Positions 1 to 64,000 of a DNA stretch of 64,000 bases are shown one piece after another. The notes under the pieces were generated by a model. That model did no database searches. It was not told the DNA's origin and saw only the letters and a list, made by a program, of their open reading frames with translations. Source of the DNA: Norana najaformis. Its lineage: Eukaryota > Annelida > Clitellata > Crassiclitellata > Hormogastridae. Location: positions 9,932,856 through 9,996,855 of the forward strand of contig OZ029929.1 of assembly GCA_964023275.1 (NCBI GenBank). Reading direction: 5' to 3'. Positions within the stretch are counted from its first letter, which is position 1. Each line of letters begins with the position of its first letter. A program made the position numbers and the translations under genes.

Positions 1-879
1 TGGGGGTTTTGTCTGATAATAATTTCTGCACAGTTTTAGTGCTGACAACACATTTGTTGTCACTGAATTTTTTTTCTATAGGGGCTTGAACATGAAAAAA
101 GTTAAAAGAAGTCTAGAACTGACTGAGATATCACAAATTGAAAACTTTAATTAATATGGCGTTTTACGGTGAAAAAACTCTCTCGTCAGTTTTGGGATAA
201 ATATAACGTTTTTTGCATGTTTTCCTGGGTGGAAATCTAACGCTAAGGAGGTATAGGTTATTAAGAACAGAACATTCATCCAGTTGCAAAACTAGAAGAG
301 TCCCTGGTGGCACGCTCACACACACACGGAAAGCCCTACCACCAGATTCCCAACTAGAGTTGAAAGATGACAATACAGGGCACATATTGAAGGTGCACCA
401 AACCCATCCCATAATCAAGTCAATACCCAGAAGGTAAGTCAACATAGTCAGAGAAACAGCCTTACGATTAATTAAGCCGGCTGAAACGGTACGTCTAAAG
501 CTGAGACCAAAATGACATAGGATACCGAGCAGAAATAATAGATGTCGGAAGAGAAATCCAAGATTTTGGAGACGCAAGCGGAAAAACTCGTTCACCAAGA
601 AGAGCAAATAAGTCTGGGAATAAACATTAATTCCAAGTACTATGACTGGCTACAATTCAGTGTTTGATATACTTTTAGACCCAATTCAAAATATCTTTTC
701 CTAAATGGGAAGCCAGTGCAATGATTTAAACGCGATGGTTTTACAGTCTTGACTAGGTGTATTAGTTATGTCTGTAGTCAATGAGCTCTAAACACTCTGG
801 AGTTTCTACTCGTTTGACTGCGATACCTGTACAAAGTGAGTTACAGTAATGGAGCCGACTGAAATCCAATGCATTCTCT
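1..879. other. Non-coding stretch, no gene recognised
   Basis: No reading frame here resembles a known protein on either strand. The only structure seen is one copy of a dispersed short repeat at about 235-395, listed separately. Confidence 0.5.
235..395 (+). repeat. Dispersed repeat, three copies in window
   Basis: This segment resembles about 4,222-4,362 and 24,055-24,205. All three share an AACATTC(A/G)TCCA-like start, a block ending in GGCAAGCTCAC/GGCACGCTCAC, then GATTCCCAACTAGA followed by TTGAA.GATGACA. In the other two copies it directly follows a 'gcgc...gaggcgctc' stretch that looks like the 3' end of an L2/CR1-like LINE, so it may be part of a LINE- or SINE-derived family. Confidence 0.5.
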
Positions 880-1740
880 CCAGAGATATGCTTGAAGACA
901 CTGGGACATAACACCTAACTGTGCGTATGTTGCGAATATGCATATACGAAGACTCACAAATACCACTTACATAGTGAGAGATATAGTAGATTTAAAAACA
1001 ATATCCAAATTAAGAGCAGAATCAGCCAATTCAACAAGTGAGCCATCTAATTTTGTAGATTTGAACCATTCAAACTTTCTGAGCTGCTGTGGAGTGCCTA
1101 ATAGCAGAAATTAGTATTAAATGGGTTGAAGACTTTATTAGCCGCCATTCAAGGCTGCACTTTCTCAGAAACAGTACTCCTGTACAGATGAATGACAAAG
1201 CAAACTTTCTAATGGAATGTAAATTTGGGTATCATTCGCATGGAATTGACATATCAACGAATGATTACGAAGCATCTTACCTAGAGGTGTGAAGTGTAAT
1301 GAAAAGCAAAGTGGACCAAGCACCAAACCCTACGGGACACCACCTGTTAACGCAGCCCTGAACAAATAATTGCCACTTAATTATATTGAGTGCGTGTTTA
1401 GAGATACCGAATGTAGCAAATCAAATCATGGCAGGACCAGAAATCCCAAACCAATGCTGGAGGTGAAGCAAAAACAAGATCATGATCAACATTATAAAAG
1501 CAGCAAACGATTAAGAAAGAACAAGCGTTGTGGCCCTGCCGTTGTCCATTGAGTGCATGATGTCAATATGAAAGCAAGGAGGGCAGCTTCTGTTGAATGA
1601 AACTTACCGTAAGCAGACTGAAAAGGAGAGATTAGTGAGTTGAAAGATAGGTGAGTTTCCATACGATTAACAATAACCCGTTCAAGAATTTCAGATACAA
1701 AATTCAAAGTTGAGGTAAGCTTGCACTTAGGCATATGTGC
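880..1740 (-). pseudogene. L2/CR1-like LINE reverse transcriptase remnant
   Basis: Read on the minus strand, this is a decayed ORF2 reverse transcriptase. The right end (1,492-1,734) gives the N-terminal RT region with SEILERVIVNRMETHL and FQSAYGKFHSTEAALL, matching the usual 'SKILE...QSAYRK.HSTETALL' pattern. Further left, with a stop inside, comes GGVP*GLVLGPL, equivalent to the [11 protein letters not shown] box. Around 1,240 an ANDTQIYIPL stretch corresponds to the catalytic YADDTQL box, with the first Asp of the pair replaced by Asn. Frame changes and stops are frequent, so the copy is dead. The LINE clade assignment is by motif only. Confidence 0.7.
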
Positions 1741-1994
1741 TTAAGTGTAAGACTTTGACTGACCGTAAAATATTCTTCTACGTTGGTCTGAACATCAAAA
1801 ACATTCTTCTGTTACTTTCAAAACGATTCAAGCGGCCGGTTGCAGTCTTTCTCCAGCAACGTCTTGAACTTTAATTGGCATCGAATAAACCTCACTGCCG
1901 CTGATCTCTGAAATTTAATTGCCAACTAAGTTTCTTTTATTGTAATTACATTCATCACATGCTAAATAAACAGAAGATATTATTATCCTGGTCA

Positions 1995-2150
1995 AGTTAG
2001 CTACATCGGTAAATGTGTACGCCAAGGAACCTTTAAGCGTGAAGATCCCCGGTTCGTCTCCCGATTGTGGCTTATTTCAGAGATTTAAATCTCAGGGTAC
2101 GGTCCATGCACGGAGACCTTCAACCTGGTTTGGTTTTGCTGACACTGCTC
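1995..2150 (+). repeat. tRNA-derived SINE, 5' part
   Basis: A degenerate RNA polymerase III A-box-like stretch (TTAGCTACATCGGTAAATG) is followed by a B-box-like GGTTCGTCTCCC, then the family body (GTGGCTTATTTCAGAGATTT, GGTACGGTCCATGCAC). The same body is found at 24,575-24,640, 37,055-37,235, 57,420-57,640 and 58,885-59,125. This copy is cut short where LINE sequence begins. Confidence 0.6.
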
Positions 2151-3325
2151 TCTTCCGGATTCAGTCTTATCTCTCCTTTCCTTCTTTATCCGTTAAAACT
2201 TCGGAAGCCTCTTCTCAATCATGCCCTCTCATTTGTGGAGTTCCACAAGGCTCCGTTCTTGGACCTCTTCTGTTTATCCTCTACACTAACCCACTCAGTT
2301 CACTCTTTAAAGCATCCTCAGTTGACCGTCACCTCTATGCTGCTGACACCCAACTATTCATCTCTTTCTTTCCGAATTCTTTCAACAATTCTATAGACCA
2401 TCTTCTTCGTGTGGTTAAACAAATCTACTCCTGGATGTCATCTAATCTCTTATGCCTGAACCTATCTAAAATGAATTCTTACTTATTGACCTGCGCGACC
2501 AGCTCAAAAAAAATCTCTGACCCCTCTATATCCCTCAGCCTGGACTCTGCCTCCACCCTCAACTTTAATACCAACCAACTCTTCTGTCGACAATTTAGAT
2601 ATAATATTCGACCAAAACCTCACTTTTTTCTGATCATATCACCCATGTTTCACACTCTTGCATTATGCATATCCGTGATCTTCGGAGAATCCGTCCTATG
2701 CTTTTCTTCAAAACTGCATCTACCATTTGCACATCCATAGTCCATGCAAAAACTAGACTAATGCAATTCACTTTTCCTCCATATAGATACCACTCAAATA
2801 AATCGCATTCAAGCCATCCATAATGCTCTTAGTTATTAACAAACCAACCACTCCGTTCAACCCGGTATACTCGTCTGTCCTAACATTCCTTCGCCCTCAG
2901 TCACCTCATCCTTAAAATTTGGAAATCGCTCCATAGTGATCGCTGTCCCACCACTCTGGAAAAAATAACCGCTAGCATTACGACAATTATCTGTTCCATC
3001 ATAGGAACTCACCAGCAGTTCACCCTTTGCAATTTCTGCGCTGCTCTTCACTCAAAACTGTAAACATTTCTTTTCCCAAATTCGTAGCCTGATTCTTCCT
3101 CTTTCCCTTATCTCTCTTCACGCTTCAATTTCAAGCACGATCCACCGTAGCCGTCCGACTATCTGACTGCCTGACTCCTGGATCTTGACCTGAAAGCGAA
3201 CCCTTTTGCCTATCAATTTTGTCTTGACTCACCGCCTGTGAATATCCTGGTTCCAGCGACTTGGCTTTCGTTGGGCGCTGCAGAAATCTCGAGATTACGA
3301 TTACAATTATGATTATCCGAAACTC
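2150..3325 (+). pseudogene. L2/CR1-like LINE, longest plus-strand copy
   Basis: This is a 5'-truncated non-LTR retrotransposon carrying the second half of the RT, the ORF2 C-terminus and the 3' tail. The frame to 2,740 shows [18 protein letters not shown], then [11 protein letters not shown] (catalytic YADD with Asp to Ala) and [12 protein letters not shown]. Later frames give the region before the LDYCN-like motif, and around 2,900 the C-terminal box (a WKSL/IAV-PPLWKK stretch) typical of LINE ORF2 ends. The 3' tail (about 3,140-3,320) carries TCTTGACCTG, CTTTCGTTGGGCGCTG and ends in GATTACGATTACAATTATGA. That tail recurs more than ten times in the window. Unlike four other copies, this one keeps the interval between the 'TEFILIG' and 'LLRPPVT' regions. 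Confidence 0.75.
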
Positions 3326-3329
3326 ACCG

Positions 3330-3560
3330 TGCGAACAGTGTTGCTACAGGCGCGAATTTGACGAGTGCAGTGGTCACAACCATTGACCGCTAGAAGTTAG
3401 TAGTATTTCAGCAATATTTCATACATATAAGGACGACGTGAATATATAAGATTAATGCGAAAACGGATATAAGAAGTGTTTGCGATATTTTATGATTAGA
3501 TAACTACGGAAAACCAATGCATTGGGAATTTCCTGCAGGAATGGCTTCATTATTATATAT
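3330..3560 (+). repeat. Composite-repeat module M1
   Basis: The block runs from CTCACCGTGCGAACAGTGTT through GGACGACGTGAATATATAAG to an ACTACGGAAAACCAATGCAT-like end. Similar blocks lie at 27,640-27,845, 36,800-37,010, 41,420-41,640 and 58,000-58,240. In three of those it sits just upstream of an internally deleted LINE. Confidence 0.6.
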
Positions 3561-3589
3561 TTATCTTGGCCAGGAACCGAACCATTTCT

Positions 3590-4150
3590 GCCTATCGAAT
3601 ATTACGTTTTGACTGAGTGCCCATGTATAAGCTGGTTTCCGCGACATTAGCTTTCGTTGGGGATTCTAGAAATCTCGAGTTTACGATTACTATAAATATC
3701 AAATCGATTTATTCATATATAGATTTCGAAAACAACCTTTTCTGTAAATCTTGACAGCATAGAGCCATTTTCGTCAGAATTCAGAATTGCATGACCATCA
3801 CACGAGATCCAGCAGTGAATACCGAAGAGGCGTTGCTCGCAAATGTCAGACAGTTCTCGACTCTTGTTGTGGACAGTCTTTATGGAATTCGTTGACCATG
3901 GAACTCACCAGTTGCCTACTTTATGTAAAAGTGAAACTAGATTTACATGGTTTTTGCGCTAGCCTGTAGGCACATGATTCTGCTTTTTACACCAGACTCT
4001 TCAGTTCATATCTGTTTCATAATACGATTGATGCCGAGTCTAAGTGGAACATCTCACAGTTAGGCGAGTTTCTGTGCTCTGAGAGATTGAATCTAAGCAC
4101 ATCAACTATGAGGAGGGGTAGCATTGATGGTTATGCAGAAATAAGAAAGT
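3590..4150 (+). repeat. LINE 3' tail plus module M2
   Basis: A LINE 3' tail (GCGACATTAGCTTTCGTTGG ... TTTACGATTACTATAAATAT) runs directly into module M2. M2 starts around AAATCGATTTATTCATATAT and includes CATGACCATCACACGAGATC, GCAAATGTCAGACAGTT and CTCACCAGTTGCCTACTTTA. The same tail-M2 junction occurs at 28,590-29,040, 33,780-34,380 and 37,660-38,270, so M2 and the tail move or duplicate together. Confidence 0.6.
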
Positions 4151-4159
4151 AATTGTAAT

Positions 4160-4370
4160 TTCATATTTGTATAGCGTCTCTTAAAAATAAACTCATCAGA
4201 GGCGCTCTCTGCGCTAACAATGCTAAATGTCATTAAGAACGCGGAACATTCGTCCATTAGTAAACATTGCTCAGATGACTAGAAGAGTCACCAGTGGCAA
4301 GCTCACGCACACATGCAAAGCCCAACCAACAGGTTCCCAACTAGACTTGAATGATGACAGCAAATTCGGA
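4160..4370 (+). repeat. Dispersed repeat with LINE-like 'gcgc' end
   Basis: A TATAGCGTCTC...CATCAGAGGCGCTCT stretch is followed by the repeat shared with 235-395 and 24,055-24,205. The 'gcgc...gaggcgc' part resembles the 3' end of the L2/CR1-like LINE at 30,163 read from its other strand. Confidence 0.5.
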
Positions 4371-4845
4371 GTTTCTGAAGAACGTAGCAAAGAGGATGAG
4401 GAGCGACAATTGGCGATGTGACCCGCCGCCAATGGCTCACGGTGGTCCCATTTTCCAGCAGTTTCTCTGAGATGGAAGAAGATGCGTCGAGCGGAAATTA
4501 ATCGAACCATCGGATATGCGCAGGACAGGTTTTCGTCGCCCGCCTTTCGGTAGGTAGCTGAACCATCCCGTTAGCTGACAGTCGGTGCCGCTCCAAAGAC
4601 TCTCTTCGCCCTTCTTCACCGAATCCGAAATTTCCCGGCGTTGACGGCATGTATAGGTCAGTAGGTCTGAGGCTAGACTGTAAAGGTGGAATCCTGTCCC
4701 CCCGAGGGTGGAAGGAAGGTCATGACGATATACAACAAAAACGTCCGAAACGCAATTATTCCGTTTTGGAAATGAAAGTTAATTCCACCGCGCCAACTCG
4801 GCAACAGTAAAAATCGAAATTGCTAAAATTATCAAGGATATGTTA
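4371..4845. other. No gene recognised
   Basis: Short open frames occur on both strands but none resembles a known family. No repeat shared with the rest of the window was noticed here. Confidence 0.4.
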
Positions 4846-5010
4846 CGTGCTGCACTGATGGGGATATCCAAGGCTGATATGACAGGATTGTATGGCTGCC
4901 AATTGTCCCGGATTCGCCTGGACAGTTCCGAAATCGGCCTTGTGCGTCCCGTGTCTGGATTGATCCAAAATTATCCCGGAACTTGGAAAGGCGCGTCTGT
5001 ACATGGCATA
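4846..5010 (+). repeat. Module M3 with remnant of a hAT-like MITE
   Basis: GCTGCACTGATGGGGATATC through GATATGACAGGATTG is module M3. It is followed by GGCTGCCAATTGTCCCGGAT, closely resembling the left part of the MITE at 38,315-38,824. The MITE sits at the same point of M3 in both places, suggesting the insertion was copied along with the module. Confidence 0.5.
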
Positions 5011-5039
5011 AGCATGTTTTGCTTATAATTTATAAACAT

Positions 5040-5105
5040 GGAGAGATACATATGCATACATACAGATACATATATATGTACACACATATAAACACACACA
5101 CACAT
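5040..5105. repeat. AT/CA-rich microsatellite
   Basis: Interrupted CATACATA, ATATATGT and ACACACAC runs. A second simple stretch of GACA/GACAGGCA type is at about 5,365-5,430. Confidence 0.7.
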
Positions 5106-5850
5106 ATATGTTTAATGCTGTATGTTGTGTGGTGAGCTGAGAGCAATACATCAGTCCTAATCCTTGAAATATTGGCGCCGTCAAACCTCTGATTGGAAGG
5201 CGATTCAGGGGCTCATCTCCGATTTATACTCCTTCTCTTCTTTCGATTCGATCCTTCACCGGAAGTAGGTCCAGGATAAAAAAGTAGATCAACTTTCGGT
5301 CACGATCGAAGAAGCTCTAGAGTCCTATGGGAGAGAAAGGTAGGAAGGGACTTTAAGTGGCATTAGACAGACAAACGAATAGACAGGCAGACAGACGAAT
5401 AGGCATGCAGACAGACAAGCAGAAAGACAACCTGACAAGACAGATAACGTTTGTTTGCGTAACGATGTAAGCCGTTTGCATACGTCCGTTCGGTTTCCCG
5501 AGTTCCGCACAGCCTCTTATCTTCCCACTGTCGAGACTTTGACCGTCTCGCGATCCTACAACAGCGAAAGCCTAATTATTGATGCAAGAGATCCAAAACC
5601 ATCACCCTACTGGCAACCTGTCTAATCCACCATGTCGCCGACCTTAACATTGCCCTCTATCATGAAGCTGAGCTGTACCTGACTACATCCGGTAAGGAGA
5701 CCTGGGCGAGAAAACCATCCCCCGACTTTGTAAATACCAATCAACACCATCGAATCACGTGCAACTCAAAAACAACTAAAAACAAAGAAACCGCACAAGT
5801 TTATGACCTTTTGGTCGCGTGACAGACATTTTGCCAGTGTTATAAATACA
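5106..5850. other. No gene recognised
   Basis: No coding similarity was seen. The short minus-strand frame rich in CLSACL/CLPV is only the translation of the GACA-type simple repeat at 5,365-5,430. Confidence 0.5.
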
Positions 5851-5859
5851 AATAAATGT

Positions 5860-5960
5860 GTGAATGTATATGTATAAATGCATATGTGTGCATATATATA
5901 TATGTATCTGTATGAGTAAATGTGTATGTTTAAGTACATGTATATAAACAACATACAAAG
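5860..5960. repeat. TATG/TATA-rich simple sequence
   Basis: Imperfect GTATATGTATAAATG and ATATATATATGTAT units. Predicted peptides across it are low-complexity and not believable genes. Confidence 0.6.
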
Positions 5961-6124
5961 TGTAACTGCATAATTATATAAAGGTATATAAACATCACAA
6001 GCTAATGTTACATGGTTCATATTTTAAAGATAACAACGCTCCTACTGTTTGAAGCCCGGCTTCGTGTTGATTTAACGGGTTTTATGTTGATTGATGGGAC
6101 ATGTGCTGCAGGAAATAGATTGCA

Positions 6125-6385
6125 TGTGAATGTGTGCGTGAACAAAGACAGAGACAGACAGAGAGACAGACAGAGACAGAGACCGACAGACAGAAGGAGA
6201 GAGAGAGTAAGTCTGTGCGCTTCCATGTGTACGAGAGAGAGCGTGTGTGCGTGTATGTGTGTGTGCTAGCATGTGAGTCTGTGCACTTGCATGTATGCTT
6301 GCATGTGTTTGAGAGAGAAAGAGAAAGAGAGGGAAAAGAGAGCCAGACAGATAGAGATAGGGATGGAAGGAAGAACAGATAGCAT
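6125..6385. repeat. Purine-rich GA/GACA and TG simple repeats
   Basis: Long interrupted GACAGA, GAGA and TGTG arrays. A related pyrimidine-rich TCTG array is at about 6,850-6,895. All open frames across it are low-complexity in every frame. Confidence 0.8.
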
Positions 6386-6389
6386 GTGT

Positions 6390-8640
6390 GTGACAGTGTA
6401 TGCGTGAGTGCGTATGTTCGTTTGTGGCGGTCGAGGTCCTCATATAACTTCGTGGGGACAACAGCCCAGTTCTACACACAGATCCACCCACCCACATCAC
6501 TGCCCCTGCTACTATCGACGTAAAAATGGTCGGTGCGCACCTGCTCTGCCCTTAGTGTCCGTCCTGTCCAAGGAAAGTTTAGTATTGGTCGCTTTCTCTT
6601 CCGCGATCGGCGGAAGAGCAACTTCCTGCATGGGATGGCCTTTTCTCAGAATAGGTTTCGTTCCTTTACTGGAAGTAGTAGTTCCTTGCATGTACCTTCT
6701 GAACTATGGGCTTCCTCTTCACCATCATTCTGCACCCTGTAACCCTGGAACTACTGCCATTAATAAACTGAGACACCAGTATCAACCCATGCAGTTAAAT
6801 TCTGTCTCAGAAGATCGGATATCCCTGTGAAATGCTGACGGTGAAGGTCCTGTCTATCTCTGTCTCTGTCTCTGTCTGTCTGTGTCTGTCTCTCTCAAAC
6901 TTCGTTATTTGCGCATAGACCTTTGATAGAACGGCATCATGGGGCAATTAGTTATTGGATGGGGGAACTTAAGGGCTTATTTATTAAATTGAGTTAATAA
7001 AATAAATCGTTAAATATAAGAAACTTAAGTAAACCGAACAATTTAAATATCAAAGAATTGTACACTTAAGGCATTACTTAAATACAATTCCGATTAATAA
7101 CTCCTATCTATAGAAAAAGTCTATAGTTGCCGAAACGCCACATGTTTAACTGTCCTATTGTATCAGTTGTTCGTGAGGAAATGGCTGGGCCTTTTATGAA
7201 GCGCCAATATTTCACAAAGTGTTGCGATTAAATTGTTCAGGCCATGTAACATTGGAGATCAAGTTTCAGTTTTTTGCTCATCTTTTTTAAAGTAGTAAAG
7301 TAGCTAACGCACATTCACTAACTGACGAACGCTAGTTCGCTTTCAATCTAATCCAATCTAATCCAAAAGAATCCAATCCAATCTCGAACGATAAAGAATT
7401 TCTTGAACTGAATTAGACCATAACACCCCCGTTTCTGGCGACCTGGCTATGCCACCATTTTTAATTTAGTTCTGAGTTTCTAACTTACTCACTTATAATC
7501 CGAGTAAATGTTTTATAGCGCTACTATTGATATTTATTCTCCGTCACACCGCCGAAACTCAAATGCAATTAAGGACATCATAAACACCTAAAGTACGGGT
7601 GCAAACTATTTAGACGATGGTGGTCGATGAATTTAAATGAGGATTTTATTAGGACGGCAATCATAAGGAAGTAATGCCTGGAAACAGCAGATATTAATGC
7701 AGTCAAAACTCTCATTCAGCCATCAACTTACTTGGCATACTTACAGATATTCATTATAATCGATAACAGACATTATCGTGGTCTTTTGTGGCAACTAGGC
7801 ACAGTTGTCTGAATTAATGTGCATTAAACTCAGACAGTTTGTCTTGGAGTGTCCTAGCCACATTAATGTCCACTGTTTTCAGATATTAGTTTTGATACAT
7901 GTGTGTGCAAACGAGACAAAGAGCGGCTGATCAAAAGACTGGTCATTTAGATAAGCGGGTCATTTTGATCTTCAGTATATAGGGTCCATAAATAGCTATT
8001 AGCCACAGTTTGCGTTTTAGTCAGTTTTGTTTATACGTTACTTTATAATATTTGTATAAACTTGTTAGGCATGGGCCTAATTGTTTTCAAAAGTCCGAGG
8101 GCGAATTCACGGATTGGTGGGAGCAGCAAAAGGCCCTAAATGGATTTTTCCATCGAGGGATTGACGCGAAGTGTTGGTGGCAGGGAATTCCAATCACAGC
8201 TAGGAACGTCTTCAAGACTCAGGAACTGTATGCGTGCACATTCCTAGTTTGTCAGTGCATACCCCAGAGTTTGGCTCAAATGTAAACGTAAATGTACACG
8301 GTTTTCTATAGCGACCGACTTTAGCTGTGGTATCACTTATTACATCGATTGTATTGTATTGTAGTTTTAATCTACATAGTCCTGTACAGAACAAAGTAGG
8401 CTATTCAGAGGCGATTATTATGGTTTGGTTCGGTTCGTCAGGGAGACCAGCCCATTCACCAGCTCTACATCAAATCAATTCCGCAAGAGCCAGGTTCTTT
8501 GGTCAATTTCAGTGCCAAGTCAGAATCCGTTGGGGGGGGGGGGTCAAACCGGGAGAACACGTGGTGCTACGGTGGGAATCGTTGGTGATGGTAGCCGCGG
8601 GTTGGTACAAGAGTAAAAGCAGGATAGGATTGTTTGAAAA
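6390..8640. other. Long stretch without recognised gene
   Basis: Open frames up to 140 codons exist (for example 6,408-6,830 plus) but no motif or family resemblance was found. The stretch holds an imperfect TCTAATCCAA tandem at about 7,343-7,383, an imperfect 80-bp palindrome at about 7,789-7,866 and a short run of G at about 8,534-8,542. Confidence 0.5.
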
Positions 8641-9190
8641 GTTTGGTTTTCACTTTGCAGTCTAGTCTGAAAGACCGCAGAAGAGAAGGCAAGCGGAGGA
8701 GTTCTCCTATTGACAGGCGATAAAGGGGGATGAGCGAACTGGCGGACGTCTTTCGAAAGTTTGTTCCAAAGAGCTGGGGCCGCGTATATTAAGGAGCAGT
8801 TGCAGAATTTGAGAGACGAGGAGATTGGAGGCCGAGATAAGAAAGGTATGAGGAATAATGAGTAGATCTAGACGGTTGAGAAGTATGAAGGTTATTGTAG
8901 GTAATATTTTCTAGTGAATGTGTTGAGAGACCGATAGCCAGAGAAGTGATTTGAGCACTGGGTTTATATGGTGAAGCTTGGGACTTTTGGTATCGGCACA
9001 AGCAAGAGCATTCTGGTCGTTTGAAGACGTTTTACTTGAGACAAGTCGATGCTATGCAAGAGGGAGTTGCAGTGGTCAAAATTAGAGTGAACAATTGATG
9101 TGGTTATTGTGCGGTAAGTTTCATAATCAAGTACGGGGCGAAGTCGGCAGGGGTCACGACTTAATGTTGTGCTGCCGTTAACATTTATTC
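8640..9190 (-). pseudogene. LINE ORF2 C-terminal remnant
   Basis: Minus-strand translation gives RDPCRLRPVLDYETY, HSNFDHCNSLLHSID and, further on, IYAAPALWNKLSKDVRQ. These match the conserved end of L2/CR1-type ORF2 ('LDYCNSLL...' and 'AP.LWN.LP..IR'). Several frame changes and stops show it is dead. Confidence 0.7.
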
Positions 9191-9224
9191 TTAAACCGAG
9201 CGATTTTTCACATTAGTCATCGCC

Positions 9225-9320
9225 ATCGTCAACAATGAAAACAAAATACATTAACACCATCATCATCAAAATCATCGTCGTCGTCATCATCATCATCATC
9301 GTCGTCGTCGTCGTCATTTC
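9225..9320. repeat. CAT/CGT trinucleotide microsatellite
   Basis: Runs of ATCATCATC and CGTCGTCGT interrupted by single changes. Confidence 0.85.
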
Positions 9321-9479
9321 TACATTTATTTTAAGCCACAATCAAATGACGCATTGACAGTCAGTGGTGCTCGCTCTTTGTTTGCCTTCCGTTTGCAAAT
9401 GCTCACTCTCCCCGAAATAAGGCGAGCGAGTGCTCAACATATCGTACGCCGTATCACTCAAAGAAACTACTGCAACACT

Positions 9480-9960
9480 CCGAACCCTTAGGCCAGGGTT
9501 TTCTGGCATGACGGGAGTTAGACTACAGTAGTCCAGCCTTTCAAAGCCTAGATGCTTTTGCCTTTGATTCATACCGCGCACGTATCAATTTCGTAATTTC
9601 TATAACAGTGCTGAAACTTGGCTGGCGGTGATGTTCGAACGTGCTTTAGGTATGCATTTATTGGAAACATCACACTGTGACCTTGCTCATGAGAGTTCTC
9701 TATCGAGCAACGCGCCCAGGTACATGACAACTCTGGCCGGCGAGATGATGGTTCGCCCTCCTATGACCATAGAACCCAAAAGAACGTCAGTCTAGTTGTT
9801 GCACTGATGTTCTCGTGTCTGTCTTTCACCAAGAAGCTCCAATACTTCTTATCTAATCTGGCGACTTCTGTAGCGCCGTTATCATAATGCACGAGGTATG
9901 AATTGGTCGTGGCTTCTAGTATTCAATCCGTTGAAGAAGCTCAGTTAAAATCCAATTGGT
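9480..9960 (-). pseudogene. LINE ORF2 fragment in unit 1
   Basis: Minus-strand frames give MVIGGRTIISPARVVMYLGA, equivalent to the 'V...V..LG..LD' step of LINE ORF2. A frame change later they give KHLGFERLDYCSLTPVMPEN, equivalent to 'RLDYCNSLLANLPEN'. The paralogue at 49,490-49,990 shows the same order with ERLDYSSLALANLEN. Both are broken. Confidence 0.55.
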
Positions 9961-10559
9961 CAGGGAAATCAGAAGGCAGGCTAAGGTTGGCAAGTAAGTA
10001 GCTTTGGCGTATCTTCGTTACGATACGCCACATCTTAACCACTGAGAGGCGCAGAACCCTAAAGGTACTCATGTACAGCGTCCTTTTTGGCCTTGACCTT
10101 GCTATGGCGCTATATTAATTGTCTTATTATTATTCTTATTACCGTCCTTATGGTTATAAACTGGAACGAAAAAGTGCAGCATCGATCTGTTGAAGCCGAT
10201 TTTAAACTGTGTTATCTTACTTGCTGTGAGATTCTATCCGTCCAGCTGCCCCTCGTAGCCATCTGTCATAACCCCAACCGGCGAATATATTAGGCCTTCT
10301 GTGTGGGTCGCGGTCCAATATAGACAGGTTAACCGACCGACGATCTAATCTCGACTGATAGCGATGGTCTAGAAAGAAGAGAATGACGGATGTTTTGCCG
10401 TCGACCGGGTGTCGCAATTTATAGAACGACGCCAGACATGGGTTCGTTAGGTTTCGTCGCATGTTGCTTTGCGCTGCTGACGTTTTGTGCAGGTTGGTCT
10501 TTGTTCGGTTTAGCTGAGCTCAGCTGAGCACATGTAGTGTAGGCCTACACGTTGTGAAT

Positions 10560-10645
10560 GAGTTCATGGCAAGGAAGAAATGATGTAAGAAGGAAGAAAG
10601 GCAGGAAGAAAGGAAGGAAGAAAGACAAACATATAGAGGAAGACA
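10560..10645. repeat. GAAG-type purine microsatellite
   Basis: Imperfect GAAG/GAAA repeats. The paralogous position in unit 3 (50,594-50,660) carries the same type of array. Confidence 0.75.
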
Positions 10646-10789
10646 AAAAGAAAAATGGAAAATAAAAGAGTAGATGAAAAGAAAGAATTAAACGAAGGAT
10701 GGATGAATGTTACAGTTACAGTCACAGGTAATAGGCTAAGTAAGCTGTATTGGCGTTTAATACCTATATCTATCCATCCACCTGTCAAG

Positions 10790-11000
10790 TTTGTTCATAT
10801 GGCATCCTAGCAAGACTTTTGATAAGTTTAATAGCTCTTTTTTGTACTTTTTCCAGGCATTCCATGTCTTTTTCTAATAAGGACTCCAAACCTGGATGCA
10901 ATATTCTAGATGTGGTCGAATAAATGTATTGTACAGTATCTTGAAACTATCATTATCTATGTGCTTGAAACTTCTTTTTATCATGCCAAGGGGATGGAAT
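10790..11000 (-). pseudogene. CR1-like LINE fragment in unit 1
   Basis: Minus-strand translation gives ILYNTFIRPHLEYCIQVWSP followed, after a stop, by a KTWNAW-KYKK stretch. This is the 'F..LVRPHLEYCVQ.WSP......LE.VQ+RA' motif of CR1-type ORF2. The fuller paralogue is at 50,790-51,250. Confidence 0.7.
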
Positions 11001-11815
11001 GGAAGAAACGATCACGGCATCAATGAGAGAACAAACGAAACTGGTGACTGACTTCTCGAGTGAGCGTTTTGGATTTAGGAATCAATCCATCTTGGACGAA
11101 TGTAACTCCGGGGCTTCGATCGCTGTCGATTTCACATGACTAACCCGAGATTCGAGATGAAATCCAGATGTGTTAGATAATACTCCGTCACCGTGCCACA
11201 TCAAAATCTCGACCGACGCCGGGAATTAGTCGAGTGTTTTGATCACATCAGGAATTGAACCGGAGATCTTAAGACCTTCTTTTAGTTAAAGCTCTTCTAG
11301 ATGAGTTATTTGAGCGAGGATCAGAGCAATCAGACAAACAAACAGATAAGCAAAACTAAGAAAACATCTTAATAATCATTTTAGTAACCTGAGCAATACG
11401 AATTAATTTAGAAATTAAATTGTGACCAATTTTGCAGCGGATCTTTAATAGGAAAGCCTACTATGCCGCCACGATATCGATGTCTGCATTTGACCTACAA
11501 CTTATTTTGCAAATTGTGTGATATGTCGATGTTCTTTGTTATAAACAACATGAATGGCGCACTGCGGTAGTTGCATGGATATTAGTTTCACAAGTCACCT
11601 CAAAAGTTTAATGCTATGGCTGCGTTTATTTTTGCATCTGCGCTTACTCGGGTGAGAATGTACACTGGCGCGGATACAAAAGTGTAATTAAAGTTCTGAT
11701 GCGAAAATAATCCACAGTAGAGCCTTTGTCTGTCTAGTCTTTTAGGAGCTCGTTAAGCAAGTAGCTAAACCGCATTCTGTGGGTGAGAAGTTTAATGACT
11801 TATCCAACCTTAGTC

Positions 11816-12250
11816 ATGAGCAACGGGAATAACAAAACGGCAGCTGACAAAACAAACGTTGACGAAATGGACAAACAAAGACACCTCGATCATTGGGACT
11901 TTCTTGAAGCGCCGATGGCAAGCTCAAGCAATAAGCTTTCGATGATGATTCTCTGCGTACGACGGAAGCAAAGCGTTGCAATCGCCCCTATACCGGCCGG
12001 CGATGACGATTTCACACGAGTCGAAGTCTTCTCTTCTCCGTCCAACCATGAAGATTTCACAAGAGCGTCGGTGTTTATCTCTGCATCCGTCTTTATCTCC
12101 CAGTTTCCGAAGGTCTGTTATAAACTACTCCAAGATTTTCAATATTGGGAAATCATTATCTTTATCATTTCACATAGGCTGTCTTTCCTACTGGAATTTA
12201 TTGCGCGTGCTCACCTCTTACTGTCATTACCCATATGCGACAGGAACTGA
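11816..12250 (+). pseudogene. GPCR-like first-exon relic, unit 1 copy
   Basis: The frame starts at the ATG homologous to the one at 52,151 in unit 3: MSNGNNKTAAD here, MSKGNKKMAAD there. Both continue through a shared LDHWDFLEAP / LSLWDFLEAP stretch. After residue ~45 this copy diverges from the GPCR-like sequence: the transmembrane-1 segment seen in unit 3 is absent and is replaced by sequence I cannot identify. An N-glycosylation-type NKT near the start fits an extracellular N-terminus, but as it stands this copy cannot encode a receptor. Confidence 0.4.
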
Positions 12251-12317
12251 GGTCTTTGATGTGCGGTAGGTCTACGATTCCTCGCTCAGTCGATGGACAT
12301 ATGGCGTGTTAACAAAT

Positions 12318-12348
12318 GCATTACTTACTTACTTACTTACTTACTTAG
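12318..12348. repeat. TTAC tetranucleotide microsatellite
   Basis: About six tandem TTAC/ACTT units. Confidence 0.9.
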
Positions 12349-15300
12349 ATGTTACCAAGGAATAATCTGCTACAGAAACCTCGAAGAAAACGAGAAAACC
12401 AACCTATATCACTGGAAGCCATCCAGAACCGTTCAACTCCCGATGTCCGAGATGAATAATTACTATGAACAGAATCATCGTTTAATATCTGCAACAGCGA
12501 GGTTAAGAAGGCTTTGATTAAAAAGTTCTTCCACGCATATTTAACGAATAAAGACGGATTATAAATCTACATTAAATATCTATAAGTCTTCTTCAATTGT
12601 TAGAAGAATGTATTTTTAGATAGTTTTAAGAGAGTATAAGGTTATTTGTTGAAATGATTAGCTCAAGCTAGACACTAACTCCTAGTTTTGCTATAAACTT
12701 CTTATTCATTTGACGTTTTAACTTACCGATTTCGTAATATTAGGCCCTATAGAGACATTGCCGATTAATAACAGAATGCAAAAGAAATTGCTATTCACGA
12801 GATAAATACGACTGATATGAACTTTTGCTTTTAAATTAGTGTGGAGGGCCTATACAATCTTTATTATTTGTGCTATTCCTATTTAAATTCTATGACGGCA
12901 CAAGTAGCTACGTCTAATAGGCAACGATTTAGAAGAGTGTTTAATTACACGCATTTTGCAAGGACTTGACTTTTGGCTGGAAATCGTCCTGGTCATAAAG
13001 TCACTCGGCTGTTTGGAGAATTGCGAATAGCTCGGTCAGCATCGATACTATGTATGTAAAGGAATGTTATATGGAGTCTCAGCATTTTAAATAGATCCAG
13101 GTCTGTGCTTTCTATGGGAATTAGTGTGCACATATAAAGAGTATAGCCTAAGCGTGGACCAGTCGTGAAATCAGAATTGGAGCATATCAGAGCATATCAA
13201 TAAAGCTGAGTAAATAGAAACGTTTATTCGCAAGTAGGTTTATATAACTATGCGTATGTGTATATATCGTTGCCACTACTGTATAACTGAAAGGCACTTT
13301 TTGTGTGTTAGGAAGGTAGAATAAGACATTGAAATATAAATAGAAGACAAGCTGGTGAAAAGAATAAATGCTGCGTTATATGATAATAGAGCATATTATT
13401 TGATGCTTCTGCAATGGTTTTACTACAGTAAGATTATCAGTGCTTTGGTGGCATAGTGGCCAACCCTAATGCGTTTATCTTTAACCTCAGCGTCTGAAGT
13501 TCCTACCTGGATGAGTCATGTAAAATTAGCATTTCGTTCTTGAGTCATGTGACAATACAACCCAAAGTCAAGGAAAGGTTTCCCAGCTGTCACCGTGTTG
13601 TCAGTCAAAATATTCTCCAAGCACAGGACACTGCCTGTAAGGACGACTGAAAGGGGTATGTAATGCATGAACGATTGTTTACAATCATAAGTTGAGATAC
13701 TACTCACTCCGTTGGCTTGGATGCGGTGTCCAGCCAGAAGATGACCCGTTTAAGAATGCAAGAAATTAAGGTTATCTCCTGGTGTTGCAATACGATGCTG
13801 GCAGATGCATTTAAGTGAAGCACCAAGGAGCCCAGTTATTTTTCATCCAGATCTGGTGATCAACTTGATATATCTAATTATCGCATATTTCTTGTTACAC
13901 CATCATTTCGTAAATATTGTTTAAGATTTGTTAGTGTTAATGAAAGGAGTTGAAGGAAATGAGCTGAAAAGGAAAGTTATGCTGATGGAAACTCCTTATC
14001 TAAAGATTTTGGTACAGTTAATCGCAATATAGGGCCTTTAGGCCTATATCTTGTTAGGTGTTTGAAGATATTACGTATCTTATCACAATGGTTTGTGGTT
14101 TGATAAATTGTTCTTGAACTCAAAAAAACTTAGTTACCTGTTTATGTTGTTCTCTAGCTTAAGAAGAAAAGCTTCTTCTCATAACTTAACGGTTTGCGTG
14201 AATGTACAAATACACTGAATGGTCCACCGACCACTAAATTCCGCAGTGTTAAAATTATTTCAAGTTTAATGATTTTAGTATCAAAATGCCAGTCAAAATA
14301 AATTTAATTTCATTTTATTTATTGCTCCCAAAACAACAGCATAAAATATAGTCCGCAGGCCTATAAATCTTATAGAGTAGGCCTACTTGCACTTGATTGG
14401 ATAGGTCTGCAAGTTTTCACTCTCTATATTCAAGTGCTTGCGATTAAATAAAATGTCAAATGGAAATAATCCAATAGCTGCTTTTTGGCTAGAAATAGAA
14501 CTTGGGGACGAGTCCAGACAAAGTGGCTTAATAAATATATCGAAACTGAGTGTCGTTATTGATACAAAAGCAACCATTATGTTGAAGGAAGGTTTTATGT
14601 AGCATCACAATTCTGACGACGCTGCTTACAATATGTGCGCGAAAGCCAAAACTCATGGCGATTTTACCACTGGTAAACGATGTGACGAAATGTAACATCT
14701 GACGCACAAATGCATGTCGATTCCGTTAAAAACATCCGATTGTGGACAAAAGAGCCTTTCAGGATGTCCAAGAAATCAACTCTGTAGCCTGTTTTAGCCT
14801 AATATACGTGCCGATCAAGAAATCAAGGTGGATCATGTGTACGCTCGTTAGCAATCGTACAATTTAGTCAAGCGAGAGGCAATCTAAATGTTACTAGTGC
14901 TTAGCCTCTTTTGTAGTCTTTTAGTTTAGGCCTAACAGATGTGCAACCGCACGGACCAGAGCGCATGTTCCATATGTTACCGCCCACGCCCAGGCGATAT
15001 AAAATTTGAGGGAACATTTTTATATACCAGTACGAGGTTCCTTTTTAAAACCAAACAAAATTCATATAGGCTTTCAGCTATGTAAGTAGACCAGGAGTGC
15101 AAGTAGTGTTACTACTTTATGTGCACGGCTGATGAACACATGATGCTGACTCTAGTTAATCCTTACAAAGAATAAAAGGAACTAAGACGAGTCTTAATCA
15201 CCAACAGCTGTCTTAAAAATACTGATATGTCCACATATCCTAGTTGCCAAGGTAACACCTCTGATGTTCAAACAGTTACTTTTCCAAAGGCGGGAAAATG

Positions 15301-16169
15301 TATTTAGGTATACTTCCGATTAACGAGTAATAAATTGATTTGTTAAAAAACTAATCAGTAATTCATTTGAAAAACTAAACAATGACGTTTTCTGTTGTTG
15401 AATGTTTCTGTTTTGTTTTGGAAGATGCAAAATAAATCGGTGATTTCTAGCACACATGAGGTATTGCTAGATTTTAAGGTCAACAGCGGAGACATAAACA
15501 TCATGGATTCTGTCAATGGAACAGCCTCTTAAATTAATAGATATGAAGCGTTCACGTCTGTTGGAACTGACTTAGCAAATAAGCAACTATTAAGATATCA
15601 CATGTCGATTCTCTGCAAATGCAAGAGGCACGCTTCTAGAGAACTAGACGACACGGTTCACGAAGATTTTCCAGTTTCTGGATCAATCGTCTGGAATAGC
15701 CTACCAACTGGCAACTCTAACCACCGTTGTTAATATTTCATTGTTCCGTAAAGTGTATCCTCGTGACTGAGCGAATCCGTGACGGCCCAGGCTGTAGTTT
15801 AATTACTAGTAACAACTATTGTTGAAAAAGGTAGTTCAGAACTTAATGGCAGAGTCTTTGTAGTTTGATTACTAGTAACAACTACTGCTTTAAAAAGTAT
15901 TTCAGAACTCTTTGGCCAGAGCTACAACTACTAGGCCAAAATATGAGCACATAATCTGTGACGTTATGCTAAAATGACTGGATATCAATATAATACCTTT
16001 ATTATAATACTGACAATCTACTCTACGTTCAGACTACATGTACTACTGGCTACCATATGTATTCTAAGTGTCAATCGGGGGGTGGGGGCGTCTGTATACG
16101 AATGATATGGGTGTCTATGGAAATGTCCGTACCGAGTTGCCTTGGCGTATGGGCGTCGTCCATGGCTGT

Positions 16170-16540
16170 CCAATCCTATCCTTACATAATTTCTGTACTC
16201 AAATCTTTACATTGGCTTCCTCTTCAGCAAAGGATTTATTTCCAAACTGGGGCTTTTACTTCATATACCACTGAACTCTGGCCAGCCACAATACTTAGAA
16301 TCAGTCCACATTCTCCAGACTTATCGTTATTCACCCAGATCATCTGATTGCTTTTCTCTGGTGATACCTAAGACTAGAACTGTTCGTGATGAACGAGCTT
16401 TTTCGTTTGCTTAACTTAGATTTATAGAACTCTTCCTGTGTTTGTTTGTTCTTCTGAGTCGTTTGTGTCAGTTCGTTCTCAACTTAAGACTTACCTTTTA
16501 AAAATGCTTATACACCATATGACTACCTGCCCTTGTGGCT
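16170..16540 (+). pseudogene. LINE ORF2 C-terminal remnant
   Basis: Plus-strand frames give ISVLKSLHWLPLQQRIYFQT, the highly conserved 'L..LHWLPV..RI.FK' motif of LINE ORF2. Later frames correspond to a 'VRSQLKTYLFK'-like end. The paralogue in unit 2 is at 47,235-47,530. Frame changes show it is decayed. Confidence 0.7.
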
Positions 16541-16924
16541 GATCGTATGGATATTGGCCTGATTGCGGCTTGGTGTTGGTGTGCCATCGGTTGATTGATT
16601 GTGCATTAGACACCGACGCCATAGAAGTAATTAATTAATAAAAGTTAAAATAGCATTATTCGCTCCAGGCTTTATTAATATCGGATTAAAGGAGATGACA
16701 TTGTTCATTGTAATGCGAAACATGATCGTAGTTTTCCAATGCTGTCCAGATTTGACTGAACTGCATTACCTAAAACGAGAACTTAACTTCTTGAGATCCT
16801 TTTCAACTATATTGTCTATTCTACCCAAACGACTGTATTTATGCTTAATCTAATCCTATCCTCAGATACAGGTTATAAAAACATATATACAACACATACA
16901 TATGAACACCTATGTACAACACAT

Positions 16925-17640
16925 ATATACAACACGTTCACAAATGCATAGGAATAGTTTAACATGTATAATATGGGACATAGGCATATACAATATACCC
17001 GCAGATCAATAAGAACCGTACAAGACTAAAACTATAAGCAATTAATTAGTCTTTATTTGAATCTGTCAAATGCACATGCATTACATTGTGTAGAACAATT
17101 ACATACATTTAAAATAGCTATAACATGAGCAAATTTACTAGATTGGCATTCACAACTAAATAGCCGATGAATGCATGGCCTGTTAACAAATGCATTAATT
17201 AATTCCTTACTTAATACACGACTTTAGGTAATCACCAAATGACTGTCTGAGCAACTGACTCAACTCCTAGTTTGTTCCTTGTACTCCTTTTTCTCTGTCT
17301 GTCTGTCTCTCTCTCTCTGTGTCTCTCTCTCACCATGGGAACGCACAACTAAACATTCATTCATAAAATTACTTTTAAGCAGTTTATATTTAAGAAGAGA
17401 TGGCATTCATCACGTTCACAAATGCGTAGGAATAGTTTAACATATATAATACCGTACACAGGCATATAGAATATGCCCGCACTTCAATAACAGCATCAAG
17501 GATATAACTTATATATACAAGAATATTTAAGAAAGTAAGTAGTCTTTGTTTGCATATGTGAAGCGCACATGCATGTATTACATTGTTTAGAACAATTAAA
17601 TACATTTAAAACAGGTTATAACATTAGCAAATAAAATAGA
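16925..17640. repeat. Local tandem duplication in 3' flank of gene A
   Basis: 16,925-17,160 and 17,410-17,640 are similar. Both contain CGTTCACAAATGC.TAGGAAT, ATAGGCATATA/CAGGCATATA, CCCGCA, GTAGTCTTT/TTAGTCTTT and TACATTGT.TAGAACAATTA. The unit 2 (48,200-48,410) and unit 3 (53,040-53,260) flanks carry one copy each, so this doubling appears specific to unit 1. Confidence 0.65.
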
Positions 17641-18078
17641 TAACATATCAGATGGCCATGCACAACTAAATATAACTAAAAGTCGATTCACAGAACTATT
17701 TTAAAGCAGTTTAGATTTAAGAATAGGCAGCGTTATTGGTGAAACGGCTTATCATGGAAAAAGGAATCCAAATACCGCCTCTTTAGAAACCATCGAATGA
17801 CTAAAGTTTCTGTATTTCCGTATTTCAACTTTAACATTAAATAGGCTGAAGCATATAAAGAGCGCTCCGAGTATTTTCTTTTGAAACGGCGCTATAAAAA
17901 TATCTGACTATAATTAATCTCACAAATCGGTGAGCCCTGATTAGACTGACTGCTCATAAAATTTCCCCAAGAAGTTGATAAAAAGCCAAGATGCGAACGA
18001 AGCAGCGATCCAAATTTTGAAAAAGAGGTACATATCCAAAATCATTACTTTTGTACTGACATCACCATAAAATGACAT

Positions 18079-21000
18079 TCACTGCCTGAAACTATGTGAA
18101 GACAGCTTTCTAATAAATTCATCCCTATCAAACTGTTTCCACAATGGGTCATTATTCGGATACAAGTAGTCGTAGTCGTGATTCCATTGGATTATTGGTA
18201 TATCTATTGAGGCGTCATCATGACATAGGTCCATATGAATGCCATAGGCCTCAGAATAGTAGAAGGGAATCTTAAGGTTTGAAGAAGCGTTCACGTCATT
18301 CGCTTCGATGAACTGCAAAAATTCATCGTTTTCATCCAGGTCTATCATTTCTTGTCTGAATGAGGGCATAAAGTAGCAGGGATAAACTTCATGTCGAGAA
18401 AACTCCATGAAGCAAAACATGATCCTCTCGAACCAGAAGGCGATGTCCTCTCGCATAATTTTGTCTTCGTCCCGTGTTTCACTTCCATTTCTGGCAATGA
18501 GAGCCTCCTTGCAATAGAGAAGACAATTTTTCAATTGATAAGAAGTTTTCTCATGAAAGCGAAATGCCCTTTTGCAAACTATGTACGCTGCTTTTATTAA
18601 AGGCGAACTTTCTTTGATGATTCGACTTTCAACTGGTGCAAATGAAATTCTAGCAAATGTTTCGGAAGAGAGAAATTGAGCAACCCTTGGTTTGGAGTGA
18701 TCAAAGGGTGGCCCATCAAAGACCAGTGTACAACCGTCTGTTTTCACAGCAGGATTAATGCCAACTGGCAGTGAATCTCCTGGCCACCAACCCGACATCT
18801 GAACACAAGCAACGACGTCAATTGATATGTTGACAAAGAGAAAACCACCCTCTCCGTCGTCAATGGGATGAAGCATTCTTAATCGCACTGTCTTACATTT
18901 ACTAGCTGGCAGTTCATATTTCTCTTCGTCTTTATCTCTTACAATCCTTTCGAGCAGATCGTCGTCTTTCCAGAAATTAGGATCGTTTAAGACTTCTTCG
19001 AGAATATTCTGGAATCTAAAATTGACTTCCGTGGTCAGCAGACACTGATCTGAGTTGAAGAAACAGTCAAAGGCCTCGTCGTTCTGACTCTTGGAATCGT
19101 CTTGTGACATTCGTTTCAGTTGAAAGTAACCTTCAGCGCCCAACGGATGTGGAACCACTTCGCAAAGTCGACCAAGTTTAGCGAGCTTCATGTTATAGTC
19201 GAAGTCTGCTGAAAAGTAAGCTTTTGTTTCTTCGTCGGCGCTTCCGATTAAAATCGGCTGACACTCAAATCGCCACTCCTTTTCTTTAACACTATCAGCC
19301 AAACGGTCCATGAAGTGTTTTAGTGGTGTTTTAAGCTGGCTGACGCGTCTGTTAATGCGAATAAATTCATTTTGGAGCTGTATCTTAAAAATTTCATCTT
19401 CTGACGAATCTTGCCAGTGAGAATGGAAGAAAACTGTGATCGTAGCAGCCAATTTTTGCTTCGTTAATTCTGTCACGTGATTAGTGTTAAGCCTATCGGG
19501 CATCTTATGCGTCCTTGTTTCGATTGGCAATTCCACTTCGTCTCGTATTTTCTTCAGATCTCTAGGAGTATATCCGTATATGTCTTTTGTATTTTCATTA
19601 GCTCCACAGTTGAGCAACAAATTGTAATGAGCTTTCCTTTCTACGTAATGTAAAGGAGTTTTGCCATAAATGTCAGTTGCGTTTACGCTGCAGCCTAATT
19701 CTAGTAGCACCTTTACTACCATATCATGTCCGTTGTAGATGGTGGACGACGGCATAACATGGTAGTGAAGAGGAGTTCTTCCCTTGTCATCTATTACAGT
19801 AGCTAAATCCCTGAAATTCTCTTTGTTTAAGTCGAAACTTTCATGCTCCCGGTCTGTTTTGCAAACATGAAAGATGAGTCGATGCAAGGGATTTCCATCT
19901 CGTAGGTTTCGAATAGCGCCGCGATTCTCAAGTTCCTTGTAAGTTGCCGGATTCATTCGGTTCGAAGACTTAACTTCCAAATCAAGTGGCATGTTTCCTC
20001 TGAAGTCCAGGGCATTTACTTTCGTTTCGTCAATACCTAACAACAATTTAACTATATCTTCCTTATATTCTTTAGTTTCCCTTTCGCGTCCAAAAAGTTG
20101 TGATTCAAAGGCCGGCCTCGAATAGCTAATCTGAAGAAAATTGTTGATGCAGTACATTCGCTCTTGAAGCCCCTTGCAGAAGAAATGCAAATCAAACCAG
20201 TTCCTATTTGGCTCATAGATAGCTGCATGCAAGGCAGTAAATCCGTAATAGTCTTGCAGTTTCACGGACGCTTTATTGTCCAGCAGCAGCTGAACTACTT
20301 CGACATGATGCCCTGCAGCCGCTTTAATCAGAGCAGTTGCTCCATAGTGATCTCTTGCGTCCAGATCGAGTTTCATTCCCGATTTCTTCTCCCAGTCGAG
20401 CAAGATTTGAATGGCGTGACGACAGCCATTTTTGGAAGCAATGATCAAAGCCGTTTCGCCATGAGCATTTTTCATGTTGAAGTCTGCGCCTTTTTCTAAC
20501 AGCAATTTTGTTATATCTTCTATAGGTTGAATCTGTGAAAGTCGAATACTTGAATGTTTACTAAAATGATCGTGAAACCTTTTCCCACATTCTTTCAGCA
20601 CTTCGTGAAGTGGAGTGCTTAGTTCATTGGTCGGATAGTTTACATTGAATCTCACCGAATTCACAAGAACTTCTGCGATTTCTGTAATGTTTCTGCATTT
20701 GGCAGTTTCATAAAGGGCTTTATAAAATGAGGATGCCAAGTAATGAAAGCTGTCTGTAAGATGCTTCTTTGAATATACACATGGGTCTGTATCGAGTAAT
20801 ATCTTCACCATTTCCGGTTGGACGTAAAGCGCTGCTAGTTCGAGTGCAGTGTATCCACGGAAATCTCTCATTAGCTCCAGAGGTGTGTTTGTTTCTGCCC
20901 AAACTATTCTAGCCGATACGCAATCACCATCGCGTTTCCTAAGTTTGATGTCTCTGGTTTCAACCAAATACCTGACATTCTTTTGATATTCGTACCCGTC

Positions 21001-22407
21001 TTCTGTTAATGTGAACTTTTCATATGTCCTGCAGCTGTGCTTTAAAATAACTTTAACAACATCTATGTGACCCCTTTTGACGGCAACATGTAATGGTGTC
21101 TTTTCTTCACTGAACGCTATAAAATCCGAAAAGCCGCGAAGCAATAACTCATCTACCACATCTGCATGGCCATTCTTAGCTGCAAGGTAAAACGGTGTTT
21201 TCTCAGATTGTTTCATGACGTCCACGGAAGCACGGTTGTCCAGTAAAATCACCACACTGGAAGTGTGACCATTTTGGGCGGCTAAATGAAGTGGAGTCAA
21301 TTTGACGTTGTTACACTCATTAACAGCCGCACCGTAACGTATCAAGGCCTCCACGATTTCTCTATGGCCGTTTCTAGATGCCAGATGAAGCGGAGTTTGA
21401 CCATCTGCGTTTCTAGAGCCAACACTTGAGTTACTACTTAGTAAAAGATCGACAACATCTTTATGACCGACTCTAGCCGCATAGTGTAAAGGAGTGTTTT
21501 TCTTTGCGTCAACTGCATTCACGTCAGATTCAGTTGACTGATTCAGCAAACTCCTAACAACCTCGACATGACCACGTTTAGCTGCAAGGAGAAGCCGACT
21601 AGAAGCTTGTTCTCCTTCCTCACTAATGGCCTGAGCGTCCACCTCCTTCTCGTCCTCATCCTCTTCGTCCTTATTCTCTTCCTCCTCGTCTACTTCCTCC
21701 TCAGAGTGTGAATGAGTGTTTTTCTTTGCGTCCTCTGGATTTTCAATAGACTTGTCAACCTCAACACGAACACGTGGTTGGAAAGCGAGGTACCCTGCGA
21801 TTTTACACTGCTTCATTATCTTCTTGAACGCCATCTTCCTCTTCCTCCTTCCCCCTCGACCTCTGATTAGTCTGTCGGGAATGGGATACATTTCATTTGG
21901 TTCTTCATTGTCAGATGTGGAGTATAAATGGTCGCTAGTTTCGGGTTCATTTGATTCTTTACACATAGTTTCAACATCAGATTTAGTGTACTTTGCATCA
22001 GATTCGCGGTGCATTTCAACAGATGAGCAAACTTTGTCGACATCAGCTGCCTTTTGGGTTTCTTCACGTGGCTGCATACTGATGTCCTGTTGCATTTTCC
22101 TCTTCTTCTTCCTCACTTTCTCTCTGAACGTCATCTTCCTCTTCCTCCCAACCCCAGTGTCAGCTTTGGTGTTATCGTCGTTATTGTCATTCATTTCATT
22201 TGGTTCTTCGCTGTAAGATGTACAGGGTAAATGTTCGCTAGCTTCGGATGCATTTGATCCAACACACATAGTTTCAACATCAGATTGAGTGAACTGCGCA
22301 TCAGATACACTTTGTCTTTCAACAGATGAGGAGGCTTTTTCGACATCAGCTGCCTTTTGGGTTTCTCCAGATGCAGCCGCAGCATGTGTTTTTGATAATT
22401 CACTCAT
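18079..22407 (-). CDS. Gene A: ankyrin-repeat cGAS/Mab-21-like nucleotidyltransferase (cGLR-like)
   Basis: A single open frame encodes 1,442 aa from the first ATG (A at -3); a TTG-started extension of ten codons upstream is unlikely in an animal, and an in-frame stop lies just beyond it. Residues ~15-112 and ~115-212 are two copies of one module, each ending in a basic NLS-like cluster (GRKRKMTFREKVRKKKRK; GRRKRKMAFKK). An acidic run follows (~235-258), then ankyrin repeats at ~270-460 and again from ~520 to ~970. The C-terminal ~440 residues are a Mab-21/cGAS nucleotidyltransferase: G1055-S1056, metal ligands D1068 and D1070 (ADFDYNMKL), third acid D1197 (ISIDVVACV), then the Mab-21 helical lobe (KTSYQLKNCLLYCKEAL; CYFMPSF). 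No zinc-ribbon CC motif like vertebrate cGAS is seen. By family it could sense a nucleic acid or other ligand and make a cyclic dinucleotide; activity, ligand and product are inferred. The gene ends the spacer of duplication unit 1 and is the only intact member on this strand. Confidence 0.88.
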   Translation of the reverse strand: MSELSKTHAAAASGETQKAADVEKASSSVERQSVSDAQFTQSDVETMCVGSNASEASEHLPCTSYSEEPNEMNDNNDDNTKADTGVGRKRKMTFREKVRKKKRKMQQDISMQPREETQKAADVDKVCSSVEMHRESDAKYTKSDVETMCKESNEPETSDHLYSTSDNEEPNEMYPIPDRLIRGRGGRRKRKMAFKKIMKQCKIAGYLAFQPRVRVEVDKSIENPEDAKKNTHSHSEEEVDEEEENKDEEDEDEKEVDAQAISEEGEQASSRLLLAAKRGHVEVVRSLLNQSTESDVNAVDAKKNTPLHYAARVGHKDVVDLLLSSNSSVGSRNADGQTPLHLASRNGHREIVEALIRYGAAVNECNNVKLTPLHLAAQNGHTSSVVILLDNRASVDVMKQSEKTPFYLAAKNGHADVVDELLLRGFSDFIAFSEEKTPLHVAVKRGHIDVVKVILKHSCRTYEKFTLTEDGYEYQKNVRYLVETRDIKLRKRDGDCVSARIVWAETNTPLELMRDFRGYTALELAALYVQPEMVKILLDTDPCVYSKKHLTDSFHYLASSFYKALYETAKCRNITEIAEVLVNSVRFNVNYPTNELSTPLHEVLKECGKRFHDHFSKHSSIRLSQIQPIEDITKLLLEKGADFNMKNAHGETALIIASKNGCRHAIQILLDWEKKSGMKLDLDARDHYGATALIKAAAGHHVEVVQLLLDNKASVKLQDYYGFTALHAAIYEPNRNWFDLHFFCKGLQERMYCINNFLQISYSRPAFESQLFGRERETKEYKEDIVKLLLGIDETKVNALDFRGNMPLDLEVKSSNRMNPATYKELENRGAIRNLRDGNPLHRLIFHVCKTDREHESFDLNKENFRDLATVIDDKGRTPLHYHVMPSSTIYNGHDMVVKVLLELGCSVNATDIYGKTPLHYVERKAHYNLLLNCGANENTKDIYGYTPRDLKKIRDEVELPIETRTHKMPDRLNTNHVTELTKQKLAATITVFFHSHWQDSSEDEIFKIQLQNEFIRINRRVSQLKTPLKHFMDRLADSVKEKEWRFECQPILIGSADEETKAYFSADFDYNMKLAKLGRLCEVVPHPLGAEGYFQLKRMSQDDSKSQNDEAFDCFFNSDQCLLTTEVNFRFQNILEEVLNDPNFWKDDDLLERIVRDKDEEKYELPASKCKTVRLRMLHPIDDGEGGFLFVNISIDVVACVQMSGWWPGDSLPVGINPAVKTDGCTLVFDGPPFDHSKPRVAQFLSSETFARISFAPVESRIIKESSPLIKAAYIVCKRAFRFHEKTSYQLKNCLLYCKEALIARNGSETRDEDKIMREDIAFWFERIMFCFMEFSRHEVYPCYFMPSFRQEMIDLDENDEFLQFIEANDVNASSNLKIPFYYSEAYGIHMDLCHDDASIDIPIIQWNHDYDYLYPNNDPLWKQFDRDEFIRKLSSHSFRQ

Positions 22408-23465
22408 TATTGCGTGATTTAGTGTGTCATTCAGCAAATACAGCCGTTAGTCACCCCATCAAGTTTCTAGTTTTTAGTTTGCTGCAAAACAGAGTACACG
22501 ACTATGATTTAACAGAGAAATGCATAAAAATGTTAACTACATTTCGTAGCGATATAGTTGATGTAGCAACCTTTTCATTCGCTTAATTGACGGAAAATTT
22601 GCTCGACTGATTGTTACTTTAAATAAAATGGTGAACGTCAAGGTATTTAGAACAGACCACTCAGCAATTTTGTTTTGGATTTCAACTCTCACTGATTCAT
22701 CACAGATTCAGTTATGCAACAGCTATTCAGATTTTTCGACAACTCACTAGGAAGAGATAAAATCAAATTATTACAAACTTTATCAATATTAATCTTTAGA
22801 GTCGTGGTCGAAAGGCTGAGGCAACTTTCGGATAAGTGCAAACAAAGAGGAGCAATCCAGTAACCGTACAAAATATTTCCATACTTGTTACATGGCGTGA
22901 CCAACTGTGACTGTTACATTCACCAGGATTTGAAACCTGGATCCACTGGTGAAAAGCAAGCGCTATCATTCATACATGCTTTAAAGAATGACGAAGTATT
23001 GTCACGTCCTCGATTCCACTCTAGTCTAGCAGGAACGAGACGTGACGGGTTTGCTGAGTACGAAGAGTTATTTTTAATAAAGAATATATTAATTAATATA
23101 ACTAGTGGAAAGAAAGTTAGAGTTCGATCTAGAGAGTTTTTCTTAGCTAGCGTTCACTGTTGTGTTCTGTCCAAACATTACTTCAGTCTGTTCGAATCTT
23201 GAACTCCCCTCTATCGCCTGAGCGCATTACCTTTTATCCAAGTACACAGAACATGGTCCCCTTCCCCTGGGATCGTCAAACGTATACGGGGTGTCTATTC
23301 ACGACCACACAGCTGTATTATTTATCCCCTATACCTGTCCCCCGCTGTCGCTGTCTGAGTCTGTGGGGGGCTCACGTCTTCATCCCAAGATACTGTAGGC
23401 TCACCAGAGGGCCTAGCGTGTTATCCGATATCATAATGGCGACCTCAGGCGGGTTTGGTAGTCGT
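22408..23465. other. Upstream region of gene A, no gene recognised
   Basis: This is the 5' side of gene A. No coding similarity, clear TATA box or shared repeat was recognised. Short open frames (for example 22,885-23,202 plus) have no family resemblance. A 5' untranslated exon for gene A could lie here but is not visible. Confidence 0.4.
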
Positions 23466-23469
23466 CTTT

Positions 23470-23900
23470 ATGTTGACCGTAATCGTAATCGTAATCTCGA
23501 GATTTCTACAGCGCCCAAAGAAAGCTAAGTCTCCGGAACCAGCTTATTCACAGGCGCTCAGTCAAAACAAAATCGATAGGCAAAAGGGTTCGGTTCCAGG
23601 TCCCAGGTCAAGATCCAGGAGTCAGACAGTCAGACTGTCGGACGGCTACAGTGGATGGTGTTTGAAATTAAAGCGAGAAGAGAGATAAGGGGAAGAGGAA
23701 GAATCAGGATAAGATTTTTTGGAAAAGTTTTCAGTCTTAAGTAAAAACCAGCGCAGAAACTGAAAGAGGTGAAGTGTTTGTGAGTTCGTATGATGGACTA
23801 GATAATTGCCGCAATTCTGGCGGGAGTTTATTCCAGAGGGATGGGGTTGATCTTTGGGGGTTGACCGCTGATCTTGGGCGCGACAAGTATACAAACAAAA
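23470..23900 (-). pseudogene. LINE 3' end (ORF2 C-terminus plus tail)
   Basis: Read on the minus strand: a decayed ORF2 end (region 23,700-23,870), then the common 3' tail, ending at left in the TTACGATTACGATTACGGTC repeat. The tail contains GGAACCGAACCC and CTTTCTTTGGGCGCTGTAG, as in the plus-strand copies. Confidence 0.7.
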
Positions 23901-23999
23901 ATACAATCTAATTACTCTGTATATTATTAATAAGCATTGTCTACAGCGCCGCTGTCTAATTCACAATCGCAATTGTGATTGTATTAAGAAATGTGAATA

Positions 24000-24210
24000 G
24001 TGCCTCTTCGAGAGAAACTGATCAGAGGCACTCTTTGCGATAGGTTGAACTATATTAAATGTCATTGATTATAAAACAAAGCACTCATCTATTACTAAAC
24101 ATTACTCAGATAACTAAAATTCACCGGTGGCAAGCTCGCGCCCACCCGTAAGCCCTTCCGACAGATTCCCAACTAAAGTTGAAAATGACAGCGCAAGGCA
24201 TTTATTGATG
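24000..24210 (+). repeat. Dispersed repeat, third copy
   Basis: Starts with GTGCCTCTTCGAGAGAAACT..GAGGCACTC and continues into the segment shared with 235-395 and 4,160-4,370. Confidence 0.5.
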
Positions 24211-24419
24211 GCTCAACAAAACGGTCTATAGTCGGATGTAGGGTGCCATCCAGGCCTTCAAAAAGATCGAGGTAAGGTGGCGCGATAGACCAGCCTGCTA
24301 CCCTGAGTACGATGAACTTGGTTGGCAGGCCCCTTTATTCGCACAGGTTTGCCGTCGACTGATTACGTTCTGCAGACAGATGGTCGATATACTCATCCAT
24401 GTTAGTCTGTGTTCTAAAT

Positions 24420-24770
24420 CACGCCTTCCTCTATTTTGAGTTTGTAGTAGTGTTGTTTTTGCTTGATAAATATTGCTTTCTCTTTCCCTTTAATACATCA
24501 GCACACTTTGAGTCAACTGTGTTTTAGTGTTGCTGCTTAACTCCAGTTCTACAATGACGGTTAGAACTTTTTATTGAAAATGAGCATGGTCGAGGCCATA
24601 CGGTCTCTCAGGGAAAAGGTGCATATTTTTATATGCATAGACACGTACTTTGTGAAAATCAAATCTGGGTTTGCCTCTGAAATTTCTCATAGCACCCAAC
24701 AATTTAATTTTTGTGCCGGCACTGCCTATTTATTGATAGAGTTGATAACACAATGACGTAGCGTCAATTA
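24420..24770 (+). repeat. Composite repeat, left part, interrupted by a DNA transposon
   Basis: CACGCCTTCCTCTATTTTG through GACGTAGCGTCAATTA matches parts of 56,800-57,770 in the same order, including a short SINE piece at about 24,575-24,640 (GAGCATGGTCGAGGCCATAC). The matching sequence resumes on the far side of the transposon at 27,384. Confidence 0.65.
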
Positions 24771-27380
24771 CACTGGCCAACAGAAAAAATTTTTTTTCTT
24801 GTTGCCTTCGGTTTTAGACCTGTTCTTGGGGTAATTTTGGGCGCTGATTCAGAAAATGTCATTGGATTGAGTGCATCAGGTCTAGTTTCTCAGATATCGT
24901 CGATTTTGTAAAGAAAACCCAGTCCACTCTTTTAACGATGTCTTTGACAAAACTAAAATGTCATAATAAGCTTTATTTATGGCTAATTATAATTCTTGCT
25001 GATTCATATAATGCCTACATCCTTATAATGTAAAATCAGCATATCTTGCCGCGTGCTGAGATATTGCTGATTCAACGAAATAACTATTCCGTAGCCTACA
25101 GCTTACTCAGCACTAAATTCATGGCCTCATTTAGAATTTATTTGTGCTTATACAGCGTTTCATGGTTTCGAACTATGTAAATAGATTATGCTGAAGTCAG
25201 CATTTATAGCCTATATAAACCGCCTCCTGAAAGCTAGAGCAGCCGCAGTCGTCTTAGGGCATATTAAGAGTTGGTCGCAAGAACAATCTGTGAATGTGAG
25301 CATTAAATAACTACATGTTCTTACTATTTTTTAGGTTAGTCATTTAATTCCTCAGATGCGAACATCCTTAAGGTCATGGCTACTTCCAGACGGAGCTGCA
25401 TTAACCATCCAGACATATTCTGCTGCATTTGTGGGGAATACACACTAAAAGCAAACAGGAAACCGATTTCTGAGTTTGTAAAAAGAGCATATGTAGGTTA
25501 TTTTGGTGTCAAACTTGGAGATCAAGATAAGCAATGGGCTCCTCATACAGTATGCAAAACTTGTATTGAACAATTGCGCCACTGGACAACTGGAAAGAGA
25601 AGCTGCCTGAAATTTGGTGTACCGATGGTTTGGAGGGAACAGATAAACCACTTCGACGACTGTTACTTTTGTATGGTTAATATCATAGGCATCAATCGAA
25701 ATAATCGTCACAAGTTGTCTTACCCTGATATACCTTCAGCCAGGAGACCTGTTCCGCATTCGGATATTGTACCAGTTCCACCTTTTCGCGAACTACCTCA
25801 GCTCTCAGACGATGACACTTGCATGTCCAATATCGGACAAGATGACGAAAGTGAAGAAAGTGGGGGCAGTGACAGTGATTTCCAATCAACTTCACACAGA
25901 GTTGAGTGATCTGATCAGGGACTTAAATCTTTCCAAAGAGTCCTCTGAATTGCTTGCGTCCAGACTAAAGGAAAAGAATGCACTTCAGCCTGGAACGAAA
26001 ATTACAATTTATAGAAACAGAGAAAAGGATTTGCTGCCATTCTTTACCGAAGACAACAACCTAGTATTCTGTAATGACATCAGCAACTTATTGAAGAAAA
26101 TTGGTCTGTCGGATTACAGCCCAGATGAGTGGCGTCATTTTTTCGACAGTTCAAAACGTAGTCTGAAATGTGTGCTTTTAAATAACGGCAACAAATTTGG
26201 TTCTATTCCAATCGGTCACTCCACCAGGATGAAAGAAGAGTACAATGCCATCTCTTTAGTACTGGAAAAGATAAAATACAAAGAACATCAATGGGTAATT
26301 TGTGTAGACTTGAAGATGGTAAATTTCCTCCTTGGTCAACAAAGTGGCTACACAAAGTATCCCTGCTTTTTGTGTCAGCTTTGGGACAGTAGAGCCAAGC
26401 ATGAACATTGGACAAGAAAAGATTGGCCTTCGAGGAAAGACATGGTGGTTGGAGGTCAAAATGTAATCAAGGAATCTTTGGTGGCACGAGATAGGATCAT
26501 ACTGCCACCACTACATATAAAGCTAGGCCTGATGAAACAATTTGTCAAACAATTTGAATAAAGAAGGTTCATGCTTCGAATACATAGTACACAAGTTACC
26601 AGGAATTACAATGGAAAAATTGAAGGCTGGAATCTTCGATGGTCCACAGATCAGGCAACTTATGAATGACCCACTTTTCATACCATCAATGAATGAAATC
26701 GAATCTTGTGCCTGGTCTTCCTTTGTTCTTGTAACTAAAAATTTTCTTGGCAACAAGAAGGCAGATAATTATGCACAACTAGTAGAGGATATGCTTCTTC
26801 ATTTCAACAAGCTTGGCTGCAACATGAGCATTAAAGTCCATTTATCTCCACAGTCACTTAGATCGCTTTCCAGAGAATCTTGGTGACTTCAGCGAAGAGC
26901 AAGGTGAAAGATTTCACCAAGACATCAAAACAATGGAAAATCGATATCAAGGAAGATGGGATGCACACATGATGGCAGACTATTGCTGGAATATTATGCG
27001 CGATTGTTCCGGCAGATGCCACACTCGGAAATCGTACAAAAGGAGCTTCTTCGGTGTCGAATGACTTGAAATTTTTATAACAAACTTGTTCTGTTTGGTA
27101 TCATATAAGTACAGTTTCAGGTACTACCATTTTCTTTTAAGTATTTGTATTATTATGTTTATTTAGTGTATCACATAATAAATTGAGCACTACATAATTA
27201 TAGCTATAGCCTTATGTTTTATGGGCGAGCAGAGGCAAGGACTGGTATATGGCATAATGTTCTATATCTCGAAAACTAGACCTGCTGGGAGAAAACTGGT
27301 GCCTTTTCTCGAATCAGCAGGTCAAATATACCCAGAAACAGTTCTAACATTTGAGGCAACAAATTATGTGTTGGCCAGTG
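24771..27380 (+). mobile_element. DNA transposon with TIRs and TTA target duplication, superfamily not identified
   Basis: The ends are perfect inverted copies over 12 bp (CACTGGCCAACA) and remain similar for about 130 bp inward, both arms including a TTGTTGCC block, CTGATTC and AGGTCTAGTTT. TTA flanks both ends (24,768-24,770 and 27,381-27,383). The flanks join as continuous repeat sequence in the paralogous copy at about 57,760-57,780, which therefore preserves the empty site. The 2,610-bp element carries the cysteine-rich gene at 25,376-27,064. CACTG-type ends and a 3-bp duplication recall CACTA/EnSpm elements, and a TTA target recalls PIF/Harbinger, but I do not recognise the protein as either transposase. 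Confidence 0.82.
25376..27064 (+). pseudogene. Cysteine-rich transposase-like gene of the 24,771 element, frameshifted
   Basis: Four collinear frames make one protein of about 560 residues. The N-terminus has zinc-finger-like pairs (CCIC at 16-19, CKTC, then CYFC) around KRAYVGYFG and WAPHTVCKTC. The middle carries FDSSKRSLKCVLLNNGNKFG, GSIPIGHSTRMKEEYNAI, KWVICVDLKMVN-type sequence (here QWVICVDLKMVNFLLGQ), YPCFLCQLWDSRAKHEHW and LPPLHIKLGLMKQFV. The end carries MSIKVH, LDRFPENLGDFSEEQGERF and GRWDAHMMADYCW. Several Asp/Glu/His residues could form an RNase-H-like catalytic core, but this is not proven. Frameshifts lie near 25,890, near 26,555 (one extra T) and near 26,842 (one extra T), so this copy is dead. 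I recall similar intron-poor multi-copy proteins in invertebrates but cannot name the family with confidence. Confidence 0.75.
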
Positions 27381-27383
27381 TTA

Positions 27384-29040
27384 TGTGTGAAGAATTTTAC
27401 TCAAGGTCGTTGTGCAGTGAGCTTCTTCGAAGGGAATCGAACTTGTAGTCTCCATGTAAAACACGGAACGGACTCAACCAATAAACTAATTTCTTTTCAT
27501 AGCAGGCAACGCCTAATAATTAAATGTAGGCTTAACCTTTTGATTTTTGGCGGAGCTCTAAACTTCAGAAACAGAATGTGCACATAATAAGCCTTTTCTC
27601 CTGAGACGGTCACTGTTTGAGAAAGTCACAATGTATCCGCAACTCACCGTGCGAACAATTGTTGCGAATTTTACAAGAGCGCAGTGGCCACTACCATTGA
27701 CTGGCAGAAGTTAGTAGGCCTATTATTTGTGATTAATTAAACAATCCTTTCATACGAATAAGGACGAAGTGAACTAATAAGATTTATGTAGAAATGGACA
27801 TAAGAGCTGTTTGCGATTTCTTATATTCTGATAACCACAGAAAACCAACCGGCTCTTTCTCAGTTAGGACATCGCAAACCTCTTCCCAATCATGTCCATT
27901 CACTTGCGGAGTTCCACAAAGCTCCGTTTTTGGACCTCTTGTGTTCAGCCTCTACGTTACCTATTGTATTTTTCCTCCTTTATTGAGTGGGCTGTCACAA
28001 CATATCATTACCACACTCAGCTCACGATTTAAAGCATCCTGTCAAATATATGCTGGTGACAGCCAACTATTCATATTTGTCTCTCCAAACTCTTTCACCG
28101 ACGCTATAGAGCATCTTCTTCGTGTAGTTACACAAATCTCCTTCGGGATGACCTCTAATCTCCTGTGCCTGAACTCACCTAAAACCGAATTCATTCTTAT
28201 AGTCATCATCATCATCATCAATAACCGTGGGCTCAATGCCCGTAGGTGTCCTTATAGTTCTTGATCAGTTATTTACATTCCAACCACTTCGCTCAATACA
28301 CTATTCTTCCGCTCTAACGCTTCTTCGCCCTCCCGTCAAATCAGCCTTAACATTTTGGGATCTCTCCATAGCCATAGCTGTCCCACCCCTATGGCAGAAA
28401 CTCCCGCCAGAATTAAAACAATTATGTAATCATCAAACAAACTGATCGAACAGTTCTCCCATTGCAATTTCTGTGCAGATCTTTCACTTAAAACTGGAAA
28501 CATTCCTCTTCCACAATTCCTACCCTGATTCCACTCTTCCCCAAAACTCTTCTATTCTACAGATCCAATCCTGATTCCTCTTCTTCCCCTGACCGTCTGA
28601 CTGCCTGCTTGACTGACTTGTATCTTGACCTCGACGCGAACCCTTCCTGCCTATCGATTTTGCTTTACTGAGTGCCTATGAATAAGCTGGTTCCTGCGAC
28701 TTAGCTTTCGCTGGGCGCTGTTTACGATTACGATTACCATAAATATCAAATCGGTTCATATATAGATTTAGAAAACAAACTTTAACTGTAAATCTTGACA
28801 GCCTGTAAGCACTTCATCAGAATTCAGAATTGCGTGACAATCACACGAGATCCTGCAGTGAATAACGAAAAGACGTTTCTCGCAAATGTCAGACAGTTTT
28901 CCAGTCTTGCTGTGCACGGTCTCTATGTAATTCGTTGAACATGGAACTCATCAGTTGCCTACTTTATGTAAAAGTGAAATTTGAGTTACACGGCTTTTGC
29001 GCGAGCAAGTATGCACATGATATTGCTGTCTACATGACGA
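27384..29040 (+). repeat. Composite repeat, right part: M1, internally deleted LINE, tail, M2
   Basis: 27,384-27,640 matches 57,776-58,000. M1 follows (27,640-27,845). Then comes a LINE fragment (27,850-28,580) with CGVPQSSVFGPLVF, YAGDSQLFIFV (YADD box damaged) and MTSNLLCLNSPKTEFIL. The sequence then jumps to the ORF2 C-terminus (LLRPPVKSALTFWDLSIAIA, PPLWQKLPPELKQ), skipping the part kept at 2,480-2,820. The common tail is at 28,590-28,745 and M2 at 28,745-29,040. Confidence 0.7.
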
Positions 29041-29234
29041 CGTCGTAAGTGCTTCTGTTCGAGTTTTAGTGAGATGATTCGTTAGTTCGTGGTGTATCCC
29101 GGAGTTAGTCTGGGCCAGACTAATTCGGGTTTAGGCCGGACTTACGAATTAATTGCATATGCATGACAAGGTCTTAGCGTGCTACGACCATTTAACAGGC
29201 AGACGTAAGTGGGCTGCTCCAAGCTTAGTGAAAA

Positions 29235-29615
29235 AAGACAAAATGGCGGCTGCCACGATTCGTCGGATTCGAGGAAGTTTTCTACGACAAAGAGTATTTA
29301 GGGACCGTAAAAATCCACTCGACTGGTTCAAGAACGATGGAATTTATTAAGCTCCTTGTCAGTGAACCTTGCAACTCAAACTGCAGGGCCTCTTCTTGCC
29401 ATATCACCCCAACAATGGCGCCTGGCACAATTCGTCACCTTCGAGAAAGTTTTCAACGTCAAAGTGTTTTGGAACCGTAAAAATCCACTCGACTCGTTCC
29501 AGGACGGTGACATTTATTATGGTAATCGTTTTCACAGTCACGAGTTATAATTAATTTGTCAGTGAATCGTGCAACTTGAACTGCATAGCTACTTCTTGTC
29601 CTATTACCCCCAATA
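29235..29615 (+). repeat. Two-copy tandem repeat, unit about 180 bp
   Basis: 29,240-29,345 and 29,412-29,520 share AATGGCG..TG.CAC.ATTCGTC and a perfect ACCGTAAAAATCCACTCGAC. Each is followed by a similar 'TTGTCAGTGAA.C.TGCAACT.' spacer. The two short predicted peptides simply reflect this repetition. Confidence 0.75.
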
Positions 29616-29707
29616 TGCACCGCATGTACGTGTACACGGTTTTGTACAGCGACCGGATGGTCTCCACCCTGCTCATTTCTCAATGAATGTCCTTCACCCT
29701 TGCGAAT

Positions 29708-29806
29708 GTCTCATCCATTTTGGAGCAAAACAGAGACCTGGTATGCTCGTGTCTCATCCATTTTCGAGCAAAACGGAGACCTGGTATGCTCCAAAATGGA
29801 TGAGAC
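29708..29806. repeat. Direct repeat with 19-bp perfect inverted arms
   Basis: GTCTCATCCATTTTGGAGC (29,708-29,726) is perfectly inverted at 29,788-29,806. Between them is a near-identical direct copy (29,751-29,769), with AAAACAGAGACCTGGTAT repeated after each. This could fold into a hairpin with an arm of 19 bp. It lies at the left edge of RTE-like coding sequence. Confidence 0.85.
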
Positions 29807-29814
29807 ACTTTTGG

Positions 29815-30150
29815 TCAAGGACTTCACAGGAAATGCATTGAAACAAGTATAAACATTTAAGTATCTTGGGTCGATAATAAATGCTAAAGGAGAATGCAAA
29901 CATGATGTTACGAACAAGATTAAGGCAGCGTGGCAAAAATGGGAAGACCTATGAAGCGTATTATGCGATGTCAAAATGACGGTTCAAGTCAAAGGAAAGG
30001 TGTACAAAACAATGATAAGACCAGTGATGATATATGGAGCAGAAGCATGGACACTGACAAAAGAGCAGGAGAAGCTGCTGGAGAAAACAGAAATGAGAAT
30101 GCTGCGATGGATGCTTGGAATCTCACTGAAAGACAAGAAAAGGAATTATT
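29815..30150 (+). pseudogene. RTE-like LINE ORF2 fragment, left part
   Basis: Plus-strand frames give FKYLGSIINAKGECKHDVTN, KIKAAWQKWEDL and, one frame change later, KMTVQVKGKVYKTMIRPVMI, YGAEAWTLTKEQE and TEMRMLRWMLGISLKDKKRN. This is the post-RT C-terminal region of RTE-type 'endonuclease-reverse transcriptase' ORFs ('K.YKT.VRPAMLYGAE.W.LTK...LE..EMRMLRWM.G'). It stops abruptly at the LINE insertion and resumes at about 31,919. Confidence 0.8.
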
Positions 30151-30162
30151 ATTAAACAGACA

Positions 30163-31904
30163 TTTATAACGCGCGCAATTAAGAACAGCCTCAAAGGCGC
30201 GTGCAACGATCCTAAAAAAGTCCTACCGAGTAATATCGAGTAATATCATGGTTTATAGATCAATAGGAATGCACAGAAATCGAGGCACACCTATTAAACA
30301 TGTAAGTTTTAAGCTTCTTTTTAAAACTTATTGGAAGAGTGTTATCTTTGATGGTAGTCGGTAAGGCATTCCACACAGTGGGGCAAGAGTAACAAAATCC
30401 ACGAGAGCCAAATGCTGTGTAAATCTTTGGAACTATGAGATTTCGAATGGTTACAGAACGTAAGCAAGATCGACCAGGAACTGTCGCAACCGGAATGCAG
30501 AACCTGGATAGGTAGGGTGGAGCCAGTCCATGCTGGCATTTGTAGGCAATCATAGCTAGTTTATAGTCAACTCTTTGTGGAAAAGACAGCCAATGCAAGT
30601 GCTGCCTCATCAGATCTGACACACTGGCTGAATTTGGCAGACGGAGTACGAGTCGCGCGGCAGTACGCAAGACAGATTGAAGTTTGTTGTATAAGTATCG
30701 GGGTAAACCTGCTAGAATACTGTTACAGTAATCAAGTCGACACATAACCAAAGCTCGTACCAAGGCATGCGCAGTCTCCTGAGTAAGCGAGCGACGAACA
30801 GCACGCAGTTGACGAATATGGTAGTAGCAGACGCTGGTCAAGTGATTGATATGCGAAGTTAGTGATAGGTGGTTGTCAACTAGAACTCCGAGGTCACGTA
30901 CGCATGTTGACAGGGCAATCTGGACATCATATAGCAGCACCTGATTAGGCGGGCAATCCTTAAGATAGTGTCGAGAGGCAAGCCAGATTATTCCTGTTTT
31001 TGATGGATTTAAAGAGAGTCTGTTGCTTCATTACTTCCTGCACACAGATCGATAGTCGAGGTACTAACGCAGGACTGGATGAAGGGTCCGAATGTTGATA
31101 AATCTGCAAATCGTCAGCATATGCATGGACTAAAAACCCCAGATTCGTGATGACAATGACAACGTCAGCGGTATACAGGATAAATAATACAGGCCCAAGT
31201 ACGCTACCCTGGGGTACTCCACAGGTAAGGTGCACAACTACCGAGGTCAGTCCGCCAGTTAAGTAAGAAGCGAACCATAGCAGCACAGTGCCTGTCAGAT
31301 CAAATCTGTGCTGTAGCCACTTTAGCAGAATCCGATGATCGACTGTATCGAAGGCTGAACTTAAATCAAGCATGGCGAGTAGTGTTACTTTCTTCCTATC
31401 GGCGGCTGAATAGAAGTCTGATAAAACCTTCAAGACGGCAGTCTCAGTTGAGTGGAAGTGTCGATATGCAGATTGTTCAGCAGGTATTAAGTTGTTATGC
31501 AGAAGGTAAGTGTTAAGCTGCGAATTGACGCACCGTTCAAGTAGTTTCGATAGAAATGACAAGTTCAAAATCGGCCTATAGTTAGTAGGGTTATGGAGAT
31601 CCAGGTTGGTCTTTTTTAAAACAGGTGTAACTATTGCACACTTCTGACTTGAAGAAAAGATACCCTGTTGAAGTGATGCATTGCAGAGAACAGTGATAAA
31701 GGGTGCAATCTCATTAACAAACTGCTTTACAATCCATGTTGGCGCAGGATCCAGTTCACAATTCTTATTTGGTGCATTCAAAATGAGCTGACGAATGGTT
31801 GCAACATCAAATACGTTGAACTGATCAAAAGCTGAAGAACAGTGGTCATCCTCAAAGGTTGGCTCAGGTGCTGACGACGTCGAAGACCGAACCTGTTCAA
31901 TCTT
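30163..31904 (-). mobile_element. 5'-truncated L2/CR1-like LINE inserted into an RTE-like LINE
   Basis: Minus-strand ORF2 contains [72 protein letters not shown] and an intact catalytic YADD (HAYADDLQIYQ). After a single frame change near 30,955 it continues with DLGVLVDNHLS, MCRLDYCNSILAGLPRYLYN, LHWLSFPQRVDYKLAMI and CPTVWNALPTTIK. It therefore runs from early RT to the ORF end. The 3' end at left reads ...GCGCGTTATAAATG, typical of L2/CR1-type ends. AACAGACA occurs on both sides (30,155-30,162 and 31,905-31,912) and may be the target-site duplication. It is among the youngest-looking LINE copies here, but the frameshift and truncation make it inactive. Confidence 0.85.
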
Positions 31905-31912
31905 AACAGACA

Positions 31913-32190
31913 GAAATTTGGAGTGGCATGTATATCTGACAGGATACGAGAAGCCAGATTGAGATGGTACAGTTTTATGATGAGGAGAGAGGAGGAAAAC
32001 TGCATGAAAAGAATTATGACAGCAGAGGTTTACGGACGCCGCAGTCGTGGAAGACAAAAGAAGAGATGGGGAGACATGGTTCAGCGAGACCTAAAGCTCC
32101 TCAGATTGAAGAAAGAAGATACTGAAGACAGAAGCAAATGGAAAAGAATGATTCGTGTGGCTGACCCCTCTCCTAGGAGGGATTAATTCC
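31913..32190 (+). pseudogene. RTE-like LINE ORF2 fragment, right part
   Basis: The interrupted ORF resumes with GVACISDRIREARLRWYSFM, then MRREEENCMKRIM, GRRSRGRQKKRWGDMVQRDL and DRSKWKRMIRVADPSP. This is the 'RLRWYGHV.RR......GRR.RGRPKKRW.D...DL' terminus of RTE-type ORFs. A GAAAAAGAAGA-type purine tail follows at about 32,195-32,210. Confidence 0.85.
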
Positions 32191-32354
32191 AGACAGAAAG
32201 AAAAAGAAGATCCTTCACCTTTGCGGCTGTTTGAATGGGCTCCACGTCACTTCAGGTCCCCGTGAACGGACTGTGCTACCCCGAGGTTCAAATATCTGTA
32301 TACAGCCACTATCAGTAGGCGAACCAACATCCACTGATACAGAGACACAACTCA

Positions 32355-32496
32355 CCACTGGTAATCGTAATCGTAAACTCGATATTTCTACAACGCCCAC
32401 GAAAGGTAAGTCGCGAGAACCAGCTTATTTACAGGCGCTCAGTCAAAGATAAACTCGACAGGGAAGAAGGTTTCGGTTCCAGGTCAAGATCCAAGA

Positions 32497-32585
<89 letters not shown>

Positions 32586-32620
32586 ACAGGCAGGCAGGCA
32601 GGCAGGCGGCTACGGTGGGA
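32355..32620 (-). repeat. LINE 3' tail with expanded CAGG array
   Basis: A minus-strand LINE tail (GTAATCGTAATCGTAAACTC ... TTCGGTTCCAGGTCAAGATC) runs into a (CAGG)n array of about 110 bp at 32,500-32,608. The array sits where other copies of the tail carry the short seed CTGACTGCCTGCTTGCCTGA (reverse strand). Confidence 0.85.
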
Positions 32621-32724
32621 GGTGTTTAGTTTGCGTTGTCGTTTTATATCGTTCCACATTCTGTATCTCTTTTCTCGACAATAATTAGGCCTACAAGTAA
32701 AAGTAAAACTCGTCAAGACGTAAA

Positions 32725-32840
32725 TAAGAGCGCCTTTGTGAGTTACTTAAAAGGCGCTTTAAAAATATAGTGATACTTACATGCATACATACATACATAC
32801 ATACATACATACATACAAACAAACATACAAACATACATAA
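32725..32840. repeat. GCGCC...GGCGC stretch followed by ATAC microsatellite
   Basis: GAGCGCCTTTGTGAGTTACT then AAAAGGCGCTTTAAAAATAT matches the L2/CR1-like 3' end style. A CATACATACATA array of about 50 bp follows. Confidence 0.7.
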
Positions 32841-32989
32841 AATTTTATTTAACAATGACCTTCGTTAAATGAATTTCGGGCATATCCTTGTAAGGAAGCT
32901 TCCGCCTATAGTTACCTTTTGCGCATGCGCTATGAGCCAAGACACGTTAATGGAGAAAGCTTTGCGTCAGAAAATTACCTTATCTTAAC

Positions 32990-33140
32990 CAGGACGTGAT
33001 CGTTATCCCGAGAGTTCTACAACGTCCAACGAAAGCCACGTCACAGAGACCAGCTTATTCACACGCTCTCAGTCAAAACAAAATCGGTAGGCAAAAAAGG
33101 GTTCGGATCCAGGTCAAGATCCAAAGGTCAAGCAGATATC
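32990..33140 (-). repeat. LINE 3' tail, minus orientation
   Basis: Contains CCAACGAAAGCCACGTCACA, GAGACCAGCTTATTCACACG, CAAAACAAAATCGGTAGGCA and GGTCAAGATCC, as in the other tails. Confidence 0.7.
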
Positions 33141-33389
33141 CAGATGGCAGCTTACGGTAGTCAGGATAGGTTGTAATTAGTCCGGGTCGATAGTTAGGCC
33201 GATGCCAGACTCATGCTCACCACTTGTTGAAGGCTGCTAGTCAGAGAGTATCTAGTCCGGGCGTAAGCGCTCGTCGGTGCATTACTAGCTTAACAAATGC
33301 TCATGCATAAAGCCCAGGAGATTTTCGTTTATTTGTTTCATAATACGACGATTTATTTCGTACACGTGTGTTTATGCCGAGTGTATGCG

Positions 33390-33960
33390 TAGCAGCTCAG
33401 AAATCTCTTCCTGGATGACATGTAATCTCCTGTGCCTGAACTCATCTACAACTGAATTCATACTTATAGGACTTCGTCATTTATTTACAATCCGACCACT
33501 TCGCTCAACCCACTCCTCTTTCACTCTAACGCTTCTCCGCCCTCCCGTCACCTAATTCTTAAAATTTGGGATCGCCCCGTAGCCATAACTTCCCCACCCC
33601 TCTGATATAAACTCCCGCCATAATTACGAGATCTTTAGGACCCATCACGTGAACTGACCAACATATCTCAGCTTTCCATTTCTACGAGGTCTTTCATTCA
33701 AAACCGAAAACACTCCGCTTCCACAATTCCTATCCTGATTCCACCTTTTCCCCTATCTATCCTGCAGATCTAATTCCATAACACCAACCACTGTAGCCGC
33801 CTGACTGCCTGCTTGCCTGACTCTTGGATCTTGACCTGAAACCAAACCCTTCTTGCCAATCGAGTTTGTTTTGAGTGAGTGCTTGTGAATAAGCTGGTTC
33901 GCGAAGACTTAGGTTTCACAGGGCGCTATAGAAATCTCGAGTTAGCGATTACGATTATCA
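33390..33960 (+). pseudogene. Internally deleted LINE copy with tail
   Basis: Starts in the RT 'SSWMTCNLLCLN' region, passes TTEFILIGLRH and immediately reaches the 'LLRPPVT' C-terminal part. It then has the ORF2 end and the 3' tail to GCGATTACGATTATCATAAA. The internal junction is the same as at 28,190-28,330, 37,255-37,370 and 58,600-58,690. Confidence 0.65.
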
Positions 33961-34835
33961 TAAATATAAAAATGCATTTATTCATGTATAGCCACTTCAT
34001 CAGAATTCAGAATTGCATGACCAACACACGAGATCCTGCAGTGAATACCGAAAAGGCGTTGCTCGTAAATGTCAGACAGTTTTCTATTTTTGTTGTGAAC
34101 GGTCTCTATGGAATTCGTTGACCACGGAACTGACCGGTTGCCTTCTTTATGTAAAAGTAAATTAGAATTACATGGTCTCTTCGCGAGCCAGTAAGCAAAT
34201 GATACTGTTTTTATACCATTACTTTTTCGTTCATTTCTGTTTCATAAAAGCGACGACTGATTTCGTAGACGTGTGTTCCTGCAGAATCTAAGCGGAACCT
34301 CAGTTAGGCGGGTCTATGTACTGTGAAATACTGAATCCAAACACAATAAAAATTTGAAAGGGGAGGCAATGATGGTTATGGTGAAATAGCAAAGTGCTGC
34401 ACTGATGAGTATTTCAAAGGATGACATGACGGAATGAAAATATTCTTGGGAATTCTCATCATAGGCTCAGGGCCTGAATAACAGCACTATAATAATTTCT
34501 TATTAGGATAAACGGAAACTCGGGATTTCTATAGCGCCTAACGAAAGCTAAGTGTTGGGAACAAGCTTATGCACAGGCACTCAGTCAACGACGAAATCGA
34601 TAGGCATGAATGGTTCGATTCCAGCTGAACATCCAAGAGCCAGGCAGGCAGGCAGGTAGTCACACGGCCTCGGTGGGTGGTGTTTGGAATTGGATCTGAT
34701 AATACGATAATAGATATTAACATAACACGATGCATGGAATTCTGTAATATGCAGCTTGAGTGAGAGAAAATCGAATGTAGGCCAATATGAGTTATGAAAC
34801 TCTCATCTGTGGCCCGATGTTGCTCACGTTCCTGG
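33960..34835 (+). repeat. Composite repeat: M2, M3, inverted LINE tail, M4
   Basis: M2 (about 33,990-34,380) is followed by M3 (GCTGCACTGATGAGTATTTC ... TTCTTATTAGGATAA), then an inverted LINE tail (34,505-34,680), then M4 (ATTAACATAACACGATGCAT ... CATCTGTGGCCCGATGTTGC). The same order is seen at 37,800-39,290. At 59,430-59,830 M3 joins M4 directly without the tail. Confidence 0.7.
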
Positions 34836-34839
34836 ATCT

Positions 34840-34975
34840 TGACCTGGAACTGAACCCTTTTACTTACCGATTTTGTTTTGTATGAACACCTGTGAATAAG
34901 CTCGTTCCCGCGTCGCAGCTTTCGTTGGGCGCTGTAGAAATCTAGAGATTACGATTACGATTCGCATGAAATTTA
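34840..34975 (+). repeat. LINE 3' tail, plus orientation
   Basis: TGGATCTTGACCTGGAACTG through GCTTTCGTTGGGCGCTGTAG to GAGATTACGATTACGATTC. Confidence 0.75.
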
Positions 34976-35099
34976 CCTGATGATAGCTCTTAACTTTATT
35001 AGTGGAATGCGCTTATTTCCGTCTTCCTCACACGATCCGAATGCATAACTCATGAATGAATGATGATGAACTTTTATAGCGCAACTGTACCAAAAATCA

Positions 35100-36110
35100 A
35101 ATGTATATGATCTATATAAACCTCATCTGTGGCCGGATGTTGCTAACGTTCGAAAGAAAGAAATAACGAGTCTAATCTGAATTGTAGGCTCAAAGCTTCG
35201 ACTTTACACACTACACAGTCGAGTTAATCTTCACTGACGACGGTAGGCAGGTCTGTTGTGTTCCACATTCATTCGGGGCAGTGATATTGTATCTGACAAG
35301 GCCATGAAACTTCCGATTCAGATATCCTGGAATAAAGATGCAATTGATAACACTGTGAAGATTAACATCGCGGTGTGAAGTCGAACAAATTTGACAGTTT
35401 TTCTTTTCTTCGTTAATTTTAATTTTTACCTATCCTTTCCAAAGCTGTGATAACAAAATGACTTTTAAAAATTAATTAGCTTCAGTGGGCCCATGCTAAA
35501 ATGTGGGATTAAGATTTTATTAAATATATTAGGCTAGGGTCGATAGTTAAAAGGAAATTTTAAAGCAGAACTTGACAAGAATTTTTCTGAAAGAATTAAT
35601 TGCATTTAATTAATAAATTAAACCGAACTCTTCTTGTCTCTCGATTTTGTTTTGACTAAGCTCCTGTGATTAAGCTGGTTCCCGCAAGTTAGCTTTCGTT
35701 GGGCGCTGTAGAAATCTCGAGTTTACGATGACCATTACGAATTAAATTTAAAAATAACCCTTCTAAGTATTTGTATAATAATTTTCAATAACGATAAATA
35801 CCATAATTATTTGGCTGAAAAATACCTCCCCATATTGCAATAGACATTGCGTTTCCTCTTTCCCTCGCGCTTGTACTCTAAATCTGGGGTATCTCTCACC
35901 ACAGTCCACCAGTAGTCTGCTAATATAGCAGAACTCGATTTTATTGATACCTGCTTTCCATCGCCGAGGTGTTCTAGTGCATCGGTAACGCTTAAACCCA
36001 CAAACAGTAAAAGTACTTCTGGATGATGGCGCTTCAGTGACTTTAGGAGATTATCGTGGGTACGTGCCGTCTGCATCAATTGCATCAATATACGTTACAT
36101 ATTGAGAGAA
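35100..36110. repeat. Duplicate of the gene D upstream flank
   Basis: The segment parallels 59,800-60,520: CGGATGTTGCTAACGTTCGA, ATCTGACAAGGCCATGAAAC, TTGGCTGAAAAATA, GTACTCTAAATCTGGGGTAT and CATCGCCGAGGTGTTCT recur in order. A short LINE 3' tail (about 35,625-35,735, flanked by AATTAA) interrupts this copy and is absent from the other. A minus-strand open frame at 35,807-36,088 lies in it, but the paralogue does not keep it open. Confidence 0.75.
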
Positions 36111-36129
36111 CTCAGAGAGAAACCTGAAA

Positions 36130-36410
36130 ATTAACCCTCGAGAAGCTACAGAATGTGAAAAGTTTCGTCAATCTTCAGATGAAATATTGAATCCAGACGT
36201 ACCTCTATTTCGGGAGATAACTTCACGATGAAAACCTAACATTTAGCGATCTAATAGCTAAAATAGAGAAAAGTTATATAATGAATGTAGAAGAGATATT
36301 TGCACACTATTCTACAGAAAGCGAAGAGGAATTAAATGCACACAGAACTATAGAAGCCCTTTAAAACGGAGATTATTAACAATAATGCTGCTGACTTCAG
36401 AACTGTATCT
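36130..36410 (+). pseudogene. D-type ankyrin/nucleotidyltransferase gene relic
   Basis: About 36,220-36,405 aligns with gene D at about 62,600-62,770. Here CACTATTCTACAGAAAGCGA and GAGGAATTAAATGCACACAG match CATACTGTTCTACAGAAACC and GCGGAATTAAATAAACACAG there, and GCTGCTGACTTCAGA is shared. The equivalent protein stretch is the 'CSTETEAELNKHRTVELLL' and 'VNAADFRGNTP' part of gene D. Stops (for example in the CCCTTTAAAACGG stretch) and small indels disrupt the frame. It lies beside the duplicated D flank at 35,100-36,110, so it is the remains of a second D-type locus. Confidence 0.75.
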
Positions 36411-36414
36411 AGCA

Positions 36415-36800
36415 TTGCCACATCGCTCCATAATCATAACTGTCCCATAGCTCTGGAATAAACTCCCCCAGAATTACGACAATTTTCTGATCCTTCATAC
36501 GAACTCACCGGCGCTTCACCCTTTGCAATTTCTGCGCTGGTCTTTCACTCAAACTGAAAACATTTCTTTTCAAGAAATCTTATCCTGATTCTTCCTCTTC
36601 CCCTGTCTCTATTCTCGCTTCAATTTCAAGCACCATCCACCGTAGCAGTCCGACTGTCCGACTCCTAGATCTTGACCTGGAACCGAACCCTTTTGCCTAT
36701 CGATTTTGTCTTGACTGAGCGCCTATGAAAACCTGGTTCCCGCGATTTGGCTTTCGTTTGGGCGCTGTAGAAATCTCGAGATAACGATTACGATTATAAT
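36415..36800 (+). pseudogene. LINE ORF2 C-terminus and 3' tail
   Basis: Starts at CACATCGCTCCATAATCATA, the 'RSIAI..PLWNKLP.ELR' region, and runs through the common tail to GATAACGATTACGATTATAA. It abuts the D-type relic on its left, so LINE insertion may have helped break that locus. Confidence 0.65.
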
Positions 36801-37055
36801 TATCCGCAACTCACCGTGCGAACCAGTGTTTCTAGAGGCGCGAATTTTACAAAAGTGGAGTACCCACAACCATTGATCCCTAGAAGTTAGCAGTATTTCA
36901 ACAATCCTTTCATTCGGATAAGGACGACCGAATATATAAGATTAAAGTAAAAGCGAATATAAGAACTGTTTCGGTTTTTCTGATTAGACAACCACGGAAA
37001 ACCGACGCTGATCATCTTCTTCGTGTAGTTACACAAATCTCCTCCTGGATGACAT
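36800..37055 (+). repeat. Module M1 and short RT piece
   Basis: CAACTCACCGTGCGAACCAG through ATATAAGATTAAAGTAAAAG is M1. It is followed by about 50 bp of the 'HLLRVVTQISSWM' part of the LINE. Confidence 0.6.
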
Positions 37056-37235
37056 CATGGTTTATTTCAGATATTTGGATCTCGGGTTAGTACGGCTCGT
37101 ACACGGGGACTCTAATTGGGTGTCGCCCATTCAAACGGGCAGAGCTGGTGAAGGATCTCACTCGACCAATTCATTGCAAAATGAGCAGGGTCGAGGCCAC
37201 ACGCTCGCTATATAAAACCTGTAGCTCACATTGAC
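37055..37235 (+). repeat. tRNA-derived SINE body, head missing
   Basis: GGTTTATTTCAGATATTTGG, CGTACACGGGGACTCTAA, GAAGGATCTCACTCGACC and GGTCGAGGCCACACGCTCGC match the fuller copies at 57,420 and 58,885. The tRNA-like promoter half is absent because the copy is spliced into LINE sequence. Confidence 0.65.
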
Positions 37236-37800
37236 ATTTATGTAATTTCCTGAGCCTGAACTTATCTAAAGCTGGATTTATATCTATAGGCCATCGTCAT
37301 CTATTTACAATACAACCACTCCGTTCAACCAATTCCTCTTCCGCTCTATAGCTTCTTCGCCCCTCCGTCACCTCAACCGAATAGCTCCATATATCCATGG
37401 CTGCCCCCACCCCTCTGGAATAAACTCCGCTAGAATTACGACAATTATATGACTCATTACACAAACTGAAAAATACTTCTCTCCTTGTAATTTCTGCGCA
37501 GGTCTTTCACTCAAAACTGAAAACTCTCCGCTTCCACAATTCCTATCCAGATTCAACTCCTTCCCCAAAACACCTCTATTCCGCAGATCCTATCCTGATT
37601 TCTCTTCTTCCTCTATCTATTCTGCAGATTCAATTTCAAACACCATTTCCATAACTGCCTGCTTGCCTGACTCCTGTATCTTGACCAGAAACCGAACCCT
37701 TCCTGCCTATCCATTTTGTTTTGACTGAGTTCCTTTGTATAAGCTGGTTCCCGCGACTTGGCTTTTGTTGGGCCCTGTAGAAATCATGAGTATACGATTA
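37235..37800 (+). pseudogene. Internally deleted LINE copy with tail
   Basis: CCTGAGCCTGAACTTATCTA begins the RT 'LCLNLSK' region. It jumps at 'ATATCTATAGGCCATCG' to 'CTATTTACAATACAACCACT' and continues through the ORF2 end to the common tail. The junction is shared with three other copies. Confidence 0.65.
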
Positions 37801-39290
37801 CTATAAATATCAAATCGATTTTTTCATATATAGATTTCGAAACAAAATCTTTTACTGCAAATCTTGACAGCTAGAGCCGCTTCCGTGAGAATTCAGAGTT
37901 CATTGACCATCACGAGGGATCCTGCAGTGAATACCGAAGAGGCGTTTATCACAAATATCAGACAGTTTTCCAGTCTTGTTGTACACGGTCTCTGTGTAAT
38001 TCGTTGACCATGAAACTCACCAGTTCCCTACTTTATGTATAAAAAACTAGATTTCACACAGTTTTTGCACGAGCCAGCATGCACATGATACTACTTTCTT
38101 ACACTAGACTTTTTCGTTCATTTATGTTTCATAATACGACGATTGATTTTGTAGACGGTGTCTAAGTGGAGCAGCTGACAGTTAGGCGAGTTTCTGTGCT
38201 CTGAAAGATTGAATCCAAACACAATAACTGTGAGGAGGGGTGGCAATGATAGTTATGAAGAAGTAAGAAAGTGCTGCGCTGATGGGGATATCCAAGGCTG
38301 ATATGACAGGATGGCAGGGTTGCCAACCGTTCCGGATTCGCCTGGACAGTCCTGGATTCGTTCTTGTGCGACACGTCTGTCCCGTTTTTTTCCAAATTAT
38401 CCCCGAACTTGGGGTAAATATCCACTTCACCAAATGTTTTTTTCGCACACTAAACTCCAACAGCCGGCCGTAAATAAGTTTTACAGAGTGACCATAGAAT
38501 AGAGGATAGTTAGTTTAGTAATCTATCCTTTATGGAATCATGGCACGGCAACAACAGTGTTCAAGGGCTGACGTTTGTCGCGGGAATCTATTTACAGCTT
38601 TTAGCGGATTGTTGAGTCAAATTTTGTAAATAGGCCACTTGTCTCTTGCTGATTTGAGTCAAGTCATTCGACTGTAATTTTTAACGGCTATTTGCAGTAG
38701 ATCCTGCATTAGGCTGATGCTACATTAGTCACATACAGTGACGTGGACAGGGTAAACTGATACTGGCATATCGAGTGGCTATGCGGGAGTCCCGGATTGG
38801 CAGAATCAAGAGTTGGCAGCCTTACAGGATGGAAATATTCTTGGAAATTCTCATCATAGGCTCATTGCCGGAATAACAACTTTATAATAATTTCTTTTTA
38901 GGGTAATCGTAAACTCGAGACGTCTAAAGCGCTCAACGAAAGCTAAGTCATGGAAATGAGCTTATGCTAATAACATTCATCACCCCAATAGGCGATCATT
39001 CAAAGAGAAAATGGACAGGGAAGAAGGATTCGGTTCCAGGTCAAGATCCAAGAGGCAGGCAGGCAGGCAAGCAGGCAGGCAGGCAGGCAGGCAGACAGCA
39101 AGGCAGCCAGGCAGGCAGGTGGCTAAGGTTGATGGTGCTTGGAATTGGATCTCACAACAGGATGATAGATATTAACATACTACGATGCATGGAATTCTGT
39201 AATATGCACATTGAGTGAGAAAAATCTAATGTATATGAGTTATATAAAGCTCATCTGTGGCTCGATGTTGCTCACGCTCACTCATACATT
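37800..39290 (+). repeat. Composite repeat: M2, M3 with MITE, inverted LINE tail, M4
   Basis: M2 at 37,800-38,265, M3 at 38,270-38,314 and 38,833-38,900 (split by the MITE), inverted LINE tail 38,905-39,130 with a CAGG array at 39,050-39,118, and M4 at 39,145-39,290. The order equals that at 33,960-34,835. Confidence 0.7.
38315..38824. mobile_element. hAT-like MITE, 510 bp
   Basis: CAGGATGG is duplicated exactly at both edges (38,307-38,314 and 38,825-38,832). The ends are inverted: CAGGGTTGCCAAC at left, and TAAGGCTGCCAAC as the reverse of the right end. An 8-bp target duplication with CAGGGTTGCCAAC-type ends fits the hAT superfamily. Related M3 copies at 34,410 and 59,610 lack the insert, giving empty sites. 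No transposase is encoded. Confidence 0.75.
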
Positions 39291-40094
39291 TCTTAAATTT
39301 TCTGTACCTCTATCCTTTCCGTCGTTGAAGTTTTGTCTGAGCCCCTGCATTTGTACGAAAACCTTTTAAAGCTTTGGCAGATGTCACTGATAACGGGAAA
39401 ACTTAACTTTCTTATATCTGAAAAGCATCTGGTTCTTCTCATTATAATGCAAATCATTACCAAGTGTCAAAGAAGGCTTTCCTAAGGTTGAACTGTTACG
39501 AATTTTGTCTAAAAAATTAAAGATGTGTGGATAGAAATGGAAAATGATACGCAGCCTATCAATCATTTCGACAGAGTGGCAGGCAACTGTGGACATCTGA
39601 AATGTCTACGTGAGATAAAACAGGCAAATAACACTCATCACTCCAATATGCAATTCCTCTTCTTTCTACTCAGCCTTTTAAATAGCTGAAGTTAACGAAA
39701 CTTGGCCTCGTGATCCATTTAAAAGATGCTAGAAAAATGTAGCATATACATGTATATAATGCCACTACATAACAAGGCCACGGATGTCTAAATTTTGGAT
39801 TCAGATATCCATAAACAGGGCTTAAGGATGGAGAAACTGAATGGGTAATGTGCATGCTTGAACTAGGGAAAATACGATATTGAAAAGGAAAGACAGCTTC
39901 CATCACAGTGTTTTTTTTCTAAAATGAACGGAATCGCAAAAATTCGTAATTTTGAAGTGTTTTCGGTGGATTATATTGAGACTTTCACGTTGTATTTTGG
40001 CTCTTCTTTGGTCTTCCATCCCAACATAACAGACGACAGGGGACGGGGCACCCACCCCTAGATCCGCCATTGGTACATTAGATTCTCTCATCGA
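39291..40094. other. No gene recognised
   Basis: Several short frames of 60-80 codons occur on the minus strand without family resemblance. No shared repeats were noticed. Confidence 0.4.
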
Positions 40095-40480
40095 GACATA
40101 ACACTCATGCTCTTCGTTTTCTACACTGGTTTTCTGTATCTAAGCGTATCCGCTGCAAACTGGTACTTTGTATAAACAAAGCTAACACTCCTCAAGTAGA
40201 AAGTACATGCAAATCATTTGTCATCCTACTTACCATTACTGGCAACACCCAGTTGAAAACCGTTCCTGTCTTTAATCAGCATCTTCTGGAATGTATGTTG
40301 ATCCTGGTATCCTGGTGACGTCCTATCTTTGGCTGACGTTCATTGACAGTTGCTACCTTCTCAGGCTCGCATCTTTCTTACACAGACTACATTTCGCTCA
40401 GAACTTACTTGTTTCAGTGTATTTTGCAGTTCTAAATATTTTTTTGTTGCTCGGCGTCAATATGCATTTCTGAACTTTTT
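40095..40480 (+). pseudogene. LINE ORF2 C-terminal remnant
   Basis: Plus-strand translation gives HALRFLHWFSVSKRIRCKLV, LCINKANTPQVEST, matching 'LHWLPV..RI.+KL.L...KA'. Frame changes follow. It belongs to a different LINE lineage from the copies ending in the TTACGA tail. Confidence 0.6.
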
Positions 40481-40646
40481 AAGGAGGCATTATCAAATTG
40501 CAGTCTTATTGTATTGTAGACCTATGTCCTATGTATACATTTGGGTATTTAATAACTATTTATATAACGCCTGTTAAAGACATCTCGATGTTTCTGCCAT
40601 AGGTAAAGCAAATATAGTACACAGGCTCTATAGTTTTAACGGTAAC

Positions 40647-41269
40647 AGGACAATAACCCCCCCCGGACAATTACCCCCCGGACAACAACCCCCCGGACAA
40701 TAACCCCATGCAAAAAACACCCCGGACAATTACCCCCTGTACTGATACAGTACATACAGTAAAGAGTAGACATGAAAGACTTGCCATACATCAAAAACTA
40801 ATTATTAGACAATTATTAGACAATTGGGCACAGACTAGACATGAAAGAATTACCATACAACATGAAAGAGGTCAACTACTATATAATGGAAATGGAAAAT
40901 ACAAAGTTTAAAAAGTTGATCTATTTCTATCCATGATGGAATTTATAAAATCTGATCGAGGAAAAGACAAACTTAGTTTTGACTTTCTACGTGGAATAGC
41001 TCACAACCTTTCCTTTTAAGTTCAATAAACTAATAAACAATAAACAGCATTTTCTGTTACACATTTAATTTCATACCGTGACGTTGCATGGTTCTCCAAT
41101 ATATGTCTAATAAATTAATATATAAACTGTATGATCAATTTGCATTATTTGTATATTTATATAATTAATATATCAGTATAGGAGGCTCATGTCCGGGGGT
41201 TATTTGCATGGGGGGTTATTGTCCCGGGGGTTATTGTCCGGGGAGTAATTGTACGGGGGTTATTGTCCT
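40647..41269. mobile_element. MITE-like element with C-rich tandem inverted ends
   Basis: The left end (40,647-40,738) is a tandem array of GGACAATAACCCCCC-like units, and the right end (41,191-41,269) is its inverted counterpart (GGGGGTTATTGTCC units). Both arms carry the same irregular unit with ATGCAAA(A/T)AAC in the matching internal place, so the arms are true inverted copies rather than two independent arrays. The AT-rich interior contains partial direct repeats (TAGACATGAAAGA occurs twice) and one 67-codon frame that follows those repeats. No target duplication could be fixed. Confidence 0.7.
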
Positions 41270-41419
41270 AGAAGCAGTTTTAGCAAATGAGACTATAGCA
41301 CTATATGTCTACTAGTTACAGCTTGATTGCCAATCGAATCCCTGCCACTACGCTAATGTTCCAATCGCTAACACGACTTGCTTTTGGTCATTTAAAGGCC
41401 TAAGCCTGTCCTCTTGAGA

Positions 41420-41640
41420 CGGTCAAGAGCGCATGTGTTCGCAGTTACATCACGCAGTGGCCACAACCTTTGAACGCCAGAAGTTAGTATCATTTGCCTT
41501 TCTTTGTATAAGGACCCCGCGAATTCCTAAAACAAATGCAGAACCTGATTAATTACTGCTCAGAATTTTTATATAGATCCGTTACCCACGAAAACGTACG
41601 CACTGGAAATTTCCTGATGTTATGGTTTCATATTCACATT
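41420..41640 (+). repeat. Module M1, diverged copy
   Basis: GAGACGGTCAAGAGCG, CAGTGGCCACAACC, CCAGAAGTTAGTA and ACTGGAAATTTCCTGA match the other M1 blocks in order. No LINE follows it here. 41,641-42,189 shows no recognised gene. Confidence 0.5.
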
Positions 41641-42530
41641 CGACACCACATCAAACAGCCCAGTAGCAATCATAACTAGCACAAGTTCGAAGGCGAAAGT
41701 GAACAGATGTCTATTATACACTAATTACAGTCTCCAATTTATCCCTTCAAGTTTCCCATTTCCATGCATTTCGCTGTTTAGTTTAAACTAGTACAATTTC
41801 GCGGGCAAAAGTGATGTACTCATCCTCTTAATAAACCAAAATGCCTCATAAACCAAAATGCCTCATGTACTTCACACCCAATGCACATGTCTACCCAAAA
41901 CGCCTAACAGATTTCCTTTACATTAATTAAAGTCTCCTCGGTAACCCTTCAAATTTGACATTTGACTGCCTATGGACGCCCACGATGTTACTTGGCCATG
42001 GAGCTGGATCCTGCTCGCGAACTCGCTCGATATAATGGCACAACCGTTCTAGCTTCATGGCCCCCATGGAATGATGTGTTGGCAGCTCTTAATCCTTGTG
42101 TTTCAACAGAATGTTGATGGCCAATATTTGAAGACATTACACTCGAACGCAACAGTTTAGTTTAAAATGCATCGGTGTGAAACGGAAATATAGTTGGGAG
42201 ATTATATTTTTGTAATCTTTCAAGACAGTATAAGCTAATTTGCTGAATTAAGAAGGCTAGACACAAACTTTTCATATAAACTTAATATTCATTTGACGCT
42301 TTAACTAATCGGTTCCGTAATATTATGGACATGTTGCTGACTCATAACATGAGGCATATGACAGAGCTATTGACCAGATACATGCGACTGGCATTTAACT
42401 TTTACTTTTAAATTAGTGTATATGCAATCTTCATAATTTGCCCTATTTAAATTTTATAAAGCCACAAGTAACTGCGCCAAAAAAGGCAACAATATAAAAA
42501 GCATTTGATTACACGCGTTTTTCATGTACA

Positions 42531-42625
42531 TGGCTTCTGGTTTCAAATTGTTCTGGCTTGAAATTGTTCTGGCTTAAAATTATTCTGGTTTAAAATTGTT
42601 CTGGCTTGAAATCGTTCTGAGTTGA
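42531..42625 (+). repeat. Minisatellite, 16-bp unit
   Basis: About five to six tandem copies of a TTCTGGCTTGAAATTG-like unit. The matching points in units 1 (12,970) and 3 (52,995) have a single unit, so the expansion happened in unit 2. Confidence 0.8.
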
Positions 42626-44719
42626 GGTCGTGTTAATTGCTGTGCTGAAAAGTTTCTCAAAACATCTACGATATTAAGAGGTGACGAACATCAATATATC
42701 ATTGGCGTGCACGAATCCTGGCCATACAATCACTCGACTGTATGGATAATTGCGACCAAGTCGGTCAGCATCGGTGTTATATATGTAAATGAATGTTATA
42801 TGGAGAATCTGCATTTTTAAACACATCCAGGTCTGGACTTTTATTAGGAATTATTGTGCACATAGCCTAGGAGTGGGCCAGTTGTGAAGTCAGAAATTCG
42901 AGCATAGTAATAAAGCCGAGTAAGCCTAAACGAAAACAACACGTTAATTACCAAGCGGATATACACTAGGCCTACATGTATGCATATATAGGTCTATCGC
43001 TGTCACTTCCTATATAACTAATAGGACAATTGTGTTTGCTAGGAAGGCAGAGTTGAACATTAAAGTATATACAGCACGCATGTTGTTGAACAGATATCAT
43101 GGTAGGTCAATAAAGCATAATACTTTATGATTCTGTAAATGGCTGTTACTACAGTTGTATTATATTATCAGTGTTTTGGTGGTATAATGGCCAATCGCTA
43201 ATGCGTTTGTGTTTAACCTCAGCATCTGAGGTTCCTGGCTTGATGCATCATGTAAAATTAGCAATGCTACCCAAAGTCAAGGAAAGTTTTCCCAGCTGTT
43301 GCCGTGTTATCAGTCAAAATATTCTCCAAGCCCAGGACCCTGCCGGTAAGGAGAGTTGAAAGCAGCACATAATACATGAACGATTGTTTACTTTCACTTA
43401 AGTTGAGGTTCCATTTACTCAGCTGGCTTGGGTTCGGTGCCAGCAAGAAGATGTACCTGTTTAAAAATGCAAGATATAAAGGTTATTTTCTGGTGTTGCA
43501 ATATGATGTTTGCAAATGCATTTAAGTGAAGCAGCATGGAGCCCGATTATTCCTCATACAGACCTAGAGATGAATTAATAGATCTAATTATTCCATATTT
43601 CTTATTACACTGTCATTTCGAAAATATTGTGTATGAGTTGTGAGTGTTAATGAATAACTGTACAGGAGGCAGTATTATGGTTTTAAGAAAACATTTAACT
43701 TTTGTGGAAGTATTTGACTTTGTAGACGTTGTTGAAGCGAATGAATGGAAGAAGAAAGTTATATGGATGGAAACTGTTTCTGCTTATCTAAAGATTTTGT
43801 TACAGTTAATCGCAATATTTATGCCCATATCTTGTTTGGTGTCTTAAGAATTACGTGTCTTTTTTCACAAAGACTTTTGATTTAATTAATAGTTTTTGAA
43901 CTTCAAAGAATCTAGTTAACTGTATATGTTATTCTGTAGCTTAAGAAGAAACGCTTCTTCTCATAACTTAACGGTTTGCCTGGATGTACAAATACGTTGA
44001 ATGGTAGGTCCAATCTCATCCACTCATTTTTACTAAGAAAGACATTGGACATGACAAACGATCGAGTATATATGTGCAGAAATAAAGAAGAGTAAGTATT
44101 TCGGGTGTTAGAGGTTCTATATTTCAACCCCCCGGTCTAATTTGAGGAGTCCCGCCGCTAAAGAATTTCATAAAAGTAAAGGTAAATTTAAAGTATGGAC
44201 TAAGAACACTGACCCAAATGGGCCTACACACGCGGAAATATGGTTCATATGACCGCACATGTAAGTAATTATATATACGTACAAGTTTCCGGCTATAAAA
44301 GTAGGCCAGGAGCGACACCAGTATTATGACCTTATGTGCGCGGTTGATGAACACATATCTGATGGAGTCAATCCTTACGAAGAATAAAAGGGACTAAGCC
44401 GAGTCTTAATTACGGACAGCTGGCTTAAAATATTGATATTCGGACATACCATAGGAGCCAAAGTAACACTTCTTATGTGTAAACAGTTTATTGTTTTATA
44501 AGACGAGAAAAAGTTGGCCTATTTATTCCAAATAAAGAGTTATAAATTCAATCGTTAAACAAAACTGACCAATAATCCATATGAAAAACCTAAAAATGTA
44601 TTTATCTGCTTTGTCAAAAAATACAAAAAATCAGTGATTTTTAACACACTAAGGTATTGCTAGATTTAAAGTGCACATTTCGAGGTGTAAGGATCATGGA
44701 TTCCGTTACTGTGAGTAGT

Positions 44720-47035
44720 CTACGTGTTTAGATAACAATTTTCTTCCGCAGGCGGTGCTGAGAGGATGTAGCGGTTTACTTCATATTATAACTTAAATCC
44801 CTTTATCTGTATTAATTGGTTATTTATTTAAGTTTGATGTCTAGGGATCACTATGTAATTACTTGAGTCCGCTACGTGATACAGACATTGATCATATGCT
44901 GTTGTTCACCTTACTCAAGTATTGACTGTTATCATTGGTTTATAAATAGATTATGGCTCGTTAAATGTCTATTTTAAAAGTCTTATTAAAACAATACAAT
45001 GTAATATATGATCAACAGTTCATTTACATTTATGCAATGACAGAATCTAACTAGCTTACTTAAAAGGCCAGCAATTATTTATACTAAAGCTAAAATATGT
45101 TAACTTCCCCAAGATAAGCTTCTTCATGACAGATTCTTCAAAGTCCTTCAGCAGAAGTATAGATCCCTTTCCATCTTTCGTGTGACAGTGCGATCTTCCC
45201 CAGAGTCCTTCAACGTATAGAAGCAATATGGCGACTCCTCTATAACACGCAGGATTACTACTTGGTAGACAAGCGGTCACCGTTCTTTCGATGACTTGTT
45301 GATTGAAAGTTCCTTCATTCGACGACCTAACTTGATGATGACTTAGTCCAAAGTTTTAGGAACTAAGACACGTTCGAATACGACGTTCTAAGTTCCCTCG
45401 ATTAGCTAACACTCGCTACGAATCGACATCGTCCGATTTTAGCTTCAAGTTCGACACACTTTGAACGGTAAGTCTTTTAAAACTACTCCGTGCAGCTAAG
45501 ACTTCGATTCTACAAGTCTTAACGGCGACTTAGTATCATCAAATCGGCCGAATAGACACCACAACTCGAGAATTACGAGGCGTCCACAACGACCATCGCG
45601 TCTGCTACCTTTCGTAAGACTCTCGAATTTCAACCGTTTTCACGATTACATCCTTTGCAGAAGATCGTCTGGTGATGATGTCAGAATGTTCAAATTCTTT
45701 ACTTTCATGCTCGGCTTTGCAGTTTCAACGGTTGGACCGATCGTTTGGTGAGTTATGGCTGCCGTTCAAATTCGCCTTGTCATGGTTAAAACTGTCCACG
45801 TTGAACAACGGATCTCCATGGCGTGCTTAGTCAAAGCCCAGCAAACCCCCAGTTGCTGTTGGAGTGAGCTTAAAACAGGTGGTGACCAGCAATGTTATTA
45901 TAAGTGTTGGAATAAGTCCATCGGATTACGGGGATTCTATTAGAAAAGAGGTTGAGAAATCTATTTGCTAGGAAACGCTGCCTGATAGTATTTTTATTCC
46001 TATGGAAATACATCGATTAACCGATTACATGAACCCGGACGGTGGAGGTGGATCTACACCCACTGAACTTTGGGCCACACACTGCATGAATACGAACCCA
46101 AGACCGGGGCGAGAGGCGGAGTCGTAGAAACGGCAACGCTGCTGATGATGACGCCATTTACTGCGTTGTTTAGGGCAGTCGACTCGAATCCAGCAGATGC
46201 TGTGCATCGATGTTATTCAAAACGTGGGCTCCTAAACTAAGGTTAAGCAGTATGCTAAGACTTGTCTCGAGCATGCATGGCCTACAAGTCGGCGCCTAGC
46301 TGCGAAAATGTACCCTTATAAGACCTTTGATGCTCATTTTGGTTCTTTTTAAATTTTGTACGAAGCAGATGCTTTATTTATACTAAATCTGCTTAAATGT
46401 CAGCCTCCATTTTTAGCCAGTATACAGCTCCGAATTACACGAACTGTTTAGAAATTTAGCTAGGATTATTTATTGTTATGCAAGTCACATTGTAATTATT
46501 ATTATTAAACAAGTCGTTTTGTTAATTTGCGGGGCAATATTACTCTTGTCGTTTACTCGAATATTAAAAGGTATTCGTGCTTAGAATTATCGAAATCGTA
46601 AATCAGACAAGTATCCTTCGAATCATACATCCATCAGGGATGCTACAATAAAATCCCAGCGTCTTGGTTTGAACCAAAGTTCTCCCCGTGAAAATCAGTA
46701 TCGGCAGTTGGTCCAACATCATGGCACTGATGATTCTAATACGACGTCGACTGTGGCTCCAACTTGAAGAATACATTTGTTTGGTCGCAATTAATCAAAA
46801 GTAATGTCGTCTTTCTGACTTCAATGTTTTGGGCCGATCGGGCTCTCCTTACTTCATTTCGACTACCACAGCAAGATTTCTTCAGACATTGCTTACAAGG
46901 CTTGGACCTCCTTTGCAAGTCTCAGTCCGACGACAGAGTGGCTGGTGGTCGGCTTTCTCCTCAAAACTGATGGCGCGCCAAAGGCAAGCCGCAATCAGAA
47001 AGAGAAATACAACGTCACAGTAGTGTTGCCAATAG
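44720..47035. mobile_element. Unclassified insertion relative to unit 1
   Basis: Unit 1 passes from its equivalent of 44,700 (about 15,500) to the equivalent of 47,100 (about 15,810) in about 300 bp, while here about 2.3 kb intervene. The inserted sequence has TGTGAGTAGTCT near its left edge and ACGTCACAGTAG near its right edge, but I could not identify LTRs, inverted ends, a target duplication or a coding domain. The short frames at 45,056-45,280 (minus) and 45,755-45,943 (plus) show no recognisable motif. It could be a decayed LTR element or host sequence moved by duplication. Confidence 0.4.
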
Positions 47036-47234
47036 TGGAAACAATGGAGATAGGATGGTAAGTATGCAACTGAACAAATCTTGCCACAAAACCATTAGAA
47101 AAAAGTAGTTAGCTACAGATTGAGTTTTGTGGTTTAAGTACTAGTAACAACCACTGTTAAAAAAAAGTAGTTCAAAACTTCTTGCCTATAGCCATAACTA
47201 ATATGTCAAAATATGAACACATAATCACTAGCTT

Positions 47235-47530
47235 TCTGTTTCAGCAAAGGATTTATTTCAAATTGGGGTTAATACCTAATAAAGCATTGAACTCTGGCCA
47301 ACTTCAATACTTAAAACCAGTCCTCATTCCCCAGGCTTATATATAAGTAGGTCATCTTACTGCCTTTCGCTGGTGATTGGACTACCTAAGGCTAGAACTG
47401 ATCCTAATGAACATGCGTTTTGGTTTGCTTGACAAAGATTTTAGAACTGTTTTTCCTATACCTGTTCGTTCTACTCAGTCGCTTGTGTCATTTCGTTTTT
47501 AACGTAAGGTTTAACTTTTAAAATTGCTGT
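47235..47530 (+). pseudogene. LINE ORF2 C-terminal remnant, unit 2 paralogue
   Basis: Begins at AGCAAAGGATTTATTTCAAA, paralogous to 16,226 in unit 1, and parallels it to the ACCTTTTAAA-like end. It is more decayed than its partner. Confidence 0.6.
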
Positions 47531-48842
47531 AATATTGTGACATTCGGGATTAGAAGGATATGCTACAACAGCAGGGAACCAGAAGAGTTGGGTTAGGAAA
47601 GAATAGGAGTCATGAATGAGCGCAATAAAGGCGGACAAATACAATAATTGCTTATCCACGATAGGTTGCCCCTCTGTCTGAGTGGTATGATCTTCTGGAT
47701 ACTGACATGATTGCGGCTTGATGTTCCTGAGCTATCGCTTCATGCCCTGTGCATTAGACACCTGCGCCACATATGTTATTACTTAAGAATAATTAACAGT
47801 AGCATTATTTCTTCTAGGCTTTATTAAAATCGGATTAAAGCAGATGACACTGTTTCTTGTAAATTGAACATTAACGTTACTTTTCCAGTTGTCTAGATTT
47901 CACTCAGCTACATTACCTAGATCGAGAACGTAACTTCTAGAGATCCCTTTTGACCATGTAGCCAATTCTACCCAAACTAGTATCTTAGTTCTTAATCTAA
48001 TCCTATCCTCAGTCTCTGTTTCTCCCTCTCACTGCTTTTCGTTCTCTCTCTCCCTCTCTCGCTGCTTCTCTTTCTCCAGATTCTGCGCGGCTCGGTTGCC
48101 ACTAAGGGTTGCGTGGTGATTTCTGATTAGACCAAGTGAACACATAATATTAATACATACACACAATACACATGACACATATTTGCAGCACATATTTACA
48201 ACACGTTCACAAATGCGTAGGAATAGTTGAATATGTATAATATGGGACATAGGCATATACAGTATGCCCGCACTTCAGTAACAACTATACAAGAATATGT
48301 AGCTATAAGCAAGTTAGTAATCTTTATTTCCATCTGTCAAAAGCACGTGCATTACATCGTATAGAACAATTATATGCATTTAAAATAGTTATAACACGAG
48401 CAAATATAATAGGCATGCACAACAAAAATATAACTAAACATCGATTCATAAAACTACTTCTAAGCAGTTTAGATTTAAGAAGAGGCAGCATTAATGGTGA
48501 AACGGCTTATCATGATAAGAGGGATCCAAATTGCGCATTTTAAAAATCTATCGAATGACTAAGATTTCTGAATTTCCGTATTTCAACTTTAACATCATTT
48601 TGGCTGAAGCAAATTTTAGACTGAGCCTCCAAATTGTTTCTTTTTGGAAGCGGCGCTATATAAATTTATAATTACAAATAAAATCACAATTCGGTGAGCA
48701 CTGATTAGACCGCCTACTCATAAAATTTCAACGAGAAATTACCAGAAACTTCACAAAAGCCATGAAAAGCACCAACCCAACGATGAAACAGAGAAACAAA
48801 TCTCCAAATTCGTCACATCACATTGTCACCTTACAATAACAT

Positions 48843-49475
48843 TCATTGCCTCAAACTACGTGAAGATAGCTTTCTAATAAATTCTTCCCTATCAAATTCT
48901 TTCCACATTCTGTCATAATTCGCATGTGTGTAGGTAGGGTCGTGATTCCGTTGGATTATAGGTATATCGAATGAAGCGTCATCTGAACATTTTGAAAATA
49001 GGTCTAGATAAATGTCATATGCACCATGGTAATGTAAGGAAATGCCTGAAGAAACTTTCTCCTTATCCGCTTCAATGAACTGCAGTTCATTGAAGGCAGA
49101 AGTATCTTGATTCATTTTCTGTCTGAATGAAGGCATAAGGCAACAAGGATAAACGTCATGTCGAGAAAACTCTAAGAACCAAAACATGACCCTCTCGACC
49201 CAGAAGGCGAGTTCCGTCGGCATAAGTTTGTCATCGTTTCGTGTTTCATTTCCATTTCTGGTATTGAGAGCCTCCATGCAAAAGAGAAGACAATTTTTCA
49301 ATTGATATGAAGTTTTCTCATGATCGTGAAGTATTATTTTGCAAACTATATAGGCTGCTTTTATTAAAGGGGAACTTTCTCTGATGATTCGACTTTCCAC
49401 TGGTGCAAATGAAATTCTAGCAAATGTTTCGGAAAAAATAAAGCGGGAACTCTTGGGTTGGAGGGATCAAAGCGA
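48843..49475 (-). pseudogene. Relic C: C-terminal end of an ankyrin/Mab-21-like gene
   Basis: An open frame of 185 codons (48,843-49,400) matches the last ~185 residues of gene A almost residue for residue, including VESRIIRESSPLIKAAYIVC, HEKTSYQLKNCLLF and FDREEFIRKLSSRSLRQ. Upstream a frame change follows (SSRFIFSETFARISF frame), and homology ends at about 49,475, where the LINE-bearing start of unit 3 is joined. All ankyrin repeats and the whole catalytic half are missing, so it cannot be an enzyme. Without an upstream exon it is probably untranslated, although a downstream ATG would allow a short Mab-21 helical-lobe peptide. Confidence 0.85.
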
Positions 49476-50789
49476 GCAGATCGTACGCCGTATCACTCAC
49501 CGAAACTACAGCAGCATTCCGAACCCTCATTGTCGGGTTTTCTAGATTGGCGAGAGCTAGACTAGAGTAGTCCAGCCTTTCAATGCCTAAATGTTTTTGC
49601 CTTTGATTCATACGGCGCACGTAATAATTTCGTAATTTATGTAACAATGCTGAAATTTGACTGGCGGTGATGATCGAACGTGCTTTAGGTGTCCACTATG
49701 GACTTATTGGAAACCTCACATGCTGACCTCGTTGATGATAGTTTTCCATCGGGCAACACGCCCAGGTACATGACAACTCTGGCCGGCGAGATGATGGTTT
49801 GCCCTCCTATGACCATAGAACCCGAAGGAACGTTAGTCTAGTTGTTGCACTGATGTTCTCGTGTCTGCCTTTCACCAAGAAGCTCCAATACTTCTTATAT
49901 AATCTGACGACTTCTGTAGCGCCGTTATCATAATGCACGAGGTATGAATTGGTCGTCGATTCTAGTATTCAATCTATTGAAGAAGCACTGTTGAAATCCA
50001 ATTCAGAAGGCAGGCTAAGGTTGGCAAGCAAGTAGCTTTGGCATATCTTCATTACGATACGCCACATCTTAACCACTGAGAGGCGCAGAACGCTACAGCT
50101 ATTTATGTACAACGCCCTTTTTGGGCTTTATGGCGTTATATTAATTGTCTTATTATTATTCTTATTATCGTCCCTATGGTTATAAACTGGAACGAAAAAG
50201 TGCAGCATTGATCTGTTGAAGCCGATTTTAAACTGTGTTATCTTACTTGCTGTGAGATTCAATCCGTCCAGCTGTCCCTCGTAGCCATCTGTCACAACCC
50301 CAACCGGCGAATATATTAGGCCTTCTGTGTGGGTCGCGGCCCAATATAGACCGGCTAACCGACCGACGATCTAATCTCGACTGATAGCGAGGTCTAGAAA
50401 GAAGAGAATGGCGGATATATTGGCGTCGACCGGGTGTCGCATTTCATAGAACGACGCCAGACATGGGTTCGTTAGGTTTCGTCGCATGTTGCTTTGCGCT
50501 GCTGACGTTTTGTACAGGTCGGTCTTTGTTCGGTTTAGCTGAGCCGATCAAATCTAATGTAGGCCTAGACCTATGTATAGGAGGTGATTTCATGGCAAGG
50601 AAGAAAGGGTGTAAGAAGGAAGAAAGGCAGAAAGAAAGGAAGGAAGAAAGACAGAAAAACATATAGAGGAAGACAAAAAGAAAAATGGAAAATAAAAGAG
50701 TAGATGAAAAGACAGAATTAAACGAAAGATGGTGAAAGCTAATAGGCTAAGTAAGCTATATTGGCTTTTAATGCCTATATCTATCCATC

Positions 50790-51250
50790 CACCTGACAAG
50801 TTTTTTAAACTGTTCAAGCTTGGTGCAGATATTACTTCTTCTGGTAGGCAAGTCCAGTGCTCTATAATCCTCTGGCTGAAGAAGATTTTTCTAATGCCCA
50901 ATCGCACCCTGTCACGATAAAGTTTCAGACTGTGTCCTCTTAAATGTTCCATTACTGTCCTCTGGAATAAGGTTTGCTCATCTATATTTTTGAGTCCATG
51001 TAAAAACTTTTTAGGTCTCAATAAGGTCACCTCTGAGTCATCTTCTTTCTAAGGAAAATAAAATCAGCTTTTGAAGCCTTTCTTCATATGGCAGCCTAGC
51101 TAGATTTCTGATGAGTTTAATAGCTCTTTTTGTACTTTTTCCAGGCATTCCATGTCTTTTTCGTAATAGGGACTCCAAACCTGGATGAAATATTCTTGAA
51201 ACAATCAATACCTATGTGACTGAAACTTCTTTTTATCAAACCAAGTGGAT
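50790..51250 (-). pseudogene. CR1-like LINE ORF2 C-terminus
   Basis: Minus-strand frame 50,590-51,030 contains LRGHSLKLYRDRVRLGIRKI, FFSQRIIEHWTCLPEEVISA and PSLNSLKNL, the standard CR1 ORF2 terminus ('RGH..KL......R...FF..R....WN.LP..VV.A.S...FK..L'). The more upstream part at 51,060-51,250 encodes the 'MECLEKVQKRAIKLI'-like stretch. Unit 1 keeps a poorer copy at 10,790-11,000. Confidence 0.75.
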
Positions 51251-52150
51251 GGAATGGAAGAAACGATCACAGCATCAATGAGAGAACAAGTAAAACTGGT
51301 GACTGACCGCTCGTGTGTGAGTTTTGAATTTAAAAATTAATCCATCTTGGATGAATGTGACTCCGGGGTTTCGATCTATGTCGATTTCGCATGACTAACC
51401 AGAGATGCGAAGTGAAATCCAGATGTGTTAGATAATACTCGGTCACCGTGCCACATCAAAATCTTGACCGACGCCGGAAATTAGTCGAGTGTTATGATTA
51501 GATCAGGATTTGAACCGGAGACCTTAAGACCTTCTTTCAGTTAACGATCTCCTGAGTTATTTGAGCTAGTATCAGACCATTCAGATAAACAAACATATAA
51601 TCAAATCTAAGAAAACATGTTAATCATTTTAGTAACCTGAGCAATACGAAATAATTTAGAAATTAATTTGTGACCAAATTTTGCTGCGGATTTTTAATAG
51701 CAAAGACTACTATGCCGCATTACTATAGATTGAAAAAAGCTATCGCCCTGGGGTATTAAATTAATCGATAACTAATGAAGCGTATTGGCACCTTTCCCAT
51801 TAAGGTTTCTTTTAGAGACGTCTGCATTTGGCCTGCGACTTGTTTGGCAAAATGTTCGACATTCGATATTCTTTATTACAGCACCATGAATGGCGCACCG
51901 TGGTTGTTGTATGGATATCAGTTTCACAAGTCACCGAAAAAGTTTAATGCTATGACTGCGTTTATTTTTGCATCTGCGCTTACTTGGGTGAGCAGGTGCA
52001 CCGGCGCGGATACAAAAGTATGATTAAAGTTCTAGTGTGAAAATTATTCACGGTAGAGCCTTTGTCTGTCTAGTCTTTTAGTAGCTTTTAATTAAGTTGT
52101 TCAACCGCTTTCTGCAGCTGAGAAGTTCAATAACTTATCCAACCGTAATC

Positions 52151-52504
52151 ATGAGCAAAGGGAATAAAAAAATGGCAGCTGACATAACAAACGGTGAGGA
52201 AATAAACAAACACAAACACCTCTCTCTTTGGGACTTCCTGGAAGCACCGAGGGAAAGCGTAAGCAATAAGCAAATCATGTCTGTCCGCATGCTTTGCATT
52301 GTCATCGGTGGATTCGTCAACATCTTGGCCGTTACTGTTCTGGTACGAAGTCGACTCCGGATTCAACACGAAGGATACATTCACTTGTTGGCAATCCTCG
52401 CTGGAAAGCTCCTCGTAGTAAGAGCCGTCGATTTTCGAATTTTGGAATTTTCTGCGACATTTAGAGATTTCCACGGGCTTGTTCCTGGTCGGTCTGCTCC
52501 TTGA
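52151..52504 (+). pseudogene. GPCR-like first-exon fragment, unit 3 copy
   Basis: From the ATG at 52,151 the frame reads MSKGNKKMAAD, LSLWDFLEAP, then a hydrophobic helix CIVIGGFVNILAVTVLV followed by RSRLRIQHEGYIHLLAILAG. The order resembles the extracellular N-terminus, transmembrane helix 1 (small-xxx-N pattern, GGFVN), first cytoplasmic loop (RSRLR) and start of helix 2 (HLLAILA) of a rhodopsin-like receptor. It would need further exons; the frame ends at 52,504 after unrelated-looking sequence. The copy in unit 1 has lost helix 1, so at least one copy, and probably both, are relics. Confidence 0.45.
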
Positions 52505-53019
52505 TGTATGCCTGAGGTTTCAATTGGCGCAGGGAACCAGATTCATTATTCCTTCTCCCATTAGAGGGCTTTGATTTAAAAGTTAAACGGGTTAAAGACG
52601 GATTATAAATCAATTTTAAATATCTATAATCTACTCAATTTGTTAGAAGATTGAATTTTTAGAAACTTTTAGGGTATATCAGCTTATTTGTTGAAATGTG
52701 TAGCCCCACGTTAGACACAAACTCCGTATTGCTATAAATTTCTTGTTCATTTGACGTTTAAACTAATCGATTTCGTAATATTATAGAGACATTACCGATA
52801 ACAGAATGCAAAAGAAATTGCTATTGAGCAGACAAATACGACTGGGATGAGCTTTTGCTTTTTAATAAGTGTGTAGGGCCTATGTAACCTTTATTATTAG
52901 CCCGATTTAAATTCTGTAAGGGAACAATTGGCTGAGATTAAAAGGCAAAGATTTAGAAAGGATTTAATTAAGCGCGTTTGTGTCCACATGAGATCTGGCT
53001 TGAGATCGTTCTGACACAT

Positions 53020-53700
53020 TTGAACACTTATGTACAACACATATATACAACACGTTCAGTGCTGTACAGAAATAGTTTAATATATATAAAATACGGGACA
53101 TAGGCATATAAAATATTCCCGAACTTCATAAGCACTATACAAGAATATAACTATAAGCAATTTAGTAGCCTATATTTGCATCTGTCAGATGCACATGCAT
53201 TACATTGTGTAGAACAATTATATACATTTTAAATAGTTATTTAAAACACGAGCAAATATAATAGTTGGGCACTAATAAGTAAATGTAACTAAATATCGAT
53301 TCACAAAACTACTTTTAAGCAGTTTAGATTTAATAGGAGGCAGCGTCAATGATGTGAAACGGCTTGCAATAAAAATGAAATGCAAACTGCCCCTCTTTAG
53401 AATCTACCGAATGACAACGATTTCTGTATGTCCGTATTTCAACTTTAACATCATTTAGTCTGACGCACATAAAGGGCGCCTGTTATTGTTTTCTTTCAAA
53501 GCGGCTCTATAGAAATTTAAGATTACAATTAAAATAACAATTCAGTGAACCCTGATTAGACAGACTTCTCATGAAATTTCACCAAGAAGTTGCCAGAAAC
53601 TTCACCAAAGCCAAGATAAGCACTCCAAACAACGAATCATAGAAACATCCAATTTCGTCACTTTGCTACTGAAATCACATTATCCCCTAGGAATAAAATT
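53020..53700. repeat. Unit 3 copy of the gene 3' flank
   Basis: TACAACACATATATACAACA through to the stop-codon region of relic B matches 16,900-18,078 and 48,170-48,840 (for example AAACGGCTT.. and TTTCTGTAT.TCCGTATTTCA). No gene. Confidence 0.75.
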
Positions 53701-56700
53701 CATTGCCTTTATGCTACGTGAAGACAGCTTTCTAATAAATTCTTCCCTATCAAATTGTTTCCACATTGGGTCATAATTGGCGTAAATGTAGGGGTAGTCG
53801 TAATTTCATTGGATTGTAGGCATATCCAATGAGGCGTCATCTGGACATAGGGCCAGATAAATGTCATAGACCGCAGAGTAGCAGAAGGGAATCTTAATGT
53901 CTGAAGAAACGTTCACGTTATCCCCTTCGATGAACGGCAAACATCCATAATTTTCATTTATATGTTGCATTTTCAGTCTGAATGAGGGCATAAGGTAACA
54001 GGGGTAAACGTCATGTCGAGAAAACTCCATGAAGCAAAACATGATCCTCTAGACCCAGAAGGTGAGTTCCGTGCGCAAAATGTTGTCTTCATTTCGTGCT
54101 TCACTTCCATTTCTGGCATTGAGAGCCTCCATGCAAAACAGAAGACAATTTTTCAATTGATATGAAGTTTTCTCATGATCGTGAAGTATCATTTTGCAAA
54201 CTATATAGGCTGCTTTTATTAAAGGGGAACTTTCTTTGATGATTCGACTTTCTACCGTTGCAAATGAAATTCTAGCAAATTTTTCGGAAAAGAGAAATTG
54301 ATGAGTTTCAACCCTTGGGTTGGACCGACAAAAGCGTGGCCGATCAAAGACCAGTGTACAACCGTCTGTTTTCACAGCACGACTAAATTTAATTGGCAGT
54401 GAATCTCTTGGCCAACAATATTCCATGTTAACACAAGCAACGACATCAATTGATATGTTGACAAAGAGAGAGCCACCCTCTCCGTCGTCAATGGGATGAA
54501 GCATTCTTAGTTCCACCGTTTTACACAGACCAATGGAATGAAACATAGACGAGTTGTCCGCTTATATTTCATTTCGTCTATATCTGTTACAATCCATTCG
54601 AACAGGTCGTCGTATTTCCAGAAATTAGGGTCGTTTAAGACTTCTTCGAGAATAATTCTAAATCTAGAATTGACTTCATGAGTCAGCAGGCACTGATCTG
54701 AGTTGAAGAAGTAGTCAAAGGCCTCGTCATTCCGACTCTTGGTATCGTCTTTTGACTTCCATCTCAGTTGAAAGTAGCCTTCAAGACCCAACGGATGTGG
54801 AAACTCTTCGCAAATTTGACTAAATTTAGTCAGTTTAAAGTTATGGTCGAAGTATGCTGAAACGATAATTTTGGTTTTCTCGTCGGCGCTTCCGATTAAA
54901 ATCGGCTGACACTCAAATCGCCAATCCTTTTCCTTTATACCAGCAGCCAAACGGTCCATGAAGTGTTGTAGTGGTCTTTTAAGCTGGCTTACGCGTCTGT
55001 TAAGTCGAATAAATTTATTTTGCATCCATATCTTCCAAATTGTTTCTTCTGACGACTCTCGACCGGAAGATGATTGGGAGCAAATTGTAATCGTGGAAGC
55101 AACTTTCTGCTTCGTTAATTCAGTCACATGAATATTGCGAAGCTTGTTGGGCATGTTATAAGTTCTCATTCTGATTGGAAATTTCACAGCGTTGACTTCG
55201 TCGATTCTTATCTGATCTCGTAGTTGCTTAAGATCTCTAGGAGTATATCCGTATCTATCGTTATTTGCATTAGCTCCAGAGCTGAGGATGAACATGTAAT
55301 GATCATTATCTTCTGCGTAATGTAAAGGGGTTTTGTCGTAAATGTCAGTTGCATTTACGCTACAGCCGAATTTTAGTAGCAGCTTTACTACTTTGTAATA
55401 TTCACCAGTGATGGTGGACCATTTCATAACATGGTGGTGAAGAGGAGTTCTTCCCTTATCATCTGTTACAGTAGCTAAATTCCTGAAATTCTCTTTTCTT
55501 AATTCGAATCTTTCACGCTCCCGTTCTGTTTTACAAACAGGAGAGATGAGTCGATGCAAGGGACTTCGATCTTGTAGGTTTTGAAAACCGCCACGATTCT
55601 GAAGTTCTTTGAAAGTTGCCGAATTCACTCGCATGGAAGACTTCACTGCCAAATCAAGTGGCGTGTTTCCTCTGAAGTCCAGAGCATTCACAATTATTTC
55701 GTCAATCCTAACAACAATTTAACTATTTCTTCTTTATAAATAGTAGTTTCCTTTTCGTGTCCAATACCTTGTGATTTATAGTCACCCTTCCAATCGCTAA
55801 TCTGAAGATAATCGTTGATGCCATATTCTTGCTTGCGAAGCCCATTGCAGAAGAAACTCAAATCAAAGCAGTTCCTACTTGGTTCAAAGACAGCTGCATG
55901 CAAAGCAGTAGGTCCATAACAGTCTTGCAGATTCACGGACGCTTTATTGTTCAGCAGCAGCTGCACTACTTCGACATGATGTCTTTCTGCCGCTTTAATA
56001 GAAGCAGTTGCTCCATAATGATCTCTTGCGTCCATATCAAGTTTCATTCCCGATTTCTGCTCCCAGTCGAGCAAGATTTGAACAGCGTGACGACAGCCAT
56101 TTTGGGAAGCAATAATCAAAGCCGTTTCGCCCTCATAATTTTTCATGTTGAAGTCTGCTCCTTTTTCTAACAGCAACTTTATTATATCGTCTATAGGTTG
56201 AATCTGCAAAAGTCCCTTTCTTGACTTTTTAATAAGATAATTGTGAAACCATTTTCCGCATATTTTGAGAACTTCGTGAAGTGGAGTCTTTAATAGCCAG
56301 CTCGGATAGTTTACATTGAATCTGTCTGACTTTACAAGAACTTCTGCGACTTTTAAAATATTTTTGCATTTGATAGCGTTACAACGAGAACCATTGAATG
56401 AGGATGCAAAGTAATGAAAGCTGGCTCTAAGATGCTCCTCTGAATATACACCTTGGTTTCTATCGAGCAATATCTCAACCATTCCCGGTTGGACGGAAAG
56501 CGCTGCCATATCGAGTGCCGTCCATCCTTGTGATTCTCTCATTAACTCTAGAGGCGTGTTTGTTTCCGCCCAAACTTTTTGAGCAGATACGCATTGACCT
56601 TTCCGCTTTCTAAATTCGTCTGGTTTGATGTTCCTGGTTTCAACCAAGTACCTGACATTTTCTTGAAGTTTGTACCCATCTTCTGTGAGTTTTACAGAAG

Positions 56701-56787
56701 TCGTGCGGCTCTGATTTGAAATAACTTTTACAACCTCTGTATGACCCTTTTCGACGGCAACGTGTAATGGTGTCTTTTTATATGTTC
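53701..56787 (-). pseudogene. Relic B: broken ankyrin/Mab-21-like gene
   Basis: Collinear with gene A from about its residue 435 to the C-terminus, split over several frames (55,694-56,647 and beyond to 56,787; 54,507-55,691; 54,049-54,546; 53,806-54,042). Lesions seen by comparison with A: a 1-nt loss near 55,692; about 20 extra nt near 54,530; a stop codon (TAG, 54,049-54,051) in place of a Glu codon; a 1-nt loss near 53,808 creating TGA. The nucleotidyltransferase keeps GSADEKTK and the third acid (ISIDVVACV), but the first metal-binding acid is Tyr (54,852-54,854; SAYFDHN instead of SADFDYN), so it would be catalytically impaired even if translated. At 56,787, in the middle of an ankyrin repeat, gene sequence ends and composite-repeat sequence begins. 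The N-terminal module and first ankyrin repeats are missing. Confidence 0.92.
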
Positions 56788-56789
56788 TA

Positions 56790-57999
56790 TGCCTCGCCTT
56801 CCTCTATTTTGGGATTATAGTGCTGAGGTTTTTGCTTGATGAATGTTGCTTTCTCTTTCTCTTTGATACGTTAGCCCACTCTGGGTCACTGTATTTATCA
56901 GCTGTGTTTTATTGTTACTGAATTGTTCCAGTTCCACAGCAATGGTTAGAACTTCCATCTCTTTATTGATCTGTCACAGTATGGTTTTCAAACTCTGTCC
57001 GCTACTTATCAGTTCCACTTCTGTGTTGGATTTGCTGTAAAATTAATCTAGCATATTCAAATCAATAGAATTTTAAAGTTACTAGAAAAGGAGCCATAGT
57101 TATGCTACATTTTCTATTCACCAAGTAGATGACCAAAGTAAGGTAAAACTATATAATAGGTGAACCGTGCAGGGGCCGGTAAAACCTCTGAATATTCTCC
57201 AATTTAGGCCGACATCAAATTGCACCTGTTTTATTATTTTATATTATACATTAGACTTATTTAAACTTATGCTTAGACTTGTCAGACATATTTTGTAATA
57301 TATATTAGACTACTATATATTAGACTTACTTGGCACATTTCAATTTCAAAAACTGAAACTTTAATTTCTATCGTAGAATTGTGGACACCCTAATGCACTG
57401 TTGGCCTTGTTAGCAACATTGGTTAAAGCGTGCGTCAAGGCGTCTCTCCGCGTGAAGAAGCCGGTTCTCGTCCTGACCGTGGCTTATCTAGCGCGGTCCG
57501 TACACAAGGACCTTACATGGCATGACGCCCATTGAAACGAGCAGCGGTGGTGAAGGATCTCACCCGATTTTTTCATTGAAAACGAGCAGAGTCGAGGTCA
57601 TACTGTCGCTATAGCAAAACGTATATATTTATATATGCAAAAGAACATACTATGTGAAAATCACACTTGAGCTTGCCTCTGAAATTCCCACATGGCACCC
57701 AGCCATTTTGTTATCGTGCCGGTACTGTCTACTATTGCTATAGCTGATAGCATAATGACTTAGCGTCAACTGTATGTGAAGGATTTTACTCCAGGTCCTC
57801 GTGCAATGAGCTTCCTAGAAGTTGACGTATTACGCGGAAAGCACTCAACAAACATACTAATTTCTTATCATAGCAGGCAACGCCTAATAAATAAATGTAG
57901 GTCTAACCTCTTGATTTTTGGCGGAGCTACAGACGTCAGATACAGAGTGTGCACATAATAAGCCTTTTCTCTTGAGATGGTCACTGTTTGAGAAGGTCA
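56790..57999 (+). repeat. Composite repeat, left part, uninterrupted copy
   Basis: GCCTCGCCTTCCTCTATTTT onward matches 24,420-24,770, and 57,776 onward matches 27,384-27,640. At about 57,768-57,775 the two halves are joined without the 2.6-kb transposon found at 24,771. The segment 56,950-57,420 between shared parts has no recognised gene. Confidence 0.7.
57420..57640 (+). repeat. tRNA-derived SINE, near full length
   Basis: TTAGCAACATTGGTTAAAGC (A-box-like) and GCCGGTTCTCGTCCTGACCG (B-box-like), then the body GTGGCTTATCTAGCGCGGTC, GGTGAAGGATCTCACCCGAT and GAGCAGAGTCGAGGTCATAC. Confidence 0.7.
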
Positions 58000-58870
58000 C
58001 TCCGTGACTGCTTCGTATCGGCAACTCATCATTGCGAACCAGTGTTGCTAGAGGCACGAATTTGACCACAGGGAAGAGGCTACAACCATTGACTGCTAGA
58101 ATTTAGTATTACTTGTGCTTCAACAATGCTTTCATACGGAGAAGAACGACGCGAATTAATGAGATTATTGTAGAAATGGATATAAGAACTGTTTGCGATT
58201 TCCTATGATATATTAACCATGGAAAACCAACGCGCTTGGAATTTCCTGCAGTACTCGATTAGGATATTTATTCTCTCCTCCGGCTCTTTCTCTGTTAAAA
58301 TATCGCAAGCCTCTTCCCAACCATGCTCTTTCACTAGCGTAGTTCCACAAGGCTTCGTTCTTGGACTTCTTCTGTTCATCCTCTACGTTACCTGTTGTAT
58401 TTTCCTCCTTTACTGAGTGGGATGTCACAGCATATCACTACCCAACTCAGTTCACTCATTAAAACGTCCTGACAGATCTATGCTGGTAACAACCAACTAT
58501 TCATCTTTGTCTCTCCAAACTGTTTCACCGACAATATAGATAATCTTCTTCATGTAGTTACACTAATCTCATCCTGGATGACTTGTAGTCTCCTGTACGT
58601 GAACTCATCTAATAATGAACTCATACTTGTAGGCTTCCTCAGCTATTTACAATCCAATCACTCCGCTCAACCCACTCCTCTTAGGCTCTTGGCCATAGCT
58701 GCCTCGCCCCTCTGGAATAAACTCCTGACAATTTTGACCCATCAGACCAGCTGACCAACATTTTTCTTCCCTTGCAATATCTGCGCAGGTCTTTCACTCA
58801 AAAATGAAAACTCTATTCTTTCACAATTCCTATTCTGATTCCTCTTCTTGCCCTTTTTTGTTCTGCAGAT
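58000..58870 (+). pseudogene. Module M1 and internally deleted LINE
   Basis: M1 (58,000-58,240) is followed by a LINE fragment (58,265 on) with SSFSVKISQASSQ-type sequence and VVPQGFVLGLLLFILYVT ([13 protein letters not shown] box, damaged). It then shows the same internal junction as the copies at 28,200, 33,460 and 37,280 (ATACTTGTAGGCTTCC / CTATTTACAATCC) and a decayed ORF2 end. Confidence 0.65.
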
Positions 58871-58884
58871 CCATTTCAGCAATC

Positions 58885-59125
58885 GGTAAATGCGAAAGCC
58901 AAGCAGCCTCTATGCGTGAAGGTAACCGGTTCGCGTCTCGGTCGTGGCTTATTTAGGAGATTTAAATCCCGGGCTGATACGGACCGTGCAAGGGGATCTT
59001 AAATGGCGTGGCGCCATTTCGGGCAGCAGTGGTGAAGGATCTCACCCGATAAATTCATTGCCAAATGACCAGGGTCGAGGCCATACAGTCGCCATATAAA
59101 ACCTATACATTTACATTTTACATTT
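58885..59125 (+). repeat. tRNA-derived SINE, near full length
   Basis: Carries the B-box-like ACCGGTTCGCGTCTCGGTCG, GTGGCTTATTTAGGAGATTT, ACGGACCGTGCAAGGGGATC, GTGAAGGATCTCACCCGATA and GGTCGAGGCCATACAGTCGC. It sits between LINE fragments. Confidence 0.7.
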
Positions 59126-59129
59126 AACC

Positions 59130-59430
59130 GTCTGACTGCCTTCTTGCCTGACTGTTCTATCTTGACCCGGAACCGATTTTTTCCTTCCAGGTCAAGATTC
59201 AGAAGTCAGACAGGCAGACAGTCGGAAAGAGGATGGTGCTTGAAATTGGAGTGAGAAGAGAGAAATGGGTAAGCAGAAAAATCTGGATGAGATTTTGGGG
59301 AAATTAATGTTTTCAGTTTTGAGTGAAAGACCAGCGCAAAAATTGCAAGAGTTGAGAGTGTTGGTGAGTTCGTATGATTGGTCAGATAATTGTCGGAATT
59401 CGTGCAGGAGTCTCTTCCAGAGGGGTTTCA
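59130..59430 (-). pseudogene. LINE pieces in inverted arrangement
   Basis: A short plus-strand tail piece (CTATCTTGACCCGGAACCG) meets, near 59,180, a minus-strand tail and ORF2 C-terminus (59,185-59,430) containing a LSDQSYELTNTL-like stretch. Two LINE copies therefore lie tail to tail. Confidence 0.6.
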
Positions 59431-59830
59431 TAATAGGCCTATAGCGATTGATTTCGTAGACGTGTGTTCTTAACGAGTATAAGTGCAGCAGCCCCCAGTT
59501 GCACGATTTTCGGTGCTCAGATAGACTGAATCCAAACACAGTAACCACTATGAGGGCGTGGCAATGATGGTTATGATAATATAATGTGCTGTACTGAAGG
59601 GGATTTCCAAGGCTGATATGACAGGCAGGAAACATTCTTGGGATTTCCAATCATGGGCTGATGGCATCAGTAACAACATTATAATAATTTCTTATTAGGA
59701 TAACACATATTAACATGACACGACGCATGGAATTTTGTGGTATCCAGCGTGAATGAGCGAAAATCAAATGTATTTATACATATGAGTTATGTAACGCTCA
59801 TTTGCGGCCGGATGTTACTAACGTTCGAAA
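59430..59830 (+). repeat. Composite repeat: partial M2, M3, M4 without LINE tail
   Basis: M3 ends in TTTCTTATTAGGATAA and M4 starts at once with CACATATTAACATGACACGA. The inverted LINE tail found at this junction in the 34.5- and 38.9-kb copies is absent. Confidence 0.7.
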
Positions 59831-60520
59831 AAATAGTCTGCTACCAACAACGTAGCCTAGTAAGCTGAATTCTACTCTCAAAGCATCTACTCTACATAAC
59901 CAAGTTTATCTTCACAGACGACGATAGCACGATCCATTCTGTTCCGTATTCACTTAGGTCACTGTTAATGTATTGTATCTGACAAACCATGAAACTTTCG
60001 ATCCAAATATCCTGAAGCAAAGATGCAGTTGATAATGATAACATTGGTCGGTCAACAAATTTGACATTTTTTGTTTCTTTGATAATTTTATTTTTTACCT
60101 ATCTTTCCCAATGCTGTGAAAACAAAATGATTTAAAAAATTAACTATCTCCAGTACTAAAGATGCGGTTTTAAGATTTTATTACGTATGTTATTCTAAGT
60201 TCGATGGCTAAAAGAAAATTTTAGAGCAGAACTTCACTAGAAATTTTATTGAACATTTAATTAAATTTTAAAACAACACCTAACTATTTGCATAATAGTT
60301 TTAAGTAATGATAAATAGGATTATTATTTGGCTGAAAAACATTTCTTATTATTGCATTAGACAGTGCATTTTTCCTTTGCCTGGCGCTTGTACTCTAAAT
60401 CTGGGGCATCTCTCTCCACAGTCCAGCACTAGTCTGCTAACATAGCAGAACTCGATTTTTCTTGATACATGCTTTCTTATTATTGCATCGCCGAGGTGTT
60501 CTGGTGGAAATGTTCGACAT
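59831..60520. repeat. Gene D upstream flank, duplicated at 35.1-36.1 kb
   Basis: Matches 35,150-36,000 in order. No intact gene is seen; the minus-strand frame open at 35,807-36,088 is interrupted here. Confidence 0.75.
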
Positions 60521-60699
60521 GTTCATCCTTAACCCTTCATAAAATTTGTTGAATTTGTAATGATAATTTATATTGCCACACCTCATTTTGCTTTCTTACT
60601 TTGTGCATATAGGACAGTAGCAAGAATACAAGTTGTAAACAAATGAACAAAATACATGAATTTTTGATAACCATGATATCCGTAGAGCTAATTATAATA

Positions 60700-61040
60700 A
60701 CAAATTTGTATAGCGCTGCTCTTCAAGAAAAGCTCCTCAGAGGTGCTCCTAAATTGACATCACCAAACCACAGTCAAGCAGAAAGGGTTTTTAAGTCTTA
60801 CGGAAACGAGGCAAAGGAGTCCATGTCAGAGGTTGCAAGGCAACCTAATATTGCAAAAAGATGGACAAACACAGCGGAGCTTATACGCGGCACAGAGGCA
60901 TGGACAACCAGGTCATTTTTCACAGCAGAGCGAAGATTCTGCAGCAGGAATGGATGAGACTGAGAAAGGCCTAAATACATATGTAGCTCCCTTAGATATG
61001 CTGTAGCACTGTCTGCAAGACAGCTTATGTATACCATTTA
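60700..61040 (-). repeat. LINE 3' end, minus orientation
   Basis: On the minus strand, an 'RLKNPF'-like ORF2 end is followed by an 'AGGAGCACCTCTGAGGAGCT ... AGCAGCGCTATACAAATTTG' tail, the same 'gcgc' style as the element at 30,163. The 104-codon plus-strand frame at 60,643-60,957 runs antisense through it and is not considered a gene. Confidence 0.5.
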
Positions 61041-61161
61041 CATAAGAATATCAGAGAGTATTATAACGCTTAATGTGTTTGTGTTGTTTTAGAGAAGACA
61101 GAATAACGAGCATTAGAGCTTGGTGCAGTTACTTGGGTTAAAGCCCAGAATCGGAGCTCAT

Positions 61162-64000
61162 ATGATGGATTCAGATACAAATATTCGAATTTACCGTCCG
61201 CATGATGGTCTAAATACCCTTCTGCACCATACATATAGAGTTACAGATACAGATACAGATACTCTAAGTACTCCTCTGCACGTTGCGGCTCGAGATGGTT
61301 GCCTAGACGAAGTGACGACGTTGCTACAGACCAGCACGGGCGACGTTAATGCACAGGACAGAGATGGCAGGACTCCACTACATCTCGCAGTTGAAAATCG
61401 TCACACACGTATTGCTGAGATGTTGCTGAAACATGGGGCGAATATTCTCGCCAAAGACCTATATGAACATACACCGTTTTATTTGGCAGCAAGAAAGGGG
61501 TTTGCAGAAATTCTTCAGGTGATGTTAAATTTCGCTGAAAATGCTGATAATAATCAAGACCTTGGCAGTTACCAGTCTACAGCGCCTTCTCCGACAATTC
61601 GGACTTTTAAACGACATGAACTTAATCTGAATGTCGAGTCTGAAATCCCAGTTATGCAGCAAGATTCAAGAGCGTCAGAACGGGCATTCCGGTGTGCAAC
61701 ACCAGGAACTCAGGACTGCCAGATGAGACCTGTAGATGTACAGTATGATGTAGTTTCATACGAAGATGATGACATTCTGTCGATCAGGGTGACTGTTTGC
61801 AAGAAAGATCAACTGTCCGACATGCTAAACCGTGAGTGTCATAATGCTCTTCTAGGTGCCATACACGATAGTAACATCGAAGCAGTTAAGACACTGGTAG
61901 AAAGCGATCTAATCAATGCGATGAACGGTGATGGGTTCACTGCACTACATGATGCAGTGCGGACTATCGATATCATGGAAATACTCTTAAACTCTGGTAA
62001 GTTCAACGTGAATGCCCTCTCTTATAATTCTGAAACACCTCTGTTTTGTGCTATCAACCACAAATATAATCAAGATTTTTCAGGAAAGGTCCTTACCGAA
62101 ATTGAGAAAAAGGATCAAAATGTACTGTTGTTACTTTTGAAACACAAAGCAGACATCAACTTCAGGAACTCACAAGGTGAGACTGCTTTGATTAGGGCAG
62201 CAGAATTCGGCTACGATCACATCGTTCGGCTTTTTATAGACTGGTCGAAAGAAACTGGCGTAAATGTAGATCTCAATGCCAGAGATTTTCTTGGTGAGAC
62301 TGCATTAATAAAAGCAGCCAAACAGCGAATCCCACAAATAGTGAAAATACTTTTGGATGCTGGCGCTTCAGTCACTTTGGCAGATTATTGTGGACACACA
62401 GCGTTGCATGCCGTCTGCTATGAAGAACTTAATCACCGCAGCTGGATCAATTTACGTCACATATGGAAAGAACTCTGCGAAGAAGATCTGGAATTTAACT
62501 TTAAACTAGCTATACTGATAAAGATGGCGTACCAATCTTTTTATAAAAAATTGAATCCCTGTTTAAGCTCTCTACTGAAAGAACTTGACGTTGAAAACCT
62601 TCCAGATCGCGATCTAGCAGATATGATAGGGAAACTTCCTATCACGGATGTTCCACAAATAATTGCATACTGTTCTACAGAAACCGAAGCGGAATTAAAT
62701 AAACACAGAACTGTAGAACTCCTTCTTAAAAACGAAGATATTGACGTAAACGCTGCTGACTTCAGAGGTAATACGCCGCTTGACCTGGCCTTAAAGTCAG
62801 GAGTGAAAACAAAACCTTGTACGATAGAAGCACTCAAACACCACGGAGCCACTTGTAACACATTTTCACACACACAACAGAATGCAAACTTCGAAATACC
62901 AGAAGGTGTGATAGACAAAAAAGGAGGATCAACTTTCCATCGTCTAGCCTTTGGTAACAGATATAGGCGATATGAGAAATACGAAAACAGAGAATTAAAA
63001 CAAATCCAAGCTAAGTTAGGCCTACATACGTCAGATAAGTCAATAATACATGGAGAAGATTTACATTTGTACAAAGTGCTTGAGAGCATTCACTGTTTCT
63101 CCCAACTTCCAAGAAATGCATGTCATCAAATCCTCCAGATCAAAGACAACCGCGGTAGAACCGCCTTCCATGTAGCTGTAATGCCAATGTCTAACTCCTT
63201 GAAACAGGTACCTGACAAAGACATTTGGTTCATGGTATGTATTGCGGCTCTACTACTAAGCATGGGCTGTGACGTCAACGCCACTGATAACTACGGAAGA
63301 ACGCCGCTACACTACTCTTCGCATCATTTATTCACAAAACTTTTAATTGAAAATGGCGGAAACAAAGACATTAGAGATATAGATGGAAAAAGTGCAAATG
63401 AAATGGTACAAATGAGAACGGAGGAAGGTATGACTTTTAAAAATGCTCAGCGTGGAAACACTGATGCAGTACGAAAGATATGGTCATTCAAACCCACTGC
63501 TATTTCGATATCGGATCTTGCCGAATTGCTACATATTGATTCATCTTTGTTAGAACCAGTGAATGTTCAATATGAATTTTTTCCAAATTCTTCAGAGGAA
63601 AAATCAGAATACGCGAAAAATATCGCAAGCACCATATGGAATGAAGAAAAATACGCAGATCGCAATCCAATTTCAGATCTTCTTCAAACAGAAATCAAAA
63701 ACTTTATCGACAGATTGGTTGATGGTATTAAAAATTATGATCCAAGGTTTAAATGTCGACCAATCTTTGTTGGAAGCGCCTTCGAAGGAACGAAAATTGA
63801 TTTCCCAGATGAATTCGATTTTGATCTAGTTCTCACAAATTTTAGCGAGCTGTGTGAAGTTTATCCGTCGCCCGTTCTCCCAAGTGGTTTTGTTCATCTT
63901 AGAAAAAAGCAAACGGAAGAACATACCACAAAACAGAAATTCGATGATTTTTTCGACTTGGAAGGCATTCTCTTAACAAACAAACTCAATGTACAATTCA
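61162..64000 (+). CDS. Gene D: diverged ankyrin-repeat cGAS/Mab-21-like nucleotidyltransferase, 3' end beyond window
   Basis: Open from ATG 61,162 to the window edge (946 codons so far), with no stop or frame change; a second ATG at 61,165 has the better context (A at -3, G at +4). An in-frame stop lies at 61,114. A TTGTGTTGTTTTAG acceptor-like site at about 61,092 suggests a spliced 5' exon. Ankyrin repeats are at ~36-125 (TPLHVAARDG, TPLHLAVENR, TPFYLAARKG), then a ~100-residue linker, then a second block from ~230 to ~755 (GETALIRAAEFG at 339, GETALIKAAKQ, GCDVNATDNYGRTPLHY). The nucleotidyltransferase begins near 830: G871-S872 (GSAFEGTK) and E884-F885-D886 (DEFDFDLVL), a canonical cGAS-type metal-binding pair, followed by LSELCEV-like sequence (FSELCEVYP). 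The third acid should lie past the window end. It lacks the NLS-like N-terminus of gene A. Same family and order as A, opposite strand, clearly older divergence. Function as a ligand-activated nucleotide-second-messenger enzyme is inferred. Confidence 0.88.
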   Translation, partial: MMDSDTNIRIYRPHDGLNTLLHHTYRVTDTDTDTLSTPLHVAARDGCLDEVTTLLQTSTGDVNAQDRDGRTPLHLAVENRHTRIAEMLLKHGANILAKDLYEHTPFYLAARKGFAEILQVMLNFAENADNNQDLGSYQSTAPSPTIRTFKRHELNLNVESEIPVMQQDSRASERAFRCATPGTQDCQMRPVDVQYDVVSYEDDDILSIRVTVCKKDQLSDMLNRECHNALLGAIHDSNIEAVKTLVESDLINAMNGDGFTALHDAVRTIDIMEILLNSGKFNVNALSYNSETPLFCAINHKYNQDFSGKVLTEIEKKDQNVLLLLLKHKADINFRNSQGETALIRAAEFGYDHIVRLFIDWSKETGVNVDLNARDFLGETALIKAAKQRIPQIVKILLDAGASVTLADYCGHTALHAVCYEELNHRSWINLRHIWKELCEEDLEFNFKLAILIKMAYQSFYKKLNPCLSSLLKELDVENLPDRDLADMIGKLPITDVPQIIAYCSTETEAELNKHRTVELLLKNEDIDVNAADFRGNTPLDLALKSGVKTKPCTIEALKHHGATCNTFSHTQQNANFEIPEGVIDKKGGSTFHRLAFGNRYRRYEKYENRELKQIQAKLGLHTSDKSIIHGEDLHLYKVLESIHCFSQLPRNACHQILQIKDNRGRTAFHVAVMPMSNSLKQVPDKDIWFMVCIAALLLSMGCDVNATDNYGRTPLHYSSHHLFTKLLIENGGNKDIRDIDGKSANEMVQMRTEEGMTFKNAQRGNTDAVRKIWSFKPTAISISDLAELLHIDSSLLEPVNVQYEFFPNSSEEKSEYAKNIASTIWNEEKYADRNPISDLLQTEIKNFIDRLVDGIKNYDPRFKCRPIFVGSAFEGTKIDFPDEFDFDLVLTNFSELCEVYPSPVLPSGFVHLRKKQTEEHTTKQKFDDFFDLEGILLTNKLNVQF

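Follow-up and report, generated by a model that had tools for sequence, protein, structure and literature searches.

Gene Organization at the Locus

The window analyzed here, a 64,000-nucleotide stretch of the Norana najaformis genome (contig OZ029929.1), contains a gene, P0001, in which a low-complexity N-terminus and a long ankyrin array precede a C-terminal Mab-21/cGAS-type nucleotidyltransferase domain; further members of the family lie elsewhere in the window (Table 1). A first-pass annotation had described the gene as one exon-like frame, and that frame is present in full, the single exon being read from the open frame. Its length, the relatives at 25 places in a chromosomal array and a dN/dS below 1 (0.67 against the closest paralogue) rule out a chance or artefactual frame. 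The start methionine lies within an N-terminal motif that, by eye, is in frame in 11 of the 17 long open copies of the array.

Table 1. Ankyrin-cGLR gene P0001, its parts, and related sequences in the window.
Feature	Position in window	Strand	Remarks
Ankyrin-cGLR gene P0001	18079..22407	−	Single open frame ATG to TGA, 1442 aa; stop TGA at 18079-18081
Low-complexity N-terminus, residues 1-265	21613..22407	−	Internally duplicated unit of ~100 aa, basic clusters, acidic run
Ankyrin block A, residues 266-465	21013..21612	−	Partial repeat, then five 33-aa repeats (300-464), strictly in phase
Ankyrin block B, residues 466-955	19543..21012	−	Irregular with insertions; Pfam ankyrin stretches; helical repeats in the model, with low confidence in parts
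Spine-like helix, Mab-21/cGAS nucleotidyltransferase core and helical C-lobe, residues 1003-1442	18082..19401	−	PF03281; PDB cGAS and cGLR1 by profile
G1055-S1056, activation-loop motif	19240..19245	−	Invariant in alignment A1
D1068-F-D1070, first two putative catalytic acids	19198..19206	−	In line with EFD of solved cGAS
D1197, third putative catalytic acid	18817..18819	−	In line with SVD of solved cGAS, weak segment
C-terminal remnant of a further copy	48846..49466	−	63% identical to residues 1239-1442
Broken copy of the same family	53809..56803	−	At least four frame pieces; Y at the D1068 position
Start of a divergent ankyrin-cGLR	61117..64000	+	28% identity, open at window end

Within the N-terminus of P0001, basic clusters occupy residues 88-104 and 187-191 and the acidic run spans approximately residues 240-253, while the internal duplication is visible as a DNA self-match of 21825-22066 to 22125-22369. 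Acidic runs recur in 12 of the 17 long open copies. Basic clusters are found in just 6 of the 17, so the idea that a basic N-terminus serves generally to anchor nucleic acids is weak.

The ankyrin solenoid extends over residues ~266-955 (Pfam Ank_2, 6e-72). Its earlier division into two blocks is a fair one: AlphaFold places paired helices over much of residues 270-730, with pLDDT mostly 70-90, and weaker pieces follow toward residue 955. The number of TPLHxA-like ankyrin motifs varies from 6 to 17 across the copies. Five of them (L010, L015, L018, L024, and L032) contain consecutive 99-base repeats, mostly 71-95% similar to one another; 99-base units have recently multiplied in several copies.

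Nucleotidyltransferase Domain and Active-Site Residues

The Pfam Mab-21 model (PF03281) scored 23.1 bits against the whole of P0001, slightly below its curated cut-off of 24.1, and 24.7 bits against the C-terminal piece alone, slightly above it, which places that piece within PF03281. All 19 C-termini of alignment A1 match the model at E ≤ 0.01 (best, 7e-12). Compared with the PDB, a profile of 19 relatives matched cGAS (7lz3, 3.7e-4; 7kxs, 5.8e-4) and cGAS-like receptor 1 (8gjy, 1.3e-3), and GS, DFD, and the third D lined up with their counterparts in solved cGAS, although the segment around D1197 contributed just 7.0 bits. The first-pass annotation had assigned a Mab-21/cGAS domain with GS at 1055-1056, D1068/D1070, and D1197, and had proposed profile searches against Mab-21 and ankyrin models; the residues are as described and in register with the solved enzymes (D1197 weakly), and both models matched.

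In the AlphaFold models the enzyme part has pLDDT below 50 almost throughout, and the C-terminal model (mean pLDDT 40.4, zero residues at or above 70) is too poor to judge whether the three acids meet. A Foldseek search with this low-confidence model returned cGAS structures as its four best matches, all of them weak (E 0.013-0.12, TM 0.12-0.13).

Two published definitions bear on the assignment. The cGLR superfamily of Culbertson and Levin (2023; PMC10732462) is defined, in the available sections of that paper, by the Mab21 Pfam domain PF03281 together with clade, and the putative-active-site rule in the available sections of Li et al. (2023; PMC9980059) combines G[S/G], [E/D]h[E/D], a spacing of X50-90, a third [E/D], and predicted structural homology to cGAS. 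P0001 carries the first element as G1055-S1056 and the acids as D1068-F-D1070 and D1197. Its DxD-to-D spacing is 126 residues (123-146 across the 25 rows compared), which, if the rule is taken literally, falls outside X50-90. Human cGAS itself has a spacing of 91, so we treat the published range as a search filter and not as a boundary. Surveys based on PF03281 alone or on X50-90 may undercount such genes, because their scores lie at or just under the cut-off and the spacing is 126. The zinc thumb of vertebrate-type cGAS follows the pattern H-x(4-6)-CC-x(5-8)-C, which was found in none of the 17 long open copies.

P0001 shares with cGAS and cGLR1 (7lz3, 8gjy, and 8gjw) the GS motif, [DE]FD, the third D, and a WP after the third acid, with the helical C-lobe weakly matched. 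It differs from them in its low sequence similarity, its long ankyrin front end, and the absence of a zinc-thumb-like H-CC-C from the long open copies of its family (17/17).

A Tandem Array of Ankyrin-cGLR Genes

P0001 is one of 25 same-strand copies between 9.67 and 10.28 Mb of C17. Long open frames are retained in 17 of these and the other eight are broken or partial; six of the long open copies are without the conserved N-terminus in frame. Non-coding flanking DNA on both sides is common to P0001 and other copies, which disfavours a retrocopy origin and indicates that the copies are genomic duplicates. The tree of the array was built from copies of this genome alone. Transposon-derived frames are present near the array. 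The divergent neighbor at the end of the window continues into its Mab-21 part in L034, where GS, EFD, and SID are in place, and by profile it matches 8gjy (2.2e-5) and 8gjw (4.7e-4) in the PDB.

GS and the three acids are intact in every one of the 17 long open copies, whereas an acid has been lost in three of the eight broken copies. The distant relatives L031 and L033 likewise keep the motif acids, with E replacing the first D, as in cGAS. These patterns argue against the reading of P0001 as a catalytically idle Mab-21-fold protein, in which the needs of folding or of nucleotide binding would preserve fold and acids while the ankyrins act as a scaffold, with no second messenger made. Acid retention is just partly informative, however, because the other five broken copies keep all three acids; a recent loss of frame would explain this. 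The idle reading also draws on the spacing of 126, on the many Mab-21-fold proteins without a known product and the unclear immune roles of Mab21L1 and MB21D2 (available sections of PMC10732462), and on the many cGLRs that appear inactive in vitro (available sections of Li et al., PMC9980059). On balance, we regard an idle protein as unlikely.

Selection on the Array

Against its closest paralogue (L017), P0001 has a dN/dS of 0.67 (interval 0.55-0.83) over the whole frame and 0.55 (0.37-0.84) over residues 1011-1442. The whole-frame interval excludes 1 in all seven pairs compared, which were hand-picked from the tree. Regional medians among the copies range from 0.52 to 0.85, apart from the linker at residues 955-1010 (median 1.19, with 97 of 135 pairs above 1), on which we base no claim because it is short and gap-rich and the value for residues 961-1020 is 0.92. 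The enzyme part is constrained more tightly than much of the remaining protein.

By region, positive selection on the ankyrin array was not found (0 of 136 pairs above 1 in block A), and since no region but the short linker has a median above 1, we see no clear case for it. At a resolution of 60 aa, dN/dS exceeds 1 solely at residues 511-570 (1.15), 31-90 (1.02), and 841-900 (1.01). Among the repeat positions of block A, divergence was greater at those that vary in designed ankyrin binders (pN 0.25, pS 0.33) than in the framework (pN 0.11, pS 0.24), a pattern that fold constraint alone may have caused.

For a housekeeping enzyme these ratios would be high; they suit the rapid evolution of an immune gene, and relaxed constraint as well. 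Under the latter, the array could be the decaying product of a local duplication burst in a repeat-rich region, with few copies expressed and P0001 merely not yet broken. The broken or partial third of the array (8/25), the six long copies whose conserved start is absent or out of frame, the values of about 0.5-0.85 across most regions, and the nearby transposon-derived frames are all in keeping with such decay. P0001 itself has the conserved start, and the intervals that exclude 1, both against L017 and in the seven hand-picked pairs, speak against it; we consider decay improbable as an account of this gene.

Relation to Known cGLRs

Ankyrin repeats fused to a cGLR enzyme domain are already described among animal cGLRs, and radiations of more than 200 cGLR genes are reported in Crassostrea virginica and Dreissena polymorpha (available sections of Li et al., 2023; PMC9980059). 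P0001 therefore belongs to a known kind, and the first-pass suggestion of an undescribed system is unsupported, while its reading of a domain with GS and the acids stands; membership in the array lay outside that reader's view. The present genes share with those in the available sections of Li et al. the fusion itself, and differ in their spacing (126 here, X50-90 there) and in standing as 25 copies in one chromosomal array, where the number of ankyrins varies from copy to copy. Searches for close proteins in other sources returned one and three proteins, deposited in ENA or JGI. This array is what is new here; in the open-licence literature we found no published tandem array of ankyrin-cGLRs. 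In line with the large bivalve radiations in those sections (PMC9980059), this genome yields at least 150 PF03281 matches over the cut-off, in clusters (247 candidates). The PF03281 matches listed for the genome (150 of the 247 candidates) include not one of the 25 copies in the array.

Proposed Function and Implications

As read from the sequence, the domain order, the motif residues, the array, the acids kept in open copies, and the constraint on the frame point to P0001 being, rather probably, a tandemly duplicated cGLR with predicted cyclic-dinucleotide synthesis, an ankyrin-selected trigger, and a STING-type target. From these features we infer catalysis, product, ankyrin role, and target as follows. 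The receptor would reside in the cytosol or nucleus, where the binding of some protein or ligand to its N-terminal ankyrin array would select the trigger or partner. Such binding would release, cluster, or position the enzyme, and the activated C-terminal nucleotidyltransferase would then join nucleotides into a cyclic dinucleotide or related product that may act on a STING-type receptor. The array itself would have arisen as one genomic segment was duplicated again and again, with the enzyme part more tightly held than much of the rest while the length of the ankyrin array shifts.

By analogy with NLR and plant resistance gene clusters, the array might further constitute a repertoire of ankyrin-gated second-messenger sensors, in which a conserved enzyme is coupled to ankyrin arrays that differ in repeat number and surface and respond to different microbial or host-derived protein triggers, an extension that we offer tentatively and hold to be possible though rather doubtful. 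Most studied cGLRs are stand-alone nucleic-acid-sensing enzymes. If the repertoire reading is true, there would be a branch of cGLRs whose triggers are protein ligands and not nucleic acids, a branch that the published spacing rule would miss. One enzyme repeated behind ankyrin arrays of differing length would offer a natural experiment on the sensing role of an added domain.

Tandem Array of Ankyrin-cGLR Genes

The window gene (1442 aa) joins the kind of ankyrin-cGAS-like receptor (cGLR) fusion already published by Li et al. (PMC9980059). Its ankyrin repeats match Ank_2 (Pfam, 6e-72), and its Mab-21 (PF03281) score was 23.1 bits for the whole protein, one bit below the Pfam cut-off, and 24.7 bits, just above it, for the last 503 residues. 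Direct reading of the frame placed G1055-S1056, D1068, D1070, and D1197 exactly where the first-pass annotation had put them. Contig C17 of the 608-Mb genome (17 contigs) carries relatives of the gene in at least 25 places within 9.67-10.28 Mb, each of them on the minus strand; this lower bound, from the best 32 of 2756 candidates, comprises 23 loci (L009-L030 and L032) plus two copies inside the window, which additionally holds a small family remnant. Six more distant matches, of which two (L031 and L033) were read, lie elsewhere: three on C17 (one with stops) and three on C11. Copies also have non-coding flanks in common (see table). Searches of an open-licence library turned up no description of a tandem chromosomal array of ankyrin-cGLRs.

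Features of the window (window coordinates)
Feature	Position	Strand	Observation
Window gene	18079-22407	-	ankyrin-cGLR frame
Flank	16500-17500		matched by 15 of 25 loci compared
Flank	22500-23000		matched by 20 of 25 loci compared
Broken copy	53.8-56.8 kb		motif reads YFD
Divergent ankyrin-cGLR	61117-64000	+	28% identity; continues into L034
Reverse transcriptase frame	2015-2740	+	RVT_1, 3.2e-9
Reverse transcriptase frame	30960-32057	-	RVT_1, 1.2e-26
Stretch repeated in array locus L025	24767-26753		98% identical to L025:7001-9001, about 110-210 kb apart
Parallel duplicated pieces	9438-12991 and 49477-53013		78-88% alike, adjoining family copies
Frame	52097-52504		receptor-fragment look by eye; no Pfam match

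The divergent ankyrin-cGLR, on the opposite strand, has intact GS, EFD, and SID motifs; PF03281 matches it at full length (3.3e-12). In the PDB it matched 8gjy (2.2e-5) and 8gjw (4.7e-4), the closest being cGAS-like receptor 1; 8GJW is the cGLR of the oyster C. virginica according to PMC12424679. The reverse transcriptase frames indicate retroelements between array genes. The stretch repeated in L025 looks like a recently moved element, with one frame weakly matching zf-AD below cut-off and an overlapping second frame without a Pfam match.

At least 150 PF03281 matches above cut-off occur in the genome (best 150 of 247 candidates; four with internal stops), and those listed cluster chiefly on contigs C1, C2, and C8. 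Two loci from these large clusters, L035 and L036, were partly read and have GS. The 25 array copies are all missing from these 150, so the genome's Mab-21-type total is higher; some bivalves have >200 cGLRs, per Li et al. (PMC9980059).

Open and Broken Copies

A decaying array is one rival explanation. Of the 25 copies, eight are broken or partial; the other 17 are long open frames, measuring 1206-1759 aa between stops, that extend from the ankyrins to the C-terminus. By eye, a conserved N-terminal motif is in frame in 11 of these 17, the others being L018, L019, L024, L026, L028, and L032. Another rival is an idle Mab-21 fold. GS, DFD, and the third D are present in 17/17 long open copies. 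Among broken copies, L009 and L022 read DFN, probably through one loss event since they are a sister pair, whereas L011, L013, L021, L023, and L029 (across two frames) keep all three acids. Because broken copies often keep the acids too, the contrast with open copies is suggestive only.

Sequence Change

Between the window gene and L017, its partner in the tree (support 1.00), dN/dS was 0.67 [0.55-0.83] over 1425 codons, 0.62 [0.45-0.88] for residues 266-955, and 0.55 [0.37-0.84] for residues 1011-1442. Medians over up to 136 pairs were 0.74 (residues 1-265), 0.52 (ankyrin block 266-465), 0.85 (471-690), 0.78 (600-955), 1.19 (short linker, 955-1010), 0.59 (1011-1210), and 0.74 (1211-1442). By these estimates, the family is changing fast yet under constraint.

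TPLHxA motifs number 6 to 17 per copy (regular expression, a rough measure). In parts of the ankyrin array of L010, L015, L018, L024, and L032, adjacent 33-aa repeats are mostly 71-95% alike in DNA, compared with 41-49% in the window gene, which points to recent unit multiplication there and not here. The multiplied units are 99 bases each, in block 266-465, within single genes. L012, L017, L019, L020, and L025 have single adjacent pairs of comparable likeness.

Relation to cGAS

A profile of 19 related C-termini, all from this genome, matched PDB entries for cGAS (7lz3, E 3.7e-4; 7kxs, 5.8e-4) and cGAS-like receptor 1 (8gjy, 1.3e-3). The family DFD aligned with cGAS EFD, and D1197 fell on the D of cGAS SVDI, followed by a WP common to both. 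The first motifs scored 15.9 bits and the third-acid segment 7.0 bits, so the register of that acid is weak taken alone. The DxD-to-D spacing (126 in the window gene; 123-146 across all 25 rows compared) exceeds the X50-90 selection rule of Li et al. (PMC9980059).

An AlphaFold model of the C-terminus (9-sequence alignment) had mean pLDDT 40.4 and no residue ≥70; its top four Foldseek matches were all cGAS (E 0.013-0.12, TM 0.12-0.13), none with E <0.001. A 1193-residue model gave a clear ankyrin solenoid (413 residues at pLDDT ≥70), and residues 958-1442 were almost entirely <50. A zinc-thumb-like pattern was absent from 17/17 long open copies by pattern search, which speaks against a DNA switch of the vertebrate-cGAS type. 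Most likely, the window gene encodes a cGAS-like enzyme whose ankyrin array is predicted to select its trigger or partner.
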